This document shows positions 1 through 64,000 of a stretch of DNA of 64,000 nt, piece by piece (position 1 is the first letter of the stretch; every line of letters begins with the position of its first letter). The stretch spans positions 2,170,001 through 2,234,000 of the forward strand of contig CP044131.1 in the NCBI GenBank assembly GCA_008727115.1, written 5' to 3'. Origin of the DNA: Comamonas testosteroni. Lineage in GTDB: Bacteria; Pseudomonadota; Gammaproteobacteria; Burkholderiales; Burkholderiaceae_C. Position numbers and translations under genes: made by a program. The notes under the pieces were generated by a model, which saw only the letters and a list, made by a program, of their open reading frames with translations, had not been told where the DNA came from and did no database searches.

Positions 1-245
1 GCCGCCTGCATGAACGAGGTCTTCATCTCAATAGTGACCGCACCCTGCTCGAAGTCCACACTGCGCGCAGCCACGGCCATGGTCACATCCAGCAGCGTCA
101 TGGAAGCGCCGCCGTGGGTGACGCCAAAGGAATTCAAATGCTCGGGCCGCGGTGTGTAGTGCAGCTCTGACTCGCCGCCCTCTGCCTTGATGAGGACAAA
201 ACCGAGTTCATGCACAAAGGGGATATCTGGACCGAATGACAACAC
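1..245 (-). CDS. PaaI-type hotdog thioesterase, 3' part missing
   Basis: Reading the minus strand from about 245, the protein runs S-F-G-P-D-I-P-F-V-H-E-L-G-F, then a GGESELHYTPRPEHLNSFGV stretch and THGGASMTLLDVTMA, and is still open at the window edge. The NSFGVTHGG-A-x-x-TLLD pattern is typical of the PaaI/YbgC-like acyl-CoA thioesterase hotdog fold, with the conserved HGG loop. The likely start is GTG at 245 or TTG at 242, since an AAAGG stretch lies about 9 bases upstream and no ATG fits as well. It follows the SDR gene on the same strand with a gap of about 115 bases, so the two may be cotranscribed. The acyl-CoA substrate cannot be told from sequence. Confidence 0.8.
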   Translation of the reverse strand, partial: MLSFGPDIPFVHELGFVLIKAEGGESELHYTPRPEHLNSFGVTHGGASMTLLDVTMAVAARSVDFEQGAVTIEMKTSFMQA

Positions 246-360
246 CGCAAAACCTTTCAAAAGCGTGAAGCGCCGCACTGTGCGAACGCCCAGCCGTGAA
301 TGTAAGCGCACAGCCGCCCCCATCCAGAGTAAGCGTCTGTGCCAGCATGGCTGGCCCGCC

Positions 361-1152
361 TCAGCCTCCCACCAGTGCACTCACGCCGCCATCCACCGCC
401 ATCCACTGGCCGGTGATGTGCTTGCCGGCATCGCTGGCGTACAGCAGGGTCAGGCCCTTCAAGTCTTCATCGTCACCCAGACGGCGCAGCGGCGCATGGG
501 ACTTCATTTCATCCTCGCCCAGTGTCTCGATCAGCACCGCCGCCATCTTGGTCTTGAAAAAGCCGGGGCAGATGGCATTGACGGTGATGCCGTGCTCGCC
601 CCACTCGCCCGCCAGCGCGCGCGTGAAGTTGATTACCGCGCCCTTGGAGGTGTTGTAGGCAATGGTCTTCATGCCCGTGGGGTTGCCGCCCAGACCGGCA
701 ATCGATGCCAGATTGATGATGCGACCGCTCTTGCGCTCCAGCATGGACAGGCGCGCGATCTGCTGGCTCAGCAAAAAGTAGCCGCGCACGTTCAGGTTCA
801 TCACCTTATCCCAGGCCGATGTGGGATGGTCTTCGGCCGGGGCACCCCAGCTCGCTCCTGCGTTGTTGATCAGAATATCCACATGGCCCAGGCGCTGCAC
901 GGCCTCTTTGGCCAGGCGTTCGATATCAGCTTCCTCGGCGCAGTCGGCAGCAATCCAGTCTGCCTCAATGCCAGCCGCCTTGAGTTCGGCCGCAGCTTCT
1001 TCCAGATCCTTGGCCTTGCGCGAGGTCAGCAAGACCCTGGCTCCCGCCTCCCCCAGTGCATGCGCCATCTGCAGACCCAGCCCGCGCGAGCCCCCCGTGA
1101 CCAATGCGGTCTTGCCCGAGAGATCGAAAAGTTGCTGCACCGTACGTGTCAT
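361..1152 (-). CDS. SDR family NAD(P)-dependent oxidoreductase
   Basis: Classical short-chain dehydrogenase/reductase of 263 residues. It has the N-terminal cofactor motif TGGSRGLG, the NNAG motif (ILINNAGASWG), the catalytic Ser in the region after NLASIAG, and Tyr-x-x-x-Lys in AYNTSKGA, followed by the usual N-A-I-C-P-G-F and a C-terminal VDGG. Start: ATG at 1152 is preceded by AGGAG about 8 bases upstream; an in-frame ATG two codons earlier sits too close to that site. The thioesterase gene downstream on the same strand suggests a small lipid or acyl-CoA related operon. Substrate unknown; gluconate 5-dehydrogenase-like and 3-oxoacyl reductase-like annotations would both be plausible. Confidence 0.88.
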   Translation of the reverse strand: MTRTVQQLFDLSGKTALVTGGSRGLGLQMAHALGEAGARVLLTSRKAKDLEEAAAELKAAGIEADWIAADCAEEADIERLAKEAVQRLGHVDILINNAGASWGAPAEDHPTSAWDKVMNLNVRGYFLLSQQIARLSMLERKSGRIINLASIAGLGGNPTGMKTIAYNTSKGAVINFTRALAGEWGEHGITVNAICPGFFKTKMAAVLIETLGEDEMKSHAPLRRLGDDEDLKGLTLLYASDAGKHITGQWMAVDGGVSALVGG

Positions 1153-1330
1153 TGCCATGTCTCCTGTTTTGCTATCAAGGGCCAAGCCCACCTTTGTCAC
1201 CATTTGCCAGGCGGGCATATCAAAAGTTGCGTGCCAAGCTCCATGAATTGTGGAGTGGCCTAGACAGCTGTGTTGTCACCTGCGTGTCGGCGCTGTCCCG
1301 CAAGTGGCAGTCCTGCCCACGCTCACAGTC

Positions 1331-2047
1331 TCAATGTACAAACAGCGATTGCGTTCCGCCCCAGGCCCCGCCTTCGATCTCCAGCATGCGCAGCTTGGTC
1401 AACGCTCCCTGCCCACCCGAGAAGCCACCGGGTGCCCGCCCGGCGGCCAGTACCCGGTGACAGGGAACAATGGGCGCAAATGGATTCGCCCCCAGCGCCT
1501 GACCCACGGCTCGTGCCGCACCCGGCATGCCCAAAGCTGCAGCAACTTCCCCATAAGTGCAGGTCTGACCCGGAGCCAGGCTGCGCGTGAAAGCATGGAC
1601 CCGGCGGTGAAACTCCGGCACGGCAAATTCATCCAACGCAATCTGCCTCAGATCGGGCAAAGCACCCCGCTGCTTTGGTGCGCAGCCGTCGCGCATATCA
1701 CCCAGCACTCCCGCGCGCGTCTGCTCAGCATTGGGCTGCAGCCACGCCTGCCCTGGGTTGGCATCCAGGCCAGCCAATAAGCACTGCACACCAGCCATGG
1801 CCTGCAAGGCAAAGCCCGGCACATCGGCCATCGAAGTCACCAAGCCATAAGCCGCCGGCCCGCGCTCAGGCTGCAGTGCATGGCGCTTGTGCAGGCCCTG
1901 CAAAAGGCGGTCACGCGTTTCACCCCAACCGCTCTCTGGCAATTGCACGGCACAGATGGCATCCGAACTCCAGGCCATGGCACATGCACCGATACGCGTG
2001 GCAAACAGGGCATATCCTGGAAAAGGCAGAAAGGCAACAGGGTTCAT
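1331..2047 (-). CDS. Methylated-DNA--protein-cysteine methyltransferase (Ogt/MGMT type)
   Basis: Suicide DNA-repair protein that moves an alkyl group from O6-alkylguanine to its own cysteine. The active site PCHRV is visible with Cys about 196, preceded by the helix-turn-helix region TCTYGEVAAALGMPGAARAVGQ with its arginine finger and followed by GGFSGG. The C-terminal domain (about 135-235) is normal; the N-terminal part is longer than in the shortest Ogt proteins, so the real start may be internal (an ATG at codon 24, position 1978). The gene diverges from the small gene at 2160, and their shared 112-base spacer holds LexA-type boxes, so SOS control of this repair gene is possible. Confidence 0.9.
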   Translation of the reverse strand: MNPVAFLPFPGYALFATRIGACAMAWSSDAICAVQLPESGWGETRDRLLQGLHKRHALQPERGPAAYGLVTSMADVPGFALQAMAGVQCLLAGLDANPGQAWLQPNAEQTRAGVLGDMRDGCAPKQRGALPDLRQIALDEFAVPEFHRRVHAFTRSLAPGQTCTYGEVAAALGMPGAARAVGQALGANPFAPIVPCHRVLAAGRAPGGFSGGQGALTKLRMLEIEGGAWGGTQSLFVH

Positions 2048-2102
2048 GTCGCCAGTCTACAAAGAGCGTTCATCGAAATGGCACAAAAAAATTTCAACAA
2101 CA

Positions 2103-2165
2103 CTGGATACAAAAACAGATGAATACTGTATATTTACACAGTCAAAACACTGTGGATATATGGAC
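2103..2165. promoter_or_regulatory. LexA (SOS) box, with two weaker copies in tandem
   Basis: CTGTATATTTACACAG at 2126-2141 is a full CTGT-N8-ACAG palindrome, the consensus LexA operator of proteobacteria. Two imperfect copies flank it: CTGG-N8-ACAG at 2103-2118 and CTGT-N8-GGAC at 2150-2165. Start-to-start spacing is 23 and 24 bases, so the three lie close to the same face of the helix. They sit between the alkyltransferase (minus strand) and the 103-residue gene at 2160 (plus strand); the third weak copy overlaps the latter's start codon. The central box is convincing; the flanking ones are suggestive only. Confidence 0.7.
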
Positions 2166-2471
2166 ATGCAAGAAGCCCATTTCACCGTCTCTCTTTGCGA
2201 CTACCCCGAACTGCCCGAAGACAAGCGCCAGCAGGCCGAGGCACGCTATGCCCGCGTGCTGACACGCCAGCTCGGTGGGGAGGAGGAAGTCGGCCAAGCC
2301 CTTTCGCTGGTACAAGGCCTGGAAGACACGCCGCCCGAAGAAATCACTGAAGAAGCCAAGCTCACCTTTCAGCGCTGGATGAAGGCCGCACGCGCAGCCG
2401 CCGAAGCCGGCCTGCAAGGCATTGGCGGCACGGAAAGCTGCTTTTTTGATGTGCGGCGTATTTATCACTGA
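2160..2471 (+). CDS. Small hypothetical protein under probable SOS control
   Basis: Codes for 103 residues (101 if the second ATG at 2166 is used), acidic and helix-rich, with no membrane segment or known motif that I can name. The sequence begins M-D-M-Q-E-A-H-F-T-V and ends F-F-D-V-R-R-I-Y-H. The gene starts 18 bases after a consensus LexA box, which makes it a candidate DNA-damage-inducible gene. The reading frame continues upstream to 1887, but that part overlaps the alkyltransferase in antisense and has no coding character, so I place the start at 2160. No function is proposed. Confidence 0.6.
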   Translation: MDMQEAHFTVSLCDYPELPEDKRQQAEARYARVLTRQLGGEEEVGQALSLVQGLEDTPPEEITEEAKLTFQRWMKAARAAAEAGLQGIGGTESCFFDVRRIYH

Positions 2472-2510
2472 GTGATCCAGCCGGCGCAAGCGGCAAAAAA
2501 TGGCGAAAAG

Positions 2511-2539
2511 CATGGGGCCAATGTCGCATTGGCCCCATG
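2511..2539. other. Perfect 13-bp hairpin covering an alternative start codon
   Basis: CATGGGGCCAATG (2511-2523) and its exact reverse complement (2527-2539) flank a 3-base loop. No T-run follows on either side, so it is not a classical intrinsic terminator. It includes the ATG at 2537 that gives the longest reading frame of the next gene, so in mRNA that start would be buried in a very stable stem. It could separate the small SOS gene from the methyltransferase or bind a protein. Confidence 0.6.
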
Positions 2540-3553
2540 GAGCAGCGCAGCAATGCCTACACTTGCGGCTTGTTTGATCGCGTGATTGTTTCTCCCATGC
2601 AAGCCTTGCTAGCCGCCATTGCCCAAATGCCCTACTGCACCGATGCCCAGCGCATTTTTCACGGGCGAGGAGGACGCTATCCGGGCTGCGAGCAGATCTC
2701 TTTAGACGCCTTCCCCCCCGCCATCGTGCTGACCAGCTTTGCCCCCATGGACGAAGCGCAGCTCGCTCAGATCGGGCAGGCACTGGAGCAACGCTGGCAA
2801 CAGATTGCCCCGGCGGGACAGCCTCTGACCTGGGCCTTTCAGAGCCGTGAGGCCGGCGGCAAGGTGGAGACCCGCATCATGGCCGGAGAGCTGCCCGAGC
2901 CCCATGTGGTGGTCGAAAACGGTGCGCGCTATCTCATCCATATCGCTCGCGGACAAAATCACGGCCTGTTCCTCGACATGGCCGCCGGGCGCGACTGGGT
3001 GCGCCAGCAGGTGCAGGCCCATGAGAGAGCCGATCACATGAGGGTTCTCAATCTCTTTGCCTACACCTGCGCCTTCTCCGTCGTCGCCAAGCTCGCCGGG
3101 GCCGGTCAGGTGTTCAACATGGATATGAGCAAGGGGGCCCTGGCCACGGGCCAGCACAACCACCAGCTCAACGGCGTCAAGGCCGGGGCCAGCTTTGCCG
3201 CCCATGACATCTTCAGCAGCTGGGGCAAGATCAACCGCAGCGGCCCCTATGACCTGATCATCGTGGACCCACCCAGCTACCAAAAAGGCAGCTTCATCGC
3301 CACCAAGGACTACGCGCGCCTGATGCGCCGTCTGCCAGACCTGCTGGTGCCGGGCGGCCAGGTGCTGCTGTGCCTGAACGCTCCCGAGCTGGGGACTGCC
3401 TTTTTGCGCGAGCAAATGGCTGAAATTGCGCCTGAGCTGCAGTTTGTCCAGCGTCTGGCCAACCCGCCCGTGTTTGCCGATGTGGATGAGGAGCGCAGCC
3501 TCAAGGTACTGGTCTATCGTGCACCGACGCTGGACTGCGTCACTGCCGCATGA
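2537..3553 (+). CDS. Class I SAM-dependent methyltransferase (RlmI/RlmK-like, COG1092 type)
   Basis: The C-terminal two thirds is a Rossmann-type RNA methyltransferase: N-L-F-A-Y-T-C-A-F-S (SAM motif I), N-M-D-M-S-K-G-A-L (acidic motif II), and D-L-I-I-V-D-P-P-S-Y (motif IV, as in 23S rRNA cytosine/guanine methyltransferases). The N-terminal part resembles the substrate-binding region of this family but lacks an obvious PUA domain. The longest frame starts at 2537, inside a hairpin; ATG at 2599 (M-Q-A-L-L-A-A-I-A-Q) is a more credible start, although neither has a good ribosome-binding site. Target base is unknown; rRNA is the best guess. Confidence 0.82.
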   Translation: MEQRSNAYTCGLFDRVIVSPMQALLAAIAQMPYCTDAQRIFHGRGGRYPGCEQISLDAFPPAIVLTSFAPMDEAQLAQIGQALEQRWQQIAPAGQPLTWAFQSREAGGKVETRIMAGELPEPHVVVENGARYLIHIARGQNHGLFLDMAAGRDWVRQQVQAHERADHMRVLNLFAYTCAFSVVAKLAGAGQVFNMDMSKGALATGQHNHQLNGVKAGASFAAHDIFSSWGKINRSGPYDLIIVDPPSYQKGSFIATKDYARLMRRLPDLLVPGGQVLLCLNAPELGTAFLREQMAEIAPELQFVQRLANPPVFADVDEERSLKVLVYRAPTLDCVTAA

Positions 3554-3949
3554 ACACAGACACCTGACTCAGCGTGATGGAGTCCGCTCTAGCGCTCACC
3601 TGCTGCAGCGCTTTGCACGGCTGCACACAGTCACTCAAACGCTGGGCCTGAACTCCATACTGCACTGCAGACGAGTGGCGCAGTTGCAAGCACGTCTGAT
3701 CGTCTGACCATGCCCGGCATCAACAGCGGCTGTACAGGCGCTGGATGCCCCTTGCAAGTCTTGCAGGCTCAGGCCATGCCTCAGCGCCTGCCTCGGTTAC
3801 AGACCCCAGTGCAATAAAGCTTTGCGCTGGATGCGGCCACAAAGACTGGCGCAAGGGTGTACCCTGAGACAGTTCCAGCGCTAAAAATCAGCTTTTTAGG
3901 TCTCAATCCCTTATCAGTAAAGCGCTGGCAGCTATAAATTTTCATAGTC
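3554..3949. other. Intergenic region with no gene, carrying a dispersed repeat
   Basis: Between the methyltransferase and the deaminase I see no credible reading frame in either direction; the short frames lack start signals and homology. The last 60 bases hold a copy of the AGCGCT..CAGCTAT intergenic repeat (see 3888-3945), which probably also contains or abuts the deaminase promoter. Confidence 0.6.
3888..3945 (+). repeat. Dispersed intergenic repeat, copy 1 (AGCGCTnnCAGCTAT family)
   Basis: The core AAAGCGCTGGCAGCTATAAA lies at 3919-3938, preceded by a loosely conserved AT-rich arm. Two further copies of the same roughly 60-bp layout occur at 51326-51388 and 62580-62640, all between genes. 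The core recurs in intergenic DNA of Comamonadaceae as far as I recall, but its function is unknown. Confidence 0.55.
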
Positions 3950-4423
3950 ATGCAAGATACCTCCAGCATTCACAAGCAATTGATGCGCCAGGCGATTGAC
4001 CTGGCTCACGCTAACCGCCAGCAAGGCGGCCGCCCGTTCGGGGCCGTACTTGCCCGGGACGGCGAAGTGATTGCAACTGGCGTGAACACCATGCTTACCA
4101 CCCATGACCCCAGCGCCCATGCCGAGATGCAGGCCATACGCGCAGGTACGCAAAAGCGTGCCAACTCCAGCCTGGCAGGGCTGAGCATCTATGCCAGTGG
4201 CCACCCTTGCCCCATGTGCCTGGCAGCTCTGGTCATGAATGGGGCCGAACAGGTGTTCTTCGCCTTCGATAACCAGGATGCCGCTCCCTACGGCCTGTCC
4301 AGTGAAGGGGCATATCAGCGGCTTCGCCTATCGCTGATACCGGCTCCACTGCCCATTACCCGCATTGATACGGGCATCAGCGCCAGCCAGCTCTATGGCG
4401 ATGAGGCCTGGCCCACAGTCTGA
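3950..4423 (+). CDS. Nucleoside/guanine deaminase, cytidine deaminase-like zinc enzyme
   Basis: Zinc hydrolase of 157 residues that deaminates a nucleobase or nucleoside. The zinc site is complete: His57-Ala-Glu59 (catalytic glutamate) and Pro-Cys87-Pro-Met-Cys90. The spacing and the RPFGAVLARDGEVIA segment match the guanine deaminase / general nucleoside deaminase branch rather than TadA, whose RNA-binding surface residues are not evident. The gene stands alone, upstream of an exporter on the same strand with a gap of about 100 bases. Exact substrate uncertain; guanine or cytosine derivatives are possible. Confidence 0.85.
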   Translation: MQDTSSIHKQLMRQAIDLAHANRQQGGRPFGAVLARDGEVIATGVNTMLTTHDPSAHAEMQAIRAGTQKRANSSLAGLSIYASGHPCPMCLAALVMNGAEQVFFAFDNQDAAPYGLSSEGAYQRLRLSLIPAPLPITRIDTGISASQLYGDEAWPTV

Positions 4424-4525
4424 GGCTGCTCTTTTCTTTCGACCGCCCCTTACTCCAGCCCACACGCGCCGGGTGGCGAGCCAGTGCGCTGTATCGGCCC
4501 GCCTCCTGGGCAGTCTCCAAGCTTC

Positions 4526-5758
4526 ATGACGACTCCATCCTCTACAACACCCCGCGTCTCGCCGCTGCTGTGGCTGGCAGCGGTGGTACTGATCACGCTC
4601 AACCTGCGTCCGTTTCTGACGGCACCAGGGCCACTGGCCCCCACCATTCAGCAGGCCACGGGCATGGACTTGCGCAGCTTTTCCTGGCTGACCTTGCTGC
4701 CCATGGCCATCATGGGAGTCGGCGGCTGGCTGGCACCCGCAGCCTTGCAGCGCTGGGGTGCACGCGCCTCCATCTGCGGTGCCTTGCTGCTCATCGCACT
4801 GGGCAGCGCCCTGCGCCTGACACCTGCAGGCACAGCAACAGGCAGCCTGCTGATCGCCACAGCCGGGCTGTGCGGTGCAGGTGTGGCACTGGCGCAAAGC
4901 ATCATGCCGGGCCTGATCAAGCGGCATTCACCTCATAACGTGGCCCCCATGATGGGGCTGTACTCAGCAGCGCTCATGGGCGGCGGAGCCCTCAGCGCGC
5001 AGCTTTCTCCGCTGTTCACGCAATGGGGTCTGAGCTGGCAGGTCTCACTGGCTTTGTGGGCGCTGCCGACTTTGCTGGCTCTGCCCCTAGCATGGCATGC
5101 GCTGACCTTGATGCGAGCGCCCGTGGTGCCAGCCGCCAGCCGCTCCTTTGCTGCAGCCCCTAGTGATACCGGCTGGTTGCTGCGCCGCCGCCGTACCTGG
5201 CTGCTGCTGATCAGTTTTGGCCTGATGAATGGCGGCTACGCCTCGACTGTTGCCTGGCTCGCCCCCTTTTATCAAACCCATGGGTGGTCTGCTACGCAAA
5301 GCGGCTCCCTGCTGGCCATCCTCTCCATTGCCCAAGCCGTGTCGGCCTTGGGTCTGCCAGCCTTGGCGCGGCGCAGCACGGACCGCCGCCCCTGGGTCAT
5401 GCTGGCCTTGCTTTTGCAAGTCATCGGCTTTGGTGGACTGGCACTCTGGCCTGATGCCATGCCCACCAGCAACGCCATCGTGCTGGGCCTGGGCCTGGGC
5501 GGATGCTTTTCGCTTTACATGCTGGTCGCTCTGGATCATCTGCCCACCCCCACCCAGGCCGGAGCGCTGAACTCGCTGATGCAAGGCGGCGGCTTTATCC
5601 TCGCTGCAGTCGCCCCGCTGGTCATGGCACAGCTGCACCAGGTCACTGGCAACTGGTCGGCCAGCTGGCTCTATCAGGCAGGCATTGCCTCATTGGTATG
5701 CGTGCTGGTGACGCGCTTCAACCCCAAGGGATACGCCCAGGCCATGCGTCAGCCTTGA
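4526..5758 (+). CDS. MFS transporter, CynX/NimT family
   Basis: Inner-membrane carrier of about 410 residues with 12 hydrophobic segments. The opening L-R-P-F-L-T-A-P-G-P-L after the first helix is characteristic of the cyanate / 2-nitroimidazole (CynX/NimT, YeaN) family. A longer frame begins at 4484, but ATG at 4526 (M-T-T-P-S-S-T-T-P-R) gives the normal N-terminus directly before the first transmembrane helix. No cyanase or nitroreductase gene is adjacent, so the substrate is open. A GCCTCTGG-caag-CCAGAGGC-like hairpin at 5766-5786 follows the stop but has no T-run. Confidence 0.85.
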   Translation: MTTPSSTTPRVSPLLWLAAVVLITLNLRPFLTAPGPLAPTIQQATGMDLRSFSWLTLLPMAIMGVGGWLAPAALQRWGARASICGALLLIALGSALRLTPAGTATGSLLIATAGLCGAGVALAQSIMPGLIKRHSPHNVAPMMGLYSAALMGGGALSAQLSPLFTQWGLSWQVSLALWALPTLLALPLAWHALTLMRAPVVPAASRSFAAAPSDTGWLLRRRRTWLLLISFGLMNGGYASTVAWLAPFYQTHGWSATQSGSLLAILSIAQAVSALGLPALARRSTDRRPWVMLALLLQVIGFGGLALWPDAMPTSNAIVLGLGLGGCFSLYMLVALDHLPTPTQAGALNSLMQGGGFILAAVAPLVMAQLHQVTGNWSASWLYQAGIASLVCVLVTRFNPKGYAQAMRQP

Positions 5759-5965
5759 TGCACAAGCCTCTGGCAAGCCCAGAGGCAGTGCCACAGGGCT
5801 GCGAAAAGCCCTTTAAAGCCCTTTTCAGGGGCTCTTGCGCACCAGCAGCAGACAAAAGTGCGCCACAGATCTGCCTATCTCCAGCTCCGCTTCAACGCAA
5901 GCCAAGGAGCTCAGCCTGCGCAACCCGGCAGGCCGAACCCGGTATCCATGCCCTTGCTTTCAGCA

Positions 5966-6446
5966 ATGACGCAGCCAGGCAACTTTGACGAGCTGCATGG
6001 CAAGCTGTTCCAGCAATTTGCCAATTCGAGCGCCTACAAGCAGCGCTTTGCCAAGCCCCCAGTCATCTGCATCAGCGCCTCCAGCAGCAAGACGTATCAG
6101 CAGACTGGCAACCAGCACCCTGTGCTCGGCGTGGAATATCAGCAAAACGAGCTCTCCTCCACCGACCACTACTTCGCCAAGATGGGAATGGAAGGTGCGC
6201 TTTTTCATGCCACCCAATAGCGTTGCGCCTGTCGCCTTCTACTTCCACGGCGACTTGCTCAACGACTACACCAATCTGGAGCTGATTGGCACGATCAGCT
6301 CCATGGAGACCTTTCAGAAGATTTACCGCCCCGAGATTTACAACGCCAATTCAGTCGCTGGCCAGCACTATCAGCCAAGCCTGAAGAATCAGAATTACTC
6401 GCTGACGCAGATCGTCTATGACCGGGAAGAACGCAGCCAGCTGTGA
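5966..6446 (+). pseudogene. DUF1852 family protein remnant (5' deleted, frameshifted)
   Basis: Two overlapping frames together encode the middle of a DUF1852 protein, the family normally found beside a short core-type methionine synthase. Frame 1 holds N-F-D-E-L-H-G-K-L-F and P-V-L-G-V-E-Y-Q-Q-N-E; at about 6189 one extra G (GAATGGAAGG) shifts the frame, and the sequence continues in the next frame as K-V-R-F-F-M-P-P-N-S-V-A-P and S-L-T-Q-I-V-Y-D-R-E-E-R-S. About 130 N-terminal residues and roughly 35 C-terminal residues expected for the family are missing. Upstream bases from 5759 show nothing recognisable apart from the hairpin after the exporter gene. A dead gene. Confidence 0.78.
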
Positions 6447-6661
6447 TGGTTGGCGTCATCGACGTGGCCAGTGATGTGGTCGAGACCGCCGAGGAAGTGG
6501 CCGACACCATTGAGCGAGCACTGGAGTTCGTGCCCAAGGAAAGACTGTTTCCGTACACCAACTGCGGTCTGGCTCCCATGGCGCGCAATGATGCCTGGGC
6601 CAAATTGAGGGCACTCGCAGAAGGCACCAAGCTCGCCAAGGAACGCTTGGCCAAGGCCTGA
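6446..6661 (+). pseudogene. Core-type methionine synthase (MetE-like), C-terminal 71 residues only
   Basis: The reading frame M-V-G-V-I-D-V-A-S-D followed by E-R-L-F-P-Y-T-N-C-G-L-A-P-M is the end of the short MetE-like methyltransferase family, including the zinc-ligand Cys in T-N-C-G-L. Everything N-terminal to it (about 270 residues) is gone, and it is joined directly to the truncated DUF1852 remnant. Both belong to one ancestral two-gene unit, so a single internal deletion plus a point insertion explains the present state. Confidence 0.8.
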
Positions 6662-6838
6662 CATCGCTCCCTGCATACTGGCCGCGCCATGGCATGACGA
6701 AATGAAGCAGTCATGGCCAGGGTTGCCCAAGCAAAACTGAATAAGAGAGGCCAAGTGCCTCTCTCATGGCTTGTCCATGGTCAAAGCAGAAGCGGCCTGG
6801 AGAAACTCTCCAGGCCGCTGACTGTATGGGAATAAATC

Positions 6839-6913
6839 TGGTGGGTGATACATGGATCGAACATGTGACCCCTGCCGTGTGAAGGCAGTGCTCTACCGCT
6901 GAGCTAATCACCC
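6839..6913 (-). tRNA. tRNA-Val (CAC)
   Basis: The reverse complement folds as a full cloverleaf: acceptor GGGTGAT/ATCACCC, D-arm with AGCTCAGCGGTAGAGC, anticodon stem CTGCC/GGCAG with loop TTCACAC (anticodon CAC), T-loop TTCGATC, and encoded CCA at 6839-6841. Confidence 0.95.
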
Positions 6914-6929
6914 GATGGGGCTGATTGTA

Positions 6930-7661
6930 TCAAGGATTGGCGCTCTCATTTTCAAAGCTTCGCCAGACGGTTTTACCACCGCTGGATTTGTCCATCTGCG
7001 TCAGCACATCACCATGGGCTTGCTGCTCTTGCTCGTTGGCACGCAGCACCGGCAGCTTGAAGCTGCTCAGATCGATCGCAGGAATCACCAGCGATCCCGC
7101 CGTCGGTGCGTCGCCAGACTCCTCGCTCATGAGCAAGGCGTCTTGCCCGCGCGTGAGATTGATGTAAACGTCCGCCAGCAACTCTGCGTCCAGCAAAGCT
7201 CCGTGCAGCGTACGGCTGGTGTTGTCCACACCCAGGCGATCGCACAGCGAGTCCAGCGAGTTGCGCTTGCCGGGGTACATCTCCTTGGCCATGACCAAGG
7301 TATCAATCACCCCGCCAATGCATTGCTTCAGTGGCGGTCGCTTGGCCAGCTTGAGCTCATTGTTCAAAAAGCCCAGGTCAAACGGCGCGTTGTGAATGAT
7401 GAGCTCTGCGCCTTGCAGATACTCCCAGATCTCATCGATCTTTTGCTCAAACCGCGGCTTGTCCTTCAGAAACTCCGTGGTGATGCCGTGCACACGCAGC
7501 GCATCAGGGTGGCTATCGCGGCCGGCATTGAAATACAGATGCAGATTGTTGCCAGTGAGCTTGCGGTTGACCAGCTCCACACAACCCAGCTCGATCAGCC
7601 TGTCGCCATCAATGGCCGACAGACCCGTCGTTTCCGTATCCAGAACAATTTGGCGCGACAT
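6930..7661 (-). CDS. dnaQ: DNA polymerase III epsilon subunit (3'-5' proofreading exonuclease)
   Basis: DEDDh exonuclease of 243 residues. Exo I is LDTETTG (Asp8, Glu10), Exo II is NAPFD (Asp95), and Exo III-epsilon is His153-x4-Asp158 (HGALLDAELLADVY), giving all four metal-binding acids and the catalytic histidine. The C-terminal 70 residues are the flexible segment that binds the alpha subunit. It lies downstream of the isc operon on the same strand, after a repeat element, and is followed by tRNA-Val on the same strand. The start ATG at 7661 gives the usual M-S-R-Q-I-V-L-D-T-E-T-T-G N-terminus. Confidence 0.96.
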   Translation of the reverse strand: MSRQIVLDTETTGLSAIDGDRLIELGCVELVNRKLTGNNLHLYFNAGRDSHPDALRVHGITTEFLKDKPRFEQKIDEIWEYLQGAELIIHNAPFDLGFLNNELKLAKRPPLKQCIGGVIDTLVMAKEMYPGKRNSLDSLCDRLGVDNTSRTLHGALLDAELLADVYINLTRGQDALLMSEESGDAPTAGSLVIPAIDLSSFKLPVLRANEQEQQAHGDVLTQMDKSSGGKTVWRSFENESANP

Positions 7662-7716
7662 TCAATTTCTCTCCGTTAAGGCAACAACACGCCAAAACTG
7701 ACACAACTCAACTCAG

Positions 7717-7816
7717 GACACCGAGCAAGAGCCGCCTCTCGGCTAAGGTGTTGTCCCCTTTCCTTAGCGCGCAGCGCGTAGAGAAAGGGGGAAGGCGCGT
7801 AGCGCCTCAGGGGGGC
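7717..7816 (-). repeat. GC-rich dispersed repeat, copy 1, abutting the fdx stop codon
   Basis: The block ACCGAGCAAGAGCCGCC ... GTCCCC ... GAGAAAGGGGGAAGGCGC ... GCGCCTCAGGGGG is made of several short inverted repeats. Related blocks lie at 10719-10805 and 53813-53900. In each case the GGGG end touches the stop codon of a minus-strand gene, so the element forms the start of that gene's 3' untranslated region. Here it sits between fdx and dnaQ. Confidence 0.7.
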
Positions 7817-8155
7817 TTAATGATTCTCTTTGGCGTGATTGATGGAGTACTTGGGAATCTCCACCGTCACATTTTCACGCGACAGAATGGCCTGGCAGGA
7901 CAGGCGAGATTGCGGCTGCAAGCCCCAGGCTCGGTCCAGCAGGTCTTCTTCTTCTTCTTCCGCCTCGTTTAGGGAGTTGAAGCCTTCCTTGATGATGACG
8001 TGGCAGGTCGTGCAGGCGCAGCTCATGTCGCAGGCGTGCTCGATGTTGACGCCGTTATCCAGCATGGCTTCGCAGATCGAGGTGCCAACCGGCGCTTCGA
8101 TTTCCTTGCCTTCGGGGCAGTATTCGGCGTGAGGAAGAATTTTGATGATGGGCAT
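7817..8155 (-). CDS. fdx: ISC-type [2Fe-2S] ferredoxin
   Basis: Electron carrier for iron-sulfur cluster assembly, 112 residues. The four cluster ligands have the ISC ferredoxin pattern: Cys42-x5-Cys48-x2-Cys51 and Cys87. An acidic patch (N-E-A-E-E-E-E-E-D-L-L) lies in the helix that contacts IscS or the reductase. It starts 17 bases after hscA on the same strand, as in other isc operons. No iscX follows; the dispersed repeat and dnaQ come next. Confidence 0.95.
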   Translation of the reverse strand: MPIIKILPHAEYCPEGKEIEAPVGTSICEAMLDNGVNIEHACDMSCACTTCHVIIKEGFNSLNEAEEEEEDLLDRAWGLQPQSRLSCQAILSRENVTVEIPKYSINHAKENH

Positions 8156-8172
8156 ATTGTTCTGCTTATGAA

Positions 8173-10035
8173 TTAAATGGAGTTCAAGTCTTTACCGGCC
8201 AGCGCCTTTTGAATACTGCGGTTCATGCGTTCGGCCGCAAACGACTCTGTTCCCTTGGCCAGCGCCTGGGTGGCGCCTTCCACAACGGCTGGGTCATCGC
8301 TAGTCACCGCTGCACGCAGTGCAGTCATCAGGCCATCAATGCTGTCACGCTGCTCGGCGCTGAGCACATCGCCATCCACATCCAGCGCGCTTTGCGTGGC
8401 CAGCAGCATGCGATCGGCATCCACGCGGGCTTCAACCAGCGCGCGGGCCTTCATGTCTTCCTGCGCGGTGGCAAATCCGTCCTGCAGCATGGCCGCCACC
8501 TGATCGTCCGACAGGCCGTACGACGGCTTGACGTTGATATGCGCCTCCACGCCACTGAGCTGCTCCTTGGCGCTGACGGACAGCAGGCCATCGGCATCGA
8601 CCGTAAAGGTCACGCGAATGCGTGCTGCACCCGCCGCCATGGGAGGGATGCCACGCAGCTCGAAGCGGGCCAGCGAGCGGCAGTCGGCCACCAGATCGCG
8701 CTCGCCCTGCACCACATGCACGGCCAAGGCCGTCTGGCCATCCTTGTAGGTGGTGAAGTCCTGAGCGCGGGCGGTAGGAATAGTCTCGTTGCGCGTGATG
8801 ATGCGCTCGGCCAGGCCGCCCATGGTCTCCACACCCAGCGACAGCGGAATCACATCCAGCAGCAGCAAATCGCCAGCAGTGTTGTTACCCGCCAGCTGAT
8901 TGGCCTGAATGGAAGCGCCCAGCGCCACCACTTCATCGGGGTTGAGATTGGTCAGCGGCTCGCTGCCAAAGAAGTCGGCCACGGCCTGGCGAATCTGGGG
9001 CATGCGGGTCGAGCCGCCCACCATGACCACGCCCTGCACTTCATCTCGACTCAGGTCAGCATCCTTGAGTGCACGGCGCACGGCGGACAGGCTCTTATTG
9101 GTTAAGTGAGCAGTCAGCGCACTGAATTCCTCACGTTTGACATCAAAAGACACTGAACCCGAGGACAGATCAGCGGTAAACGCTACAGTTTCTGCATCTG
9201 TCAACGCCTGCTTGCACTGACGGGCAGCCAGTCGCCACAGGGTTTTGTCGGCTGCATTCTGAAGTTGTACGCCGGTTTTCTCTGCCACGAAGGCTGCCAG
9301 CGCATCGTCGTAGTCATCACCGCCCAGCGCCGAGTCACCGCCCGTAGCAATGACCTCGAACACGCCTTGCGACAAGCGCAGCACCGAGATATCAAAAGTG
9401 CCTCCGCCCAGGTCATAGACGGCATAAACGCCTTCTGCAGCATTGTCCAGGCCATAGGCAATCGCCGCCGCAGTGGGCTCGTTGATCAGGCGCAGCAGAT
9501 TGATACCCGCGAGCTTGGCCGCATCCTTGGTGGCCTGGCGCTGGGCATCGTCAAAGTAGGCAGGCACGGTGATGACGGCGCCATACAGGTCGTCATCAAA
9601 GGTATCTTCCGCGCGGAAGCGCAGCGTGGCCAGAATTTCAGCGCTGATCTCCACAGGCGTCTTAGCACCATCCACCGTGTCGATGGAGATGACGCTGCTA
9701 TCGCCATCGGTCTTGAAGCGATAGGGCAGATTTTCCGGCGACTCGATATCGCTGAGGCTACGCCCCATGAAGCGCTTGGCCGAGCTGATGGTGTTGGCCG
9801 CATCCGCAGCCTGAGAGGCCTTGGCATCAAAACCGATCTGGCGGCGTCCCATTTCCATGTAGCGCACCACCGAGGGCAGCAGCACTCGCCCCTGATCATC
9901 AGGCAGGCACTCGGCCACGCCATTGCGAACAGCCGCGACCAGAGAATGCGTCGTACCCAGGTCAATACCCACTGCAATACGTCGCTGATGAGGATCGGGG
10001 GATTGGCCGGGCTCGGAAATCTGCAAAAGCGCCAT
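8173..10035 (-). CDS. hscA: Fe-S assembly chaperone HscA (specialised Hsp70)
   Basis: Hsp70-class ATPase of 620 residues that helps release the cluster from IscU. The nucleotide-binding domain shows G-I-D-L-G-T-T-H-S (phosphate 1, about residues 23-31), [10 protein letters not shown] (phosphate 2) and [10 protein letters not shown] (adenosine motif); the substrate-binding domain follows the linker [11 protein letters not shown]. It has the HscA N-terminal extension of about 20 residues before the first beta strand. Gene order hscB-hscA-fdx on the minus strand confirms HscA rather than DnaK. Confidence 0.96.
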
Positions 10036-10128
10036 GGAGTTCTTCTTTTGAAATATCAGAGGCCAGTGCGACTGGCCTGCTCAAGATGGATGTGTTCTCG
10101 ACGCAATGTCGAGAACCCTGCTCGGGTT

Positions 10129-10647
10129 CTATTGTCCCAGTTGATCGCGACGGCGATCGACATCCTGCGCAAATCGCGCAACAAACATGAGGGCTCTAAC
10201 CTGCTGCACAGCCGCAGGCGCGTCGCCAGCCTCGTCGAGCAACTGCCCGCAGGCTGCCAGCATCTGCTTTTTGGCCTGCAGCACCTCATCATCCAGCGCA
10301 TCCAACTGCTGCTCGCTCGTTGCGTCTTCCAGGGCTTCGCGCCACTCCATCTGCTGCATCAAAAATGCGGCAGGCATGGCCGTGTTGTCCTCGGCCCGCA
10401 CCGGAGCGCCCGCCAGCTCACAAAGATAGGCTGCGCGTTTGAGCGGATCTTTGAGCCGCTGATAAGCCTCGTTGATACGCACAGACCACTGCATGGCTAC
10501 ACGCTGAGCCGCTGCACCCTGGGCTGCAAAGCGGTCGGGGTGGGCTTCACGCTGCAGTTCCTTCCAGCGCAGGTCTATCTGGCTGCGTTCCTGCGCAAAC
10601 TTACGCGGCAGGCCAAACAATTCAAAATCGTCAGATTGCAGATTCAT
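10129..10647 (-). CDS. hscB: Fe-S assembly co-chaperone HscB (J-protein)
   Basis: J-domain protein of 172 residues that delivers IscU to HscA and stimulates its ATPase. The His-Pro-Asp motif is at residues 36-38 (EAHPDRF), inside a J domain covering about 1-75, followed by the three-helix C-terminal IscU-binding domain. It begins M-N-L-Q-S-D-D-F-E-L-F-G-L-P, typical of the family. The spacer to hscA is about 93 bases, and a dispersed repeat lies upstream towards iscA. Confidence 0.95.
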   Translation of the reverse strand: MNLQSDDFELFGLPRKFAQERSQIDLRWKELQREAHPDRFAAQGAAAQRVAMQWSVRINEAYQRLKDPLKRAAYLCELAGAPVRAEDNTAMPAAFLMQQMEWREALEDATSEQQLDALDDEVLQAKKQMLAACGQLLDEAGDAPAAVQQVRALMFVARFAQDVDRRRDQLGQ

Positions 10648-10718
10648 GACATTAAAAAACCGCCTGCAGCAAGGCTGGGGCGGTTCCGTACTTAAACTTG
10701 GACACTACACGTGCCAGA

Positions 10719-10805
10719 GACACCGAGCAAGAGCCGCCTCGCAGCGAAGGTGTCGTCCCCCTCCGCGTAGCAGAGAGGGGAAGCCGCACCGCGGCTCAGG
10801 GGTGC
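10719..10805 (-). repeat. GC-rich dispersed repeat, copy 2, abutting the iscA stop codon
   Basis: CACCGAGCAAGAGCCGCCTC followed by GAAGGTGTCGTCCCCCTCCG and GCAGAGAGGGGAAGCCGC to GGCTCAGGGG; about 85 bases, close to the copies at 7717 and 53813. It ends at the stop of iscA (TTAAAT at 10806) and divides the isc operon into iscRSUA and hscBA-fdx parts, so it may change transcript level or stability between them. Confidence 0.7.
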
Positions 10806-11129
10806 TTAAATTCTAAAGCTCTCACCACACCCGCAACGATCACGCTCATTGGGGTTGTGGAACTTGAAGCCTTCGTTCAGGCCTTCGCGCACAAAGTCCA
10901 GCTCGGTACCATCGATATAAGCCAGGCTCTTGGGATCGATCAGCACCTTGACGCCGTGACTTTCAAAAATGATGTCCTCCGGCTCAGCGTCATCCACGTA
11001 TTCCAGCTTGTAGGCCAAGCCAGAGCAGCCCGTGGTCTTGACACCCAAGCGGACACCAATCCCCTTGCCGCGACGCGAGAGATAGCGATTCACATGACGG
11101 GCAGCCGCCTCAGTCATAGAAATAGCCAT
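10806..11129 (-). CDS. iscA: Iron-sulfur cluster assembly protein IscA (A-type carrier)
   Basis: A-type carrier of 107 residues that passes clusters from IscU to target proteins. The three conserved cysteines are Cys35 (T-T-G-C-S-G), Cys99 and Cys101 (C-G-C-G-E-S-F), the normal C-x(n)-C-G-C layout. The frame extends 14 codons further upstream, but the family N-terminus M-A-I-S-M-T-E-A-A and the position just after the iscU stop (4-base gap) fix the start at 11129. Confidence 0.94.
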
Positions 11130-11133
11130 GGCT

Positions 11134-11529
11134 TCAGGCTTCCGTGGTGGTGCGCTTTGCGCGGTAGTCACTCACAGCCGCCTTGATGGCGTCTTCAGCC
11201 AGGATAGAGCAGTGAACCTTGACGGGAGGCAAAGCCAGCTCTTCAGCAATCTGGCTGTTTTTCAGCGCAGCAGCCTCATCCAGTGTCTTGCCCTTGACCC
11301 ACTCTGTTACCAGAGAAGAGGAGGCAATTGCCGATCCACAACCATAGGTCTTGAAACGTGCATCTTCAATCACGCCAGTGGCGGGGTTGACCTTTATCTG
11401 CAGCTTCATCACGTCGCCACAAGCGGGCGCACCAACCATGCCGGTGCCCACGGAGTCATCGCCCTTGTCGAACGAGCCCACATTGCGGGGGTTTTCATAG
11501 TGGTCAACTACTTTGTCAGAATAAGCCAT
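11134..11529 (-). CDS. iscU: Iron-sulfur cluster scaffold IscU
   Basis: Scaffold on which [2Fe-2S] clusters are built, 131 residues. Ligand cysteines are Cys37 (G-A-P-A-C-G-D), Cys64 (Y-G-C-G-S-A) and Cys107 (V-H-C-S-I-L), with the LPPVK motif (about 100-104) that HscA binds. Gene order iscS-iscU-iscA on the minus strand with short spacers supports the call. Confidence 0.97.
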
Positions 11530-11563
11530 GGTGTCTACCTCTTGAACTCTTTGTAATCTGTGC

Positions 11564-12784
11564 TTAGTGTGCAGCCCATTGAATGGAACTGATGTCGATG
11601 CCGTCTTTGTACATCTCCCACAGAGGGCTCAGCTCGCGCAGCTTCAGCACGTTCTCGCGAATCGTCTTGATCGCGTAATCAATTTCTTCTTCGGTCGTGA
11701 AGCGACCAAACGTCATGCGCAGCGAACTGTGAGCCAACTCGTCGCTACGACCCAGGGCGCGCAGCACATAGCTGGGCTCCAGGCTTGCGGAAGTGCAGGC
11801 AGAACCCGAAGACACAGCCAAGCCCTTGATGCCCATGATCAGGGACTCGCCTTCCACGTAGTTGAAGCTCATGTTCAGGTAATGGGGCACGCCGTGCTCC
11901 ATGTCACCGTTCACAAATACCTGCTCCAGATCCTTCAAGCCATTGAGCAAACGATCACGCAGTGCCTTGGCGTGTGCCAGATCCTTGGGCATTTCGTCCT
12001 TGGCGATGCGGAAAGCTTCGCCCATGCCAACGATCTGGTGAGTTGCCAGCGTGCCCGAGCGCATGCCGCGCTCATGACCGCCGCCATGCATCTGAGCTTC
12101 CAGTCGCACGCGGGGCTTGCGACGCACATACAGAGCACCAATACCCTTGGGGCCATAGGTCTTGTGTGAAGCCAGGCTCATGAGGTCGATGGGCATGCTC
12201 TGCATGTCCAACTCAATCTTGCCAGTGGCCTGCGCAGCATCCACGTGGAAGATGATGCCCTTCTCACGGCAGATGGCACCGATGGCATTCAGGTCCTGAA
12301 CCACACCGATTTCATTATTCACCGCCATCACGCTGGCCAGAATGGTGTCGGGGCGAATCGCGGCCTTGAACACTTCCAAGTCCAGCAAACCGTTTTCCTG
12401 CACATCCAGGTAAGTGACTTCAAAGCCCTGACGCTCCAGCTCACGCATGGTATCCAGCACAGCCTTGTGCTCGGTCTTCACCGTGATCAGATGCTTGCCC
12501 TTGCCTTGGTAGAAGTTGGCTGCACCCTTGATCGCCAGGTTGTCTGACTCGGTCGCACCGCTGGTCCAGACGATCTCGCGAGGATCGGCGCCAATCAGAT
12601 CCGCTACCTGCTTGCGTGCCTTCTCGACAGCTTCTTCAGCTTCCCAGCCCCAGGCGTGGCTACGCGATGCGGCATTGCCAAAATGTTCACGCAGCCAAGG
12701 AATCATGGCGTCAGCCACGCGGGGGTCCACAGGAGTGGTTGCACCGTAGTCGAGATAAATGGGAAAGTGCGGGGTCATGTCCAT
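11564..12784 (-). CDS. iscS: Cysteine desulfurase IscS
   Basis: PLP enzyme of 406 residues that takes sulfur from cysteine for Fe-S clusters and tRNA thiolation. Lys208 in [11 protein letters not shown] binds PLP; Cys330 in [10 protein letters not shown] on the mobile loop carries the persulfide; His in T-E-H-K-A-V is the conserved base. The C-terminal [18 protein letters not shown] segment is the IscU-docking tail. The 175-base spacer to iscR contains TCGCTT..AAGCGA-type inverted bases (about 12931-12953) that could form an attenuating hairpin. Confidence 0.97.
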
Positions 12785-12959
12785 GACTGGCTCGTCTAGT
12801 TTTTGGCTGTCAGATCGTGAGGGAATCGATACGCGCTCAAGGCGCTATCCGAGCAAAGGCACATGCCGCACAGCCATGCATGGGGCTCCGCTCTGAAAAT
12901 CGGAAATGGTTCATTCCACCTGAGGAGGTCGCTTCAGCGCGGCTAAAGCGACGTTTCCA

Positions 12960-13496
12960 TCAGGATTTGGCAAATGCATTGCCCAAAGCAAATACCGAGT
13001 TGGGGGCATTCACACGGATAGGCTTGACCACAGGGGCTGTGGAGATGGCACGACGTACCACAGGCTTGTCTTCAATCTGAATGCCCTTGGCCAGTTGCTC
13101 ATCCACCAGCTTTTGCAGAGTGACGGAATCCAGAAACTCCACCATGCGCTGATTCAGTGCGGCCCACAGCTCATGGGTCATGCAGCGACCGGCTTCGCCC
13201 AAGCAGTTTTCTTTGCCACCGCACTGGGTTGCATCAATAGGCTCGTCGACCGACACAATGATGTCGGCCACAGTAATGTCTGCAGCCTTGCGTGCAAGGG
13301 TGTAGCCACCGCCAGGGCCACGAGTGGATTCCACCAACTCATGGCGACGCAGCTTGCCAAAAAGCTGTTCCAGATAGGACAGCGAAATCTGCTGACGCTG
13401 GCTGATTGCAGCCAACGTCACAGGGCCATTGTTTTGGCGCAGGGCCAAGTCGATCATCGCGGTGACCGCAAAGCGGCCTTTGGTCGTAAGACGCAT
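12960..13496 (-). CDS. iscR: Fe-S-sensing transcriptional regulator IscR
   Basis: Rrf2-family winged-helix repressor of 178 residues. The cluster ligands Cys92, Cys98 and Cys105 with His108 match the [2Fe-2S] site of characterised IscR, only one residue longer in the last interval. The DNA-binding domain is M-R-L-T-T-K-G-R-F-A-V-T-A-M to the wing at S-T-R-G-P-G-G-G-Y. It heads the isc operon; a candidate binding site lies over its own promoter (13642-13676), which fits autoregulation. Confidence 0.96.
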   Translation of the reverse strand: MRLTTKGRFAVTAMIDLALRQNNGPVTLAAISQRQQISLSYLEQLFGKLRRHELVESTRGPGGGYTLARKAADITVADIIVSVDEPIDATQCGGKENCLGEAGRCMTHELWAALNQRMVEFLDSVTLQKLVDEQLAKGIQIEDKPVVRRAISTAPVVKPIRVNAPNSVFALGNAFAKS

Positions 13497-13641
13497 ACGA
13501 GCTCCTTCAGTCAGGATTGTTCGTTACAGAAACGCACGTCTGGCACAGCACCTAGACGAGCAAAGTCTCCGCCCTTACTCCGTCCTGTGATTAGGTTCAG
13601 AGCCCTTCTGTGAGGGAATTTTTTGTTGAGTGTTTGACACG

Positions 13642-13676
13642 AGTATATCACATTCCCCATCAATTTTGTCGGGTAA
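13642..13676 (-). promoter_or_regulatory. iscR promoter with candidate IscR type 1 site
   Basis: On the minus strand TATACT (13647-13642) is a good -10 box, with a weak -35 GACAAA 17 bases upstream. The 25 bases TTACCCGACAAAATTGATGG plus GGAAT (13676-13652) match the published type 1 IscR consensus at about 19 of 25 positions by eye. They cover the -35 region, a position suited to repression by holo-IscR. Confidence 0.5.
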
Positions 13677-13722
13677 CAGCATGCAAACATGTAATAGCCC
13701 TGATGCCGCCACAGGAGATGCC

Positions 13723-15789
13723 CTATGTAGCCGCACCGAACAATTGCTGCTTCAGCAAAGAGAGCTGATCTCTTACACGCGCAGCCTGTTCAAACTCCAA
13801 GCTCTTGGCGTGCTCCAGCATTTGCTTTTCCAGACGCTTGATCTCCCTGGCAATATCTTTCTCAGACATATCTTCGACACGCGCCTGTTGCAGTGCTTGC
13901 TCCTGAAGACGTTCTGCCTCTTTGCCGCTCTTTTCGCTGTAGACCCCATCAATCAGGTCTTTCACCCTCTTGACAATCTGCTTGGGCACGATTCCGTTCG
14001 CCTCGTTAAAAGCCATCTGCTTGGCGCGGCGTCTTTCCGTCTCGCCAATGGCTTTTTTCATGGAGTCCGTGATGCGGTCCGCGTACAGAATCGCCTTGCC
14101 GTGCACATTGCGAGCGGCACGGCCAATAGTCTGAATCAGGCTGCGCTCGGCGCGCAAAAAGCCTTCCTTGTCCGCGTCCAAAATCGCCACCAATGAGACC
14201 TCGGGAATATCAAGACCTTCGCGCAGCAGGTTGATGCCCACCAGCACATCAAATGCACCCAAGCGCAGGTCACGAATGATCTCCACGCGTTCCACCGTGT
14301 CCACATCGGAGTGCAGATAGCGCACCTTCACGCCGTTGTCGGTCAGATATTCCGTCAGTTGCTCAGCCATGCGCTTGGTCAGCGTGGTGATGAGCACGCG
14401 CTCTTCCAGCTCAACGCGCAGGCGGATTTCCTGCAGCACGTCATCAACCTGATGAATGGCTGGCCGCACTTCGATCTCTGGATCCAACAGACCTGTGGGT
14501 CGTACCACCTGCTCCACCACCTGTCCGGCATGGGTCTTCTCGTATTCAGCGGGCGTGGCCGAAACAAAAACGACTTGACGCATGCGCTGCTCAAACTCTT
14601 CGAATTTGAGCGGGCGATTGTCCAGCGCCGATGGCAGGCGGAAGCCATATTCCACCAGCGTGGTCTTGCGCGCCCGGTCGCCGTTGTACATGGCGTTGAG
14701 TTGGCCGATCATCTGGTGACTCTCGTCCAGAAACATCACCGCATCGCGCGGCATGTAGTCCGTCAACGTGCTGGGCGGATCGCCGGGCTTGGAAGCCGAC
14801 AAATGGCGCGTGTAGTTTTCAATGCCCTTGCAGTGCCCCACTTCGCTGAGCATTTCCAGATCAAAGCGTGTGCGCTGTTCCAGGCGCTGGGCTTCAACCA
14901 GCTTGCCCATACCCACCAGCTGCTTGAGGCGCTCGGCCAACTCTTCCTTGATGGTTTCCACTGCCGCCAACACCTTGTCGCGCGGCGTCACATAGTGACT
15001 GCTTGGGTAGACCGTAAAGCGCGGGATGCTTTGCTTGACGCGCCCTGTGAGCGGGTCAAACAGCTGCAGAGTCTCCACCTCGTCATCAAACAACTCGATG
15101 CGTACGGCCAGCTCTGAATGCTCGGCCGGGAACACGTCGATGGTGTCGCCACGCACACGGAAGGTGCCGCGCGAGAAATCCTGATCGTTGCGCTGATACT
15201 GCATGCGAATCAGCTGGGCAATCGCATCGCGCTGATTCAGCGTGTCGCCGGTGCGCAGCGTCATGATCATGCGGTGATAGCTCTCGGGCTCGCCAATACC
15301 GTAGATGGCCGAGACCGTGGCCACGATCACCACATCGCGTCGCTCCATGATGCTCTTAGTGCAAGACAGGCGCATCTGCTCGATGTGCTCATTGATGGCG
15401 CTGTCCTTTTCAATGAACAGGTCGCGCTGCGGCACATAGGCTTCGGGCTGGTAGTAGTCGTAGTAGCTGACGAAGTATTCGACCGCGTTTTTTGGGAAAA
15501 ACTCTCTGAACTCCGAGTACAGCTGCGCCGCCAGCGTCTTGTTGGGCGCAAACACGATGGCCGGGCGCCCCAAGCGGGCAATCACATTGGCCATGGTGAA
15601 GGTCTTGCCTGAACCCGTCACCCCCAACAGTGTCTGAAAGGACTCGCCGTCATTGACGCCCTCGACCAGCTTTTCGATGGCCGCAGGCTGATCCCCCGCC
15701 GGCGGGTACGGCTGGAACAACTCAAATGGCGAATCTGGATAGTTCACAAATTGGCCTTGCGGCTCGAGAGCAATATTTTGTTCCTGCAT
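13723..15789 (-). CDS. uvrB: Excinuclease ABC subunit B
   Basis: Damage-verification helicase of nucleotide excision repair, 688 residues. Walker A G-V-T-G-S-G-K-T is at 56-63; the beta-hairpin [10 protein letters not shown], the FLDESH Walker B-type box, and the helicase motif [11 protein letters not shown] are all present, and the C-terminal UVR domain (E-I-K-R-L-E-K-Q-M) binds UvrC. The start at 15789 gives the family N-terminus [10 protein letters not shown]; an in-frame ATG seven codons upstream is less likely. I searched the upstream region for a LexA box and saw none. Confidence 0.97.
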
Positions 15790-15965
15790 GACTTCATACC
15801 TATTACGCATAGGCTTGACTCAGAGTAGAATGTCAGACCAACCCTCAAGCCTAACCTAGGCCGACGCATTTTTTTGGTCACTCTGTACAAACCGCATCGT
15901 CAATACGTGTTCAGAGCAATAGCTGGGGGTGACCTGACTTATTTCCATCCCTCAAGGATATTTTC

Positions 15966-17162
15966 ATGTCTCTGTTTACCGCCGTCGAAATGGCCCCCCG
16001 CGACCCCATCCTGGGTCTGAACGAGCAATTTGCTGCTGACTCCAACCCCAACAAAGTGAACCTGGGCGTGGGCGTGTACTTCGACGACAACGGCAAGCTG
16101 CCTCTGCTGGAGTGCGTGCAGGCCGCCGAGAAGGCCATGATGGAAAAGCCCACCGCACGTGGCTACCTGCCTATCGACGGTATCGCCGCCTATGACAACG
16201 GCGTCAAGGCCCTGGTGTTCGGCGCTGAGTCCGACGTGGTCAAGTCCGGCCGCGTGGCTACTGTGCAAGCCATCGGCGGCACAGGCGGCCTGAAGATTGG
16301 CGCTGACTTCCTGAAGAAGCTCAACCCCAACGCCAAGGTTCTGATCTCCAACCCCAGCTGGGAAAACCACAAGGCTATCTTCACCAACGCTGGTTTTGAA
16401 GTCGGCACCTATTCTTACTACGATGCAGCGACTCGCTCCATCGACTTTGCCGCCATGCTGGCCGACCTGAACGCTGCCGCTGCTGGCACCGTGGTTGTGC
16501 TGCACGCATGCTGCCACAACCCTACCGGCTACGACATCACCGCTGCGCAGTGGGATGAAGTGATCGCCGTCGTCAAGGCCAAGGGCCTGGTGGCCTTCCT
16601 GGACATGGCCTACCAAGGCTTTGGCCACGGTATCGCCGAAGACGGCGCCGTGATCGGCAAGTTCGTGGCCGCTGGCCTGAACATCTTCGTGTCCACCTCT
16701 TTCTCCAAGAGCTTCAGCCTGTACGGCGAGCGCGTGGGTGCCCTGTCCGTGGTGGCTTCCGACAAGGACGAAGCCGCTCGCGTGCTGTCGCAGCTGAAGA
16801 TCGTCATCCGCACCAACTACTCCAACCCACCTACACACGGTGGAGCTGTCGTGGCCGCTGTGCTGAACAACCCCGAGCTGCGCGCTCTGTGGGAAAAGGA
16901 ACTGGGCGAGATGCGCGTGCGCATCAAGGCCATGCGTCAGAAGCTGGTCGACGGACTGAAGGCTGCCGGCGTGCAGCAAGACATGAGCTTCATCACCACC
17001 CAGATCGGCATGTTCTCGTACTCTGGCCTGTCCAAGGACCAGATGGTGCGCCTGCGCTCCGAGTTCGGCGTGTACGGCACCGACACCGGCCGCATGTGCG
17101 TGGCTGCGCTGAACAGCAAGAACATTGACTATGTCTGCAAGGCTATCGCCGCTGTGATCTAA
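15966..17162 (+). CDS. Aromatic-amino-acid / aspartate aminotransferase (class I, TyrB/AspC type)
   Basis: PLP enzyme of 398 residues that exchanges amino groups between aromatic or acidic amino acids and 2-oxoglutarate. PLP lysine is Lys248 in S-F-S-K-S-F-S-L-Y-G-E-R; the C-C-H-N-P-T-G-Y-D loop, the D-M-A-Y-Q-G-F-G strand and the C-terminal substrate arginine in D-T-G-R-M-C-V follow the subgroup I gamma pattern. The N-terminus M-S-L-F-T-A-V-E-M-A-P-R-D-P-I is typical of betaproteobacterial TyrB. A strong terminator follows. Aspartate versus tyrosine preference cannot be settled from sequence. Confidence 0.93.
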   Translation: MSLFTAVEMAPRDPILGLNEQFAADSNPNKVNLGVGVYFDDNGKLPLLECVQAAEKAMMEKPTARGYLPIDGIAAYDNGVKALVFGAESDVVKSGRVATVQAIGGTGGLKIGADFLKKLNPNAKVLISNPSWENHKAIFTNAGFEVGTYSYYDAATRSIDFAAMLADLNAAAAGTVVVLHACCHNPTGYDITAAQWDEVIAVVKAKGLVAFLDMAYQGFGHGIAEDGAVIGKFVAAGLNIFVSTSFSKSFSLYGERVGALSVVASDKDEAARVLSQLKIVIRTNYSNPPTHGGAVVAAVLNNPELRALWEKELGEMRVRIKAMRQKLVDGLKAAGVQQDMSFITTQIGMFSYSGLSKDQMVRLRSEFGVYGTDTGRMCVAALNSKNIDYVCKAIAAVI

Positions 17163-17204
17163 GTTCACCTTCCAAGCTTGCTGCTGAAGCAAGCCTGAGA
17201 AATC

Positions 17205-17241
17205 AAAGAGCAACGGATTCAATGTCCGTTGCTCTTTTTTC
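17205..17241 (+). terminator. Intrinsic terminator after the aminotransferase
   Basis: Stem AAAGAGCAACGGA / TCCGTTGCTCTTT (13 bp, 7-base loop) followed on the plus strand by TTTCTT. Confidence 0.92.
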
Positions 17242-17321
17242 TTCAAATAATAATCAATACAAAAACAGCTCAATCCCTTGTCAGTCAATCGCCTTCAGCT
17301 ATCTTTTTTGAAGTTTATAAA

Positions 17322-17855
17322 TCAACCATCTATCGGATGGCGTGGTGTCTGCAGCGTGAGCTGATAGAACACCAGATCCAGCCAGCGGCCAAACTTAAAC
17401 CCTACCTGCGGCATTTGCCCTACCAGCTCAAAGCCCAATGCTTGGTGCAAGGCAATGCTTCCCACATTGGCAGCGTCAATCGCCCCCACAATGACGTGCA
17501 CATCTTCGCGCCGCCGTGCTTCAGCGATCAGCAACCCCATCAGCGCACGCCCCAGCCCTGCCCCACGGTACAAATGGTGAACGTAGACTGAGTGCTCAAC
17601 CGTATATTTATAGGCTGGATAGGCTCTGAAGCTTCCCCAGCTACAAAAACCCAATAGCTGGCCTTGCGCATCTTCCAGACCAATGACGGGTAAGCCGCCT
17701 GCACGCTTGGCTTCAAACCAGAGCTTCATGCTCTCCATGGTCCGAGGCTGATAGTCATACAGTGCGGTGGAATTGATGATGGCGTCGTTGAAGATGTCGA
17801 GAATCGCAGCGGCGTGATTCTCATAAGTGCATTGCACAATGTGTTGGCCGTTCAT
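17322..17855 (-). CDS. GNAT acetyltransferase, phosphinothricin N-acetyltransferase-like
   Basis: Single-domain GNAT enzyme of 177 residues. The sequence I-F-N-D-A-I-I-N-S-T-A-L-Y-D-Y near the N-terminus and the acetyl-CoA motif Y-R-G-A-G-L-G-R-A-L followed by G-A-I-D-A-A-N-V-G-S-I-A-L-H are the hallmarks of the Pat/Bar/YwnH branch (phosphinothricin, methionine sulfoximine and related N-acetyltransferases). It is convergent with the aminotransferase and divergent from the molbindin gene. The natural substrate is unknown. Confidence 0.86.
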   Translation of the reverse strand: MNGQHIVQCTYENHAAAILDIFNDAIINSTALYDYQPRTMESMKLWFEAKRAGGLPVIGLEDAQGQLLGFCSWGSFRAYPAYKYTVEHSVYVHHLYRGAGLGRALMGLLIAEARRREDVHVIVGAIDAANVGSIALHQALGFELVGQMPQVGFKFGRWLDLVFYQLTLQTPRHPIDG

Positions 17856-17982
17856 TTGCAGGATGTCAGAAGCTGAATATCACGACAGATATTATGAAGC
17901 GCGTAAATACCGCTTAAAACGCCCATGCCTCCTGCGGCCTCAAACGCCTGAGCTCACCCTGCCAACCATCTCCAAGTTTTTC

Positions 17983-18408
17983 ATGCAAAGCAGCGCACGC
18001 AATCAATTCAAGGGAAGTGTCTCCCATATCAGCCACGGCATCATCACCGATGAAATCCAGATCCGCACCGTGCATGGTGTCGAACTGGTCGCCACCATCA
18101 CCCATGGCAGTGCAATGAGCCTGGGTCTGAAAGAAGGGAGCACGGTAATGGCCATGATCAAGGCCTCTTCCGTCATGCTGGTCACCAATTGTGAAGGCGT
18201 GCGCTTTTCAGCACGCAACCAGCTCAGCGGGAAAGTGACGCAGGTAAAGCCCGGGGCCGTAAACACGGAGGTAACCCTGGATGCTCAAGGACTTCAGGTC
18301 GTAGCCCAAGTCACAATGGAAAGCGCCAGAAGCCTAGGGCTGAGTGAAGGCCAAAGGGCCACTGCCTTGTTCAAGGCTTCTCAAGTCATTCTTGCTGTTC
18401 TGCCATGA
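17983..18408 (+). CDS. Molbindin-type molybdate-binding protein (two Mop/TOBE domains)
   Basis: Cytoplasmic protein of 141 residues made of two tandem Mop domains: S-S-A-R-N-Q-F-K-G-S-V with S-S-V-M-L-V at its end (about 2-68), and F-S-A-R-N-Q-L-S-G-K-V with S-Q-V-I-L-A-V (about 71-140). This is the ModG/Mop layout, which stores molybdate in a ring of subunits. An upstream extension of the frame to 17827 lacks homology, so ATG at 17983 (M-Q-S-S-A-R-N-Q) is preferred. Its last codon overlaps the next gene (ATGA), so the two are translationally coupled. Confidence 0.88.
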   Translation: MQSSARNQFKGSVSHISHGIITDEIQIRTVHGVELVATITHGSAMSLGLKEGSTVMAMIKASSVMLVTNCEGVRFSARNQLSGKVTQVKPGAVNTEVTLDAQGLQVVAQVTMESARSLGLSEGQRATALFKASQVILAVLP

Positions 18409-18893
18409 TTCAAGAGCCAATGATCACCATGCAGGCCATAGGCTTGGTGCATAGCCCCTTCAAACAAACCGCAGGTATGCCGATCCAGACGGTGGCAGCA
18501 AAACAGCATGAGGGCAAGATTGAAGTCTTCGCTCCTTATCGCCCAGGCTTGCGCGATGTCCAGGACTTTCAGTACCTGATCGTGCTTACCCACTTGCATC
18601 AGGCGACGGAAAAGCTCGAAGTCATTCCTTTCATGGACACTCTCAGCCACGGAGTATTCGCCACGCGCGCTCCTGCGCGCCCAAACCGTATAGGCTTGTC
18701 CATTATTGAATTACTGACCATCGAGGATGGCTGGCTGCACTTCAGAGGCAATGACATGCTGGATGGCACACCAGTGCTCGACATCAAGCCCTATGTACCG
18801 CAGCTAGATGTCCGTGAAACGGAGCGCATTGGCTGGTTTAGCAAGGGTCTGGAGCAATTGCCTAGCAAGCTCTCCGACGAGCGCATGTCTTAA
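18405..18893 (+). CDS. TrmO/TsaA-type tRNA (t6A37) N6-methyltransferase-like protein
   Basis: Single TsaA (COG1720) domain of 162 residues. Visible family marks are G-L-V-H-S-P-F near the N-terminus, F-A-T-R-A-P-A-R-P-N-R-I-G-L-S (SAM/substrate loop) and L-D-G-T-P-V-L-D-I-K-P-Y. TrmO methylates the t6A base at position 37 of some tRNAs; this protein lacks the extra C-terminal domain of E. coli TrmO, so the exact reaction is uncertain. Start at 18405 overlaps the molbindin stop; ATG at 18420 is the other option. Coupling to a molybdate-binding protein is notable. Confidence 0.8.
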   Translation: MIQEPMITMQAIGLVHSPFKQTAGMPIQTVAAKQHEGKIEVFAPYRPGLRDVQDFQYLIVLTHLHQATEKLEVIPFMDTLSHGVFATRAPARPNRIGLSIIELLTIEDGWLHFRGNDMLDGTPVLDIKPYVPQLDVRETERIGWFSKGLEQLPSKLSDERMS

Positions 18894-19034
18894 GTTGCTA
18901 GAGGCCATTCAAAGCCAGGTCAAGGCTACAAATCGCTGCCAACCTGGCTGCATAGGGTATCTCTCAAGTATTTGAAAAAGAGAGCATCTGAAGCAAGCCC
19001 TGCTTTCCACCACGTCAATAGGAACCAGGCTTCC

Positions 19035-19952
19035 TCAGTCCGCCGGCAAAGGCTGCAGACTGCGCTTGCTGGCAAATTCGCGAGGCAGCCCGCTCAATGG
19101 GTCGTTAAAGCGCAGTGATCTTGCCAACAGCTGTAAAGGATTGGCGTAGTCACCGGGTTCAGGATCGCTGACCACGGGATAGAACGCGTCTCCCTTGAGC
19201 GGCAGCCCCAGAGAAGCCATGTGTACTCTCAGTTGATGACGCTTGCCTGAGACAGGACTGAGCCTATAGCGTGCCCAGATGCTGTTGTGCTCAATGATTT
19301 CCATATACGTGAGGCTATTGGGCTCACCCGTCACCTCATGCATGCGAAAAAAATGCCCACTCTCCTCCAGGCGGCTTGCATGCTCACGAGGAAAACAAAG
19401 CTCAGCCCGATAAGGCGCTACCGCCTCGTAAGTCTTGTGGATGGCACGGTCACGAAACAACGCCTGATAAATGCCTCGCGTGGCTCGCTGTACGGAAAAT
19501 ACCACCAGCCCTGCCGTATCGCGGTCAATCCGGTGAATGGGCGACAGCTCCGGCAGATCAAACTCGCGCTTGAGTCTCACCAATAATGTGCTCTGCAGAT
19601 ACTGGCCTGCAGGCACCACGGGCAAGAAATGTGGCTTGTCGGCAACCAGCAGGTGCTCGTCCTGATAAAGCACCTGGGCCGCAAATGGAATGTCGGGTTC
19701 TGCCGCCAGCTCGCGGTAATAGTAGTAGCGCAAGCCCTGTTCGCAGGCCGTATCAGCCGCCACGGCCTCTCCTCTTTCACTGACGACTTCTCCCTGCTCT
19801 ATCCTGCGCAGCCAGTCCTGGCGACTGACAGCAGGAAGACGCTCGCATAGAAAATCGATCAGCAGACCTTGCCTCTGACTTGGAAGCACCACACAGCTGG
19901 GACTGACACCATCGCGCACCGGCAGCACCTTGGGATCGTGGGAGTTATGCAT
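19035..19952 (-). CDS. RluA-family pseudouridine synthase
   Basis: RNA pseudouridine synthase of about 305 residues. The catalytic motif H-R-I-D-R-D-T-A-G-L holds the nucleophilic aspartate, and G-K-R-H-Q-L-R-V-H-M near the C-terminus is the conserved RNA-binding motif. The first 70 residues resemble an S4-like domain. The frame starts 16 codons earlier (20000), but ATG at 19952 (M-H-N-S-H-D-P-K-V) is likelier. The target (23S rRNA or tRNA) is not identifiable; it is close to the unassigned RluA subgroup found in pseudomonads and burkholderias. Confidence 0.88.
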   Translation of the reverse strand: MHNSHDPKVLPVRDGVSPSCVVLPSQRQGLLIDFLCERLPAVSRQDWLRRIEQGEVVSERGEAVAADTACEQGLRYYYYRELAAEPDIPFAAQVLYQDEHLLVADKPHFLPVVPAGQYLQSTLLVRLKREFDLPELSPIHRIDRDTAGLVVFSVQRATRGIYQALFRDRAIHKTYEAVAPYRAELCFPREHASRLEESGHFFRMHEVTGEPNSLTYMEIIEHNSIWARYRLSPVSGKRHQLRVHMASLGLPLKGDAFYPVVSDPEPGDYANPLQLLARSLRFNDPLSGLPREFASKRSLQPLPAD

Positions 19953-20099
19953 GGGCCGAAATTCTAGAGCCTGCCAACCACCCAAAGATGCACCAGACAC
20001 CTCCTCTGCACAGCAGAGTCAATGACAAAGACTGTGCAGAGGACAAGTACGCTCTATAGTGCAGAACCTTTCAAGCAAGCACACTCTCAGCGCACTTAC

Positions 20100-21659
20100 T
20101 CAACCTCTTTTGAGCCGAAACACGCTGACCATGCGTGAAAGCTCACTAGTTTGTTGCTGCATGGACTGAGCGGCTGCTGTGGACTCCTCCACCAACGCCG
20201 CATTTTGCTGGGTCACCAAATCCATCTCGGAGACTGCACGGTTGATCTGCTCAATCCCTATGGTCTGCTCCTGACTGGCGGCAGTGATCTCACCCATGAT
20301 GTCCGTCACACGCTGCACACTGCTGACAATCTCGTCCATCGTTCTGCCTGCCTGGCTCACCTGCTGACTGCCCTCATCCACCTTGGTGACAGACGCCTGA
20401 ATCAACTGCTTGATCTCCTTGGCCGCCTCGGCGCTACGCCCGGCCAGAGAGCGCACTTCAGAGGCCACCACGGCAAAGCCCCGGCCCTGCTCACCGGCAC
20501 GAGCAGCCTCCACTGCGGCATTGAGTGCCAGGATATTGGTCTGAAACGCAATTCCATCAATCACGCCAATGATGTCTGCTATCTTTTTGGAAGACTGACT
20601 GATAGCCCCCATGGTTTCCACCACCTGAGAAACCACCTGACCGCCCTTGACTGCAACGCCAGAGGCCGACAGCGCCAGCTGATTGGCCTGCTGAGCGTTG
20701 TCAGCGTTTTGCTTGACGGTAGAAGTCAGCTGCTCCATAGATGCCGCCGTCTGCTGCAGCGAGCTGGCCTGCTCTTCGGTGCGCGCAGACAGATCATGGT
20801 TACCCGAAGCAATCTGGCTCGACGCAGTGGCAATACTGTCTGTGCCTTGGCGAACCTGACCCACCAACTGATCCAAGCTGGCATTCATGTCATGCAGCGC
20901 CTGCATGAGCTGGCCTGTCTCATCGCTGCCGCTGATCTGAATACTGCCACTCAGATCCCCATCTGCCACGCGCCTTGCAGCACTCACCGCATGCTTGAGA
21001 GGCACAGTAATTCCCACCGTCAAGCGCCAGGCACTCACAGCGCCAATCAGCACAGCCAACACCGCCAGAATCAGGAAATAGGTCTTGCTGTTGTTTTCAA
21101 TCTGCTCCACCTCGGCGGCTTTCGCATCCAGACTGGAGCGCTGCAGGCTCAGCAACTCACCGAGCAGCTTCAGATATCCCTGGGCTGCAGGCACAAACCC
21201 CTGGGTCAGCATGGCCTCGGCCTCCTCAGCCATCCCTTGTGCCTTGAGTTCGCTCACCTTGTCTCGGCTGGTCACATAGGTTTTGCGTACCTCCATGATC
21301 TTGGCCATGATCTCGCGCTCCGCGGGCTGAGAGATCAGCGGTTCAATCTTCTTGAGTACGTCAGCGGTTCCCTTGGAGGTTGCCGCAGCATCTGCTGCCA
21401 GAAAAGGCACCAGACTGGCATCACTGCTTTTTGCAATCGCCGTGGTTCGCGCCACAGCCACGCTGACATTGCTGTTCCAGTCGCTGATCAGGCGCTCTTT
21501 ACTCAGCGGCTCCTCCATCATCTGCTGGGTCGCCTGCCCCACAGCGTGCAGCTGCCACATACCTATTGCCGTGATCAGCACGGCAAACGACAGCACTATG
21601 GCGAACCCCAGTCCTAGGCGGGCGCCAATGTTCAGCTTGCTCAATCTCATCGCCTTCAT
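20100..21659 (-). CDS. Methyl-accepting chemotaxis protein
   Basis: Chemoreceptor of about 519 residues. Order: cytoplasmic stub, TM1 ([12 protein letters not shown]), four-helix-bundle ligand domain in the periplasm (about 40-180), TM2 ([12 protein letters not shown]), HAMP (about 205-260), then the long signalling hairpin with the tip [21 protein letters not shown]. No C-terminal NWETF-like pentapeptide for CheR/CheB is present. Start at 21659 or three codons later at 21650; the GGAG stretch before them suits neither perfectly. Ligand unknown. Confidence 0.93.
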
Positions 21660-22139
21660 CCACTCCAAAGAAAGTTTCACGACCGCCAAAGCGGCCATCC
21701 CTGATGGATGAAATGGGAGCTATGAAAGGCGATATCGTCTGATTTGCAGCGCAATGCCATTACCGCAAAACGCAACATAATGTAATAGGAATTATCCAGC
21801 CATTACGTCGTTGAATTTACGTACTTTGACAATCGATCGCGTGTATTCCAGGCCACCTAGGCACGAAAGGCTTTGCCTGACCATGAATTTCTCCGCCTCT
21901 CAGGCTCATCGTGCTCGGTGAATCGGCCCACTTTTCCCAGCCGCGAACAAGCTGGCCTATACCCCCTGACGCATTGCATCTGCGTTTATTCACGCGACAT
22001 TTACTACGAGCCCATGAAAAAAGCCACTATGTCTTCATGGTGGCTTTTTAAGAAGGCCACTCTTTGCCCTCATCAAACAATAGAAGCCAGCTATCAAATA
22101 TGGGGACTTGGCAGCAGCTTCATCGCCTTTGCTGTGCCA
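21660..22139. other. Intergenic region between chemoreceptor and HD-GYP genes
   Basis: 480 bases with no credible gene. It holds the chemoreceptor promoter region on the right of 21660, a terminator at 22017-22049 for the HD-GYP gene, and a degenerate fragment of the CAGCTATCAAAT repeat at 22087-22100. A long plus-strand frame from 21873 runs antisense into the HD-GYP gene and is rejected. Confidence 0.6.
22017..22049 (-). terminator. Intrinsic terminator of the HD-GYP gene
   Basis: AAAAAAGCCACTAT...ATGGTGGCTTTTT forms a stem of about 11-13 bp with A/T tracts on both sides, so it can act in both directions; on the minus strand it ends in TTTTTT. Confidence 0.8.
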
Positions 22140-23513
22140 TCAGTTCAGGGTCCGAGAGTCGGGTATCTGGGAACCCCTTGCCTCTGCCGTCACAGTGCCC
22201 GGCTCTGCTTGCGGAATCAATTGCATACAAGCCTCAACCCATTCAGCAACGGCAGTCTCCAGCGTCGATCCGCCCTGCCCCAGCGTGGGCCAGCGACGCT
22301 GGCAATCATTCATGATGGCCCGCAACTGCCACAGAGCCTCTCGACTCACCAGCGTCAGCTCACTCATACCCTGCGCATCGTCCTTGATATAGCTGAGCAC
22401 ATCCATCTGCTGACTCGGATGAGATCCTGCCTCCGCCAGCTGCTTTTGCAGTTGAGCCAAACTGGCCTCCACCATCACCGCTGCCTGAGCATCAGGCATC
22501 TGCTGCCAGTGCTCCGGAAAGTCTGCCTTGAGTTCCCCCCACTTGCGTAACACCGCTTCCAGCGCCGTGATGTTGTGGGAAAACTCGGCCTGTAATGGCG
22601 CCAAAGGCTTGCCTGGGCTGATCTCGTCGTAGAGCAGAGGCAGGATCTGGTGCACCAGGTCAGCGGGATAGCTCTTGTGGTTCATGCGCAGCATCAGTGA
22701 CAGACGCTGTCCTGGCATGTCCGTGAACTTTTCAAAGAAGGCCGACACCACTTCCGCAAGCAGCAACACTTGTCCCATCGGTGAGATGGCGCTGCCTTTG
22801 ATCCCCCGCGGATAACCGGAGCCATCCATGCGCTCATGGTGCTCAAGCACGGCAATTTCCACTGCACGCGAATAGAGTTCGGTGCTGCGCACAACCAGCA
22901 TGGCAGTCACAGAGTGCGCCACCAAATGCTTGCGCTCCTCGCCACTGAGGCGGTGATCCGGATCGGTCCAGGCTGGCTCCATGTAAAGCATGCCCACATC
23001 GTGCAGCAAAGCCGCTGTGGCCAGCGGCACGCATTCACGCTCCGTCCAGCCATTTTTGAGGGCCAGGAACACTGACACCAACGTCATCTGCAAGCTGTGA
23101 TGAAAGAGATCCGCTCGCTGCTCTCTCATCACCGTGAGCTTGAAGGCAATGGCCTGGGGGAGCAACAGGCTCTTGATCGGCGCCAACAAACGCTCCACAT
23201 CCCCCACAGCAGTGACCATGCGGCGCAGCAACTCTACCTGTACACATTGCTGTCGAGCGAGAATCAACAGCGACGCTGTATCCACCAGGTTGTCTGCGAC
23301 CAGGCTGCTATCGATCGGGTCTCGCAGTTTGTGCATGACCAGACGATCGTAGAGACGGCTATCGACGCGTGTACCTTTGTCCACCAGCTTCATGCCCTTC
23401 TCGGTATAGATTGCATCACCGGTCACCACATTGGTGCGTTCGGCCATATCGGTAACGGCGCGCAAAAAATGCACATCATTCGCTCGCCCTACCGCTCCTG
23501 CGTTCTCACTCAT
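22140..23513 (-). CDS. HD-GYP domain protein, probable cyclic-di-GMP phosphodiesterase
   Basis: Soluble protein of about 457 residues. The HD-GYP domain has L-L-H-D-V-G-M (HD about 171-172), H-S-V-T-A-M, L-E-H-H-E-R-M-D-G-S-G-Y-P-R-G (HH about 225-226, GYP about 233-235), i.e. all metal ligands and the GYP loop that define enzymes hydrolysing c-di-GMP. The N-terminal 110 residues contain a DUF3391-like or PilZ-free regulatory region that I cannot name. Start ATG at 23513 (M-S-E-N-A-G) is nine codons into the longest frame. Likely links c-di-GMP to motility, perhaps with the adjacent chemoreceptor. Confidence 0.88.
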   Translation of the reverse strand: MSENAGAVGRANDVHFLRAVTDMAERTNVVTGDAIYTEKGMKLVDKGTRVDSRLYDRLVMHKLRDPIDSSLVADNLVDTASLLILARQQCVQVELLRRMVTAVGDVERLLAPIKSLLLPQAIAFKLTVMREQRADLFHHSLQMTLVSVFLALKNGWTERECVPLATAALLHDVGMLYMEPAWTDPDHRLSGEERKHLVAHSVTAMLVVRSTELYSRAVEIAVLEHHERMDGSGYPRGIKGSAISPMGQVLLLAEVVSAFFEKFTDMPGQRLSLMLRMNHKSYPADLVHQILPLLYDEISPGKPLAPLQAEFSHNITALEAVLRKWGELKADFPEHWQQMPDAQAAVMVEASLAQLQKQLAEAGSHPSQQMDVLSYIKDDAQGMSELTLVSREALWQLRAIMNDCQRRWPTLGQGGSTLETAVAEWVEACMQLIPQAEPGTVTAEARGSQIPDSRTLN

Positions 23514-23656
23514 CAAAGCGCTCTGTTTCTGTCTACTCAATCAAGCCCGATTGTTGCAGATTGAAATAATTCGTGACTCAGTATTTAAGCAAAACAGCTC
23601 ACATCGCTTGCCCTATCTACCCTGCCAGCTATCAAATCTGCTAGCGAGAAGCAAGC

Positions 23657-23685
23657 ATAAAAAAAGAACCGCCTAAGCGGTTCTT
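23657..23685 (-). terminator. Intrinsic terminator after scoB
   Basis: On the minus strand AAGAACCGC-TTAG-GCGGTTCTT is followed by TTTTTATG, 22 bases beyond the scoB stop. Confidence 0.93.
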
Positions 23686-23707
23686 GGTATCTGCCAGGGA
23701 AAGCAGC

Positions 23708-24346
23708 TTATTTCAGCAGCGTCACACCAGTCTTGGATTGGATCTCTTCAAAGCTCACGCCATCGGCCAGCTCTACCAGCTTCAGCCCGTCAGGCGTCAC
23801 ATCCATCACCCCTAGGTCGGTAATGATGCGATTGACCACACCAACGCCAGTCAAGGGCAAAGTGCAGTTGGGCAGAATCTTCAGATCGGTCGTGCCATCC
23901 TTCTTGCGTGCCACATGCTCCATGAGCACGATCACGCGCTTGACGCCGGCAACCAGGTCCATGGCGCCGCCCATGCCCTTGACCATCTTGCCGGGAATCA
24001 TCCAGTTAGCCAGATCGCCCTTTTCGGACACTTGCATGGCGCCCAGGATAGACAGATTGATCTTGCCGCCGCGAATCATGGCAAACGACTGGTCAGAACC
24101 AAAAATAGCAGAGCCAGGAATCGTGGTGACGGTCTGCTTTCCCGCATTGATCAGGTCGGCATCAACTTGATCTTCGGTTGGGAAGGGGCCAATGCCCAGC
24201 ATGCCATTTTCGGATTGCAGCCACACTTCCTTGTCACCCGTGTGGTTAGCCACCAGGGTAGGAATGCCGATGCCGAGGTTGACGTAGAAGCCGTCTTCGA
24301 GTTCTTGGGCCGCGCGCGCGGCCATCTGGTCTTGGGTCCAAGGCAT
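23708..24346 (-). CDS. scoB: 3-oxoacid CoA-transferase subunit B
   Basis: Beta subunit of 212 residues of a succinyl-CoA:3-ketoacid CoA-transferase. The catalytic glutamate lies in [11 protein letters not shown], and [10 protein letters not shown] near the N-terminus is the CoA-binding glycine loop. It follows scoA on the same strand with a 9-base gap, and a terminator follows. The pair activates acetoacetate or other 3-oxoacids with succinyl-CoA. Confidence 0.95.
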
Positions 24347-24355
24347 GACAGCTCC

Positions 24356-25057
24356 TTATTTCTTCTCTGTGATGGTGCGCTTTTCGATGCGCTTTTCGGG
24401 GTTGGCGTTATGCACGATGCGATGCACATAAATGCCTGGCAGGTGGATGTCGTCAGGCGCGATGTCGCCCACTTCCACCAGCTCTTCAACTTCCACCACG
24501 CAAACCTTGCCGCAGGTGGCAGCAGCAGGGTTGAAGTTACGCGCCGTCAGGCGGAACTGCAGATTGCCGCTCTTGTCGGCGCGCCAGGCCTTGACCAGGG
24601 ACACGTCGGCGACGATGGAGCGCTCCATCACATAGGTCTCACCATCGAACTCGCGCAGTTCCTTACCCTCGGCCACCAGCGTGCCTACACCGGTCTTGGT
24701 GAAGAAAGCAGGAATGCCCGCACCACCGGCGCGCATCTTCTCGGCCAGAGTGCCCTGGGGTGTGAATTCCAGCTCCAGCTCGCCTGCCAGATACTGGCGC
24801 TCGAACTCCTTGTTCTCGCCCACATAGCTGGAGATCATCTTCTTGACCTGGCGGGTGTCCAGCAACTTGCCCAGGCCGAATCCGTCCACGCCGGCATTGT
24901 TGGAAGCAACCGTAAGGTTCTTGACCCCGCTGGCACAGACCGCATCGATCAAGGCCTCGGGAATACCACACAGGCCAAAACCACCAACGGCCAGCAATTG
25001 CCCGTCAGCGACAACGCCCTGTAGCGCCGCTTCTGCAGATGGGTAGAGCTTTTTCAC
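24356..25057 (-). CDS. scoA: 3-oxoacid CoA-transferase subunit A
   Basis: Alpha subunit of 233 residues. V-G-G-F-G-L-C-G-I-P-E-A-L is the glycine-rich CoA-binding loop, and N-N-A-G-V-D-G-F-G-L-G and T-P-Q-G-T-L-A-E-K-M-R match ScoA/AtoD proteins. It is divergent from a PAS-LuxR regulator gene across a 74-base spacer, a layout that suggests that regulator once controlled scoAB; the regulator is now truncated by the island. Confidence 0.95.
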   Translation of the reverse strand: MKKLYPSAEAALQGVVADGQLLAVGGFGLCGIPEALIDAVCASGVKNLTVASNNAGVDGFGLGKLLDTRQVKKMISSYVGENKEFERQYLAGELELEFTPQGTLAEKMRAGGAGIPAFFTKTGVGTLVAEGKELREFDGETYVMERSIVADVSLVKAWRADKSGNLQFRLTARNFNPAAATCGKVCVVEVEELVEVGDIAPDDIHLPGIYVHRIVHNANPEKRIEKRTITEKK

Positions 25058-25131
25058 ACATGTCTCCTTGAATTGGAATACGCTACGATACTACGTACCA
25101 AAGTAGGTAGTTTTTCGTAAAGAGCAGTCCC
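25058..25131. promoter_or_regulatory. Divergent scoA / PAS-regulator promoter with a partial palindrome
   Basis: CGATACTACGTACCAAAGTAGGTAG (25085-25110) contains TACTAC and GTAGGTA as an imperfect inverted repeat around the centre of the spacer. This is where an operator for a LuxR-type regulator is expected. The scoA side carries AGGAG-like bases (TCTCCT at 25064-25069 on the plus strand). Low-confidence operator call. Confidence 0.4.
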
Positions 25132-25863
25132 ATGGTTGTCGATTACCAGCTAGCGTTTGACGCGGCCCCTGTCGGTCTTGTCATCTCGCGCAACCGCATC
25201 ATGCTCGACTGTAATCGGCAACTGTGCGAAATGTTCCATGCCTCTCGCGAGGTACTCATAGGTCAGTCGTTCCAGGTGCTTTACCCCAGCGCGGATGAGT
25301 ACGAGCGACTAGGCGCACGCATCACCCCCATTCTGAACACCACAGGCGTCTATTCCGACAATCGCATCATGAAACGAGCCAACGGCGAAGTATTCTGGTG
25401 CCATGTCAGTGGACGCACTCTGGATCGCAACGACCCCCATGCGTCGGGCATCTGGAGCTTTGAAGACCTTTCAGCCCACCGCCCTGTCAAAGCCGAGCTC
25501 ACGGGCCGCGAACGCGAAGTTGCAGCACGCCTGCTCGAAGGCCGCAGCGAAGCCGATGTGCTCTACGAGCTGCTGCTCAAGCTCGGCCTCGACCTGTGCG
25601 TGCCTATCGAGCAACGCAGCATCGCGGGCAAGGCGGTGCACGCCGTGGGCGGTGGCGTGCTGCTGGCCTGCCTGGCGGAGAACATCAACGCTGCCGAGGT
25701 CGAAGCCCTGGCCGATGGCATTGCCGCCTGGCACAAGGAACTGGCCCCTGCCGGCGATACCACCTGCGTGTTCCGCGACAGCGCCTTTGCCGATGATGTG
25801 GCCAAGACCAATATGGCGGCGATTCTGCAGCAGCACGGCATTGCCACCGTGCGCAGTCTGTGA
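25132..25863 (+). CDS. Chimeric ORF: PAS-LuxR regulator N-terminus joined to type III Mod C-terminus
   Basis: A single open frame of 243 residues made from two genes. Residues 1-122 are a PAS domain (A-P-V-G-L-V-I-S-R-N-R-I, then G-E-V-F-W-C-H-V-S-G-R), and residues 123-139 are the first helix of a LuxR-type HTH (L-T-G-R-E-R-E-V-A-A-R-L-L-E-G-R-S). From residue 140 the sequence changes to E-A-D-V-L-Y-E-L-L-L-K-L-G-L and V-A-K-T-N-M-A-A-I-L-Q-Q-H-G, the end of type III restriction Mod subunits. The recognition helix of the regulator is lost, so it should not bind its operator. The chromosomal gene was divergent to scoAB and probably regulated it. Whether the chimera is expressed is unknown. 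Confidence 0.82.
   Translation: MVVDYQLAFDAAPVGLVISRNRIMLDCNRQLCEMFHASREVLIGQSFQVLYPSADEYERLGARITPILNTTGVYSDNRIMKRANGEVFWCHVSGRTLDRNDPHASGIWSFEDLSAHRPVKAELTGREREVAARLLEGRSEADVLYELLLKLGLDLCVPIEQRSIAGKAVHAVGGGVLLACLAENINAAEVEALADGIAAWHKELAPAGDTTCVFRDSAFADDVAKTNMAAILQQHGIATVRSL
25549..25863 (+). pseudogene. Type III R-M methyltransferase (mod) 3' fragment
   Basis: Codons for the last 104 residues or so of a site-specific DNA adenine methyltransferase of the type III kind: L-L-L-K-L-G-L-D-L-C-V-P-I-E, V-G-G-G-V-L-L-A-C-L, A-G-D-T-T-C-V-F-R-D-S-A-F-A-D-D. The catalytic DPPY motif, SAM-binding motif and target-recognition domain are absent. It is followed by fic and res, the usual companions, so it marks the left remnant of a mod-fic-res operon. 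No other mod copy is in the window. Confidence 0.82.
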
Positions 25864-25871
25864 GGCCCGCC

Positions 25872-26987
25872 ATGCAGCCCTATGTGCCCGACGCATTACC
25901 CCTGAGCGAGCTGGATTACCGCCTGCTGTTGCCCTTGGTCGGCCAGGCCAATGCCGCGCTGGCCCGCTATGACGGCTTGCTTGCGGGCATCCCCAATCCG
26001 GCGGTGATGCTCTCGCCGCTGACCACCCAGGAAGCGGTGCTGTCGTCGAAAATCGAGGGCACCCAGGCGACGGTGGACGAGGTGCTGGAGCAGGAGGCGG
26101 GCTTGCTCAAAGAGGGAGAGAAGTACAAGGACATCCAGGAAATTTCCAATTACCGCCACGCCTTGTTCAAGGCGCGGGAGTATCTGGAGGTGTACCCGAT
26201 CCGCCTTGGTTTTGTGCGCGAGCTGCACCGCATTCTGATGAACAGCGTGCGCGGCCAGGACAAGACGCCCGGCGAATTTCGCCTCGATCAGAACTGGATC
26301 GGTCGCCAGGGCTGCAGCATGGAGCAGGCAACGTTCGTGCCGCCCAACCCGTTACAGCTGCCTGACTATCTGCAAGCATGGGAGCTGTATCTGGATGGCG
26401 ATGACGTGGACTTTTTGCTGCAGGTGGCGGTGGTTCATGCGCAGTTCGAGTTGCTGCACCCGTTCAAGGACGGTAATGGCCGTATTGGCCGCATTCTGAT
26501 CCCCCTGTTTCTCTACCAGAAGCGCGCGCTGTCGCAGCCGATGTTCTACCTGTCCGAGTATCTGGAAAACCACCGGGACGAGTATTACCAACGGCTCAAG
26601 GCGATCTCCACCGAGCGCGATTGGAATGGCTGGATTGCCTTCTTCCTGCGCGCCATCATTGAACAGGCCAGCCAGAACATTCGCCGGGTGGAAGCCATCA
26701 AGACGCTCTACGACGAGATGAAGACGGCCATTCAGGAAACCACCCGTTCTCAATACTCGGTGCACTTGCTGGACGCCATTTTCAGCAAGCCCATTTTCCG
26801 CACCTCGGATCTGGCGCAGCAGCTGGCGGCGGACTATGGCATTCACGACAAGACCGCCCCCGCGTTGCTGCGGCAGTTGCGCGATGCCGGCATTTTGCGC
26901 GAGCTGCAGCCCGGCAGCGGCCGCCGTGCCGCCACCCTGTGCTTTCCCCGCCTGATCAACCTTGCCGAAGGCCGGGAGGTTCTATGA
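25872..26987 (+). CDS. Fic-domain AMPylase-type protein (class II, N-terminal inhibitory motif)
   Basis: Protein of 371 residues. The Fic active site H-P-F-K-D-G-N-G-R-I-G-R is canonical, with the catalytic His and the anion-binding GNGR loop. S-S-K-I-E-G near residue 60 fits the class II inhibitory helix ([S/T]xxxE[G/N]), so activity is probably self-restrained. A C-terminal winged helix (T-S-D-L-A-Q-Q-L-A-A-D-Y to R-E-L-Q-P-G-S-G-R-R) follows. Fic genes often sit between mod and res of type III systems, as here. ATG at 25872 starts 8 bases after the mod fragment's stop. Confidence 0.9.
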   Translation: MQPYVPDALPLSELDYRLLLPLVGQANAALARYDGLLAGIPNPAVMLSPLTTQEAVLSSKIEGTQATVDEVLEQEAGLLKEGEKYKDIQEISNYRHALFKAREYLEVYPIRLGFVRELHRILMNSVRGQDKTPGEFRLDQNWIGRQGCSMEQATFVPPNPLQLPDYLQAWELYLDGDDVDFLLQVAVVHAQFELLHPFKDGNGRIGRILIPLFLYQKRALSQPMFYLSEYLENHRDEYYQRLKAISTERDWNGWIAFFLRAIIEQASQNIRRVEAIKTLYDEMKTAIQETTRSQYSVHLLDAIFSKPIFRTSDLAQQLAADYGIHDKTAPALLRQLRDAGILRELQPGSGRRAATLCFPRLINLAEGREVL

Positions 26988-27005
26988 CGGGCTTGTGTAG
27001 CGGCT

Positions 27006-27086
27006 GGACTCCACAAAGATGTTTGTGGAGTCTGATTGTATTTTTGCGCTCCGCAAACGTGTTTGTGTCGTTTGCGGACTCCACAA
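27006..27086. promoter_or_regulatory. Two hairpins and repeated 10-bp words upstream of res
   Basis: GACTCCACAAA-gatg-TTTGTGGAGTC is a perfect 11-bp stem at 27007-27032, followed by TGATTGTATTTTT. A second inverted repeat TCCGCAAAC / GTTTGCGGA spans 27050-27078. The word GGACTCCACAA occurs directly at 27006 and 27076 and inverted within the first stem. The first hairpin may terminate or attenuate transcription from fic; the repeats look like binding sites for a regulator of res. Confidence 0.55.
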
Positions 27087-27101
27087 CGACCAGGATGGCC
27101 C

Positions 27102-30100
27102 ATGAAGCTGCATTTTGAACCCGATCTCGACTACCAGCTTCAGGCCATCGAGGCGGTCTGCGACCTGTTCCGCGGCCAGGAGCAGTGCCGCACCGAATTC
27201 ACGGTGACCATGAGGCTGCCCGACGAGGCGCAGATGTCGCTGGATGTGGCGCAGTCTGACCTTGGCATGGGCAACCGCTTGACCCTGCTGGACGATGAAC
27301 TGCTCAAGAACCTGTCAGACATCCAGTTGCGCGGTGGCCTGCCGCCCTCCGGCGCGCTGACCTCGGGCGATTTCACGGTGGAGATGGAAACCGGCACCGG
27401 CAAGACCTATGTGTACCTGCGCACGATTTTCGAGCTGAACAAGCGCTACGGCTTCAGCAAGTTCGTGATCGTGGTGCCGTCAGTGGCGATCAAGGAAGGC
27501 GTTTACAAAACCCTGCAAATCACCGAGGAGCACTTCAAGGGGCTCTACGCGGGCGTGCCCTTCGATTTCTTCCTGTACGACTCGGCCAAGCCGGGGCCGG
27601 TGCGCAACTTTGCCACCAGTTCCAACATCCAGATCATGGTGGTGACGGTGGGCGCCATCAACAAGAAGGATGTGAACAACCTCTACAAGGAGAGCGAGAA
27701 GACCGGTGGCGAGAAGCCCATTGACCTGATCAAGGCCACCCGGCCGATCATCATCGTGGATGAACCGCAAAGCGTGGACGGCGGCCTGGAAGGCCGTGGC
27801 AAGGAAGCGCTGGATGCGATGAACCCGCTGTGCACACTGCGCTATTCCGCCACCCACGTGGACAAGCACCACATGGTGTTCCGCCTGGATGCCGTGGATG
27901 CGTATGAGCGCAAACTGGTCAAGCAGATTGAGGTGGCCTCGGCCACGGTTGAGGATGCGCACAACAAGCCTTTCGTGCGCCTAGTGAAAGTGGAAAACAA
28001 GCGCGGCCGCATCAGCGCCAAGGTCGAGCTGGATAAACAGACCGCCACCGGCGTGCAGCGGGTGGAGGTGACGGTCAGCGATGGCGACGACCTCCAGCAG
28101 AGCGCCGATGGCCGCGCGATCTACGCCGATTTTCGGGTGGGCGAGATCAACACGGCCAAAGGTGAAGAGTTCATGGAGCTGCGCTACCCCGGCGGCGAAG
28201 TGTTTTTGCAGCCGGGCCAAGCCCACGGTGATGTGGATGCGCTGGCCGTGCAGCGCGAGATGATCCGCCGCACGATCAAGGAACACCTGGACAAGGAGAA
28301 GCACCTGCGCCCGCTGGGGATCAAGGTGCTCAGCCTGTTCTTCATCGACGCGGTGGACAAATACCGCCAATACGACGCAGACGGGCAGCCGGTCAAGGGC
28401 GTGTATGCGCAGATATTCGAGGAAGAGTATCGTCGCGCCGCCAAGCTGCCGGCCTATCAGAGCTTGTTCGCCGAGATCGACCTGGCGTTTGCCGCCGAGG
28501 ACGTGCACAACGGCTATTTCTCCATCGACAAGAAAGGCGGTTGGACTGACACCGCCGAGAACAATGCGGGCAACCGCGAGAATGCCGAGCGCGCCTACAA
28601 CCTGATCATGAAGGAGAAGGAAAAGCTGCTGTCCTTCGGCACGCCGCTGAAGTTCATCTTCTCTCACTCCGCGCTCAAGGAAGGTTGGGACAACCCCAAC
28701 GTATTCCAGATTTGCACCTTGCGTGACATTCAGACCGAGCGCGAGCGCCGCCAGACCATTGGCCGTGGGCTGCGCCTGTGTGTCAACCAGGATGGCGAGC
28801 GGGTACGCGGCTTCGAGGTCAACACCTTGACCGTGGTGGCCACGGAAAACTACGAACAGTTTGCCGAAAATCTGCAAAAGGAAATCGAGAAAGACACCGG
28901 CATCCGCTTCGGTATCGTGGAGCAACACCAGTTTGCCGCCATCGCAGTTACAGGCGCAGATGGGCATGCCGCGCCGCTGGGTATTGAGCAATCGAAAGCG
29001 TTGTGGGAACACCTGAAGGCCGCCGGCCATATCGATGCCAAGGGCAAGGTGCAAGATTCACTGAAAACGGCGCTGAAGAACGGCACCTTGGCACTGCCTG
29101 CCGAGTTTGAGGCACAGAAGGGCCAGATTGCCGAGGTGCTGCGCAAGGTATCGGGCCGTCTGGACATCAAGAATGCCGACGAGCGCAGACAGGTTCCGCT
29201 GCGCAAGGGTAACGATGGCAAAGCCATTTACCTGAGCGACGAGTTCAAGGCGCTATGGGATCGCATCAAGCACCAGACCACTTACCGCGTGCAGTTCGAC
29301 AACGCCAAGCTGGTGACTGACTGCATCGCTGCTTTGCAGAAAGCCCCGGCGATTGCCAAGGCCCGGCTGCAATGGCGCAAGGCCGATATCGCCATCGGCA
29401 AGGCGGGTGTCGCCGCGACAGAGAAAGCGGGCGCGGCGACCGTGGTGCTGGACGAGGCGGACATCGAGCTGCCGGATTTGTTGACCGACCTGCAAGATCG
29501 TACCCAGCTCACGCGGCGCACCATCGTCAGAGTTTTGACCGGAAGCGGCCGCCTTCATGATTTCAAGCGCAACCCGCAGCAATTCATTGAGCTGGCCGCC
29601 GAGACCATCAACCGCTGTAAGCGCTTGGCCCTGGTCGATGGCATCAAGTACCAGAAATTGGGCGACCAGCATGTCTATGCGCAGGAGCTGTTCGAGAAGG
29701 AAGAGCTCACCGGCTATCTCAAGAACATGCTGCAAGATACCCGCAAGTCGATCTACGAGCACGTGGTGTACGACTCGACCACTGAGCGGGACTTCGCCGA
29801 TGGGCTGGAGAAAAACGAAGCCATCAAGCTCTACGCCAAGCTGCCAGGCTGGTTCAAAGTGCCCACGCCGCTGGGTACCTACAACCCCGACTGGGCCGTG
29901 TTGGTGGAAGAAGACGGCACCCAGCACCTGTACTTTGTGGTGGAAACCAAAAGCAGCCTGTTCACCGACGACCTGCGCGACAAGGAAAGCGCCAAGATCG
30001 AATGCGGCAAGGCGCATTTCACGGCGCTGGGGGTTGGTGAGAACCCAGCCCGGTATGTGGTGGCGCGCTCGGTTGACGATCTTTTGACCGAGGCGGTAAA

Positions 30101-30107
30101 GGGGTAG
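27102..30107 (+). CDS. Type III restriction enzyme Res subunit (DEAD/DEAH helicase-nuclease)
   Basis: Protein of 1001 residues, normal for Res. Helicase motifs: Walker A M-E-T-G-T-G-K-T-Y (about 96-104), Ia V-V-P-S-V-A-I-K, II V-D-E-P-Q-S (about 220), III S-A-T-H, VI Q-T-I-G-R-G-L-R-L (about 552-560). A C-terminal PD-(D/E)XK nuclease is visible as Y-N-P-D-W-A-V and V-V-E-T-K-S-S (about 927-950). A longer frame begins at 27036, but ATG at 27102 (M-K-L-H-F-E-P-D-L-D-Y-Q) is the family start. Without a functional Mod partner in the window it has no obvious recognition subunit. Confidence 0.93.
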   Translation: MKLHFEPDLDYQLQAIEAVCDLFRGQEQCRTEFTVTMRLPDEAQMSLDVAQSDLGMGNRLTLLDDELLKNLSDIQLRGGLPPSGALTSGDFTVEMETGTGKTYVYLRTIFELNKRYGFSKFVIVVPSVAIKEGVYKTLQITEEHFKGLYAGVPFDFFLYDSAKPGPVRNFATSSNIQIMVVTVGAINKKDVNNLYKESEKTGGEKPIDLIKATRPIIIVDEPQSVDGGLEGRGKEALDAMNPLCTLRYSATHVDKHHMVFRLDAVDAYERKLVKQIEVASATVEDAHNKPFVRLVKVENKRGRISAKVELDKQTATGVQRVEVTVSDGDDLQQSADGRAIYADFRVGEINTAKGEEFMELRYPGGEVFLQPGQAHGDVDALAVQREMIRRTIKEHLDKEKHLRPLGIKVLSLFFIDAVDKYRQYDADGQPVKGVYAQIFEEEYRRAAKLPAYQSLFAEIDLAFAAEDVHNGYFSIDKKGGWTDTAENNAGNRENAERAYNLIMKEKEKLLSFGTPLKFIFSHSALKEGWDNPNVFQICTLRDIQTERERRQTIGRGLRLCVNQDGERVRGFEVNTLTVVATENYEQFAENLQKEIEKDTGIRFGIVEQHQFAAIAVTGADGHAAPLGIEQSKALWEHLKAAGHIDAKGKVQDSLKTALKNGTLALPAEFEAQKGQIAEVLRKVSGRLDIKNADERRQVPLRKGNDGKAIYLSDEFKALWDRIKHQTTYRVQFDNAKLVTDCIAALQKAPAIAKARLQWRKADIAIGKAGVAATEKAGAATVVLDEADIELPDLLTDLQDRTQLTRRTIVRVLTGSGRLHDFKRNPQQFIELAAETINRCKRLALVDGIKYQKLGDQHVYAQELFEKEELTGYLKNMLQDTRKSIYEHVVYDSTTERDFADGLEKNEAIKLYAKLPGWFKVPTPLGTYNPDWAVLVEEDGTQHLYFVVETKSSLFTDDLRDKESAKIECGKAHFTALGVGENPARYVVARSVDDLLTEAVKG

Positions 30108-30172
30108 GTCCTGCCGTCGTTACGGCGAGACAAGTTTTCGTCATGACTACGTGCGAACCCGTAATTTTGGAT

Positions 30173-30192
30173 AAAGGAGTTTTTTATATGAG
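30173..30192 (+). other. Orphan ribosome-binding site and start codon cut by IS30
   Basis: AAAGGAG (30173-30179) with ATG eight bases later (30188) is an excellent translation start, but only one more codon remains before the IS30 end. A gene began here; most likely its remainder, perhaps the FtsK-like ATPase beyond the IS, was lost by an IS-associated deletion. Confidence 0.6.
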
Positions 30193-31314
30193 GGCGGATT
30201 CAAATGTGAAGTGCAACACCCTTGAATTCAATGGATGAGGGTGGAGTGCTGGGGAGAGTTGATCAGTAGCTCTCGATAAACCGACAGCGGTGATCGTACC
30301 CCAAGGCCCTTGCGAGGGCGGTTGTTGATTTCATCAGCAATCGCATCGAGTTGCTCTTGGCTGTAGATGCTCAGATCCATGCCTTTGGGCAGGTACTGGC
30401 GCACCAAGCCATTCATGTTCTCGTTGGAGCCACGCTGCCACGGGCTGTGTGGGTCACAGAAGTACACCGCCACGCCCGTGTTGGCGGTCAATTGCTTGTG
30501 TAGCGCCATCTCCTTGCCCTGGTCGTACGTCATGCTTTGGCGCATGGGCTGCGCAATGCCCAGCAGCTTATCTGTAAAGGCTTGCATGACATTGGCTGCA
30601 CTGGCTGGTTTGAACGCAGGCAACTTGACCAGCATGAGCAGTCGGCTGGTGCGCTCGACCAAGGTGCCTACGGCACTTGCATTGCCAGCACCCTTGATGA
30701 GGTCACCTTCCCAATGCCCTGGGAACTGCCGATCCTCAACTTCAGGCGGACGTACGTGGATGCTGAGCATGTCTGGGATCTGTCCACGACGATCCTGTCC
30801 TTTGCTACGGGGCAGCCGTTTGTTGTGAGCATGGCGCAAAGTGGCAATCAATTCCTTGCGCAACTCACCCACGGGCTGGGCATAGATGCAGTTGTAGATG
30901 GTTTCGTGCGACACGCGTAGCTCATGGCCTTTGGGGTACAGGCGTGCAAGTGTCAGCGCAATTTGCTCTGGTGACCAACGCAAACGCAAGAAATGCAATA
31001 CCAAGAACCACAAGATCCCTTGTGAATGAAGCTTGGGATCAGATCTTGTGCTGCGTCTTCTGTAAAGCCACTGCTGTTGCGCTTGCCTGCTGGCATATCC
31101 ATCGCTGGATACTGAGTTGCGAGCAATCTCACGGCTGACGGTGCTGGCACTGCGCCCTAGCAAACGCGCAATGCTGCGTACGCTATGACGCTGCAGCAGC
31201 AAACTGGCTATGGTGACTCTGTCTTCTGGTTGAAGTTGGCGATAGGACGAACGACTTGCTGACATCTGCTGACCTTAACGGTTGCAGGTGTTGCACTTCA
31301 CATTTGAATCCGCC
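30193..31314. mobile_element. IS30-family insertion sequence, about 1.12 kb
   Basis: Perfect 28-bp terminal inverted repeats start GGCGGATTCAAATGTGAAGT at both ends (30193-30220 and 31287-31314 in inverse). The enclosed transposase is intact. Flanks read ATGAG on the left and AAGTC on the right; I see no clear 2-3 bp target duplication, which fits deletion of adjacent DNA after insertion. Confidence 0.9.
30228..31265 (-). CDS. IS30 family transposase
   Basis: Full-length enzyme of 345 residues. The N-terminal HTH (Y-R-Q-L-Q-P-E-D-R-V-T-I-A and S-I-A-R-L-L-G-R-S-A-S-T-V-S-R-E) recognises the IS ends. The DDE core is seen at G-H-W-E-G-D-L-I (first Asp), T-Y-D-Q-G-K-E-M (second Asp) and N-E-N-M-N-G-L-V-R-Q-Y (Glu), the characteristic IS30 signature. 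It looks active. Confidence 0.95.
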   Translation of the reverse strand: MSASRSSYRQLQPEDRVTIASLLLQRHSVRSIARLLGRSASTVSREIARNSVSSDGYASRQAQQQWLYRRRSTRSDPKLHSQGILWFLVLHFLRLRWSPEQIALTLARLYPKGHELRVSHETIYNCIYAQPVGELRKELIATLRHAHNKRLPRSKGQDRRGQIPDMLSIHVRPPEVEDRQFPGHWEGDLIKGAGNASAVGTLVERTSRLLMLVKLPAFKPASAANVMQAFTDKLLGIAQPMRQSMTYDQGKEMALHKQLTANTGVAVYFCDPHSPWQRGSNENMNGLVRQYLPKGMDLSIYSQEQLDAIADEINNRPRKGLGVRSPLSVYRELLINSPQHSTLIH

Positions 31315-32565
31315 AAGTCAAAAAATGTCAACGATTTCAGCGAATACCGTAAATCAAGCGGGGTACGGTTGCCCCGCGTTCTGCTAGTCATAGATGAGTT
31401 CCAAATTCTGTTCTCAGAAAGTCGCCAGGTGGCAGAAGCTGCTGAGCAGCTGCTGTCGAAGCTCTTGAAACAGGGGCGCTCGTTCGGTATTCACATCCTC
31501 CTGGCTACTCAGACTTTGAAAGGCATCAACGCGCAGTCAATCGGAAGCATCATCACCCAGTTGGGATGCCGTATCGCACTGGCTTGTGGGCAGGAAGACT
31601 CCGCAATGATCCTCGGGGGCGGGAACTGGGCAGCCGCAGAGCTGCGCAGCCCACCTGAAGGCATCATCAACAATGCTAACGGTGCCAAATCCGGCAATGT
31701 GAAGTTCATGATTCCATTCGCCGGAGAAAGCGAGCATCGCCGTGATTTGTTGAAGAAGTTGATAGCGCGTACATCTCTTTCTGGGGTGGCTGAAAAAGCC
31801 AAAATCTTCAGCGGTGCATTCCTTCCGCAGATGCCGTCTCCCTTTGAATATCAGACAGCTTGTGCGCATGAAGAAGCTCTTCTTTTGGGCGAAAACCTCG
31901 CATTCGATTCAAAACCGTTGACGGTATCACTTACTCGTCGATCCGCGTTCAATGTTCTATTCAGCGGCTACAACGACCACATTCACGATGGACTCCTGTC
32001 CGCTACGCTTTTTAGTCTGACTTTCGTCGATGGCTTTGATGAAATCGTGTACTTCAACGCGCGCGGGGTCCCCCCAGGAGGAGGATTCTCAGCCGCAGCG
32101 CAGATGCTCGGTGCACGCCTCAAGATGTTCGACGATATATCCGATCTACCACTTCAAGCGATATCAGACGATATTGGGAGTCGCCGCGTAGCATTGATTA
32201 TCGATGGCCTGGATTCCGAGAAAGCACTACAGCCAGCCCCAGCGTTTAGATCGCCCAAGCCTGGCGAACCACCTACCCCGGCTGATTTGTTAAAGCGTCT
32301 CGCCGAGGACGGCCCAAGAAAGGGGACGTTTGTATTTATTTTTGTTGACCGTTGGCAGCGCTGTGCCAGTGCCAGCAAAGACCTTTTTTCCTTTTTCGAA
32401 TTGCGCGTGGCGTACTGCATGAACGAAGACGATGCTGGATCGCTTGTGAGTGGCGGTGTTGGCAAGTTCAAAGGTATTGAAAAACCGAGCCGAGCTGTAT
32501 TCGTAAACAAAATGACGAATGACATCACATGGTTCCGGCCATATGTTCAGGAAAGCACTCAATGA
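31315..32565 (+). pseudogene. FtsK/HerA-like ATPase, C-terminal part only
   Basis: The frame stays open from inside the IS to 32565, giving about 416 native residues. R-V-L-L-V-I-D-E-F-Q (31376-31405) is a Walker B box and H-I-L-L-A-T-Q-T-L (31495-31520) the sensor typical of FtsK/SpoIIIE/HerA translocases, with the linker Q-G-R-S-F-G-I between them. The Walker A region that should lie upstream is absent, removed with the 5' part by IS30. The second half (from about 31880) resembles a further, degenerate ATPase unit (V-L-F-S-G-Y-N-D-H, then V-A-L-I-I-D-G-L-D), as in multi-domain EssC-like proteins. Its stop overlaps the next start (ATGA). Probably non-functional. Confidence 0.75.
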
Positions 32566-34325
32566 AGAGGTTTCTGCTCACGTGGTATGGAATCACCGAT
32601 TTTCGCGCGTCGCTGGGGTTTGAGAATACCGACGGCCCTATTGCGAGCGCCCTTGCGGGCGCGCCCTACTCGGACATCATTATCCTGGGTTACACCCGGA
32701 TGGATAATGATGCCAGCGAATTGATTGAGGCACAGAAGACGTTCACGCTTGAATTGGCGTCAATACGAAGCATGGGGCAAGAGAAAGACTGGAAGCTTAC
32801 TAATCAGTTTGTCTCCAGGTTCGCCAATACCTCTGTCGCACATGAACATTTTGAAGCCTGGCTGAAAAAGAAAGCCGCCGCCCTGGGCTGCAACGCAAGG
32901 ATCCGTTTAAATAGCGAGAAGCTTTACCAGCTCAACGACACCGAAGGTATTTACGCTAGCGCAATACGGGCGCTGGATGGGGTTGAACAGGAGCCAGGTG
33001 AAAAGCTCGTCACGCTCTATCTCAGCCCAGGAACTCCGGTGATGGCCTTTGTCTGGGCGCTCGCGGCGCTGAGCTACCCTGAACTCAAAAAAAGACTCAT
33101 AGCATCGTCCATCATTGGCAAAGCACCTGAAGTCATAGCGTTGCCTGCCGAGTGGCTTGAGCGACACAGCTCAAAACAGGCTGCGATCCGAGGCATCTCC
33201 AACGGGTTCGATGTGACATTCCATCTTTTTGGTGAGCAACGGATGCCTGCCTTGTTGAGCATCCGGCAATTTGAGTCGGCGCATCACATTTTTGTCAACT
33301 CAAAAGACTTCCCTGCTGCATGTATGCGAACCTTTATTGGCTCTCGGGACCTGCATGAACTTACCGTTGACCCCTGGGATGATCGCGCTGTTCACGAACA
33401 AATCACCGAGCTGGCAAAGCAATTTCCAGAAAAAACACGAATTGGAATCAATTTAACTGGCGGCACAAAATTGATGTTTGCTGGCGCGCTCTCTGCTGCA
33501 CGTGAACTGGGCGCTGTTCCGTTTTATTTTGACAGCAAGAATCGTCGCGTCACATTCATTGACAGTGTTCGACGCGAAAAAATCAGGCGGATTGATTCAA
33601 TCGAGACATTTTTGCACCTGAATAGCGATGGTTTGCAGATTGCAGGCAGTTCCTTCATGAAGGATATATCGCCAAGTCGCCAACTTCTGACCGAGACCCT
33701 TTGGCTGCATCGTGACAAGGTGCGTAGATTTTATAGAGAACTGACCGACTATAACAATGCACTCAGGCCATTCGAGATTTGTCGTGACGGCTTCAATTTC
33801 AAGCTGGATGACATGGAGGCAGTATCCGTCCAGGGCTATGGATTAGATCTGAGATTTGAGAAATGGCCTGATTTCGCCAAATACCTATCTGGCGGCTGGT
33901 TCGAGGAGTTTGTTTATTTGCAGTGCAAACCCTACGAGGATGCTGGAGTCATTCAAGACTTGCGCATCAATGTCAAGCTGAACTTGAATTTAGAAGAGTC
34001 AAAAGGCTATTCGAGCTTCGGTGTTGAATACAACGAGCTGGACATCACATTCACCGACGGTTATTCGCTTTATATCGTGGAATGCAAGGCGGGCAATGTA
34101 ACGCAAGAGCAGATTATGAAGCTGCAGAACCTTGTGCGCTTCTACGGAGGAATTGAAGGTCGCGGTATCGTTGCCTGCTGTGTTCTCCCAAATACTGAGT
34201 CGGTCAAGAAAAAAATAAAAGATGCCAGGCTGATGCTTTGGAGTGGTGCATCACTTTCTGAGCAGATAACGGCAATGATGAACAGCATCACTGAGCGGGC
34301 TGAAGCGAGTGAGGCAACGCCATGA
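32562..34325 (+). CDS. CARF-type sensor with PD-(D/E)XK nuclease (Can2/Card1-like), no CRISPR nearby
   Basis: Protein of 587 residues. An N-terminal Rossmann-like domain (1-180) has L-G-Y-T-R near residue 45 and Y-L-S-P-G-T-P-V-M-A at 153-162, a pattern reminiscent of RtcR-type CARF domains. A second one carries I-N-L-T-G-G-T-K-L-M at 296-305, the signature ligand loop of CARF (DUF1887) proteins. The C-terminal nuclease has G-G-W-F-E-E-F-V-Y (444-452), N-E-L-D-I (491-495) and I-V-E-C-K-A-G (505-511), the E/D..ExK active site seen in Can2/Card1 cOA-activated nucleases. Known relatives are switched on by cyclic oligoadenylate; no cyclase is recognisable here. It is ATGA-coupled on both sides, so it belongs to this operon. 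Confidence 0.78.
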   Translation: MKRFLLTWYGITDFRASLGFENTDGPIASALAGAPYSDIIILGYTRMDNDASELIEAQKTFTLELASIRSMGQEKDWKLTNQFVSRFANTSVAHEHFEAWLKKKAAALGCNARIRLNSEKLYQLNDTEGIYASAIRALDGVEQEPGEKLVTLYLSPGTPVMAFVWALAALSYPELKKRLIASSIIGKAPEVIALPAEWLERHSSKQAAIRGISNGFDVTFHLFGEQRMPALLSIRQFESAHHIFVNSKDFPAACMRTFIGSRDLHELTVDPWDDRAVHEQITELAKQFPEKTRIGINLTGGTKLMFAGALSAARELGAVPFYFDSKNRRVTFIDSVRREKIRRIDSIETFLHLNSDGLQIAGSSFMKDISPSRQLLTETLWLHRDKVRRFYRELTDYNNALRPFEICRDGFNFKLDDMEAVSVQGYGLDLRFEKWPDFAKYLSGGWFEEFVYLQCKPYEDAGVIQDLRINVKLNLNLEESKGYSSFGVEYNELDITFTDGYSLYIVECKAGNVTQEQIMKLQNLVRFYGGIEGRGIVACCVLPNTESVKKKIKDARLMLWSGASLSEQITAMMNSITERAEASEATP

Positions 34326-34810
34326 TGCTCCATTTGGTTTGCGACATCTCCGGCAGCATGAGTGAAGGAGGCAAGCCCTTCATCCTGCGAACCTTGGCCA
34401 CGACCGTGGCGCAATGGGTGCGGCATGGGTATGGACAGGCGGAAATCCGCCTTTGTGCTTGGAGCAGCGAGGCACGCAGCATCCCGAACTGGAGCGTCAC
34501 GGACGATCTCCCGGTGGAAATGCTGGTTTGCCATGGAAGCACCAATGGCGAGGCGCTGGTTCAACTGTTGGGTAGCGAGCCGGATGGAAAGGTTCTGATT
34601 CTCACGGATGGATTCTGGACAAGAGACGACGTGAAGACTCTGAGCCGCTGGCAGGAAGGCCTACCGCCGGATACGCTGCGCGTCATCCAAATCGGCGCGG
34701 ATGCCAACCCGCATCTTTCCAAGGGGCTCAAAGGCGCAAAGGTGTTTGCCGCAGAAGAAGTGCTCGCCGTACTCGATAACTGGCTGCAGGCGGATGAGGA
34801 ATGGGCATGA
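34322..34810 (+). CDS. vWA domain protein (TerY-like)
   Basis: Stand-alone von Willebrand A domain of 162 residues. The MIDAS metal site is complete: Asp8-I-Ser10-G-Ser12 (C-D-I-S-G-S-M), Thr74 (H-G-S-T-N-G) and Asp96 (I-L-T-D-G-F). TerY-type vWA proteins pair with a PP2C phosphatase and a Ser/Thr kinase, and those two genes follow directly. The start overlaps the preceding stop as ATGA, and the end overlaps the phosphatase gene by 10 bases. It probably scaffolds or responds to phosphorylation in the complex. Confidence 0.86.
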   Translation: MMLHLVCDISGSMSEGGKPFILRTLATTVAQWVRHGYGQAEIRLCAWSSEARSIPNWSVTDDLPVEMLVCHGSTNGEALVQLLGSEPDGKVLILTDGFWTRDDVKTLSRWQEGLPPDTLRVIQIGADANPHLSKGLKGAKVFAAEEVLAVLDNWLQADEEWA

Positions 34811-35523
34811 CGCTTTGGAAAAGTTTTGGGGCAAGCGTTCGCGGCCCGAGCCATATCGCCGAAGGTTTGCCAAATCAGGATGCATGGGCGAAGTTTCACC
34901 ATGTTTGGGGTGATGGCATCGTCGTGTCCGACGGGGTTGGCTCCAAGCCCTTCTCCAGCTTCGGCAGCCATGCTGCCTGTCTCGCCGTCGAGTTCGCAGC
35001 CCGGGCTTGTTGCACCAGTGGTGAAATCGAACACAACGCGCTGTTTAGCAACATCCAAGCTAACTGGCTGAGGCTTGTTGCTCCGCTGGAACCTCGCGAT
35101 TGCGCGGCCACCTGTCTTTTCGCACTACGCCTGGATGGCGTAATCCACCTAGGGATGCTTGGCGACGGACTTGCCGCTATTGCCAAGTCCGATGGATCAG
35201 TCGTTTCGCTGTCGGAAAACAAGACACAAGGCTTCTCCAATATCACCATTGCGCTGTCCTCCAAGGTCTCCGCCAAAGACTGGCAGTATTTGTCGCTGCC
35301 GGGGGAGCAGTGCATCGCAGTATTGCTCTGCACTGATGGGGTGGCTGACGATTTGGATAACGCTGACGGGTTTGTGAGCAGTTTCGCCGAAACGCATCGA
35401 ACCCTCGCGCCGGTAAGTGCCAACCGGCGCATCCACGAGATGCTCGAAAACTGGCCCACGCCCAAGCACAGCGACGATAAAACCCTCGCCTGCCTGTGCA
35501 GTGAGGAGGTTGCAGATGAGTAA
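34801..35523 (+). CDS. PP2C-family protein phosphatase
   Basis: Metal-dependent Ser/Thr phosphatase of 240 residues (238 if ATG at 34807 is used). PP2C motifs are clear: L-P-N-Q-D-A-W, V-V-S-D-G-V-G-S (metal Asp), L-G-M-L-G-D-G (metal Asp), L-C-T-D-G-V-A-D-D, and S-D-D-K-T near the C-terminus. It lies between the vWA and kinase genes and overlaps both, so it most likely removes phosphates put on by that kinase. Confidence 0.88.
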   Translation: MGMTLWKSFGASVRGPSHIAEGLPNQDAWAKFHHVWGDGIVVSDGVGSKPFSSFGSHAACLAVEFAARACCTSGEIEHNALFSNIQANWLRLVAPLEPRDCAATCLFALRLDGVIHLGMLGDGLAAIAKSDGSVVSLSENKTQGFSNITIALSSKVSAKDWQYLSLPGEQCIAVLLCTDGVADDLDNADGFVSSFAETHRTLAPVSANRRIHEMLENWPTPKHSDDKTLACLCSEEVADE

Positions 35524-36859
35524 CGCCGAACACCAGGCTCTGAAGCCACTTGTGGATGAATACGACAATGTTCATCAGATGGCCGATGAGCTTGCGCGCG
35601 GTGGACAAGGCGTGGTCTATCGCACCAAGGATGCGGATTTGGCCGTCAAGCAGCCGCTGGACGCAGCCGGCCAGCCGGACAAAAACGCCAATCTGCGCGA
35701 GCGCTTCCAGCACGTCCGCCTGTTGCCCATACCACGGCGCATCCCCGTTTCCCTGCCACTCGCCATCCTGCGCGACGAGCCGGGCTATGTGATGCGTCTG
35801 TTGAGCGGCATGAAGCCCTTCGCCAGTTTCGATTTGGACGGCAGAAGCAAAAAGAAGCTGGAAGATCAAAGCCAAGCCTTGCCCCAATGGCTGACGAAGA
35901 TTCCTGACAAGGACCTGGCGCTGCGACTGCTGCATTACGCACAAACTGGCTCCACCCGCCGCCGTTCGCTCGCGCTTGCCAAGTGCGCTGCCATCCTCGC
36001 CCGCCTGCACAGCGCGGGACTGGTCTATGGCGACATTTCCACCAACAACGCTTTCATTGGCGAAGAAGACACCACCGATGTCTGGCTCATAGATGCCGAC
36101 AATATGCGCCTGGAGTTACCCAGCGGCGGCGTGTCCGTCTATACGCCGGGCTACGGTGCACCGGAGGTAGTGCAGGGCCGCGACCAATCCCGCCCGCGAA
36201 CCGACTGCTGGGCTTTCGCTGTGATGACATTCAAGCTACTGGCGCTTTGCCACCCTTTCATTGGCAAGAAAGTACTGGAGCCCGAAGATGAAGAAGACGG
36301 CTGGGATGCCGACCCTGCGCCCAATGGCACTGCCACCGATCTGAACGAACAGGCATTCGCTGGTTTCTTGCCTTTCGTGGATGACGAAAATGACGATTCC
36401 AACGAAGGAGTTGGAGGCCTGCCCCGTGTATTAGTCGCAACAGAAGGATTACGCCGCCTGTTTCAGGAAACTTTCGGTGCAGGACGTGAACTGCCGCACC
36501 GCCGCCCGACAATGGCGTTCTGGATATTGGAGCTTGCGAGGGCGGCGGATCAGTCGCTGGATTGCCTCGAATGTGGCATGAGCCATTTCGCCGATGAATA
36601 CGCGCAATGCCCGTATTGTGGCGCGGCGCGCCCGGCTTTCATTCGCGTCAAAACGCCACGTTGGGAAATCCTGATTCCTGGTGGTGCCACGGAGTTCAGA
36701 TTGCCGCAGCGGCTTTTTCACCCGTTTTCATTCGAGTATTTCGATAACACAGCATACGAAGCCATGCTGAACTTCGCGGCCAAAACCGCAGTCCCCGTGC
36801 GGGGCACGCTGCCTTTCCCGGACAACCTCACCTTTGAGTTCGTAGAGGCCTGCAAATGA
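35516..36859 (+). CDS. Ser/Thr protein kinase with C-terminal zinc ribbon (TerY-P type)
   Basis: Kinase of 447 residues. Gly-loop G-G-Q-G-V-V-Y (29-35), ATP lysine Lys45 (A-V-K), catalytic loop Y-G-D-I-S-T-N-N (Asp173), metal motif I-D-A-D-N (Asp195 replaces DFG), and G-A-P-E (214-217). The zinc ribbon is Cys350-x2-Cys353...Cys365-x2-Cys368. This kinase + zinc ribbon with vWA and PP2C partners is the TerY-P triad of comparative genomics. The start is preceded by GAGGAGGT and overlaps the phosphatase by 8 bases; the stop overlaps the helicase start (ATGA). Targets may be the neighbouring helicase or ATPases. Confidence 0.87.
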   Translation: MSNAEHQALKPLVDEYDNVHQMADELARGGQGVVYRTKDADLAVKQPLDAAGQPDKNANLRERFQHVRLLPIPRRIPVSLPLAILRDEPGYVMRLLSGMKPFASFDLDGRSKKKLEDQSQALPQWLTKIPDKDLALRLLHYAQTGSTRRRSLALAKCAAILARLHSAGLVYGDISTNNAFIGEEDTTDVWLIDADNMRLELPSGGVSVYTPGYGAPEVVQGRDQSRPRTDCWAFAVMTFKLLALCHPFIGKKVLEPEDEEDGWDADPAPNGTATDLNEQAFAGFLPFVDDENDDSNEGVGGLPRVLVATEGLRRLFQETFGAGRELPHRRPTMAFWILELARAADQSLDCLECGMSHFADEYAQCPYCGAARPAFIRVKTPRWEILIPGGATEFRLPQRLFHPFSFEYFDNTAYEAMLNFAAKTAVPVRGTLPFPDNLTFEFVEACK

Positions 36860-39800
36860 AGTTTCAGGACATTCCTGTCAACATCATAACTGTCCGCATC
36901 AAGCGGTCTGACAATGTCGAAGCCCTGCAAGAGCAGCCAGTATTCTCGGTAGAGGCCAGCCTATCCCGCGCAGATGAATTTGAAATCCGCCTGAGAGACG
37001 CGGTTGTTTTCGTTCGCCCCGTCGCGGCTGTTGACATCCGCCGCCTCAACGCTGAACTTGCCAGTGGGCGTTCCCTGCTTGCACAACTTGAAAACCCTGC
37101 CGCCGATGGCAGCATCGAGTTGAAGATCGGTTTTTTCACCGGCGTCTGCATGGAAATGGGCGATGTTGAAATCGGTGTGGATGAGTATGTGCAAGAAAAG
37201 ATGCGGACGAAGGGCGAGGCACTTTACAAGAGGCTGGGCGAACTTTGCTGCTTCCAACAGGGAAACGACGCATTTTTCTTCCTGACTGCTGGCCCGGCGA
37301 TTGATGAAGAACTGAAACCTGTCGGCGAGGACACGCCACGCGATGCAGCTGCGGAGCCGACCCGAATAAACGCTTTCTGTGTTACTGGCGAAGGTATCCG
37401 CTTCATTGCCACCGAAAAAGCAATGCCAGGCGGCCAAACCATCTACATCGCCACACGCATAACCAGGACCAAAAAAGAACCCGACCGCGCCCTGCGCCTC
37501 GCCAAAGGCCGGCTGCGTTTTGCCGATTGGACACAAGCAGGGCAAGTGCAAACTCTTGCCAAAGCGCAAATGCGCGCTCTTACCCAAGACGACAACAGCT
37601 ACCTGAAAAAGTGGGATGAATTTGGTGACATGGAGGGCGAATTGCTGCTCAAGCAAGCGCGCGAAGTGGGGGCTTTACAATTCACAGAGATGGCTCAGGA
37701 GCGGGATGGAACCGTCACGGTTCGCATTTCACAGGCACTTGACTCTGCATTGAAAGCGCTGAGGAACGGTGCCGTACCTGAAGTCGAGTTGGTGGATGAA
37801 CTGCCGGACTATTTGAAAGATGAACGCTTGAGCTTCAAGGATTTTGCAAGTGGAATTGAGCAAGCGGAGAAGATCAAGCAGGGCGACGGAAATCGCGAGC
37901 AACGTGAAGGAAAGACCTACCTTGATGTCGTCGGGTTTGACCAGGAAACCCGTGTGCTTACGCTCAAAATCGAGGCTCTGCCCAAGGAATCCGGCACGCT
38001 CATCCTGTCGCTGGCCGGTGAAACCACCCAGATCAAACGGCGTATGGCGGCCCGTCAAGCCATTCTGGAAGGCCGTTCCGCCAATCCACAGCTTGGGCTA
38101 TTGATTGAGGAACAGGGGCAAATCACACAAGTCCGCCCGCCGCAAAAAGTCCAGTCACTCACCGCATTCGTTCGCAACAAGGTCTTTCGCAATCCGCCAA
38201 CCGTCATGCAGGAAAGGGCTATTGAGGTTGCGCTGAATACGCCAGATCTCGCGCTTATTCAGGGGCCGCCGGGAACGGGAAAAACCACCGTCATCGCCGC
38301 CATTCTGGAGCGGCTGAACGAGATGGCCGACAAGCGCGGCGCGAACATCAAAGGCCAAGTGCTGCTGACCGGCTTTCAGCACGATGCGGTGGAAAACATG
38401 ATCGAGCGGCTCTCGCTCAACAGCCTGCCCGTGCCGAAATTCGGCAAACGGTCTGGCGCGACGGAAGACGATCTCAGCACCTTCGAGCGCAGTCTTGAAG
38501 CCTGGTGCAGCTCGCTTGCCACCGAACTGCGCGAGCGCAATCCCCAGATTGCGGAAGCCGAGCAGGAGCGGGAAATAAAAAACCTGTGCCTGCAATATGT
38601 CCAAGCCCCGTCACGCGCGCTCGCCGCCAACCTTGCTGGGAAAATCACAGCGCTCGGCAGTGTAATTCTTGGCGAAGACGGCGCTCGGCGGTCGGCGAAT
38701 TTGGCGAAAAAGCTCGCGCACGAGGAAAACCTCAACGATGGCTCCACCCAATGGCTTGATGCAGCGCGCCGTCTGCGTGTTCGCCATGAAAGCTTTTCTG
38801 ACGACGGGCCAGAAAGGGCGATGGACGCACTGGATGACCTGCGTGATGTGCTTGAAGAAGACGAACGCAAACTGCTGGACAAAGCCAGTCTGTGGCGCAA
38901 TGAAGATGGCCCAGCGCCATTTTTGGACAACCTGGTCGCGTTGAAAAAGAGGCTCTTCGCCCGGTTCACCGCTCCACCGATTTTTCGCGTGGAAAAGCAG
39001 AACGACGCAGTGCTTGCATTGGCAGAATTCGCCATACAACGCATCAAAAACGCCGAGTATTCGGCTAAGGATAAAAAATCTGCTGCGCTGGCCGAGTTTC
39101 TGGCCGAACTGGAAGGCAACCCCTATGGCATGGTAGATGCCCTGTCCGAATACAGTTTTGCCTTTGCCGCCACCAGCCAACAGAGCGTCAATCGTGATAT
39201 GCAAAAGCGCAAAGGGCTTGTCGGGCGCGACGTCAATGAAAACCAGAAAGGCATGGAATACGGATATGTCATCGTGGATGAAGCCGCTCGCGTTTCACCC
39301 CGCGACCTGATGGTTCCGATGGCGCAAGGCAAGCGCATCATTCTGGTGGGCGACCATCGGCAGTTGCCGCATATCATTGATGAGGAGGTAGCACGCCAAA
39401 TGGAGGCTGGCGAGGCAGCATCGGCCGACGATCCGGCACAGAATGAAACTGACTGGCTCAAGAAATCCATGTTCCAGTATCTGTTCGCCACCCGCTTGAA
39501 AACGCTGGAAGACGGCGACGGTATCTCCCGCCGTGTCACGCTCGACAAGCAGTATCGGATGCACCCACTGCTCGGCAGCTTTATCAGCCGCAATTTTTAT
39601 GAACGCTTCGATCCGACGGAACAATTCGGCTCTGGACGGCCTGAAAGCGATTTCGCCCACAACCTGCCCGGCATAAACGGTAAACCTGCTGTGTGGCTGG
39701 ACGTGCCAGCGGCGAAAGGCAGACACCAGCGCAGCGGAACCAGTTGGACGCGCCCGGCAGAGGCCACCGTTATTGCCCGCCAATTGCAGGCGTGGATGAG

Positions 39801-40212
39801 TTCAGATGCAGGCAAAGACCTCTCGTTCGGCGTGATTTCGTTCTACAAGGCGCAGGCCGAACTCATCAAGAGACAACTCGGCAGCATCGCGGACGACGAG
39901 AGAAAACTCCGCGTCGGCACGGTGGACTCATTCCAGGGCATGGAGTTCGATGTCGTCTTCCTTTCAATGGTGCGAACCTTGCCGCATAACTGGAAATCCA
40001 AGAGCGATGACCGTGAAAAGCAGGCCACAGGGTTGTTCGGACACCTTTGCCTTTACAACCGCCTGAATGTCTCGATGAGTCGTCAGAAGAAGCTACTGGT
40101 GGTCGTTGGCGATACGGGTTTGCTGCAAAGTGAACTCGCGGCGGACTTTGTGCCGGGACTGGTGGATTTCCTTCGACTATGCCGCGAGCAAGGAGTGGTG
40201 CTGCCATGCTGA
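36856..40212 (+). CDS. UPF1/DNA2-like superfamily 1 helicase
   Basis: Protein of 1118 residues. The first 460 have no motif I can name (an accessory region). The helicase core has the Q-type P-T-V-M-Q-E-R-A-I, Walker A G-P-P-G-T-G-K-T (about 472-479), Walker B I-V-D-E-A-A-R (about 805-811), G-D-H-R-Q-L-P-H (motif III), K-Q-Y-R-M-H-P (IV), V-G-T-V-D-S-F-Q-G-M-E (V) and N-R-L-N-V-S-M-S-R (VI), which is the UPF1/DNA2/SMUBP2 pattern. A long insert with helical character lies between Walker A and B (about 540-790). Coupled by ATGA to the kinase gene. Confidence 0.9.
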   Translation: MKFQDIPVNIITVRIKRSDNVEALQEQPVFSVEASLSRADEFEIRLRDAVVFVRPVAAVDIRRLNAELASGRSLLAQLENPAADGSIELKIGFFTGVCMEMGDVEIGVDEYVQEKMRTKGEALYKRLGELCCFQQGNDAFFFLTAGPAIDEELKPVGEDTPRDAAAEPTRINAFCVTGEGIRFIATEKAMPGGQTIYIATRITRTKKEPDRALRLAKGRLRFADWTQAGQVQTLAKAQMRALTQDDNSYLKKWDEFGDMEGELLLKQAREVGALQFTEMAQERDGTVTVRISQALDSALKALRNGAVPEVELVDELPDYLKDERLSFKDFASGIEQAEKIKQGDGNREQREGKTYLDVVGFDQETRVLTLKIEALPKESGTLILSLAGETTQIKRRMAARQAILEGRSANPQLGLLIEEQGQITQVRPPQKVQSLTAFVRNKVFRNPPTVMQERAIEVALNTPDLALIQGPPGTGKTTVIAAILERLNEMADKRGANIKGQVLLTGFQHDAVENMIERLSLNSLPVPKFGKRSGATEDDLSTFERSLEAWCSSLATELRERNPQIAEAEQEREIKNLCLQYVQAPSRALAANLAGKITALGSVILGEDGARRSANLAKKLAHEENLNDGSTQWLDAARRLRVRHESFSDDGPERAMDALDDLRDVLEEDERKLLDKASLWRNEDGPAPFLDNLVALKKRLFARFTAPPIFRVEKQNDAVLALAEFAIQRIKNAEYSAKDKKSAALAEFLAELEGNPYGMVDALSEYSFAFAATSQQSVNRDMQKRKGLVGRDVNENQKGMEYGYVIVDEAARVSPRDLMVPMAQGKRIILVGDHRQLPHIIDEEVARQMEAGEAASADDPAQNETDWLKKSMFQYLFATRLKTLEDGDGISRRVTLDKQYRMHPLLGSFISRNFYERFDPTEQFGSGRPESDFAHNLPGINGKPAVWLDVPAAKGRHQRSGTSWTRPAEATVIARQLQAWMSSDAGKDLSFGVISFYKAQAELIKRQLGSIADDERKLRVGTVDSFQGMEFDVVFLSMVRTLPHNWKSKSDDREKQATGLFGHLCLYNRLNVSMSRQKKLLVVVGDTGLLQSELAADFVPGLVDFLRLCREQGVVLPC

Positions 40213-42146
40213 AGCTCCTTGATTACGGTAAACCTGCCCCCTTCGGAGGGATCATCGGCAGGCCTCGCCACCTCGCGTGGCCGGTGAACGTATACCGCGT
40301 GACCTTGCCCAGAGTTCTTGACGATGGCGATGGCTTGAACGCATTTGAACGCGTCATCCTGAAACTGCTTGAAACTGTCGGCTTGATGAACGCCGATGCG
40401 CTGGCGGATGAAACCCGCATTCCAGTCGATTTGGTCAAGAGCGTTCTGCTCCGTTTGCAAGACAAGGACTTGATTGACGACCACCATGCCATCATTGAGC
40501 GGGAGCGCGAAGAAGAATGTGCCCCGGCATTCGTTACCGCGCTTTTGTTCCGCGAACTCGCCACTGGAAAAATTCTGCCCTTCCTGCATTGGCTGGACGA
40601 CACAAACCCCATGCGGAAAAAGGAAAACGAGGACAAAGACTTCCGGATAATCCGCTGGGATGGTGTCCAAAGAAAAGCGATACCCGCGCCGCGTGATGTA
40701 ATCAGAACTTTGCGCGCAATGAAAAAGCGCTCGTCTGCGTTCGGCAAGGACACCAAGATGCCCGTAGTCCAGCAGATCACGATAGTCGCCGAGCCCGACC
40801 TGCTTCACCTTGACTGCCCTATCGCCATCCAGAAAAGCGATGGCGAATTCCGCATCGCCGACCCATTCGGCAACGGTTTTTCCTTGATTCTCGAAAAATC
40901 GTTCGAACAGTTGCTTGAGCAGGAGGAAAGCCTGACCACGTGGCTGCATGGTTGGAAGCAGTCATTGAGCACTCCTCGTCCAGAAAAGCAGGATGCCACG
41001 GTCAAAGAGCCGTTCGACAACGACGCCAACTGGCAAAGTTACCCGAAGCTCGTCGCTAATTTGCGCCCCTTGCGGAATAGCCCGTTCCGCTCCATCGCCC
41101 AAATCCATGCCGCCATCGAATGGGCACTGTTTTATGCCAGTTGCCGCCGGCCGGTTGATTCCGTCATTAAAAGGCTGAAATTCACTGCGCAAGACCAGCA
41201 CGCCGCCCTGCTTGAGCAGGCCGCGAAAACCGTCGGTCTTGAGCCGCCGCCGAACGGCTTCAGACCGATTCGGGAAGGTAAGCTGCGGGAATTTGAGGAC
41301 GGTGGTGCGTTCCAAGAGACGGTTCTCGCGATCGCTCTGCTTCAAGCGCAAGACGATGCGTTGCATCCCTTGCGCCGTGTTGTGGTCGCGTATTCAGACC
41401 TCATTAACCGCCTTCTTGCCATCAACGCCAAACGTAACGAGAAGGGCCACGGCAAGGGTGGCGCGGACGCCCCGCAGCAGGCACTAACTGACGATTCGTT
41501 CATGCGCGAAGTCGTTCATGCGCTTGTGCCAGACATCATGTTTACCGACACGCCTCCTACCGCGCCAAACAAGGACGAGCAGGGTGATGCACTGCTGGAT
41601 GCCCGTACCAGCATTCAAGAGGAGTTCGGCCACCGGCTGTTCAACCGCCTGGGCGCAAACCTGCAAGACCGGCTGGTTCACGCGGAGCGTTTTTTCCAGT
41701 CGTGTCATGACGGGGATGACTCTTTGGCCTATGTTCGCGATCTTTATGCCGCAATCCAGTCATCATTTGCGAGAGCTTTGGCAGGCAGGCTGCCGCCTGA
41801 TACCTGTGAAGGGCAGATCAAAGACATGGCTGAAAGTAAAGCTGCTGAGGCTGGTTTCTGCGAGGGCTTACCTGAGAGCCTGCGCACCGTCAAAACGTCG
41901 GCTGTGCGTCAGACACTGCAAGGCGGCAGCCAAACACTCGGAGCTTGCGTTCTTGCATGGTTGCTGGTGAGCGATGCTGATGAACTTGCCGCAATTCATG
42001 ACACGCAGCCGTCCTTGATCGGCGATATGGCAAACCTTATCGCTCGGCGTGGGCATGGCAACGAGCCGCTGCCATTGCCCAAAGAGAACATCGCACAGCT
42101 TCGCAAAGCTGCTTTCACAACTATCAGAACACTTATGGAATCTTGA
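40206..42146 (+). CDS. Unrecognised protein with N-terminal winged helix
   Basis: Protein of 646 residues that I cannot place in a known family. Residues about 40-95 look like a winged helix (A-F-E-R-V-I-L-K-L-L-E-T-V then L-V-K-S-V-L-L-R-L-Q-D-K-D-L-I). The rest is mostly helical and soluble, without Walker, nuclease or membrane motifs. The gene overlaps the helicase by 7 bases and is followed by the AAA+ gene after 2 bases, so it is an integral operon member, perhaps a DNA-recognition or adaptor subunit. Confidence 0.72.
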   Translation: MLKLLDYGKPAPFGGIIGRPRHLAWPVNVYRVTLPRVLDDGDGLNAFERVILKLLETVGLMNADALADETRIPVDLVKSVLLRLQDKDLIDDHHAIIEREREEECAPAFVTALLFRELATGKILPFLHWLDDTNPMRKKENEDKDFRIIRWDGVQRKAIPAPRDVIRTLRAMKKRSSAFGKDTKMPVVQQITIVAEPDLLHLDCPIAIQKSDGEFRIADPFGNGFSLILEKSFEQLLEQEESLTTWLHGWKQSLSTPRPEKQDATVKEPFDNDANWQSYPKLVANLRPLRNSPFRSIAQIHAAIEWALFYASCRRPVDSVIKRLKFTAQDQHAALLEQAAKTVGLEPPPNGFRPIREGKLREFEDGGAFQETVLAIALLQAQDDALHPLRRVVVAYSDLINRLLAINAKRNEKGHGKGGADAPQQALTDDSFMREVVHALVPDIMFTDTPPTAPNKDEQGDALLDARTSIQEEFGHRLFNRLGANLQDRLVHAERFFQSCHDGDDSLAYVRDLYAAIQSSFARALAGRLPPDTCEGQIKDMAESKAAEAGFCEGLPESLRTVKTSAVRQTLQGGSQTLGACVLAWLLVSDADELAAIHDTQPSLIGDMANLIARRGHGNEPLPLPKENIAQLRKAAFTTIRTLMES

Positions 42147-42148
42147 AA

Positions 42149-43759
42149 ATGAACAGCCCCGTCCAACCCGACACCGAAGCCCAGCGGCTTGCCGATTTGA
42201 ACGCGCGTGAGAGCTGGATAAACACCAAGGAAAGCGAAATCGCCAGCCGTGAAACCGCCGTGGCTACACGTGAAAGGGATGCGACTGCAGAGCGTCAAGT
42301 CATCGAGCAAGACAAGGCCAAGCTGGCGCAGCGCGAGCAGGCCGTCACGCAGGCTGAGCAAAAGTGTGATGCAGGTTTTGCCGATGAACGAGCCGCGCTG
42401 AATGATGAGCTGCGTGAAAAGCGCGCCCAGGGCGAAAGAGCAATTGCCGAGATGCGAGAGAAAAACCTTTCAGCGTTGGAGGTTGAAATTTCCGAGCTGA
42501 AAGCAAAGCGACTGGGTGCGGTTGCCCATGCCGAAAACGCCGAACGGGAGCGCATTCGGACAGAAATCGCCCAAGAGCGCGATGCATGGACAAAACAACA
42601 GGGTGACGCTCGAAAGCAGTTGAATGCAGAGCGCACGGAATTTGAGAAACAAAAAGGCGCACTCTCCGCCTTGCAAAGCGAAGTCGAAGGAAGACAGGCA
42701 GAGCTTGAGACTTCAGAGCGGACACTCGAACGCAAAGAACAACGGCTGGAACAGCAGAACCAGAGGCGCAGCGAGCAACTGGACGATGAGGTTGAGAGGC
42801 GTGTTGAGGATCGCCGAAAATCGCTAGAGGCTGCTCTGCAATCTGCCAAAGAGGAAAACATTCGACTGCGCGAGGCGTTTAAAAATCAAGACGAACTTCT
42901 CGGCGCGTTCGAACAGTTAAAGTTGCAACTTGGTGGCAAAGACCCTGCTGAAATTCTGCGTGCGCTGAACAGCCAGGCCGACGAACTCAAACGCCTACGA
43001 GAGGAGCTTGCTACCCGACCTACTGAGGAAATGCGCGAGCGGTATCAAGCCCTTGAATCAGAAGCCAAAAATCAGAAAACACGGGCAGACCAGTTAGAAC
43101 GGCAACTTTCCACCAATGAGGCTGCGGTCGCTGAAATTGGCGAGCTGCGCCGTCAAGGCTCGGAGCTCAACGCCGAAAACAAATCTCTGGCGCAAAGGGC
43201 ATCCATCTTCGAGGGAGCAGCCAACGAAGCGCAAGCCGAACTCAAGCGTTTGCGTGCAGCTTATGAGCGCCCTGCTGAAGTTACCGCTCGCTACAAAGAA
43301 ATTGAGATGCCGCACATCAGTGTGGATAAGGTCAAGCAGCCGGTGCAGCACGAGATCGATGAGCTAACTTGGCTCACTGGGATTGGTAATGCTTGCGATA
43401 CATACGGACTACATTTCAATCCACGTATTTTGAAAGCTTTTCATACAGCTCTCAAAACAGCGGAATGGTCGCCGCTCACTGTCCTGGCAGGGGTTTCCGG
43501 AACCGGAAAATCCGAACTGCCGCGCCTCTACTCGCACTTTGGCGGAATTTATTTCGAGCCGCTGTCTGTCCAGCCTAATTGGGATTCGCAGGAATCCATG
43601 CTGGGCTTTTTCAATTCCATAGACAATAAATTCGATGCACAGCCGGTGCTGCGTTTTCTCGCGCAAAGTCAGATATCAGGCCGCGAACAATATGAACAGC
43701 GCATTAGACGTTGGCAGAGTATGTCGCCAGATCAGCAAATAGCACTTGACCCTGAGAAG
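42149..43759 (+). pseudogene. Coiled-coil McrB-like AAA+ protein, 3' end removed by IS5
   Basis: The remaining 537 residues comprise a very long Glu/Lys/Arg-rich coiled coil (about 10-390) and the beginning of an AAA+ domain: V-L-A-G-V-S-G-T-G-K-S-E (Walker A about 448-456), then L-S-V-Q-P-N-W-D-S-Q-E-S-M-L-G-F-F-N, the W-D..LGF strand characteristic of McrB GTPases. Walker B, sensors and C-terminus are cut off at 43760, where the IS begins. The ATG at 42149 follows GGAA; a TTG at 42143 is also in frame. McrB proteins work with McrC-type partners, and a DUF2357 gene lies beyond the IS. Confidence 0.8.
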
Positions 43760-44792
43760 GGCTTTGTTGCATAAATCGGCCATAGGCCAAGGCATCCCCA
43801 ATCCCAAATAGATTTACGCAGCAGCGACTGTCTGGGGCGTGCCCAGAGCGGTAAATTGATTGAGGATTGAAGCTCGGATGTGCAGCTCGGTCACCTGGCG
43901 CTCAAACGTCCTGGCCATGACCTTCTCGCCGAGTCGCTTGAAGCAATTCATCTTGGTCTCCACCAGTGACCTTCGGTGGTAGCCGCTCCAGCGTTTCCAG
44001 ATAGCCCGCCCCAACTGCCTACACGCCTTGACCGCTTCATTGCGGTGAGCAAATGCCAGCCCTTTGCGCAGCTTCGCTCCTTTGCGCGGCGGGATGATTG
44101 GAATGGCTCCCCGCAGGTAGCACGCCTTATGTACATCCTGCGTGTCGTACGCCCCATCACCGGTAAAGCTAGCTATCTCTTCATTGCTTGGAATTTGACC
44201 TAGCAGGTCTGCTGCCATGGGCGAGTCGCCCACTTCATTGGTTGTTACTGCGATGGCCCGAATCTGCAGTGTCTGGGCATCAATACCCAGATGCACCTTG
44301 CGCCACTGGCGGCGGCTCTCGGCACCGTGCTTTTTGGTTTTCCACTCACCTTCGCCCAAGAACTTGATGCCCGTGGAGTCGGCCAGCATGTGCAAGCCTT
44401 TGTCACTTGCACGGTAGCGCACCTGCACATCCAAGCTCTTTTGCCTGCGACACACCGTGCTGTAGTCGGGCACTGGCCAATGCAGGCCTGCCATACCCAA
44501 TAGCGACTCAACCAGGCCCAGTGTCTGGCGCAAGGGCTGGCCAAACAAGCACTTGATGGTCAGGCAAAACTGGATGGCCGCATCTGAGAACTTCTGGCAA
44601 CGACCACGCTTGCCCGTGGGCCGAGCTAGCCACTGCATATCCCTATCGAGCCAAATGGTCAGCTCACCTCGCGCCTTCAACGCTGCGTTGTAAGCCTTCC
44701 AGTTCGTTGTGCGGTACTTAACCCGACCCCAGCTCGTCTCTCTCATCTCCCGAGCCTACCTCAGCTGCGACCGGCATTTGTGCAACAACGCC
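43760..44792. mobile_element. IS5-family insertion sequence, copy 1 (1033 bp)
   Basis: Ends GGCTTTGTTGCATAAAT and, inverted, GGCGTTGTTGCACAAAT, imperfect terminal repeats of about 17 bp. The transposase runs on the minus strand. By eye this copy is the exact reverse complement of 45746-46778. Flanking bases (CTGAGAA / GATCCAC) show no target duplication. Confidence 0.9.
43814..44746 (-). CDS. IS5 family transposase, copy 1
   Basis: Intact DDE transposase of 310 residues: L-A-D-S-T-G-I-K (first Asp), F-T-G-D-G-A-Y-D (second Asp) and the R-R-S-L-V-E-T-K-M-N-C-F (Glu) box of IS5-group enzymes. Identical in protein sequence to copy 2 at 45792. Confidence 0.95.
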   Translation of the reverse strand: MRETSWGRVKYRTTNWKAYNAALKARGELTIWLDRDMQWLARPTGKRGRCQKFSDAAIQFCLTIKCLFGQPLRQTLGLVESLLGMAGLHWPVPDYSTVCRRQKSLDVQVRYRASDKGLHMLADSTGIKFLGEGEWKTKKHGAESRRQWRKVHLGIDAQTLQIRAIAVTTNEVGDSPMAADLLGQIPSNEEIASFTGDGAYDTQDVHKACYLRGAIPIIPPRKGAKLRKGLAFAHRNEAVKACRQLGRAIWKRWSGYHRRSLVETKMNCFKRLGEKVMARTFERQVTELHIRASILNQFTALGTPQTVAAA

Positions 44793-44974
44793 GATCCACG
44801 GCCAGTCGAGACTCGGACAATGCTGAATTGCCACACTCCCTTTTTATGAAAGATGAACCAGATTCAGACAAGCGTCATAAAATGTGGAACTTAAAGACAC
44901 CAGAGCAACGAGATGAGCTGCGCGTGAAACTTGAAGAAAATGCCAGAGCAGGAAGGATTCACGCCAAGCAATGA
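44793..44974 (+). pseudogene. Orphan 3' fragment, possibly the tail of the McrB-like gene
   Basis: A frame open from the IS edge encodes about 60 residues ending W-N-L-K-T-P-E-Q-R-D-E-L-R and A-R-A-G-R-I-H-A-K-Q. Its stop overlaps the next start (ATGA at 44971), like the other operon joints, so it was the end of the gene directly before DUF2357, most simply the McrB-like gene whose start ends at 43759. An alternative is a small stand-alone gene of 42 residues starting at ATG 44846; no good ribosome-binding site precedes it. Confidence 0.5.
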
Positions 44975-45745
44975 GTATTACTCTGGAAAAAATCTATACC
45001 GACTTCCGTGCCAAAGAAAAACTTGCCAAAAAACTGCTTGAGCAAATGAATTGGTTTGGTTCAATCACGGATTTCGATCCTAAGACCGGCGCGGCTCTGC
45101 CGAAATCCTTGTCAGGGTTCCTCGCCAAAGTCGCACAGCCAGAAGCGAGTGAGATAACCCGTGACCGCCTTTGGCGCATAACGGAACACTGCCGCGCTTC
45201 TGTCGAGCGATTATTTCATTCTCTCAACGAAAGTCCTCGCCGCGAACACGCTCTACTGCCTGTTCATGCTGTGCGTGAACTGGATGCCAACAGTTTTATT
45301 AAGCTGAGTAATCGTCCGGGTCGTACCATTCGGGAAAAACTGGCAGGTAACCCCTACATACAGGCTGTGCGTCGTTTTCAATCCGTCGACCTGCCGGAAA
45401 ATCGCTTGCTGAAAGCCTTTGCCATTCGCCTTGCGGAAATGCTTGATTTACGCGGTGATTGTCTCGGTCAAGAGGATGAGCTTCTATCAAAAATCTACTT
45501 ATGGTTGCGTTCTGATGAGGCGCAAGCCATCGGCAATTGGGAAAATCTGCCACCTAACAACACGCTACTAGCACACCGAGATTACCGTCACGTGTGGGAT
45601 GCATGGCGCTGGCTGCAAACCCTCGATGAGGACATCACCAGCGACCTTTCTCAACTGGATGTCCGCGAGAAAACCATGCGCCTTTGGCAGCAATGCGCGC
45701 AAATGTGGCTTGATGGAAAGCATCTTTTTGCTGAGATACCGTTAC
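44971..45745 (+). pseudogene. DUF2357 / McrC-like protein, 3' end removed by IS5
   Basis: About 258 native residues remain. The sequence R-E-L-D-A-N-S-F-I-K-L-S, then R-P-G-R-T-I-R-E-K-L, and the stretch S-V-D-L-P-E-N-R-L-L-K-A-F match DUF2357 proteins, which act beside McrB-like ATPases and usually carry a C-terminal PD-(D/E)XK nuclease. The nuclease part would lie after residue 260 and is lost at the IS boundary. The frame runs 11 codons into the IS before a stop. It is translationally coupled to the preceding fragment. Confidence 0.72.
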
Positions 45746-46778
45746 GGCGTTGTTGCACAAATGCCGGTCGCAGCTGAGGTAGGCTCGGGAGATGAGAGAG
45801 ACGAGCTGGGGTCGGGTTAAGTACCGCACAACGAACTGGAAGGCTTACAACGCAGCGTTGAAGGCGCGAGGTGAGCTGACCATTTGGCTCGATAGGGATA
45901 TGCAGTGGCTAGCTCGGCCCACGGGCAAGCGTGGTCGTTGCCAGAAGTTCTCAGATGCGGCCATCCAGTTTTGCCTGACCATCAAGTGCTTGTTTGGCCA
46001 GCCCTTGCGCCAGACACTGGGCCTGGTTGAGTCGCTATTGGGTATGGCAGGCCTGCATTGGCCAGTGCCCGACTACAGCACGGTGTGTCGCAGGCAAAAG
46101 AGCTTGGATGTGCAGGTGCGCTACCGTGCAAGTGACAAAGGCTTGCACATGCTGGCCGACTCCACGGGCATCAAGTTCTTGGGCGAAGGTGAGTGGAAAA
46201 CCAAAAAGCACGGTGCCGAGAGCCGCCGCCAGTGGCGCAAGGTGCATCTGGGTATTGATGCCCAGACACTGCAGATTCGGGCCATCGCAGTAACAACCAA
46301 TGAAGTGGGCGACTCGCCCATGGCAGCAGACCTGCTAGGTCAAATTCCAAGCAATGAAGAGATAGCTAGCTTTACCGGTGATGGGGCGTACGACACGCAG
46401 GATGTACATAAGGCGTGCTACCTGCGGGGAGCCATTCCAATCATCCCGCCGCGCAAAGGAGCGAAGCTGCGCAAAGGGCTGGCATTTGCTCACCGCAATG
46501 AAGCGGTCAAGGCGTGTAGGCAGTTGGGGCGGGCTATCTGGAAACGCTGGAGCGGCTACCACCGAAGGTCACTGGTGGAGACCAAGATGAATTGCTTCAA
46601 GCGACTCGGCGAGAAGGTCATGGCCAGGACGTTTGAGCGCCAGGTGACCGAGCTGCACATCCGAGCTTCAATCCTCAATCAATTTACCGCTCTGGGCACG
46701 CCCCAGACAGTCGCTGCTGCGTAAATCTATTTGGGATTGGGGATGCCTTGGCCTATGGCCGATTTATGCAACAAAGCC
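45746..46778. mobile_element. IS5-family insertion sequence, copy 2 (1033 bp)
   Basis: Same element as 43760-44792 in inverted orientation, with the transposase on the plus strand. The 953 bases between the copies hold the two truncated gene pieces. Flanks GTTAC and TTGGT show no duplication; the left flank is in the DUF2357 gene and the right flank in an integrase gene of opposite direction, so DNA has been lost here. Confidence 0.9.
45792..46724 (+). CDS. IS5 family transposase, copy 2
   Basis: 310 residues, identical to copy 1, with the same complete DDE triad. Both copies look functional; the HTH-like N-terminus (F-S-D-A-A-I-Q-F-C-L-T-I-K) is intact. Confidence 0.95.
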   Translation: MRETSWGRVKYRTTNWKAYNAALKARGELTIWLDRDMQWLARPTGKRGRCQKFSDAAIQFCLTIKCLFGQPLRQTLGLVESLLGMAGLHWPVPDYSTVCRRQKSLDVQVRYRASDKGLHMLADSTGIKFLGEGEWKTKKHGAESRRQWRKVHLGIDAQTLQIRAIAVTTNEVGDSPMAADLLGQIPSNEEIASFTGDGAYDTQDVHKACYLRGAIPIIPPRKGAKLRKGLAFAHRNEAVKACRQLGRAIWKRWSGYHRRSLVETKMNCFKRLGEKVMARTFERQVTELHIRASILNQFTALGTPQTVAAA

Positions 46779-47369
46779 TTGGTGCACCACAAAAACCCTA
46801 TTGTCCGTCGTGTTTCGCAAAACAACAGGAAGGTCTTCTGCATTGCACTCGAGCGCATATCCCTCCCTATCTTCAGGGAAGTAAAAGCTCAGCATTGCCG
46901 CGGAAGGCTCGCAGAGTGAATATCGCTCTTTTAAATCGTTTGTGACAATAGATGTCTCTCGAACTCCATCCACCACCATCAGGCCAAGGTCAGCGTCAAC
47001 ATCCTTAATAAACCAGCCTTGCACTCCGTCGGATCTAAGAAAAAAATCGACGCAGCCAGCACACATCATCTGAACAATCCGATGAGGACTACTCTCAAAA
47101 AGCTTGGCGGCTTCATCTGCGCTGATGTAGCCATGCCCCATCAGGTTCGGGATAAATTGCTTGATTTTTTCGGGATTCATCTGTGAAAGAAGGTGCAGCG
47201 TTCTATGCCACCTAGCTTTCAACTCTGACGCGATGATCTTTGCGACCTGCAGACGCCGACTCCCGGTAGAGATGTGTATCTCTTTCTTATGAAAGTACGG
47301 CTGAAGACGTTCTGGGATGTAAAGACGGACAGCGTAGATGCCACTTGGTCTACGGTATTCTGAAGCCAT
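46779..47369 (-). pseudogene. Tyrosine integrase, N-terminal half only
   Basis: About 197 native residues from the start at 47369 to the IS edge. The opening Y-R-R-P-S-G-I-Y-A-V-R-L-Y-I-P-E-R-L and H-I-S-T-G-S-R-R-L-Q-V-A are an Arm-type DUF6538 DNA-binding domain found at the N-terminus of phage-like integrases. The catalytic R..HxxR..Y domain is missing, cut by IS5 copy 2. The gene starts 87 bases from the 3' end of tRNA-Gly and reads away from it, the classical position of an island integrase. Confidence 0.75.
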
Positions 47370-47456
47370 GATCGTAGCACTCCATCGGAGTAGTGCTTAC
47401 GAAGCAGCCTAAGTTTTTGCAAACGCTTGTTTAAAAACAATAACTTAGGTTATACA

Positions 47457-47530
47457 TGGAGCGGGTGATGGGAATCGAACCCACGTTATTTGCTTGGGAA
47501 GCAAGAGTCCTACCATTGAACGACGCCCGC
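47457..47530 (-). tRNA. tRNA-Gly (CCC), probable island attachment site
   Basis: Reverse complement: acceptor GCGGGCG ... CACCCGC with T discriminator and CCA; anticodon loop TTCCCAA (anticodon CCC); T-loop TTCGATT. Its 3' end faces the truncated integrase, so this tRNA was probably the attB site of the island. I could not find a second copy of its 3' end at the left island edge. Confidence 0.94.
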
Positions 47531-47916
47531 AGGAGTCGGGAAGCTGCGTCTGCTTACCCGGCACTGCCACAGCCAATGCTGCGTGGTAGGCAGCAATGGT
47601 ACATCAATGGCAAAGCACTTCTTTGAAAAAATGAACAAGCTTTGCCATTTTTCGAAGACCTTCAGTGACTTCTCCTTCCGTCGCTTTGCTAGGGGCACTC
47701 CAGCCCACTCCTACTAGCTGCAAATCTCATGGGTAAAATTGTGCGGGATCAAAGAGCCTTCATTCAGGCGTTGTCTCAATGCTCTAAACAGGTACATCGA
47801 TAGCGCCCTAGCTTTTGCCTCTTGGCCCGCTTGTCCTTGCTCCTAGCCTGAGTGCTCGCACGATCTTCAAAAATTTCTGTAAACACTGGCCCGCAACGCC
47901 CCCTCATCACTGAACC
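47531..47916. other. Intergenic region with a long hairpin
   Basis: No credible gene. AATGGCAAAGC (47606-47616) pairs with GCTTTGCCATT (47639-47649) across a 22-base loop and is followed by TTTCG, possibly a terminator reading towards cox15. The rest presumably carries the tRNA-Gly promoter and the cox15-ctaB promoter. Confidence 0.5.
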
Positions 47917-48024
47917 ATGCTGCTTCGTTTTTGCGTTTTTGTCTCGTCTGCCTCATGCGCAGCCTTGCTTGATGCACAGCCGCTCAAGTCAGGTACGACG
48001 GCAGCGGCAGGAGGGAGCAGATGA
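47917..48024 (+). CDS. Possible 35-residue leader ORF coupled to the heme A synthase gene
   Basis: ATG at 47917 opens a frame M-L-L-R-F-C-V-F-V-S-S-A-S-C-A-A-L-L ending in TGA at 48022, which overlaps the next ATG (48021). The N-terminal half is hydrophobic like a lipoprotein-type signal (S-S-A-S-C-A), but there is no good ribosome-binding site upstream. It could be a short leader, or simply the tail of a displaced upstream cox gene. Weak call. Confidence 0.3.
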   Translation: MLLRFCVFVSSASCAALLDAQPLKSGTTAAAGGSR

Positions 48025-49202
48025 CAGAACAACAACTTTATGATCTGGCTCCTGCACTGGAGCTGATGGCGTTTGGCCTGCTTCTGGCGCTAGGCCCCCT
48101 GTGCTGGGTCTGGTGGCGCAATCGTGGCACGGGCTCTGGCAAACGCCTGCACGCACTTTGTGTGCTCACCCTTTTCCTGACCTTTGACCTGGTTCTGTTT
48201 GGCGCTTTCACGCGCTTGACAGACTCTGGCTTGGGCTGCCCCGATTGGCCAGGCTGCTATGGCACGGCCAGCCCCCTTTCAGCGCACGCGCAGATTTCCG
48301 AAGCTCAGGCCGCCATGCCCACCGGGCCTGTGACACACGGCAAAGCCTGGGTGGAGATGATTCACCGCTATCTGGCTACGACTGCTGGCGTACTCATCAT
48401 CGCCATGACGGTCATGAGCTGGAGACAGGCGCGCGCTGCCAAACGCGCTGACCAAACCAGCCCATTATTCACCGGCTCTATCAGCCCCTGGTGGCCAACC
48501 CTGGCCTTGGTCTGGGTCTGTATTCAAGGGGCCTTTGGTGCGCTGACCGTCACCATGAAGCTATTCCCAGCCATCGTGACCTTGCACCTGCTGGGCGGTA
48601 CAGGGCTGCTCGCGCTGCTGGCCATTCCCGCTTCAGGCCTTGGGCTCAAGCAGATCGGCCAGCCCCCTTCTGCGATTTCCAAGAATCTGCGCCTTGCCCT
48701 GTGGCTATGTCTTGCTTTGCTGATTGCCCAGGTCAGCCTGGGCGGCTGGGTCAGCACCAATTACGCGGTACTGGCCTGCACGACCTTCCCCACTTGCCAG
48801 GGCAGCTGGTGGCCCGCCATGAACTTTGCCGAAGCTCTGCAGATCTGGCGTCCTCTGGGTTTTCTCAAAGACGGCAGCCACATCAGCTTTGAAGCTTTGA
48901 CCGCCATCCACTACATCCACCGCCTGGCGGCCTATGCAGTAGTCACGGCGCTTGCTGCGCTGTGGTGGGCCATGCACAAATCTCCTGCCCTTTCCAAGCC
49001 TCGTCGCTTGCTGGGCTTTTTTGCAGTTTTACAAGTTTTGACGGGCTTATCCAACGTGGTGTTGGACTGGCCCCTGGTTGCGGCTGTTCTTCACACGGGC
49101 GGTGCCGCAGCCCTGGTAACAATTGTGGTCTGGAGTCTGGCTGTAACGCGCACCGATGCCGCCACAGCCTCCAACCCTGAAATGGCGCGCCGCCCTGCCT
49201 GA
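48021..49202 (+). CDS. ctaA: Heme A synthase (COX15/CtaA)
   Basis: Inner-membrane enzyme of 393 residues that oxidises heme O to heme A for cytochrome aa3 oxidase. There are about eight hydrophobic helices, the conserved [11 protein letters not shown] motif after helix 1, and histidines in M-I-H-R-Y (helix 2) and I-H-Y-I-H-R (helix 6) that hold heme. It precedes ctaB on the same strand with a 25-base gap, which supplies its substrate. The other cox genes that normally stand upstream are not in the window. Confidence 0.93.
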
Positions 49203-49227
49203 GGCACAGCGCACAAAGAGTGATTGC

Positions 49228-50133
49228 ATGAGTCAAAGTGAAGCCTTGTTAGACAACACCTCGCGAATCAGCCAGTTCTACGCGCTGACCAAACCGCGCG
49301 TGGTGCAGCTCATTGTTTTTTGCGCCCTGATTGGCATGGTGCTGGCCGTTCCCGGCTGGCCTACGCTCAATCAGTGGGTTCACATGGGTGTGGCCTGCGT
49401 CGGCATCTGGCTGGTGGCCGCTGCTGCTGCTGCTTTCAACTGCCTGGTCGAGCGTCACATCGATGCCAAGATGAAGCGCACCGCCTGGCGCCCCACGGCG
49501 CGCGGCGAGTTGTCCAGCCAGCAGGCACTGGCGTTCTCGTCCATTCTCTGCATGATTGGCGCCACGATTTTGTGGGTCTGGACCAATGCGCTGACCATGT
49601 GGCTGACGCTGGCCACCTTTGTGGGCTATGCGGTGATCTATACCGTGGTTCTCAAACCCGCCACACCGCAGAACATCGTGATCGGCGGCGCCTCCGGTGC
49701 CATGCCCCCCGTTCTGGGCTGGGCGGCCATGACCGGCAATGTCGGCCCCGAAGCACTGATTCTGTTTCTCATCATCTTCCTCTGGACGCCCCCCCACTTC
49801 TGGGCCCTGGCCCTGTACCGTGTGGAAGACTACCGCGAGTCCGGCCTGCCCATGCTGCCTGTCACCCATGGCAGCCAGTACACGCGCCTGCAGATTCTGC
49901 TCTACACCATCGTGCTGTTTGCGGCGGGCCTGCTGCCTTTCATGTACGGCATGAGCAGCTGGCTCTACCTGGTGGCTGCAGTTATTTTGGGCGCGGGCTT
50001 CATCGCCTACGCCATCGCGCTGTACCGCAATTATTCCGACGAGCTGTCGCGCCGCACCTTCCGCTTTTCACTGTGGCACCTGAGCCTGCTGTTCCTGGCT
50101 CTGCTGGTCGACCACTACCTGTTCATGGCCTGA
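49228..50133 (+). CDS. ctaB: Protoheme IX farnesyltransferase (heme O synthase)
   Basis: UbiA-type prenyltransferase of 301 residues with about nine membrane helices. The first acidic motif is [12 protein letters not shown] and the second region is [12 protein letters not shown] with [11 protein letters not shown], both specific to CyoE/CtaB. It adds the farnesyl tail to heme B. ATG at 49228 is chosen over the longer frame from 49156, which overlaps ctaA. A strong terminator follows. Confidence 0.95.
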
Positions 50134-50153
50134 AAGCACATTCACTCCGTCAT

Positions 50154-50185
50154 CAAAAAAAGCCCGGTTTCCCGGGCTTTTTGCT
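50154..50185. terminator. Bidirectional intrinsic terminator after ctaB
   Basis: AAAAAGCCCGG-TTTC-CCGGGCTTTTT, with A and T tracts on both sides; it can serve ctaB (plus) and the aldo/keto reductase (minus). Confidence 0.92.
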
Positions 50186-50284
50186 TTCTCCAAAATATGA
50201 GCAGCTCGCCCTTTCCACATAAAGGCAAGCGGTCAAAATCTTATAAAAAAACCGCCCCTCAAGGCGGCTGTCAGGCAAGCTGAA

Positions 50285-51307
50285 TCAGGCAGGTCGCTTT
50301 TCAAACGCATATTTTTCGGTATCGACCTCACCCTGCGCCTGCAGCGCATAGCGGTCACCGGCAATTGCGTCGGGCCTGAAGATCTCGTCCAGCTCGGCCA
50401 GCAACTCGGCGCTGAGCTGAACGCTACCGCCGCGCACGTTCTCTTGCAGATGCTCCACCTTGGTCGTGCCAGGCAAGGCAATGACATGCTCGCCCTGGTG
50501 CAGCAGCCAGGCGATTGCCAGCTCGGCCAACGTGCAGCCGGCCTTTTCAGCGACGGACTGCATGGGGGCCAGCAGACGCAGATTCTGCGCATAGGCCTCG
50601 CCCGCAAAGCGCGGCATGCTGGCGCGAATATCGCCCTTGACGAAGTTGTCCACCTGCTGGAGCTTGCCGCTCAAGAACGCCCGGCCCATGGGGCTGAAAG
50701 CCACATAGGCAATACCCAGCTCTTTACAGGCCTGCAAGGTACCCAGCTCGGCATTGCGCGACCACAGCGAATATTCGCTTTGCAAAGCCGCAATAGGATG
50801 CTCTTTATGCGCGCGGCGCAAGGCATCGACACCAACTTCCGACAAGCCCAGAGCGCGGACCTTGCCCTCTTCCTTCAGGCGTGCCATCTCACCCACGGAC
50901 TCTTCGATGGGCACATTCTTGTCCCAGCGGTGCAGGTAGTAGAGATCGATCACATCGGTGCCCAGGCGCTGCAAGCTGTCTTCACAGTTCTGGCGCAGAG
51001 TCTTGGGGCGACCGTCAATCATGCGGCGCATCACGCCATCGTCACCACGCACACCGGCCATGCCACCCTTGCTGGCAAGGGTGATGCGATCACGATGGGG
51101 CTTGAGCACCGGGCCCACCAGCTTTTCGCTGGCACCAAAGCCGTACAGTGCAGCAGTGTCGAAATGCGTCACGCCCGCATCAAGTGCGGCGTGCAGCACG
51201 GCGTGCGACTGCTCGGTCGTCACAGGGGTGCTGTAGGCATGACAGAAGTTCATGCAGCCCAGCGCGACGTTTGCCACGCTGAAGGGGCCTAGTGGTCGGT
51301 TTTGCAC
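50285..51307 (-). CDS. Aldo/keto reductase
   Basis: NADPH-dependent reductase of about 340 residues with a TIM barrel. The catalytic tetrad is seen as F-D-T-A-A-L-Y-G (Asp, Tyr), L-A-S-K-G-G (Lys) and Y-Y-L-H-R-W-D (His). A frame extends to 51388, but GTG at 51307 with AGGAG seven bases upstream (V-Q-N-R-P-L-G-P-F) is the better start. It lies just downstream of the pmd operon on the same strand; a link to aromatic metabolism is possible but unproven. Confidence 0.9.
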   Translation of the reverse strand: MQNRPLGPFSVANVALGCMNFCHAYSTPVTTEQSHAVLHAALDAGVTHFDTAALYGFGASEKLVGPVLKPHRDRITLASKGGMAGVRGDDGVMRRMIDGRPKTLRQNCEDSLQRLGTDVIDLYYLHRWDKNVPIEESVGEMARLKEEGKVRALGLSEVGVDALRRAHKEHPIAALQSEYSLWSRNAELGTLQACKELGIAYVAFSPMGRAFLSGKLQQVDNFVKGDIRASMPRFAGEAYAQNLRLLAPMQSVAEKAGCTLAELAIAWLLHQGEHVIALPGTTKVEHLQENVRGGSVQLSAELLAELDEIFRPDAIAGDRYALQAQGEVDTEKYAFEKRPA

Positions 51308-51325
51308 AGATGCTCCTTGAAGAGG

Positions 51326-51388
51326 AAAATTAAAGCATTTATAGCCGATAGCCCATATAGATAAAGCGCTAGCAGCTATTAATTTCAA
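51326..51388 (-). repeat. Dispersed intergenic repeat, copy 2 (AGCGCTnnCAGCTAT family)
   Basis: AAAGCGCTAGCAGCTATTAA (51364-51383) preceded by an AT-rich arm with ATAGCC words; lies between the reductase start and the pmdC 3' region. Same layout as 3888-3945. Confidence 0.55.
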
Positions 51389-51451
51389 AGCAAAAACAGC
51401 AAAAGCCGGAGCAAGCCCCGGCCTTTGTAGATCTCAATAAATCCTCAGGAC

Positions 51452-52410
51452 TTATTCAGCGTTCAGTTGCTGCTCCAGGTCATGCAGAACCTGGTAGCAG
51501 TTGAACACTTGCTGCACGCTGGAGTTGGGCTCGCGGCCTTCGCGGATGGCGGCGAAGAACTCGCGGTCCTGCAGTTCGATGCCGTTCATGGACACATCGA
51601 CGTTGGACACGTCAATCTTCTCTTCCTTGCCGGTGTACAGATCGTCGTAGCGGGCCAGATAGGTGCCGGTGTCGCCGATGTAGCGGAAGAAAGTGCCCAG
51701 AGGGCCATCGTTGTTGAACGACAGGGAGAGCGTGCAGATCGCGCCATTGGCAGCCTTGAGCTGGATGCTCATGTCCATGGCAATGCCCAGATCCTTGTGG
51801 ATGGGGCCTTGCACGGCGTTGGCCTTCACGATGGGGCTGCCAGCCTGGTAGGCAAACAGATCCACGGTGTGGGCAGCGTGGTGCCACAGCAGGTGGTCGG
51901 TCCAGCTGCGGGCCTGGCCCAGCGCATTCATGTTGGTGCGGCGGAAGAAGTAGGTTTGCACATCCATCTGCTGGATGTTGAACTCGCCTGCTTCAATCTT
52001 CTTGTGCACCCACTGGTGGCTGGGGTTGAAGCGGCGGGTATGGCCCACCATGGCCACCAGACCGGTCTGCTTTTGCAGCTCGGCCACTTCCTTCGCGTCC
52101 TTCAAGGCGTCGGCCAGAGGGATTTCGACCTGCACATGCTTGCCGGCCTTCAGACACTGAATGCTCTGGGCTGCGTGCATCTGCGTGGGCGTGCACAGAA
52201 TCACGGCATCGACTTCGGGCAGAGCCAGAGATTCAGCCAGATCGGTGGTCACATGTTTGATGCCGTACTTGTCGGCCACTTCCTGGGTCTGCTCCAGGCG
52301 ACGACCGACCAGGGAGACGACTTCCACGCCGTCGATGTTCTTGATGCCGTCCAGGTGCTTGATGCCAAAGGCACCAGCGCCCGCCAGGGCGACTTTGATG
52401 GTCTTGCTCA

Positions 52411-52411
<1 letters not shown>
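51452..52411 (-). CDS. pmdC: 4-carboxy-2-hydroxymuconate-6-semialdehyde dehydrogenase
   Basis: Gfo/Idh/MocA-family enzyme of 319 residues that oxidises the hemiacetal of 4-carboxy-2-hydroxymuconate semialdehyde to 2-pyrone-4,6-dicarboxylate with NADP. G-A-G-A-F-G-I-K-H-L-D-G is the Rossmann nucleotide loop, and E-I-P-L-A-D-A-L holds the family's E-K/P-P-like motif. It is the last gene of the pmd operon and its start overlaps the pmdB stop by one base. Confidence 0.94.
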
Positions 52412-53283
<872 letters not shown>

Positions 53284-53742
53284 TTAGTTGCCTTCCTTGT
53301 TCTGATTGCCTGCGCTGCCAGCACTTCCCTGTGGCTGGTGGTGGGCCTGCGCATCGCCGTCTTCGCCCACATAGCGATTGCCTTCTGCCGAGCGGCCGCC
53401 ACCCACCATCATGGCGCGGTACTCGTCTTCGGTCATGCCGGTCATGGAGCCCGCCATCTGCTGGAAGCTCTTGCCATCGGTCGCACCGATCTTGGCCAGG
53501 AAGTAGATATTGCCGCCGGTGCGCATGCACCAGTTCAGGTCGCGGGCCAGCACGGCCTGCTTCTGCTCTTCCGTCATCGCCCATTCATCGAGATAGGCGC
53601 GCTCGTTGGCACGGAAGCGGTCGCGGTTCTCGGCCTTCATCAGGGACATGCAGAACTGATTGAGCCAGTAACCCTTGCGGGACTGCTCAGCATCAAAAAT
53701 GATGGTTCCGGGTACGTCCAGATATGGTTTTTCCAATGCCAT
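53284..53742 (-). CDS. pmdA: Protocatechuate 4,5-dioxygenase, alpha subunit
   Basis: Small helical subunit of 152 residues of the LigA type (Y-L-D-V-P-G-T-I-I-F-D, N-Q-F-C-M-S-L-M-K, M-T-G-M-T-E-D-E-Y). It caps the active site of PmdB. The tail is rich in Gly/Ala/Gln and likely flexible. A dispersed repeat separates it from pmdD upstream. Confidence 0.94.
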   Translation of the reverse strand: MALEKPYLDVPGTIIFDAEQSRKGYWLNQFCMSLMKAENRDRFRANERAYLDEWAMTEEQKQAVLARDLNWCMRTGGNIYFLAKIGATDGKSFQQMAGSMTGMTEDEYRAMMVGGGRSAEGNRYVGEDGDAQAHHQPQGSAGSAGNQNKEGN

Positions 53743-53812
53743 AAGTTTCTCCTCTTAAACCTTGTCGGGGTGGGATAAGCCACCCTTAAAAACTGGCGCA
53801 GCTCAAAGTCAG

Positions 53813-53900
53813 AGACAGCGAGCAAAAGCCGCCTTGCGGCGAGGCTGTCGTCCCCCTCCGCGAAGCAGAGAGGGGGAAGGCGCAAAGCGCCTCAGGGGGT
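53813..53900 (-). repeat. GC-rich dispersed repeat, copy 3, abutting the pmdD stop codon
   Basis: GACAGCGAGCAAAAGCCGCC ... GTCGTCCCCCTCCGCG ... GCAGAGAGGGGGAAGGCGCA ... GCGCCTCAGGGGGTG; about 88 bases and closely similar to copies 1 and 2. It lies inside the pmd operon between pmdD and pmdA. Confidence 0.72.
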
Positions 53901-53901
53901 G

Positions 53902-54819
53902 TCAGACCTCTTCCGGCCAGTACAGGCGCATGGGGTTGTCCACCAGCAGCTTTTGCTGCAGCTCGGCCGTGGGCGCAATGTGGGGGATGAAGTCCACCAG
54001 CAGGCCATCGTCGGGCATGTGGTTCTTCAGGTTGGGGTGCGGCCAGTCGGTGCCCCACAGCACGCGGTCGGGGAATTCCTCGACCACACGGCGGGCGAAC
54101 GGCACCACGTCCTGATAGGCGTTCTGCTCGCCATCCAGCGCCTTGGGGCCGGTGACGGACAGGCGCTCGGGGCAGGACACCTTGCTCCACACATTCTTGT
54201 GCTCGCGCATGAACTTCAGGAACAGAGCGAACTCTTCGCTGTCCACGCCCTTTTCCACATTGGGGCGGCCCATGTGGTCGACCACCACGGTGGTGGGCAG
54301 CGCGGTGAAGAAGTCCCACAGCTCGGGCAGGTCCACGGCTTCAAAGTAGATCACCACATGCCAGCCCAGCTTGGCGATGCGGCCGGCGATCTCCATCAGC
54401 TCGTCCTTGGGCGTGAAGTCCACCAGACGCTTGACGAAGTTGAAGCGCACACCGCGCACGCCGGCGTCATGCAGCTCTTGCAGCTCGGCATCTGAGATGG
54501 AGCGCTTGACCGTGGCCACGCCACGCGCCTTGCCGCCCGAGGACTTGCAGGCATCGACCATGGCGCGGTTGTCCGCGCCGTGGCAGGTGGCTTGCACCAC
54601 CACATTGCGCGCAAAACCCAGGTGGTCGCGCAGCGCAAACAGCTGGGCCTTGCTGGCGTCGCAAGGCGTGTACTTGCGCTCGGGCGCAAAGGGGAACTCA
54701 TTGCCGGGGCCGAACACGTGGCAGTGCGCATCGACAGCGCCTGCAGGCAGCTTGAACTGGGGCTTGCTGGGGTTGGCGTACCAATCCATCCAGCCGGGAG
54801 TCTTTTCAAATTGGCTCAT
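53902..54819 (-). CDS. pmdD: 2-pyrone-4,6-dicarboxylate hydrolase
   Basis: Amidohydrolase-superfamily enzyme of 305 residues (LigI type). V-D-A-H-C-H-V-F-G-P is the N-terminal metal-binding HxH strand; V-V-D-H-M-G-R-P and G-T-D-W-P-H-P-N-L hold the later catalytic residues. It hydrolyses the pyrone to 4-oxalomesaconate. Start at 54819 (M-S-Q-F-E-K-T-P-G-W) follows AAAGGA; ten upstream codons of the frame are not used. Confidence 0.94.
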   Translation of the reverse strand: MSQFEKTPGWMDWYANPSKPQFKLPAGAVDAHCHVFGPGNEFPFAPERKYTPCDASKAQLFALRDHLGFARNVVVQATCHGADNRAMVDACKSSGGKARGVATVKRSISDAELQELHDAGVRGVRFNFVKRLVDFTPKDELMEIAGRIAKLGWHVVIYFEAVDLPELWDFFTALPTTVVVDHMGRPNVEKGVDSEEFALFLKFMREHKNVWSKVSCPERLSVTGPKALDGEQNAYQDVVPFARRVVEEFPDRVLWGTDWPHPNLKNHMPDDGLLVDFIPHIAPTAELQQKLLVDNPMRLYWPEEV

Positions 54820-54876
54820 GTTTGAATCCTTTTGGCTGGATGCCCGCACACTGCAAGGGCACCCTGCTCCTGATTT

Positions 54877-55560
54877 TTAGTCGATGTACTTGAGACCGGC
54901 GGCGGCCAAAGGCTCGCGCATCTTGTACATGTCCAGACCCAGAATGCCCGAGGCCAGCTTGGCGCGCTTTTCGCCTTCAAAGCTCTCGCGCTTGATGGCA
55001 GCGGCCAGCACCTCTGCGGCACGGGCGGCGGGCACGCAGACCACGCCGTCGTCGTCGGCCACGATCACATCGCCGGGTGTGACCAGCATGCCAGCGCAGA
55101 CGATGGGAATATTGACCGAGCCCAAGGTTGCCTTGATCGTGCCCTTGGAGGAGATCGCCTTGCTCCACACGGGGAAGTCCATTTCCTGCAGCGTCTTCAC
55201 ATCGCGCACACCGGCGTCGATGATCAGCGCGCGGGCGCCACGGGCTTGGAAGCTGGTGGCCAGCAGGTCGCCAAAGTAGCCATCGGTGCACTCGGCAGTC
55301 ACCGTTGCCACCACGATGTCGCCGGGCTGAATCTGCTCGGCAGCGACGTGCATCATCCAGTTGTCGCCGGGCTGCAGCAGCACCGTGACGGCAGTGCCGG
55401 AGACTTGCTTGCCAGCGAAGATGGGGCGCATATAGGGCTTGAGCAGACCGACGCGGCCCATGGCTTCGTGCACGGTAGCAGAGCCCAGGGCGGCCAGGCC
55501 GTCAGCAGCAGCGCGGTCGGCGCGCTGGATATTGCGGTAAACAACTCCCAATTCGTACAT
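54877..55560 (-). CDS. pmdF: 4-carboxy-4-hydroxy-2-oxoadipate aldolase
   Basis: Class II aldolase of 227 residues (LigK/HMG aldolase, RraA-like fold). [17 protein letters not shown] (metal-binding Arg-Asp) and [13 protein letters not shown] are the family motifs. It cleaves the pathway end product to pyruvate and oxaloacetate. ATG at 55560 ([10 protein letters not shown]) is the family start; the frame itself runs 34 codons further. Confidence 0.94.
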
Positions 55561-55693
55561 GGAAATACCTCTTTGCAATAACGTGATTGAATCAAAAAAG
55601 TGAGCTTTCAGCGCTTGCTGCGCATCAATATCAGATCGTTTTCTATCTGAAATCAAGACCATTCAAGCGCCATTAGCTCCTTTTTTATTGAAC

Positions 55694-56722
55694 TTACAGA
55701 CCCTTGGCCTTCAAAGCCTTGTCCAGACGCGTGAACACGCGGCGGGCATTGCCTTCGTAGACGGCGTGCTTTTCTTCAGCCGTCAGGTTCTGCGTGGCTT
55801 CGATGTAGCGCTTGGTGTCGTCGTAGTAATGACCGGTCTGGGGGTCGATACCGCGCACGGCGCCAATCATTTCGCTGGCGAACAGAATGTTCTTGGTGGG
55901 AATCACTTCGGTCAGCAGGTTGATGCCGGGCTGGTGATACACGCAGGTGTCGAAGTAGATGTTGTTGAGCAGGTGCTCTTCCAGCAGCGGCTTCTTCATC
56001 TCTTGCGCCAGACCGCGGAAACGGCCCCAGTGGTAAGGCACAGCGCCGCCGCCATGGGGGATCAGGAACTTCAGTGTGGGGAAGTCCTTGAAGATGTCGC
56101 TGGTCAGGCACTGCATGAAGGCGGTGGTGTCCGCATTCAGATAGTGCGCGCCCGTGGTGTGGAAGCAGCTGTTGCAGCTGGTGGAGACGTGGATCATCGC
56201 GGGGATGTCGTACTCCACCATCTTTTCGTAGATGGGGTACCAGCTCTTGTCGGACAGCGGGGGCGCAGTCCAGTGACCGCCCGAAGGATCGGGGTTCAGG
56301 TTGATGCCCACGTTGCCGTACTGCTCCACGCACTTGACCAGCTCGGGGATGCAGGTGGCAGGGTCCACGCCGGGAGACTGGGGCAGCATGGCGGCGGGGA
56401 TGAAGTGGTCGGGGAACAGCTCGCTGACGCGGAAGCACAGCTCGTTGCAGATGGCCGCCCAGGTGCTCGATGTCTCGAAGTCACCGATATGGTGGGCCAT
56501 GAACGAAGCGCGGGGGCTGAAGATGGTCAGGTCCGAGCCGCGTTCCTTCATCAGGCGCAGCTGGTTGGTTTCGATGGTCTCGCGGATCTCGTCATCGCTG
56601 ATCTTCAGCGAAGCAGCCGATGGCTTCTGGCTGGGGTCCTTGAGAGCTGCAATCTGCAGATCGCGCCATGCGCCCAAAGCGGCGGGTGCCGTGGTGTAGT
56701 GACCGTGTACGTCAATAATCAT
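55694..56722 (-). CDS. pmdE: 4-oxalomesaconate hydratase
   Basis: Amidohydrolase-superfamily hydratase of 342 residues (LigJ type). M-I-I-D-V-H-G-H-Y is the HxH metal motif, and I-H-V-S-T-S-C-N and F-L-I-P-H-G-G-G-A supply further conserved histidines. It adds water to 4-oxalomesaconate to give 4-carboxy-4-hydroxy-2-oxoadipate, the substrate of the aldolase encoded next. Confidence 0.94.
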   Translation of the reverse strand: MIIDVHGHYTTAPAALGAWRDLQIAALKDPSQKPSAASLKISDDEIRETIETNQLRLMKERGSDLTIFSPRASFMAHHIGDFETSSTWAAICNELCFRVSELFPDHFIPAAMLPQSPGVDPATCIPELVKCVEQYGNVGINLNPDPSGGHWTAPPLSDKSWYPIYEKMVEYDIPAMIHVSTSCNSCFHTTGAHYLNADTTAFMQCLTSDIFKDFPTLKFLIPHGGGAVPYHWGRFRGLAQEMKKPLLEEHLLNNIYFDTCVYHQPGINLLTEVIPTKNILFASEMIGAVRGIDPQTGHYYDDTKRYIEATQNLTAEEKHAVYEGNARRVFTRLDKALKAKGL

Positions 56723-56811
56723 GTAAGAACCCCTTGAAGGTTGGAAATCAACGGTTGACCGTAAAAGCCGGCTCTTGCGAGCCGGCGGCTATTCAGAAAC
56801 TCAGCGCAAGC

Positions 56812-58167
56812 TCAACGCTCGCCCTTGGGGGAAGCCATCTGCTTGATGATCAGGGCGGCTGCCGCGATCAGGCCGGGAATGGCGACCACCGTAAAAATCT
56901 GGCTGAAGCCCAGGTTGCGCACTGTCAGCTCGGCCACCAGGAAGGAGCCGGCAATACCGCCAAAGCGGCCAAGGCCCAGCATCCAGGCCACACCGGTGGC
57001 ACGGCCACTGGTGGGGTAGTAAGCAGCGGCCAATGCCGGCATGGAAGACTGCGCGGTGTTCATGATGGTGCCGGCCACAAAGACGGAAACCACCAGCCAG
57101 CCCAGATTGCCCGCCTCCTGGCCGATCCACCAGATCGACACGGCGGTCAGTGCATAGCCCACGGCAATGATGCGGTTGGCGTTGAAGCGGTCCATCAGCC
57201 AGCCAAAGAACACGGCACCCACGCCGCCCAGCGGGAACAGAGCCGCCACCAGGGTCGCCGTCTTGGGATCCAGGCCGCCTTCCTTGAACAGCACAGGCAT
57301 CCAGTTCATCAGCGCGTAGAAGATGACCAAGCCCATGAAGTAGGCAATCCACAGCATGACCGTGCCCACGGCGTATTGCTTGGACAGCACCACGCCCATG
57401 CCGCTCTTGCCTTCCACGGTGGCCTTGTTCTCGGTCATCACAAACTTCTGCACATTCGCCACGGCGTTACCGGCAATGCGTGCCAGAGGCTTGCGAATGC
57501 GGTCTGCCGAGTAACCCTTGGCCACCATGTAGCGCACGGACTCGGGCAGCAGCAAAACCAGCAGCACCAGCAGCAGCAAGGGTGCAATACCGCCCAGGTG
57601 CAGCACGCTGCGCCAGCCAAAATGCGGAATCATCCAGGCCGCCAGAAAGCCACCGAAGGCCGCGCCCAGCGGGAAGCCGCAGAACATGGCGTTGGTGATG
57701 GTGGCACGGCGGTTTTCCGGGCAGTACTCGCTCATCAGCGTCACGGCATTGGGCATGGCTGCGCCAAGGCCCAGACCGGTGACAAAGCGCCAGGCCGTCA
57801 TGCTGGTCAGATCATGCGTGTAGCCCGAAGCCAGGCAGGCCACGGCAAACACCAGCACCGAGCCCACCAGCACGGCCTTGCGGCCGAACTTGTCGGCCAG
57901 GGGGCCGGAGCACATAGCACCGCCGGCCAGGCCAAACAGGGCCGCGCTGAGCACGGGGGCCAGATCGCTCTTGGCCACGCCCCACTCCGCAATCAGCGAA
58001 GGAGCGATGTAGCCGATGGCAGCGGTATCAAAGCCATCGAGCAGAACGATAAAGAAACACAGGGCGAAAATCACCCATTGGTAACCGGAGAACGGATGTT
58101 CGTTCAATACGGTCTGCACATTGGCGACCGTATTGTCGGTTGTCGGATTGCTAGCTTGCGAAGTCAT
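56812..58167 (-). CDS. pmdK: Protocatechuate/aromatic acid:H+ symporter (MFS, AAHS family)
   Basis: Inner-membrane permease of 451 residues with 12 helices. The D-G-F-D-T-A-A-I-G-Y motif in helix 1, the D-K-F-G-R-K loop between helices 2 and 3, and the G-F-P-L-G-A-A-F-G-G helix 5 pattern define the PcaK-like aromatic acid family. In the pmd operon it brings protocatechuate into the cell. Confidence 0.93.
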   Translation of the reverse strand: MTSQASNPTTDNTVANVQTVLNEHPFSGYQWVIFALCFFIVLLDGFDTAAIGYIAPSLIAEWGVAKSDLAPVLSAALFGLAGGAMCSGPLADKFGRKAVLVGSVLVFAVACLASGYTHDLTSMTAWRFVTGLGLGAAMPNAVTLMSEYCPENRRATITNAMFCGFPLGAAFGGFLAAWMIPHFGWRSVLHLGGIAPLLLLVLLVLLLPESVRYMVAKGYSADRIRKPLARIAGNAVANVQKFVMTENKATVEGKSGMGVVLSKQYAVGTVMLWIAYFMGLVIFYALMNWMPVLFKEGGLDPKTATLVAALFPLGGVGAVFFGWLMDRFNANRIIAVGYALTAVSIWWIGQEAGNLGWLVVSVFVAGTIMNTAQSSMPALAAAYYPTSGRATGVAWMLGLGRFGGIAGSFLVAELTVRNLGFSQIFTVVAIPGLIAAAALIIKQMASPKGER

Positions 58168-58335
58168 GTTTAGTCTCTCAGTTGCCTCTCTTTGTCGCCT
58201 CTAACTCCTGTCTCGCGGCTGGCGCCAAAGCCTTCAGGCATCTGGTACGTCCGTCACGAAAGGGCTATGACTGCCCTTTTGCTGGATGGGGTCTCGCACC
58301 CGGGCCACCCGCCCGAGCGCAATGTCATGAAATCT

Positions 58336-59028
58336 TTAGGCGGGCTCCATGCCCTGGCGGCGCTTGGCCTCGGCCGCTTCAGGCGCTGCCATGAAAGCCA
58401 GCAGGCGCCGGGCCTCGTCGGCATTGACGGCACCCTTCACCACGGCTGCAGAAAACACCGTATCAATGGCAATGGCCGCTGGCAGTGCTCCCACGACCTG
58501 AATGCCGTGCACGTGGATCAATTCGCTCAGTTGCTGAAAGCCCAGAGCGACCTCACCCGAAGCCACCATGGAGCCCACGGGAACGCCCGGACGGGCCTGC
58601 ACCATGCGAGGCTTGATTGCCTCGGCAATGCCCCAGCGCTCAAACAGCTTTTGCAGCGCAACGCCGCTAGGTCCGGTCGAAAAACCCACGCTGGGCGCAG
58701 CCAGCACGGCGGCACGCACCGCTTCTTCAGACGCAATATCGGGCAGCGCCGCACCTGCGGGCACTGCCACTGCCGTGCTGGAGAGCATCAGGTTGACCTT
58801 GCTGCCCTCAAGCACGCGGCCTGCAGCCTGCAGCTTGTCGATGGCATTCGATGCCAGAAAAACCAGATCAAACGGCTCATCACCGGCCTGCACACGCTGG
58901 GCAGCGTCCACGCCCCCGACAGACTCTATCTCGATGTTCTGGCCGCCCTGCGCTTCCCAGGCCTGAGCCAGTTCGTTCAAGACCTGGCGGGTTGCCATCG
59001 ACGAAATGCCTTTGAGAGCAGTGCTCAT
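58336..59028 (-). CDS. pmdU: PmdU: periplasmic-binding-protein-like protein without a signal peptide
   Basis: First gene of the pmd operon, 230 residues. Its fold looks like a molybdate-type substrate-binding protein (D-L-V-F-L-A-S-N-A-I-D near 55, S-T-G-P-S-G-V-A-L-Q-K-L-F, then G-E-V-A-L-G-F-Q-Q-L-S-E-L). The start at 59028 (M-S-T-A-L-K-G-I-S-S-M-A) with AGGAG nine bases upstream gives no signal sequence, so it is predicted to stay in the cytoplasm. Role unknown. Confidence 0.85.
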   Translation of the reverse strand: MSTALKGISSMATRQVLNELAQAWEAQGGQNIEIESVGGVDAAQRVQAGDEPFDLVFLASNAIDKLQAAGRVLEGSKVNLMLSSTAVAVPAGAALPDIASEEAVRAAVLAAPSVGFSTGPSGVALQKLFERWGIAEAIKPRMVQARPGVPVGSMVASGEVALGFQQLSELIHVHGIQVVGALPAAIAIDTVFSAAVVKGAVNADEARRLLAFMAAPEAAEAKRRQGMEPA

Positions 59029-59350
59029 GCCGGAAGACTCCTGAAATGATGGGCGTGGCTGCCAGCAACTCTCACGCCGTGCAAGCTTCAATCAGGACAA
59101 CGCACGGGCAACCACCTAGTCAAAATGAATGATCCTATTGTCGGCAGGGTTCACCCTCTGGACTAGACAAGCCCTCAGCTAGCAGCTATGCCAAAAACAC
59201 ATAGCAAAGCACTCACTCATATCGCCAAAAAATACCAAAACAACAAGACTTAATACCAATAAATAAAAAGGCTTGTTGCTATCTATTAAATAGCAACAAG
59301 CCTTAACAAGTGTGTAATAGCAACAGATGATTTAGTGGTTAACCCCTAAT
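59029..59350. other. pmd operon promoter region and convergent-side terminator
   Basis: 322 AT-rich bases with no gene. The part next to 59028 should hold the pmd promoter and the site of its regulator; I cannot point to a confident box. A long hairpin lies at 59268-59304. Words of the CAGCTAT repeat (GCTAGCAGCTATGCC at 59177-59191) occur as well. Confidence 0.55.
59268..59304 (-). terminator. Long intrinsic terminator for the gene at 59351-59860
   Basis: AAGGCTTGTTGCTAT and its exact reverse complement form a 15-bp stem with a 7-base loop; on the minus strand TTTTATTTATT follows. Confidence 0.88.
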
Positions 59351-59860
59351 TCAATCATCATCCCGGTCACGCCAGCGTCGGTGACCGTGACCGCGACGCT
59401 CATCCCTATCATCGCGATCCCAGTCTCTACGGTGGCTGTAGCGCTCGCGGCGATCGTCCCTATCCCAATGTCTATGCCGGGGGCGATCATCATCCCAGTC
59501 ATGGCGGTCATGGCGGTGCGAAGGTCTGGCATGCCAGTGAGGGGGCGGGTTGCGCAAGAAGTAGACCGGCTGCCCGCAAGCATGGTAGCGACCACAGTAG
59601 CGGCGCCAGTTGCGAGAGTGACCCGGCGGCACCCACATGTACAGCGGCTGCGCCTGCGGCATGACAGGCCCGCCCCACATGGGCTGCGCATAAACCAGCG
59701 CAGGCGGCGGAGCGTTGCCAATATTGACCTGGCCATAGACACCCGGTGCCAGCTGCCCGGTGATGGAGCCACTGATATAAGTCTGTGCCTGCACTGCCGT
59801 AGCGGCAACCAGCAAACCTAGCACCATCAGCCCGCGCGTAAAAGAAGTGCGATAAAACAT
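59351..59860 (-). CDS. Secreted or periplasmic protein with His/Asp/Arg-rich tail
   Basis: 169 residues. A signal peptide is clear (charged start, then G-L-M-V-L-G-L-L-V-A-A-T-A-V-Q-A with cleavage after A-Q-A). The mature first half is Gly/Pro-rich with P-M-W-G-G-P-V-M-P; two Cys (R-Y-C-G-R-Y-H-A-C) could pair. The last 60 residues are almost only His, Asp, Arg and Trp, such as H-R-H-D-R-H-D-W-D-D-D-R. Such a tail may bind metal ions or polyanions. No named family recognised. Confidence 0.75.
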   Translation of the reverse strand: MFYRTSFTRGLMVLGLLVAATAVQAQTYISGSITGQLAPGVYGQVNIGNAPPPALVYAQPMWGGPVMPQAQPLYMWVPPGHSRNWRRYCGRYHACGQPVYFLRNPPPHWHARPSHRHDRHDWDDDRPRHRHWDRDDRRERYSHRRDWDRDDRDERRGHGHRRWRDRDDD

Positions 59861-60235
59861 GAGCCTCCCTATTCATTAGAAATCGCCATGCTGTGGCGAT
59901 ACCGCGCCTCTGTCTCGAAGCGCTTGTTGACTCAACGTCTGGCACAGGACTTTGGCTGACTGCAGATCGGTGCCTCGATGGTAATGAAGCGTAATAGCGC
60001 AGCAGCTCAATGCGTGCGGTCTGCCTTTTCTTTTTTGTACGCTCTCGTGACCATTCAGCGTCTCGCAAGTCAATGCCTGCATCAAGCCGTTTTGCGGCCT
60101 CAAGCTCAAACATCCTGGCCCAGGCCGATAATCTCAAGCCGATAATAGGCAGCTCGCTTGCCCTCCCTGGGGACACGCTCCAGCTGCATGCGCCATGCAA
60201 ATGACCGAAATTTGCAGGATATAGACGGAACCGAC
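59861..60235. other. Intergenic region upstream of selD
   Basis: 375 bases without a convincing gene. ATCGCCA-tgctg-TGGCGAT is a perfect small hairpin at 59882-59900, near the start of the minus-strand gene. The rest presumably contains two divergent promoters. A minus-strand frame over this region extends the neighbour's DNA in another frame and has no homology that I can see. Confidence 0.5.
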
Positions 60236-61312
60236 ATGAACGCCTCTACCTCTACCGGCACGGCTGTGCCTACAACGCCCCGCTTGACATCTCTCTCGCA
60301 CGGCGGCGGCTGCGGCTGCAAGATCGCTCCCGGCGTGCTGTCCGAGTTGCTAGCCAAAAGCAATCTGCCCAAGCAGTTCTTTCCCGACCTGCTGGTCGGC
60401 ACGGAAACTGCAGATGACGCAGCGGTCTACAAGATCAATGACGAGCAGGCCATCGTCGCGACCACAGACTTTTTCATGCCCATCGTCGATGATCCATACG
60501 ACTTTGGCCGCATCGCTGCAACCAACGCACTGTCCGACATCTACGCCATGGGCGGCACGCCGCTGATGGCGCTGGCGATTGTTGGCATGCCCATCAACAT
60601 GCTGCCCCACGATGTGATCGCCAAGATTCTTGAAGGTGGTGAGTCCGTGTGCCGCGACGCCGGCATTCCTCTGGCTGGCGGCCACTCCATTGACTCGGTC
60701 GAGCCCATCTATGGCCTAGTCGGCATCGGCATCGTCAACCCCAAGCAGATGAAGCGCAATGCCGATGCCAAGGCCGGCGATGTGCTGATTCTGGGCAAGC
60801 CGCTGGGCGTGGGCATTCTCTCCGCAGCCCTGAAAAAGAACCTGCTCGATGAGGCCGGCTACGCCGCGATGATCTCAGCGACAACACAGCTCAACCGCCC
60901 TGGCGCCGATCTCTCCAAGCTCGATGGTGTCCACGCCTTGACCGATGTCACCGGCTTTGGCCTTCTGGGTCATGCGCTGGAGCTGGCCCGCGGAGCGCAG
61001 CTCAGCGCCCATATCGACAGTGCTCATCTTCCGGTTCTGCCTGATGTTCAAAGCCTGGCCGAGCAAGGCATCTTCACCGGCGCCTCAGGACGCAACTGGG
61101 CCTCGTACGGCGAGCACATCCAGATCGACTCTTCGGTCTCCGATGCCCGCAAGGCCTTGCTGACCGACCCGCAAACCTCGGGCGGCCTGCTGGTTTCCTG
61201 CGCAGCGGATGCTGCCGAGCAAGTCCTCAAGGTCTTTGCTGACAGCGGCTTTGGAGAAGCAGCGGTCATTGGGCACATGGAGTCCGGCGAAGCCAAGGTC
61301 TTCGTCCGCTAA
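60236..61312 (+). CDS. selD: Selenide, water dikinase (selenophosphate synthase)
   Basis: Makes selenophosphate from selenide and ATP, needed for selenocysteine or 2-selenouridine. 358 residues. The N-terminal catalytic loop G-G-G-C-G-C-K has Cys26 in the nucleophile position and Lys29; this SelD is therefore the cysteine form. Asp-rich ATP sites are T-A-D-D-A-A-V-Y and A-T-T-D-F-F. ATG at 60236 (M-N-A-S-T-S-T) is used since the upstream frame is unlike the family. No selA, selB or tRNA 2-selenouridine synthase is in the window. Confidence 0.95.
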   Translation: MNASTSTGTAVPTTPRLTSLSHGGGCGCKIAPGVLSELLAKSNLPKQFFPDLLVGTETADDAAVYKINDEQAIVATTDFFMPIVDDPYDFGRIAATNALSDIYAMGGTPLMALAIVGMPINMLPHDVIAKILEGGESVCRDAGIPLAGGHSIDSVEPIYGLVGIGIVNPKQMKRNADAKAGDVLILGKPLGVGILSAALKKNLLDEAGYAAMISATTQLNRPGADLSKLDGVHALTDVTGFGLLGHALELARGAQLSAHIDSAHLPVLPDVQSLAEQGIFTGASGRNWASYGEHIQIDSSVSDARKALLTDPQTSGGLLVSCAADAAEQVLKVFADSGFGEAAVIGHMESGEAKVFVR

Positions 61313-61322
61313 TCATTCACGT

Positions 61323-61359
61323 CCATAAAAAAGGGAGCAAGAAGCTCCCTTTTTTATGG
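61323..61359. terminator. Intrinsic terminator after selD
   Basis: CCATAAAAAAGGGAGC / GCTCCCTTTTTTATGG is a 16-bp perfect stem with a 5-base loop; works in both directions between selD and the convergent Lrp-type gene. Confidence 0.93.
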
Positions 61360-61380
61360 ACAACAAGTGCGCCAGACTTT

Positions 61381-61857
61381 TTATTGAGAAGAAGACGAAC
61401 CCACGGCCTCGGCTGTCGTGCGGCGGTCAATCTTGCGGCTCAACACCACCGAGGTATAGGTCTGCTGGATACCATCGATCAAGCCAATGCGGTCCAGCAA
61501 GGCATCGAGCTTTTCGTTGCTTTCACAGCGCACAAACACCATGTAGTCGTACTGTCCGCTGACGGCCGAGACCTCTTCCACCTCTGTGAAGCGGTTCAGC
61601 GCCTGCATGACCGAAGTTGCAGTCTTAGGCTGAACACGAATTCCGCAATACGCACGCACGGCAGACTGCTCCATGCGCGAGCCCAGACGCACGCCATAGC
61701 CTGCAATCACGCCCTCTTGCTCCAGCTTGGCGATACGCGCTACCACCGTGGTGCGCGCCAGATTCATCTGCCGGGCCAGATGCGCAGTCGAAGCGCGCGC
61801 ATTGGTCTGCAGCAGGCGCAGCAGCTGGCGATCCGTTTCATCCAGTCGATATTCCAT
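61381..61857 (-). CDS. Lrp/AsnC family transcriptional regulator
   Basis: 158 residues. N-terminal HTH: L-D-E-T-D-R-Q-L-L-R-L-L-Q-T-N-A-R and T-A-H-L-A-R-Q-M-N-L-A-R-T-T-V; C-terminal RAM ligand domain starts about residue 65 and contains the S-G-Q-Y-D-Y-M segment typical of amino-acid-binding family members. ATG at 61857 (M-E-Y-R-L-D-E-T-D-R) is chosen over the longer frame. Target unknown; convergent with selD. Confidence 0.92.
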   Translation of the reverse strand: MEYRLDETDRQLLRLLQTNARASTAHLARQMNLARTTVVARIAKLEQEGVIAGYGVRLGSRMEQSAVRAYCGIRVQPKTATSVMQALNRFTEVEEVSAVSGQYDYMVFVRCESNEKLDALLDRIGLIDGIQQTYTSVVLSRKIDRRTTAEAVGSSSSQ

Positions 61858-61971
61858 ACTTTCTCCACGCCAATCTTTGCCAGCACTCCGGCACAAAGCA
61901 TTGAAATGCCTGATCCCAGAGCAGATCACTCTACCGCTTGATACGGGCCCTGCTCTCAAAAATGCGAGAAC

Positions 61972-62005
61972 AAAAAACCCTGCTCATTAAAAACGAGCAG
62001 GGTTT
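61972..62005 (-). terminator. Intrinsic terminator of tRNA-Gln
   Basis: On the minus strand AAACCCTGCTC / GAGCAGGGTTT (11 bp, 9-base loop) followed by TTTG, just after the tRNA 3' end. Confidence 0.85.
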
Positions 62006-62011
62006 GAATTT

Positions 62012-62088
62012 TGGCAGGGGAAGAAGGATTCGAACCTTCGCATGCTGGAATCAAAATCCAGTGCCTTAACCAGCTTGGCGACTCCCCT
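62012..62088 (-). tRNA. tRNA-Gln (TTG)
   Basis: Reverse complement starts AGGGGAGT and ends with ACCCCTGCCA-type acceptor and CCA; anticodon stem CTGGA/TCCAG with loop TTTTGAT (anticodon TTG); T-loop TTCGAAT. Confidence 0.93.
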
Positions 62089-62202
62089 ACGATGAATCGA
62101 ATTGTACAACGGTTTTTCGCTAGCAATTTCGAAGTAGAAGAAAATTGTGCGTCTGCACAAATTCAGCCCGCATCAGGTCTTGGCCACCAGATCCCGGATC
62201 GC

Positions 62203-62523
62203 CTATTCCACCACCACAGCCGTCCCGCTGGCCGACACCATCAACATACCGTTGCCCTGACCCAGCACTTCAAAATCCAGATCCACGCCCACCACCGCGT
62301 TGCCTCCTGCCTCCGCCGCCCGCTGCTCCAGTTCCTTGAGAGCGATTTCTCGCGCTTTTTGCAGCTCTCGCTCATAGGTACCGGAGCGGCCGCCGACGAT
62401 GTCACGAATGCCGGCAAAGAAATCCTTGAACACATTGGCCCCCAGAATGGCCTCGCCTGCGACTACGCCGCAGTAACGGATGATGCGCTTGCCTTCGATG
62501 GAGGGAGTGGTGGTGACGATCAT
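62203..62523 (-). CDS. YbjQ/UPF0145 family protein
   Basis: Small cytoplasmic protein of 106 residues, pentamer-forming DUF74 family. [15 protein letters not shown] near residue 25 and [12 protein letters not shown] near 75 are diagnostic. Members were named heavy-metal-binding on structural grounds, but the cellular role is not known. It stands alone between tRNA-Gln and the LysR gene. Confidence 0.9.
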
Positions 62524-62579
62524 GGACTGTCCTTGAAGTTCATCAGACGGCCATCGTAATCCAAACGGGGCTCAGGCTA

Positions 62580-62640
62580 ATTTTCATTAAAAACAGGCTG
62601 TAGGCCAATATACAGAAGCGCTGACAGCTATCAATTCTGA
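62580..62640 (-). repeat. Dispersed intergenic repeat, copy 3 (AGCGCTnnCAGCTAT family)
   Basis: AGAAGCGCTGACAGCTATCA (62614-62633) with AT-rich arm CATTAAAAACAGGCTGTAGG upstream; the element fills the space between the YbjQ gene and the LysR gene. Confidence 0.55.
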
Positions 62641-62644
62641 ATTT

Positions 62645-63547
62645 TCAGTGCGCAGGGCATAACAAAGCCTGCATCCCCTGCACAGCGTCGCGCAGAAAGC
62701 TCCAGGTCGTGGCAATGCGCGGAATCTGGCGTGACTCCACGGGCATGCTCATCCAGAAGGTGCGCGTAAAACAAGCCTGCTCTGGCAGCACACGGCTCAG
62801 TATCGGATCCTTGTCTGCCACAAATGCAGGCAGCACGGCCAGGCCGGCACCGGCGCGCACGGCCTCATATTGCGCGGTGATGCTGGTGCTGCGCAGTGCA
62901 AATCTCTCGGGCCGGTGCAAGGTGTCCAGCAGCTGCAGCTCGCGTGTGAACAGCAGATCGTCCACATAGTGCACAAAGCGGTGGTGGCGCAAATCCTCGG
63001 TTCTGGCAACCAGCGGCTTGCGCGCCAGATATTCACGCTGCCCATACAGGTAGAGGCGGTAGTCGCTCAGCTTGGTGACGACGACCGAGCCGCGCTTGGG
63101 CCGCTCCAGCGAGATGACGATATCGGCCTCGCGACTGGACAGGTGCAGCATGCGTGGCAGTGCCAGCAAGTCCACGCTGAGCTGCGGATAGCGCAGCGTC
63201 AACTTGGCCAGCTCGGAGGCCAGCATCTGCGTGCCAAAGCCCTCGGTAGCTCCAACCCGTACCAGACCGGCCGGCCCTTCGCTGGTCGAAGCCTGGGCCA
63301 GAGGCCCTCGCTCCAGCCCATCGACTGCGCTTTGCATGGTGTTGGTCACCTCTTGCAGCTGCCTGCCCGCCTCGGTCAAGCGCCACTGACCGCCTTCGCG
63401 CGCAAACAGAACGGCCCCCAGCTGCTTTTCCAGCGCCTGAATGCGCCGCGACACTGTCGTGTGCTCAACACCCATGCGCCGCGCCGCTGCGGCCATGCTG
63501 CCACTGCGGGCCAGCTCAGCAAAAAAACGCAGATGGTCCCAGTCCAA
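62645..63547 (-). CDS. LysR-family transcriptional regulator
   Basis: 300 residues. The HTH (W-D-H-L-R-F-F-A-E-L-A-R-S-G-S-M and H-T-T-V-S-R-R-I-Q-A-L-E) covers 1-60, followed by the periplasmic-binding-like co-inducer domain. The subgroup with R-R-M-G-V-E-H-T-T-V resembles regulators that act on distant or single targets. The MarR gene lies upstream on the same strand with a 23-base gap. Co-inducer unknown. Confidence 0.92.
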   Translation of the reverse strand: MDWDHLRFFAELARSGSMAAAARRMGVEHTTVSRRIQALEKQLGAVLFAREGGQWRLTEAGRQLQEVTNTMQSAVDGLERGPLAQASTSEGPAGLVRVGATEGFGTQMLASELAKLTLRYPQLSVDLLALPRMLHLSSREADIVISLERPKRGSVVVTKLSDYRLYLYGQREYLARKPLVARTEDLRHHRFVHYVDDLLFTRELQLLDTLHRPERFALRSTSITAQYEAVRAGAGLAVLPAFVADKDPILSRVLPEQACFTRTFWMSMPVESRQIPRIATTWSFLRDAVQGMQALLCPAH

Positions 63548-63570
63548 TGTCTTTCCTTGTGATCGGTGGC

Positions 63571-64000
63571 TCAGTCATTCACGCTGCCCTGCGCCTTGCC
63601 TGTCAGGCCCTTGACCGCCTTGACGGCAGCGCTGCGTTTGCGCTCGGCACTGCGCTGGGCCACCGCGCTCGGGGCGCGCGCGAATTCGTCGTTCTCGTGA
63701 ATCAGCAGCGACAGCATTTCCATGAACTGCGCCCGCTTGTCGTCAGGGAGAGGCTCCAGCATGCGGCGCTGGGCGCGCAGCACCGAAGGCTCGGCGGCCA
63801 CCAGCAGACTGCGCCCCTCTTCGGTCAGGCTCAGCAAGCGCACGCGCCGGTCAGCCGGGCAGGCATTGCGCTCCATCAGGCCACGGGCTTCCAGACGGTC
63901 GATCACGCTGCCTATCGTTGATGTGTCAAAGCCAATGCTGCGTGCCAGCGTGCGCTGGTCAATGCCGGGCTGGCGCAGCACGGCAGACAGGGCTGCGTAC
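63571..64000 (-). CDS. MarR-family transcriptional regulator, 5' end beyond the window
   Basis: 143 residues are visible and the frame is still open at the edge. Winged-helix motif L-A-R-S-I-G-F-D-T-S-T-I-G-S-V-I-D-R-L-E and wing A-D-R-R-V-R-L-L-S-L-T-E-E-G are standard MarR. The C-terminus has an extra basic tail (R-S-A-E-R-K-R-S-A-A-V-K-A). GTG at 63981 could be read as a start but lies in the middle of the domain, so the gene continues past 64000. Confidence 0.88.
   Translation of the reverse strand, partial: YAALSAVLRQPGIDQRTLARSIGFDTSTIGSVIDRLEARGLMERNACPADRRVRLLSLTEEGRSLLVAAEPSVLRAQRRMLEPLPDDKRAQFMEMLSLLIHENDEFARAPSAVAQRSAERKRSAAVKAVKGLTGKAQGSVND

Follow-up and report, generated by a model that had tools for sequence, protein, structure and literature searches.

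CoCoNuT (coiled-coil nuclease tandem) systems include a Type III-A form with an EssC/FtsK "5' extension", described by Bell et al. (2024; PMC11090510). Here, the genes run in the order vWA, EssC-like ATPase with WXG100 proteins, 2xCARF-D-ExK nuclease, short vWA and PP2C, followed by kinase-zinc ribbon, the CnuH helicase, CnuE (a winged HTH with two HEPN RNase domains), CnuB and CnuC.

In the published prediction for an intact system, a ring of the CnuB GTPase, together with CnuC, would recognise infection-linked RNA or a ribosomal state. CnuE, an RNase with two HEPN domains, would receive the substrate from the CnuH helicase and cut RNA, and the vWA-phosphatase-kinase triad would turn the system on or off. 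Cyclic nucleotides would trigger a second effector, the 2xCARF-D-ExK nuclease, to close down the cell, and a putative motor or export job would fall to the EssC/WXG100 module. Our literature search found no experimental report on the extended (EssC) Type III-A CoCoNuT, and no paper matching the combination of CARF, TerY and PP2C.

Two other described systems share parts of this set. A Helicobacter pylori cluster, described in an older paper (PMC4978471) that in turn cites a previous TerY-P study, has a TerY-P triad, WxG, FtsK, a helicase, an McrB-like gene and DUF2357, and is also disrupted by deletions; however, CARF does not occur in that paper's text, and the host belongs to another phylum. 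Types I and II of Druantia, a known anti-phage system, have been re-labelled Type IV CoCoNuT. According to that source (PMC12458937), they carry a CoCoNuT-type CnuB homologue in a defence operon, but their helicase is YprA, their CnuB is inactivated, and they do not have the helicase and RNase set considered below.

The DNA analysed here, called the window, is a stretch of 64,000 nucleotides from Comamonas testosteroni (contig CP044131.1, positions 2,170,001 to 2,234,000). It very probably holds a Type III-A CoCoNuT of the kind with an EssC/WXG100 5' extension, in a copy that was acquired horizontally and has recently been broken. The observations behind this reading are the order of the genes, the majority of the diagnostic domains and motifs, three insertion sequence junctions, and near-identical copies in Pseudomonas. 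The features are as follows.

30188-30192, plus strand: first five bases (ATGAG, with the start codon) of the first vWA gene, which is otherwise lost, from comparison of the flank with genome G300; the match to this vWA gene starts at L014:4438
30193-31314, minus strand: IS30-family insertion sequence (NF033563, E 5e-95), with perfect terminal repeats of 28 nt
31315-32565, plus strand: 3' fragment of an EssC/FtsK-like ATPase gene, aligning to residues 513-927 of 927 of a Caballeronia homologue at 70% identity
32562-34325, plus strand: 2xCARF-D-ExK nuclease, 587 aa, Card1/Can2-related by profile matches (Can2 8e-14), frame intact
34322-34810, plus strand: internal short vWA (TerY-like), 162 aa, with a DxSGS motif, frame intact
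34801-35523, plus strand: PP2C-type phosphatase (Pfam 2e-54), frame intact
35516-36859, plus strand: Ser/Thr kinase (Pkinase 2.4e-9) with C-terminal zinc-ribbon-like CxxC pairs, frame intact
36856-40212, plus strand: CnuH, UPF1-like SF1 helicase, frame intact (IGHMBP2-family helicase, E 1.6e-38, under that family's curated cut-off)
40206-42146, plus strand: CnuE, with a winged HTH at about residues 37-105 and two HEPN motifs, called from sequence motifs, frame intact
42149-43759, plus strand: 5' part of cnuB (codons 1-537 of 880), McrB-like GTPase with a long coiled-coil-like region
43760-44792, minus strand (transposase on this strand): IS5-family (ISAav2-like) insertion sequence, copy 1, replacing about 843 bp of the cnuB GTPase core
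44793-44974, plus strand: orphaned 3' end of cnuB, some 61 codons
44971-45745, plus strand: 5' part of cnuC (DUF2357), 258 of 1111 codons
45746-46778, plus strand: IS5-family insertion sequence, copy 2, in the opposite orientation to copy 1 and matching it at 100%; truncates cnuC

The remaining genes correspond one by one to the published Type III-A order. EssC, 2xCARF-D-ExK, short vWA, PP2C, kinase-zinc ribbon, CnuH, CnuE (RxxxxH and RxH), CnuB and a DUF2357 protein are all represented in the window, and intact relatives also have the first vWA, WXG100 and coiled-coil nuclease genes. The window differs in that its EssC, cnuB and cnuC genes are broken and its 5' vWA and WXG100 genes are lost. 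The extension set itself (two vWA genes flanking an EssC-like ATPase, WXG100, the coiled-coil nuclease, and 2xCARF-D-ExK) is found in relatives L012 and L014, the latter with matches to WXG100 at 3e-8 and to VWA at 2e-15; of this set the window retains only the 3' half of EssC, CARF and the second vWA. The published account (PMC11090510) also has a threonine missing in the internal vWA, whereas the protein in the window retains a threonine near the MIDAS position.

An initial annotation had read the region as nine consecutive genes in one operon that could be matched to no named system. Its coordinates, strand and junctions for the plus-strand genes are borne out by re-reading the sequence. 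ATGA overlaps occur at 32562, 34322 and 36856, adjacent genes share 10 bases at 34801, 8 at 35516 and 7 at 40206, and a 2-base gap precedes 42149. Profile matches also uphold its calls of an FtsK/EssC-type ATPase, a Card1-like CARF nuclease, PP2C, a kinase, an SF1 helicase and DUF2357. The operon is, however, broken at three places: the first gene is a 5'-truncated fragment, and the McrB-like and DUF2357 genes are cut by IS5 copies. The further ATGA reported at 44971 is present, but joins the DUF2357 gene to the orphan McrB-like 3' tail and not to the 541-aa reading frame.

The operon-like overlaps and the unusual mix of domains might suggest a defence system of nine genes that is new and has no name. 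The combination does exist but is already known: section 10 of PMC11090510 names this set, with its genes in this order, as Type III-A CoCoNuT, and the disrupted H. pylori cluster also speaks against novelty. A new system is therefore scarcely credible. The initial annotation had itself allowed that its claim would fall if the set were already described as one system, and it does fall, because the EssC-extended Type III-A CoCoNuT is published. Thus the lead needs correcting twice, as the combination is not new and the copy in the window is not intact.

What stands is a defence-type operon that joins CARF, TerY-P, helicase and McrBC-like parts and adjoins a type III restriction gene. The expected co-occurrence of homologous genes in other genomes is also found: among 36 loci of this CARF family that were compared, neighbouring genes of the set lie beside the CARF gene in all 36, although a core Cnu gene is not visible in three whose contigs end earlier (L020, L029 and L049). 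The cluster is more than chance, since its gene order is found again in other genera and phyla. Close relatives are rare in the taxonomic order sampled, since a CARF query against 300 genomes of the same order matched in 10, the strain's own genome among them, and the other nine matches are weak and partial.

Six reading frames (the CARF nuclease, the TerY-P triad, CnuH and CnuE) are full length when compared with intact relatives. The CARF nuclease is Card1-like by Pfam (1.3e-8) and matches the PADLOC CARF_PDDEXK model with 970 bits over nearly its full length. Like the Card1/Can2 nucleases of type III CRISPR, it combines CARF with PD-(D/E)xK (residues ~222-563 align to Can2 at the E value listed), but it has an extra N-terminal region of ~200 residues and is encoded with CoCoNuT genes; no Cas protein is named among the Pfam matches of these genes and their neighbours. 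The extra region gives a weak RtcR-type CARF match, and the published description places a second CARF there (PMC11090510). That this nuclease is a dedicated, movable Type III-A CoCoNuT effector, which would make an RNase-to-CARF relay within one operon, seems to us rather unlikely.

The vWA, the PP2C and a kinase with a C-terminal zinc ribbon, whose two CxxC pairs 3' of the kinase domain are visible in the sequence, make up a TerY-P triad, and a UPF1-like SF1 helicase stands ahead of CnuE. This CnuH is 66% identical over its full length to a Caballeronia homologue. Its best PADLOC helicase match is MkoA of Mokosh (E 2e-95), and a kinase lies in the same locus. Type I Mokosh MkoA is, however, a kinase-helicase fusion, whereas in the window kinase (35516-36859) and helicase (36856-40212) are separate frames and the rest of the locus differs; an assignment to Mokosh was therefore rejected.

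The gene after the helicase had been annotated simply as a winged HTH protein. The winged HTH is there, but two HEPN RNase motifs had been missed (RNEKGH at 410-415, of the form RxxxxH, and the shortened RxH as RGH at 615-617; both are conserved), so that the gene is CnuE, a predicted HEPN RNase. Searched as a sequence profile against the PDB, CnuE matched an HTH regulator only, and no match to it was present in the phage records searched.

This bears on a third reading, in which the locus would be a canonical McrBC-type system for cutting modified DNA, with the signalling genes as accessories. An McrB-like P-loop, DUF2357 and the adjoining type III restriction gene are what this reading would lead one to expect. 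In the relatives, however, the GTPase motif is NxD and not the NxxD of canonical McrBC (type IV restriction): NxxD occurs in 0 of 31 CnuB frames and NxD in 23, as GTMNQD, including the near-identical L014, L015 and L017; seven of the other eight are cut by the end of the locus. The cnuC fragment matches DUF2357 at E 7.8e-5, just under the Pfam cut-off. The only complete CnuC relative scanned, L046, matches DUF2357 (1.8e-4) and a cold-shock domain (6.7e-4), both under the Pfam cut-offs; its cold-shock matches in the PDB are weak, at E 0.012 and up. The family search with L046 matched no nuclease family, although a diverged nuclease could escape such a search. The recognisable nucleases are instead the HEPN protein and the CARF nuclease. 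Since the "wHTH" protein is a predicted HEPN RNase and the complete DUF2357 relative has no recognised nuclease, DNA cutting by the McrBC-like pair, as initially proposed, is not the activity to be expected, and a canonical McrBC system is very improbable. The composition of CnuB and a weak SMC match (4e-4) would agree with a long coiled coil.

We return, then, to the broken CoCoNuT. At its 5' end, an IS30 element (transposase at 30228-31265, minus strand) stands in for ~4.3 kb that would hold the first vWA, WXG100 and half of EssC; the flanks of the element map ~4.3 kb apart in Pseudomonas paracarnis. The genome has at least 22 full-length copies of this element, that in the window included, among the best 40 of 67 candidates scored. 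The EssC fragment has lost its P-loop half and retains a Walker B-like LLVIDEF. Its NCBIfam scores (EccCa 1.2e-11, EssCb 6e-9) are far under the families' curated cut-offs, as expected because the gene is a fragment. At the 3' end, cnuB retains its P-loop, while Walker B and NxD are absent, and the GTPase core is incomplete. For IS5, the best 40 of 54 candidates in the genome were scored, and copy counts are lower bounds.

Neither IS5 copy in the window is flanked by a 9-bp repeat, and simple insertion with target duplication was rejected. Elsewhere in the genome, where an IS5 copy sits within an IS30 element, the two parts of the IS30 overlap by 10 bp; by this comparison, deletion accompanied or followed insertion in the window. 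Relocation of the lost parts by IS recombination was also rejected, as none was found elsewhere in the strain's own genome. Searches made there, in which an empty result carries little weight for want of a positive control, matched neither the lost 4310 bp (34 of 34 candidates scored) nor the coiled-coil nuclease protein (27 of 27). The cnuB and cnuC DNA matched window pieces only (38 of 38 candidates scored), with a cnuC query that reached the end of L118 and covers all but the last few hundred bases; a wider DNA search of the genome covered the best 40 of 52 candidates. The cnuB protein gave one extra weak match there (G000:C1:2269034-2269288, 33% identity, E 6e-7), taken for another P-loop protein. 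A tRNA-Gly attachment repeat was considered as well, and no 14-nt repeat of the tRNA was found within the window.

We infer that this strain's locus would be unable to work as a CoCoNuT, because CnuB is without its Walker B/NxD core, CnuC without most of its length and EssC without its P-loop half. The replacement of ~843 bp of cnuB by an IS5 copy makes the window a remnant and not a working member. It might be argued that the six full-length frames persist because CARF nuclease, TerY-P triad and CnuH-CnuE act together as a reduced module without CnuB and CnuC, the more so as upstream sequence survives left of the IS30 element, including the region where the first vWA gene starts. However, across these six genes the DNA of the P. 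paracarnis copy is only 0.1-4.5% different, so that decay would have had too little time to become visible. All six also lie downstream of the IS30 element, whose transposase is antisense, and CnuB is present in all 30 loci that show CnuE. Such a module is thus unlikely; in the remnant reading, the frames would still be open because the damage is recent.

Two Pseudomonas genomes have copies that are 95-100% identical per protein and unbroken where the window copy is interrupted. A complete operon lies on pSBC2-5, a plasmid of Caballeronia sp. SBC2. Together, these are natural material for testing the extended Type III-A CoCoNuT.

The position of the CARF gene varies among the 36 loci. It lies downstream of cnuC in eight, from Actinobacteria, bacteria of the Planctomycetes-Verrucomicrobia-Lentisphaerae group and a spirochaete, and elsewhere before the second vWA gene. 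The downstream arrangement offers a comparative handle on whether the CARF nuclease acts as an independent effector.

CoCoNuTs are defined by Bell et al. (PMC11090510) by McrB-like GTPases that carry an NxD motif and are fused to coiled-coils. Their Type III-A holds the SF1 helicase CnuH, CnuE with two HEPN domains (RxxxxH and RxH), the GTPase CnuB, a nuclease-less CnuC and, very often, the TerY-P triad (vWA, PP2C and kinase). In an extended form, a pair of vWA genes brackets an EssC-like ATPase and WXG100 proteins, and a 2xCARF-D-ExK protein is added. The initial annotation could match the nine joined genes at 31315..45745 to no named defence system; the combination is the Type III-A CoCoNuT with EssC extension already described there. 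The cluster is a broken copy of a known kind, and the use of the find lies in its intact relatives.

Here, Pfam, NCBIfam and PADLOC name most of the parts: a fragment of an EssC/EccC-type FtsK ATPase, a Card1-like CARF nuclease (related to both Can2 and Card1), PP2C, kinase, SF1 helicase and DUF2357. The vWA protein has no match in Pfam; it contains a DxSGS motif, and the related protein of Caballeronia has a vWA annotation. CnuE keeps its HEPN motifs, and a predicted structure and a match to RnlA were obtained for it. Six genes survive at full length: CARF, vWA, PP2C, kinase, CnuH and CnuE.

The reading frames, overlaps and plus strand first assigned hold from 31315 to 43774. The nine genes do not form one intact operon, as IS5- and IS30-family elements interrupt the copy. 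A repeat search of the window returned a 1034-nt inverted pair and, flanking another element, a terminal repeat of 28 nt. The pair is a 1033-bp IS5-family element (NF033579), which bears the name ISAav2 in the annotation of a Comamonas plasmid; the other element belongs to the IS30 family. With 40 candidates scored for each, full-length copies in the window's own genome number at least 24 for IS5, near-identical to one another, and at least 22 for IS30, the window's included. Judged by these IS elements, the host is probably a comamonad. Alignment with Pseudomonas paracarnis (98.8% identity across 31314-43760, 99.8% across 44793-45745) locates the losses:

30192 to 31315, plus-strand cluster: lacks about 4.3 kb present in P. 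paracarnis, which there encode the first vWA, WXG100, the coiled-coil nuclease, two small genes and EssC up to its middle
43759 to 44793, plus-strand cluster: lacks about 843 bp of cnuB present in P. paracarnis, a part that carries Walker B and the NxD motif in Caballeronia
past 45745, plus-strand cluster: remainder of cnuC gone (full gene, 1111 codons)

The start codon of the first vWA gene remains at 30188. In Caballeronia numbering the EssC P-loop is at residue 432, within the lost half, and what the window keeps begins at 513. Searches of the 4.14-Mb genome found the missing DNA nowhere else. The copy as a whole would thus appear to have lost its function, with six genes still open. Elsewhere in this genome (G000:C1:2923610-2925773), an IS5 copy lies inside an IS30 copy whose two pieces overlap by 10 bp, a target-duplication type absent at the window's copies.

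Upstream, within 25132-30107, the type III restriction gene (res) is complete. The ORFs scanned beside it gave no recognisable methylase domain; only 25531-25865 (about 335 bp) resembles the 3' end of a Pseudomonas mod gene, and it is in frame with a PAS domain. Between this remnant and res lies a Fic-family gene (25860-26987), missing from that place in four relatives compared. Downstream, a minus-strand ORF (46764-47369) has a DUF6538 domain, which is often N-terminal in tyrosine recombinases. Because this ORF also runs into the second IS5 copy and adjoins a tRNA-Gly gene (47457-47530), it is probably the island's broken integrase.

The window's CARF gene is 99.0% identical to that of P. paracarnis and 90.7% to that of P. 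putida; its CnuE gene is 95.5% and 99.7% identical, respectively. Since per-gene identity is mosaic, the cluster has probably moved recently, and recombined, between Pseudomonas and the window's lineage. Sequence comparison points to recombination among copies circulating together. Across 31315-45745, compared with three genomes (G300, G301 and G303), the 5' half is nearest P. paracarnis and P. pseudonitroreducens, and cnuE is nearest P. putida. Conjugation genes of the TraI and TraG types lie after the near-identical P. paracarnis copy (loci L117-L119), and genes for an SNF2 helicase, GmrSD and type III mod/res lie before it; an integrative conjugative element is therefore its probable vehicle.

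The CARF protein matches 16 of 72,556 plasmid records, 15 of which also have CnuE; the sixteenth has a partial CARF match only. Caballeronia plasmid pSBC2-5 carries, in one direction, vWA, WXG100, coiled-coil nuclease, two small genes, EssC, CARF, vWA, PP2C, kinase, CnuH, CnuE, CnuB (893 aa) and the DUF2357 gene (product 1104 aa). A scan of genome contigs for the CARF family gave 36 loci, all queried with window, Caballeronia and Phytobacter proteins. Homologous genes do co-occur in other genomes: each of the 36 loci holds one or more further genes of the set, every best match being on the CARF gene's strand, and these counts, from loci picked via CARF, show the companions of the CARF family, not the frequency of CARF among CoCoNuTs. 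A core Cnu gene is present in 33 (L020, L029 and L049 reach contig ends before one), the same-strand order EssC, CARF, vWA, PP2C, kinase, CnuH, CnuE, CnuB in 20, and CnuB accompanies CnuE in 30/30 CnuE-bearing loci. Features lost from the window and tested in relatives were the NxD motif and also WXG100 and vWA, which were found; a cold-shock domain gave a weak match. The Phytobacter type has a CDC48-like ATPase in place of the EssC module. Six loci (L031, L034, L035, L036, L040 and L041) join EssC modules 45-50% identical to Caballeronia's with core genes best matching the Phytobacter type, which suggests that extension modules have been exchanged between core lineages.

In a second paper (PMC12458937), types I and II of Druantia are given the new name Type IV CoCoNuT, and Druantia is listed as a known anti-phage system; this supports a role in defence for the group at large. 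Literature searches on Type III-A CoCoNuTs found no published experiment. Bell et al. predict that HEPN would target RNA, with shutdown in stages. This fits the observed genes better than DNA cutting of the McrBC kind, because the recognisable nucleases are the HEPN protein and the CARF nuclease.

Eight of the 36 loci (L038, L039, L043, L044, L045, L046, L047 and L048) carry the 2xCARF-D-ExK gene downstream of cnuC, not before the second vWA gene; in the main-text sections consulted, PMC11090510 mentions a move to the 3' end for the third type of ATPase alone. Upstream DNA was compared for seven of these, L047 being left out. The kinase adjoins CnuH in all seven, and both vWA types were matched in all seven (one cut by the end of the stretch, one weak). 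In three of the seven (fetched as L135, L136 and L140) the EssC/WXG100 module separates the two vWA types, and in the other four no ATPase module stands between them.
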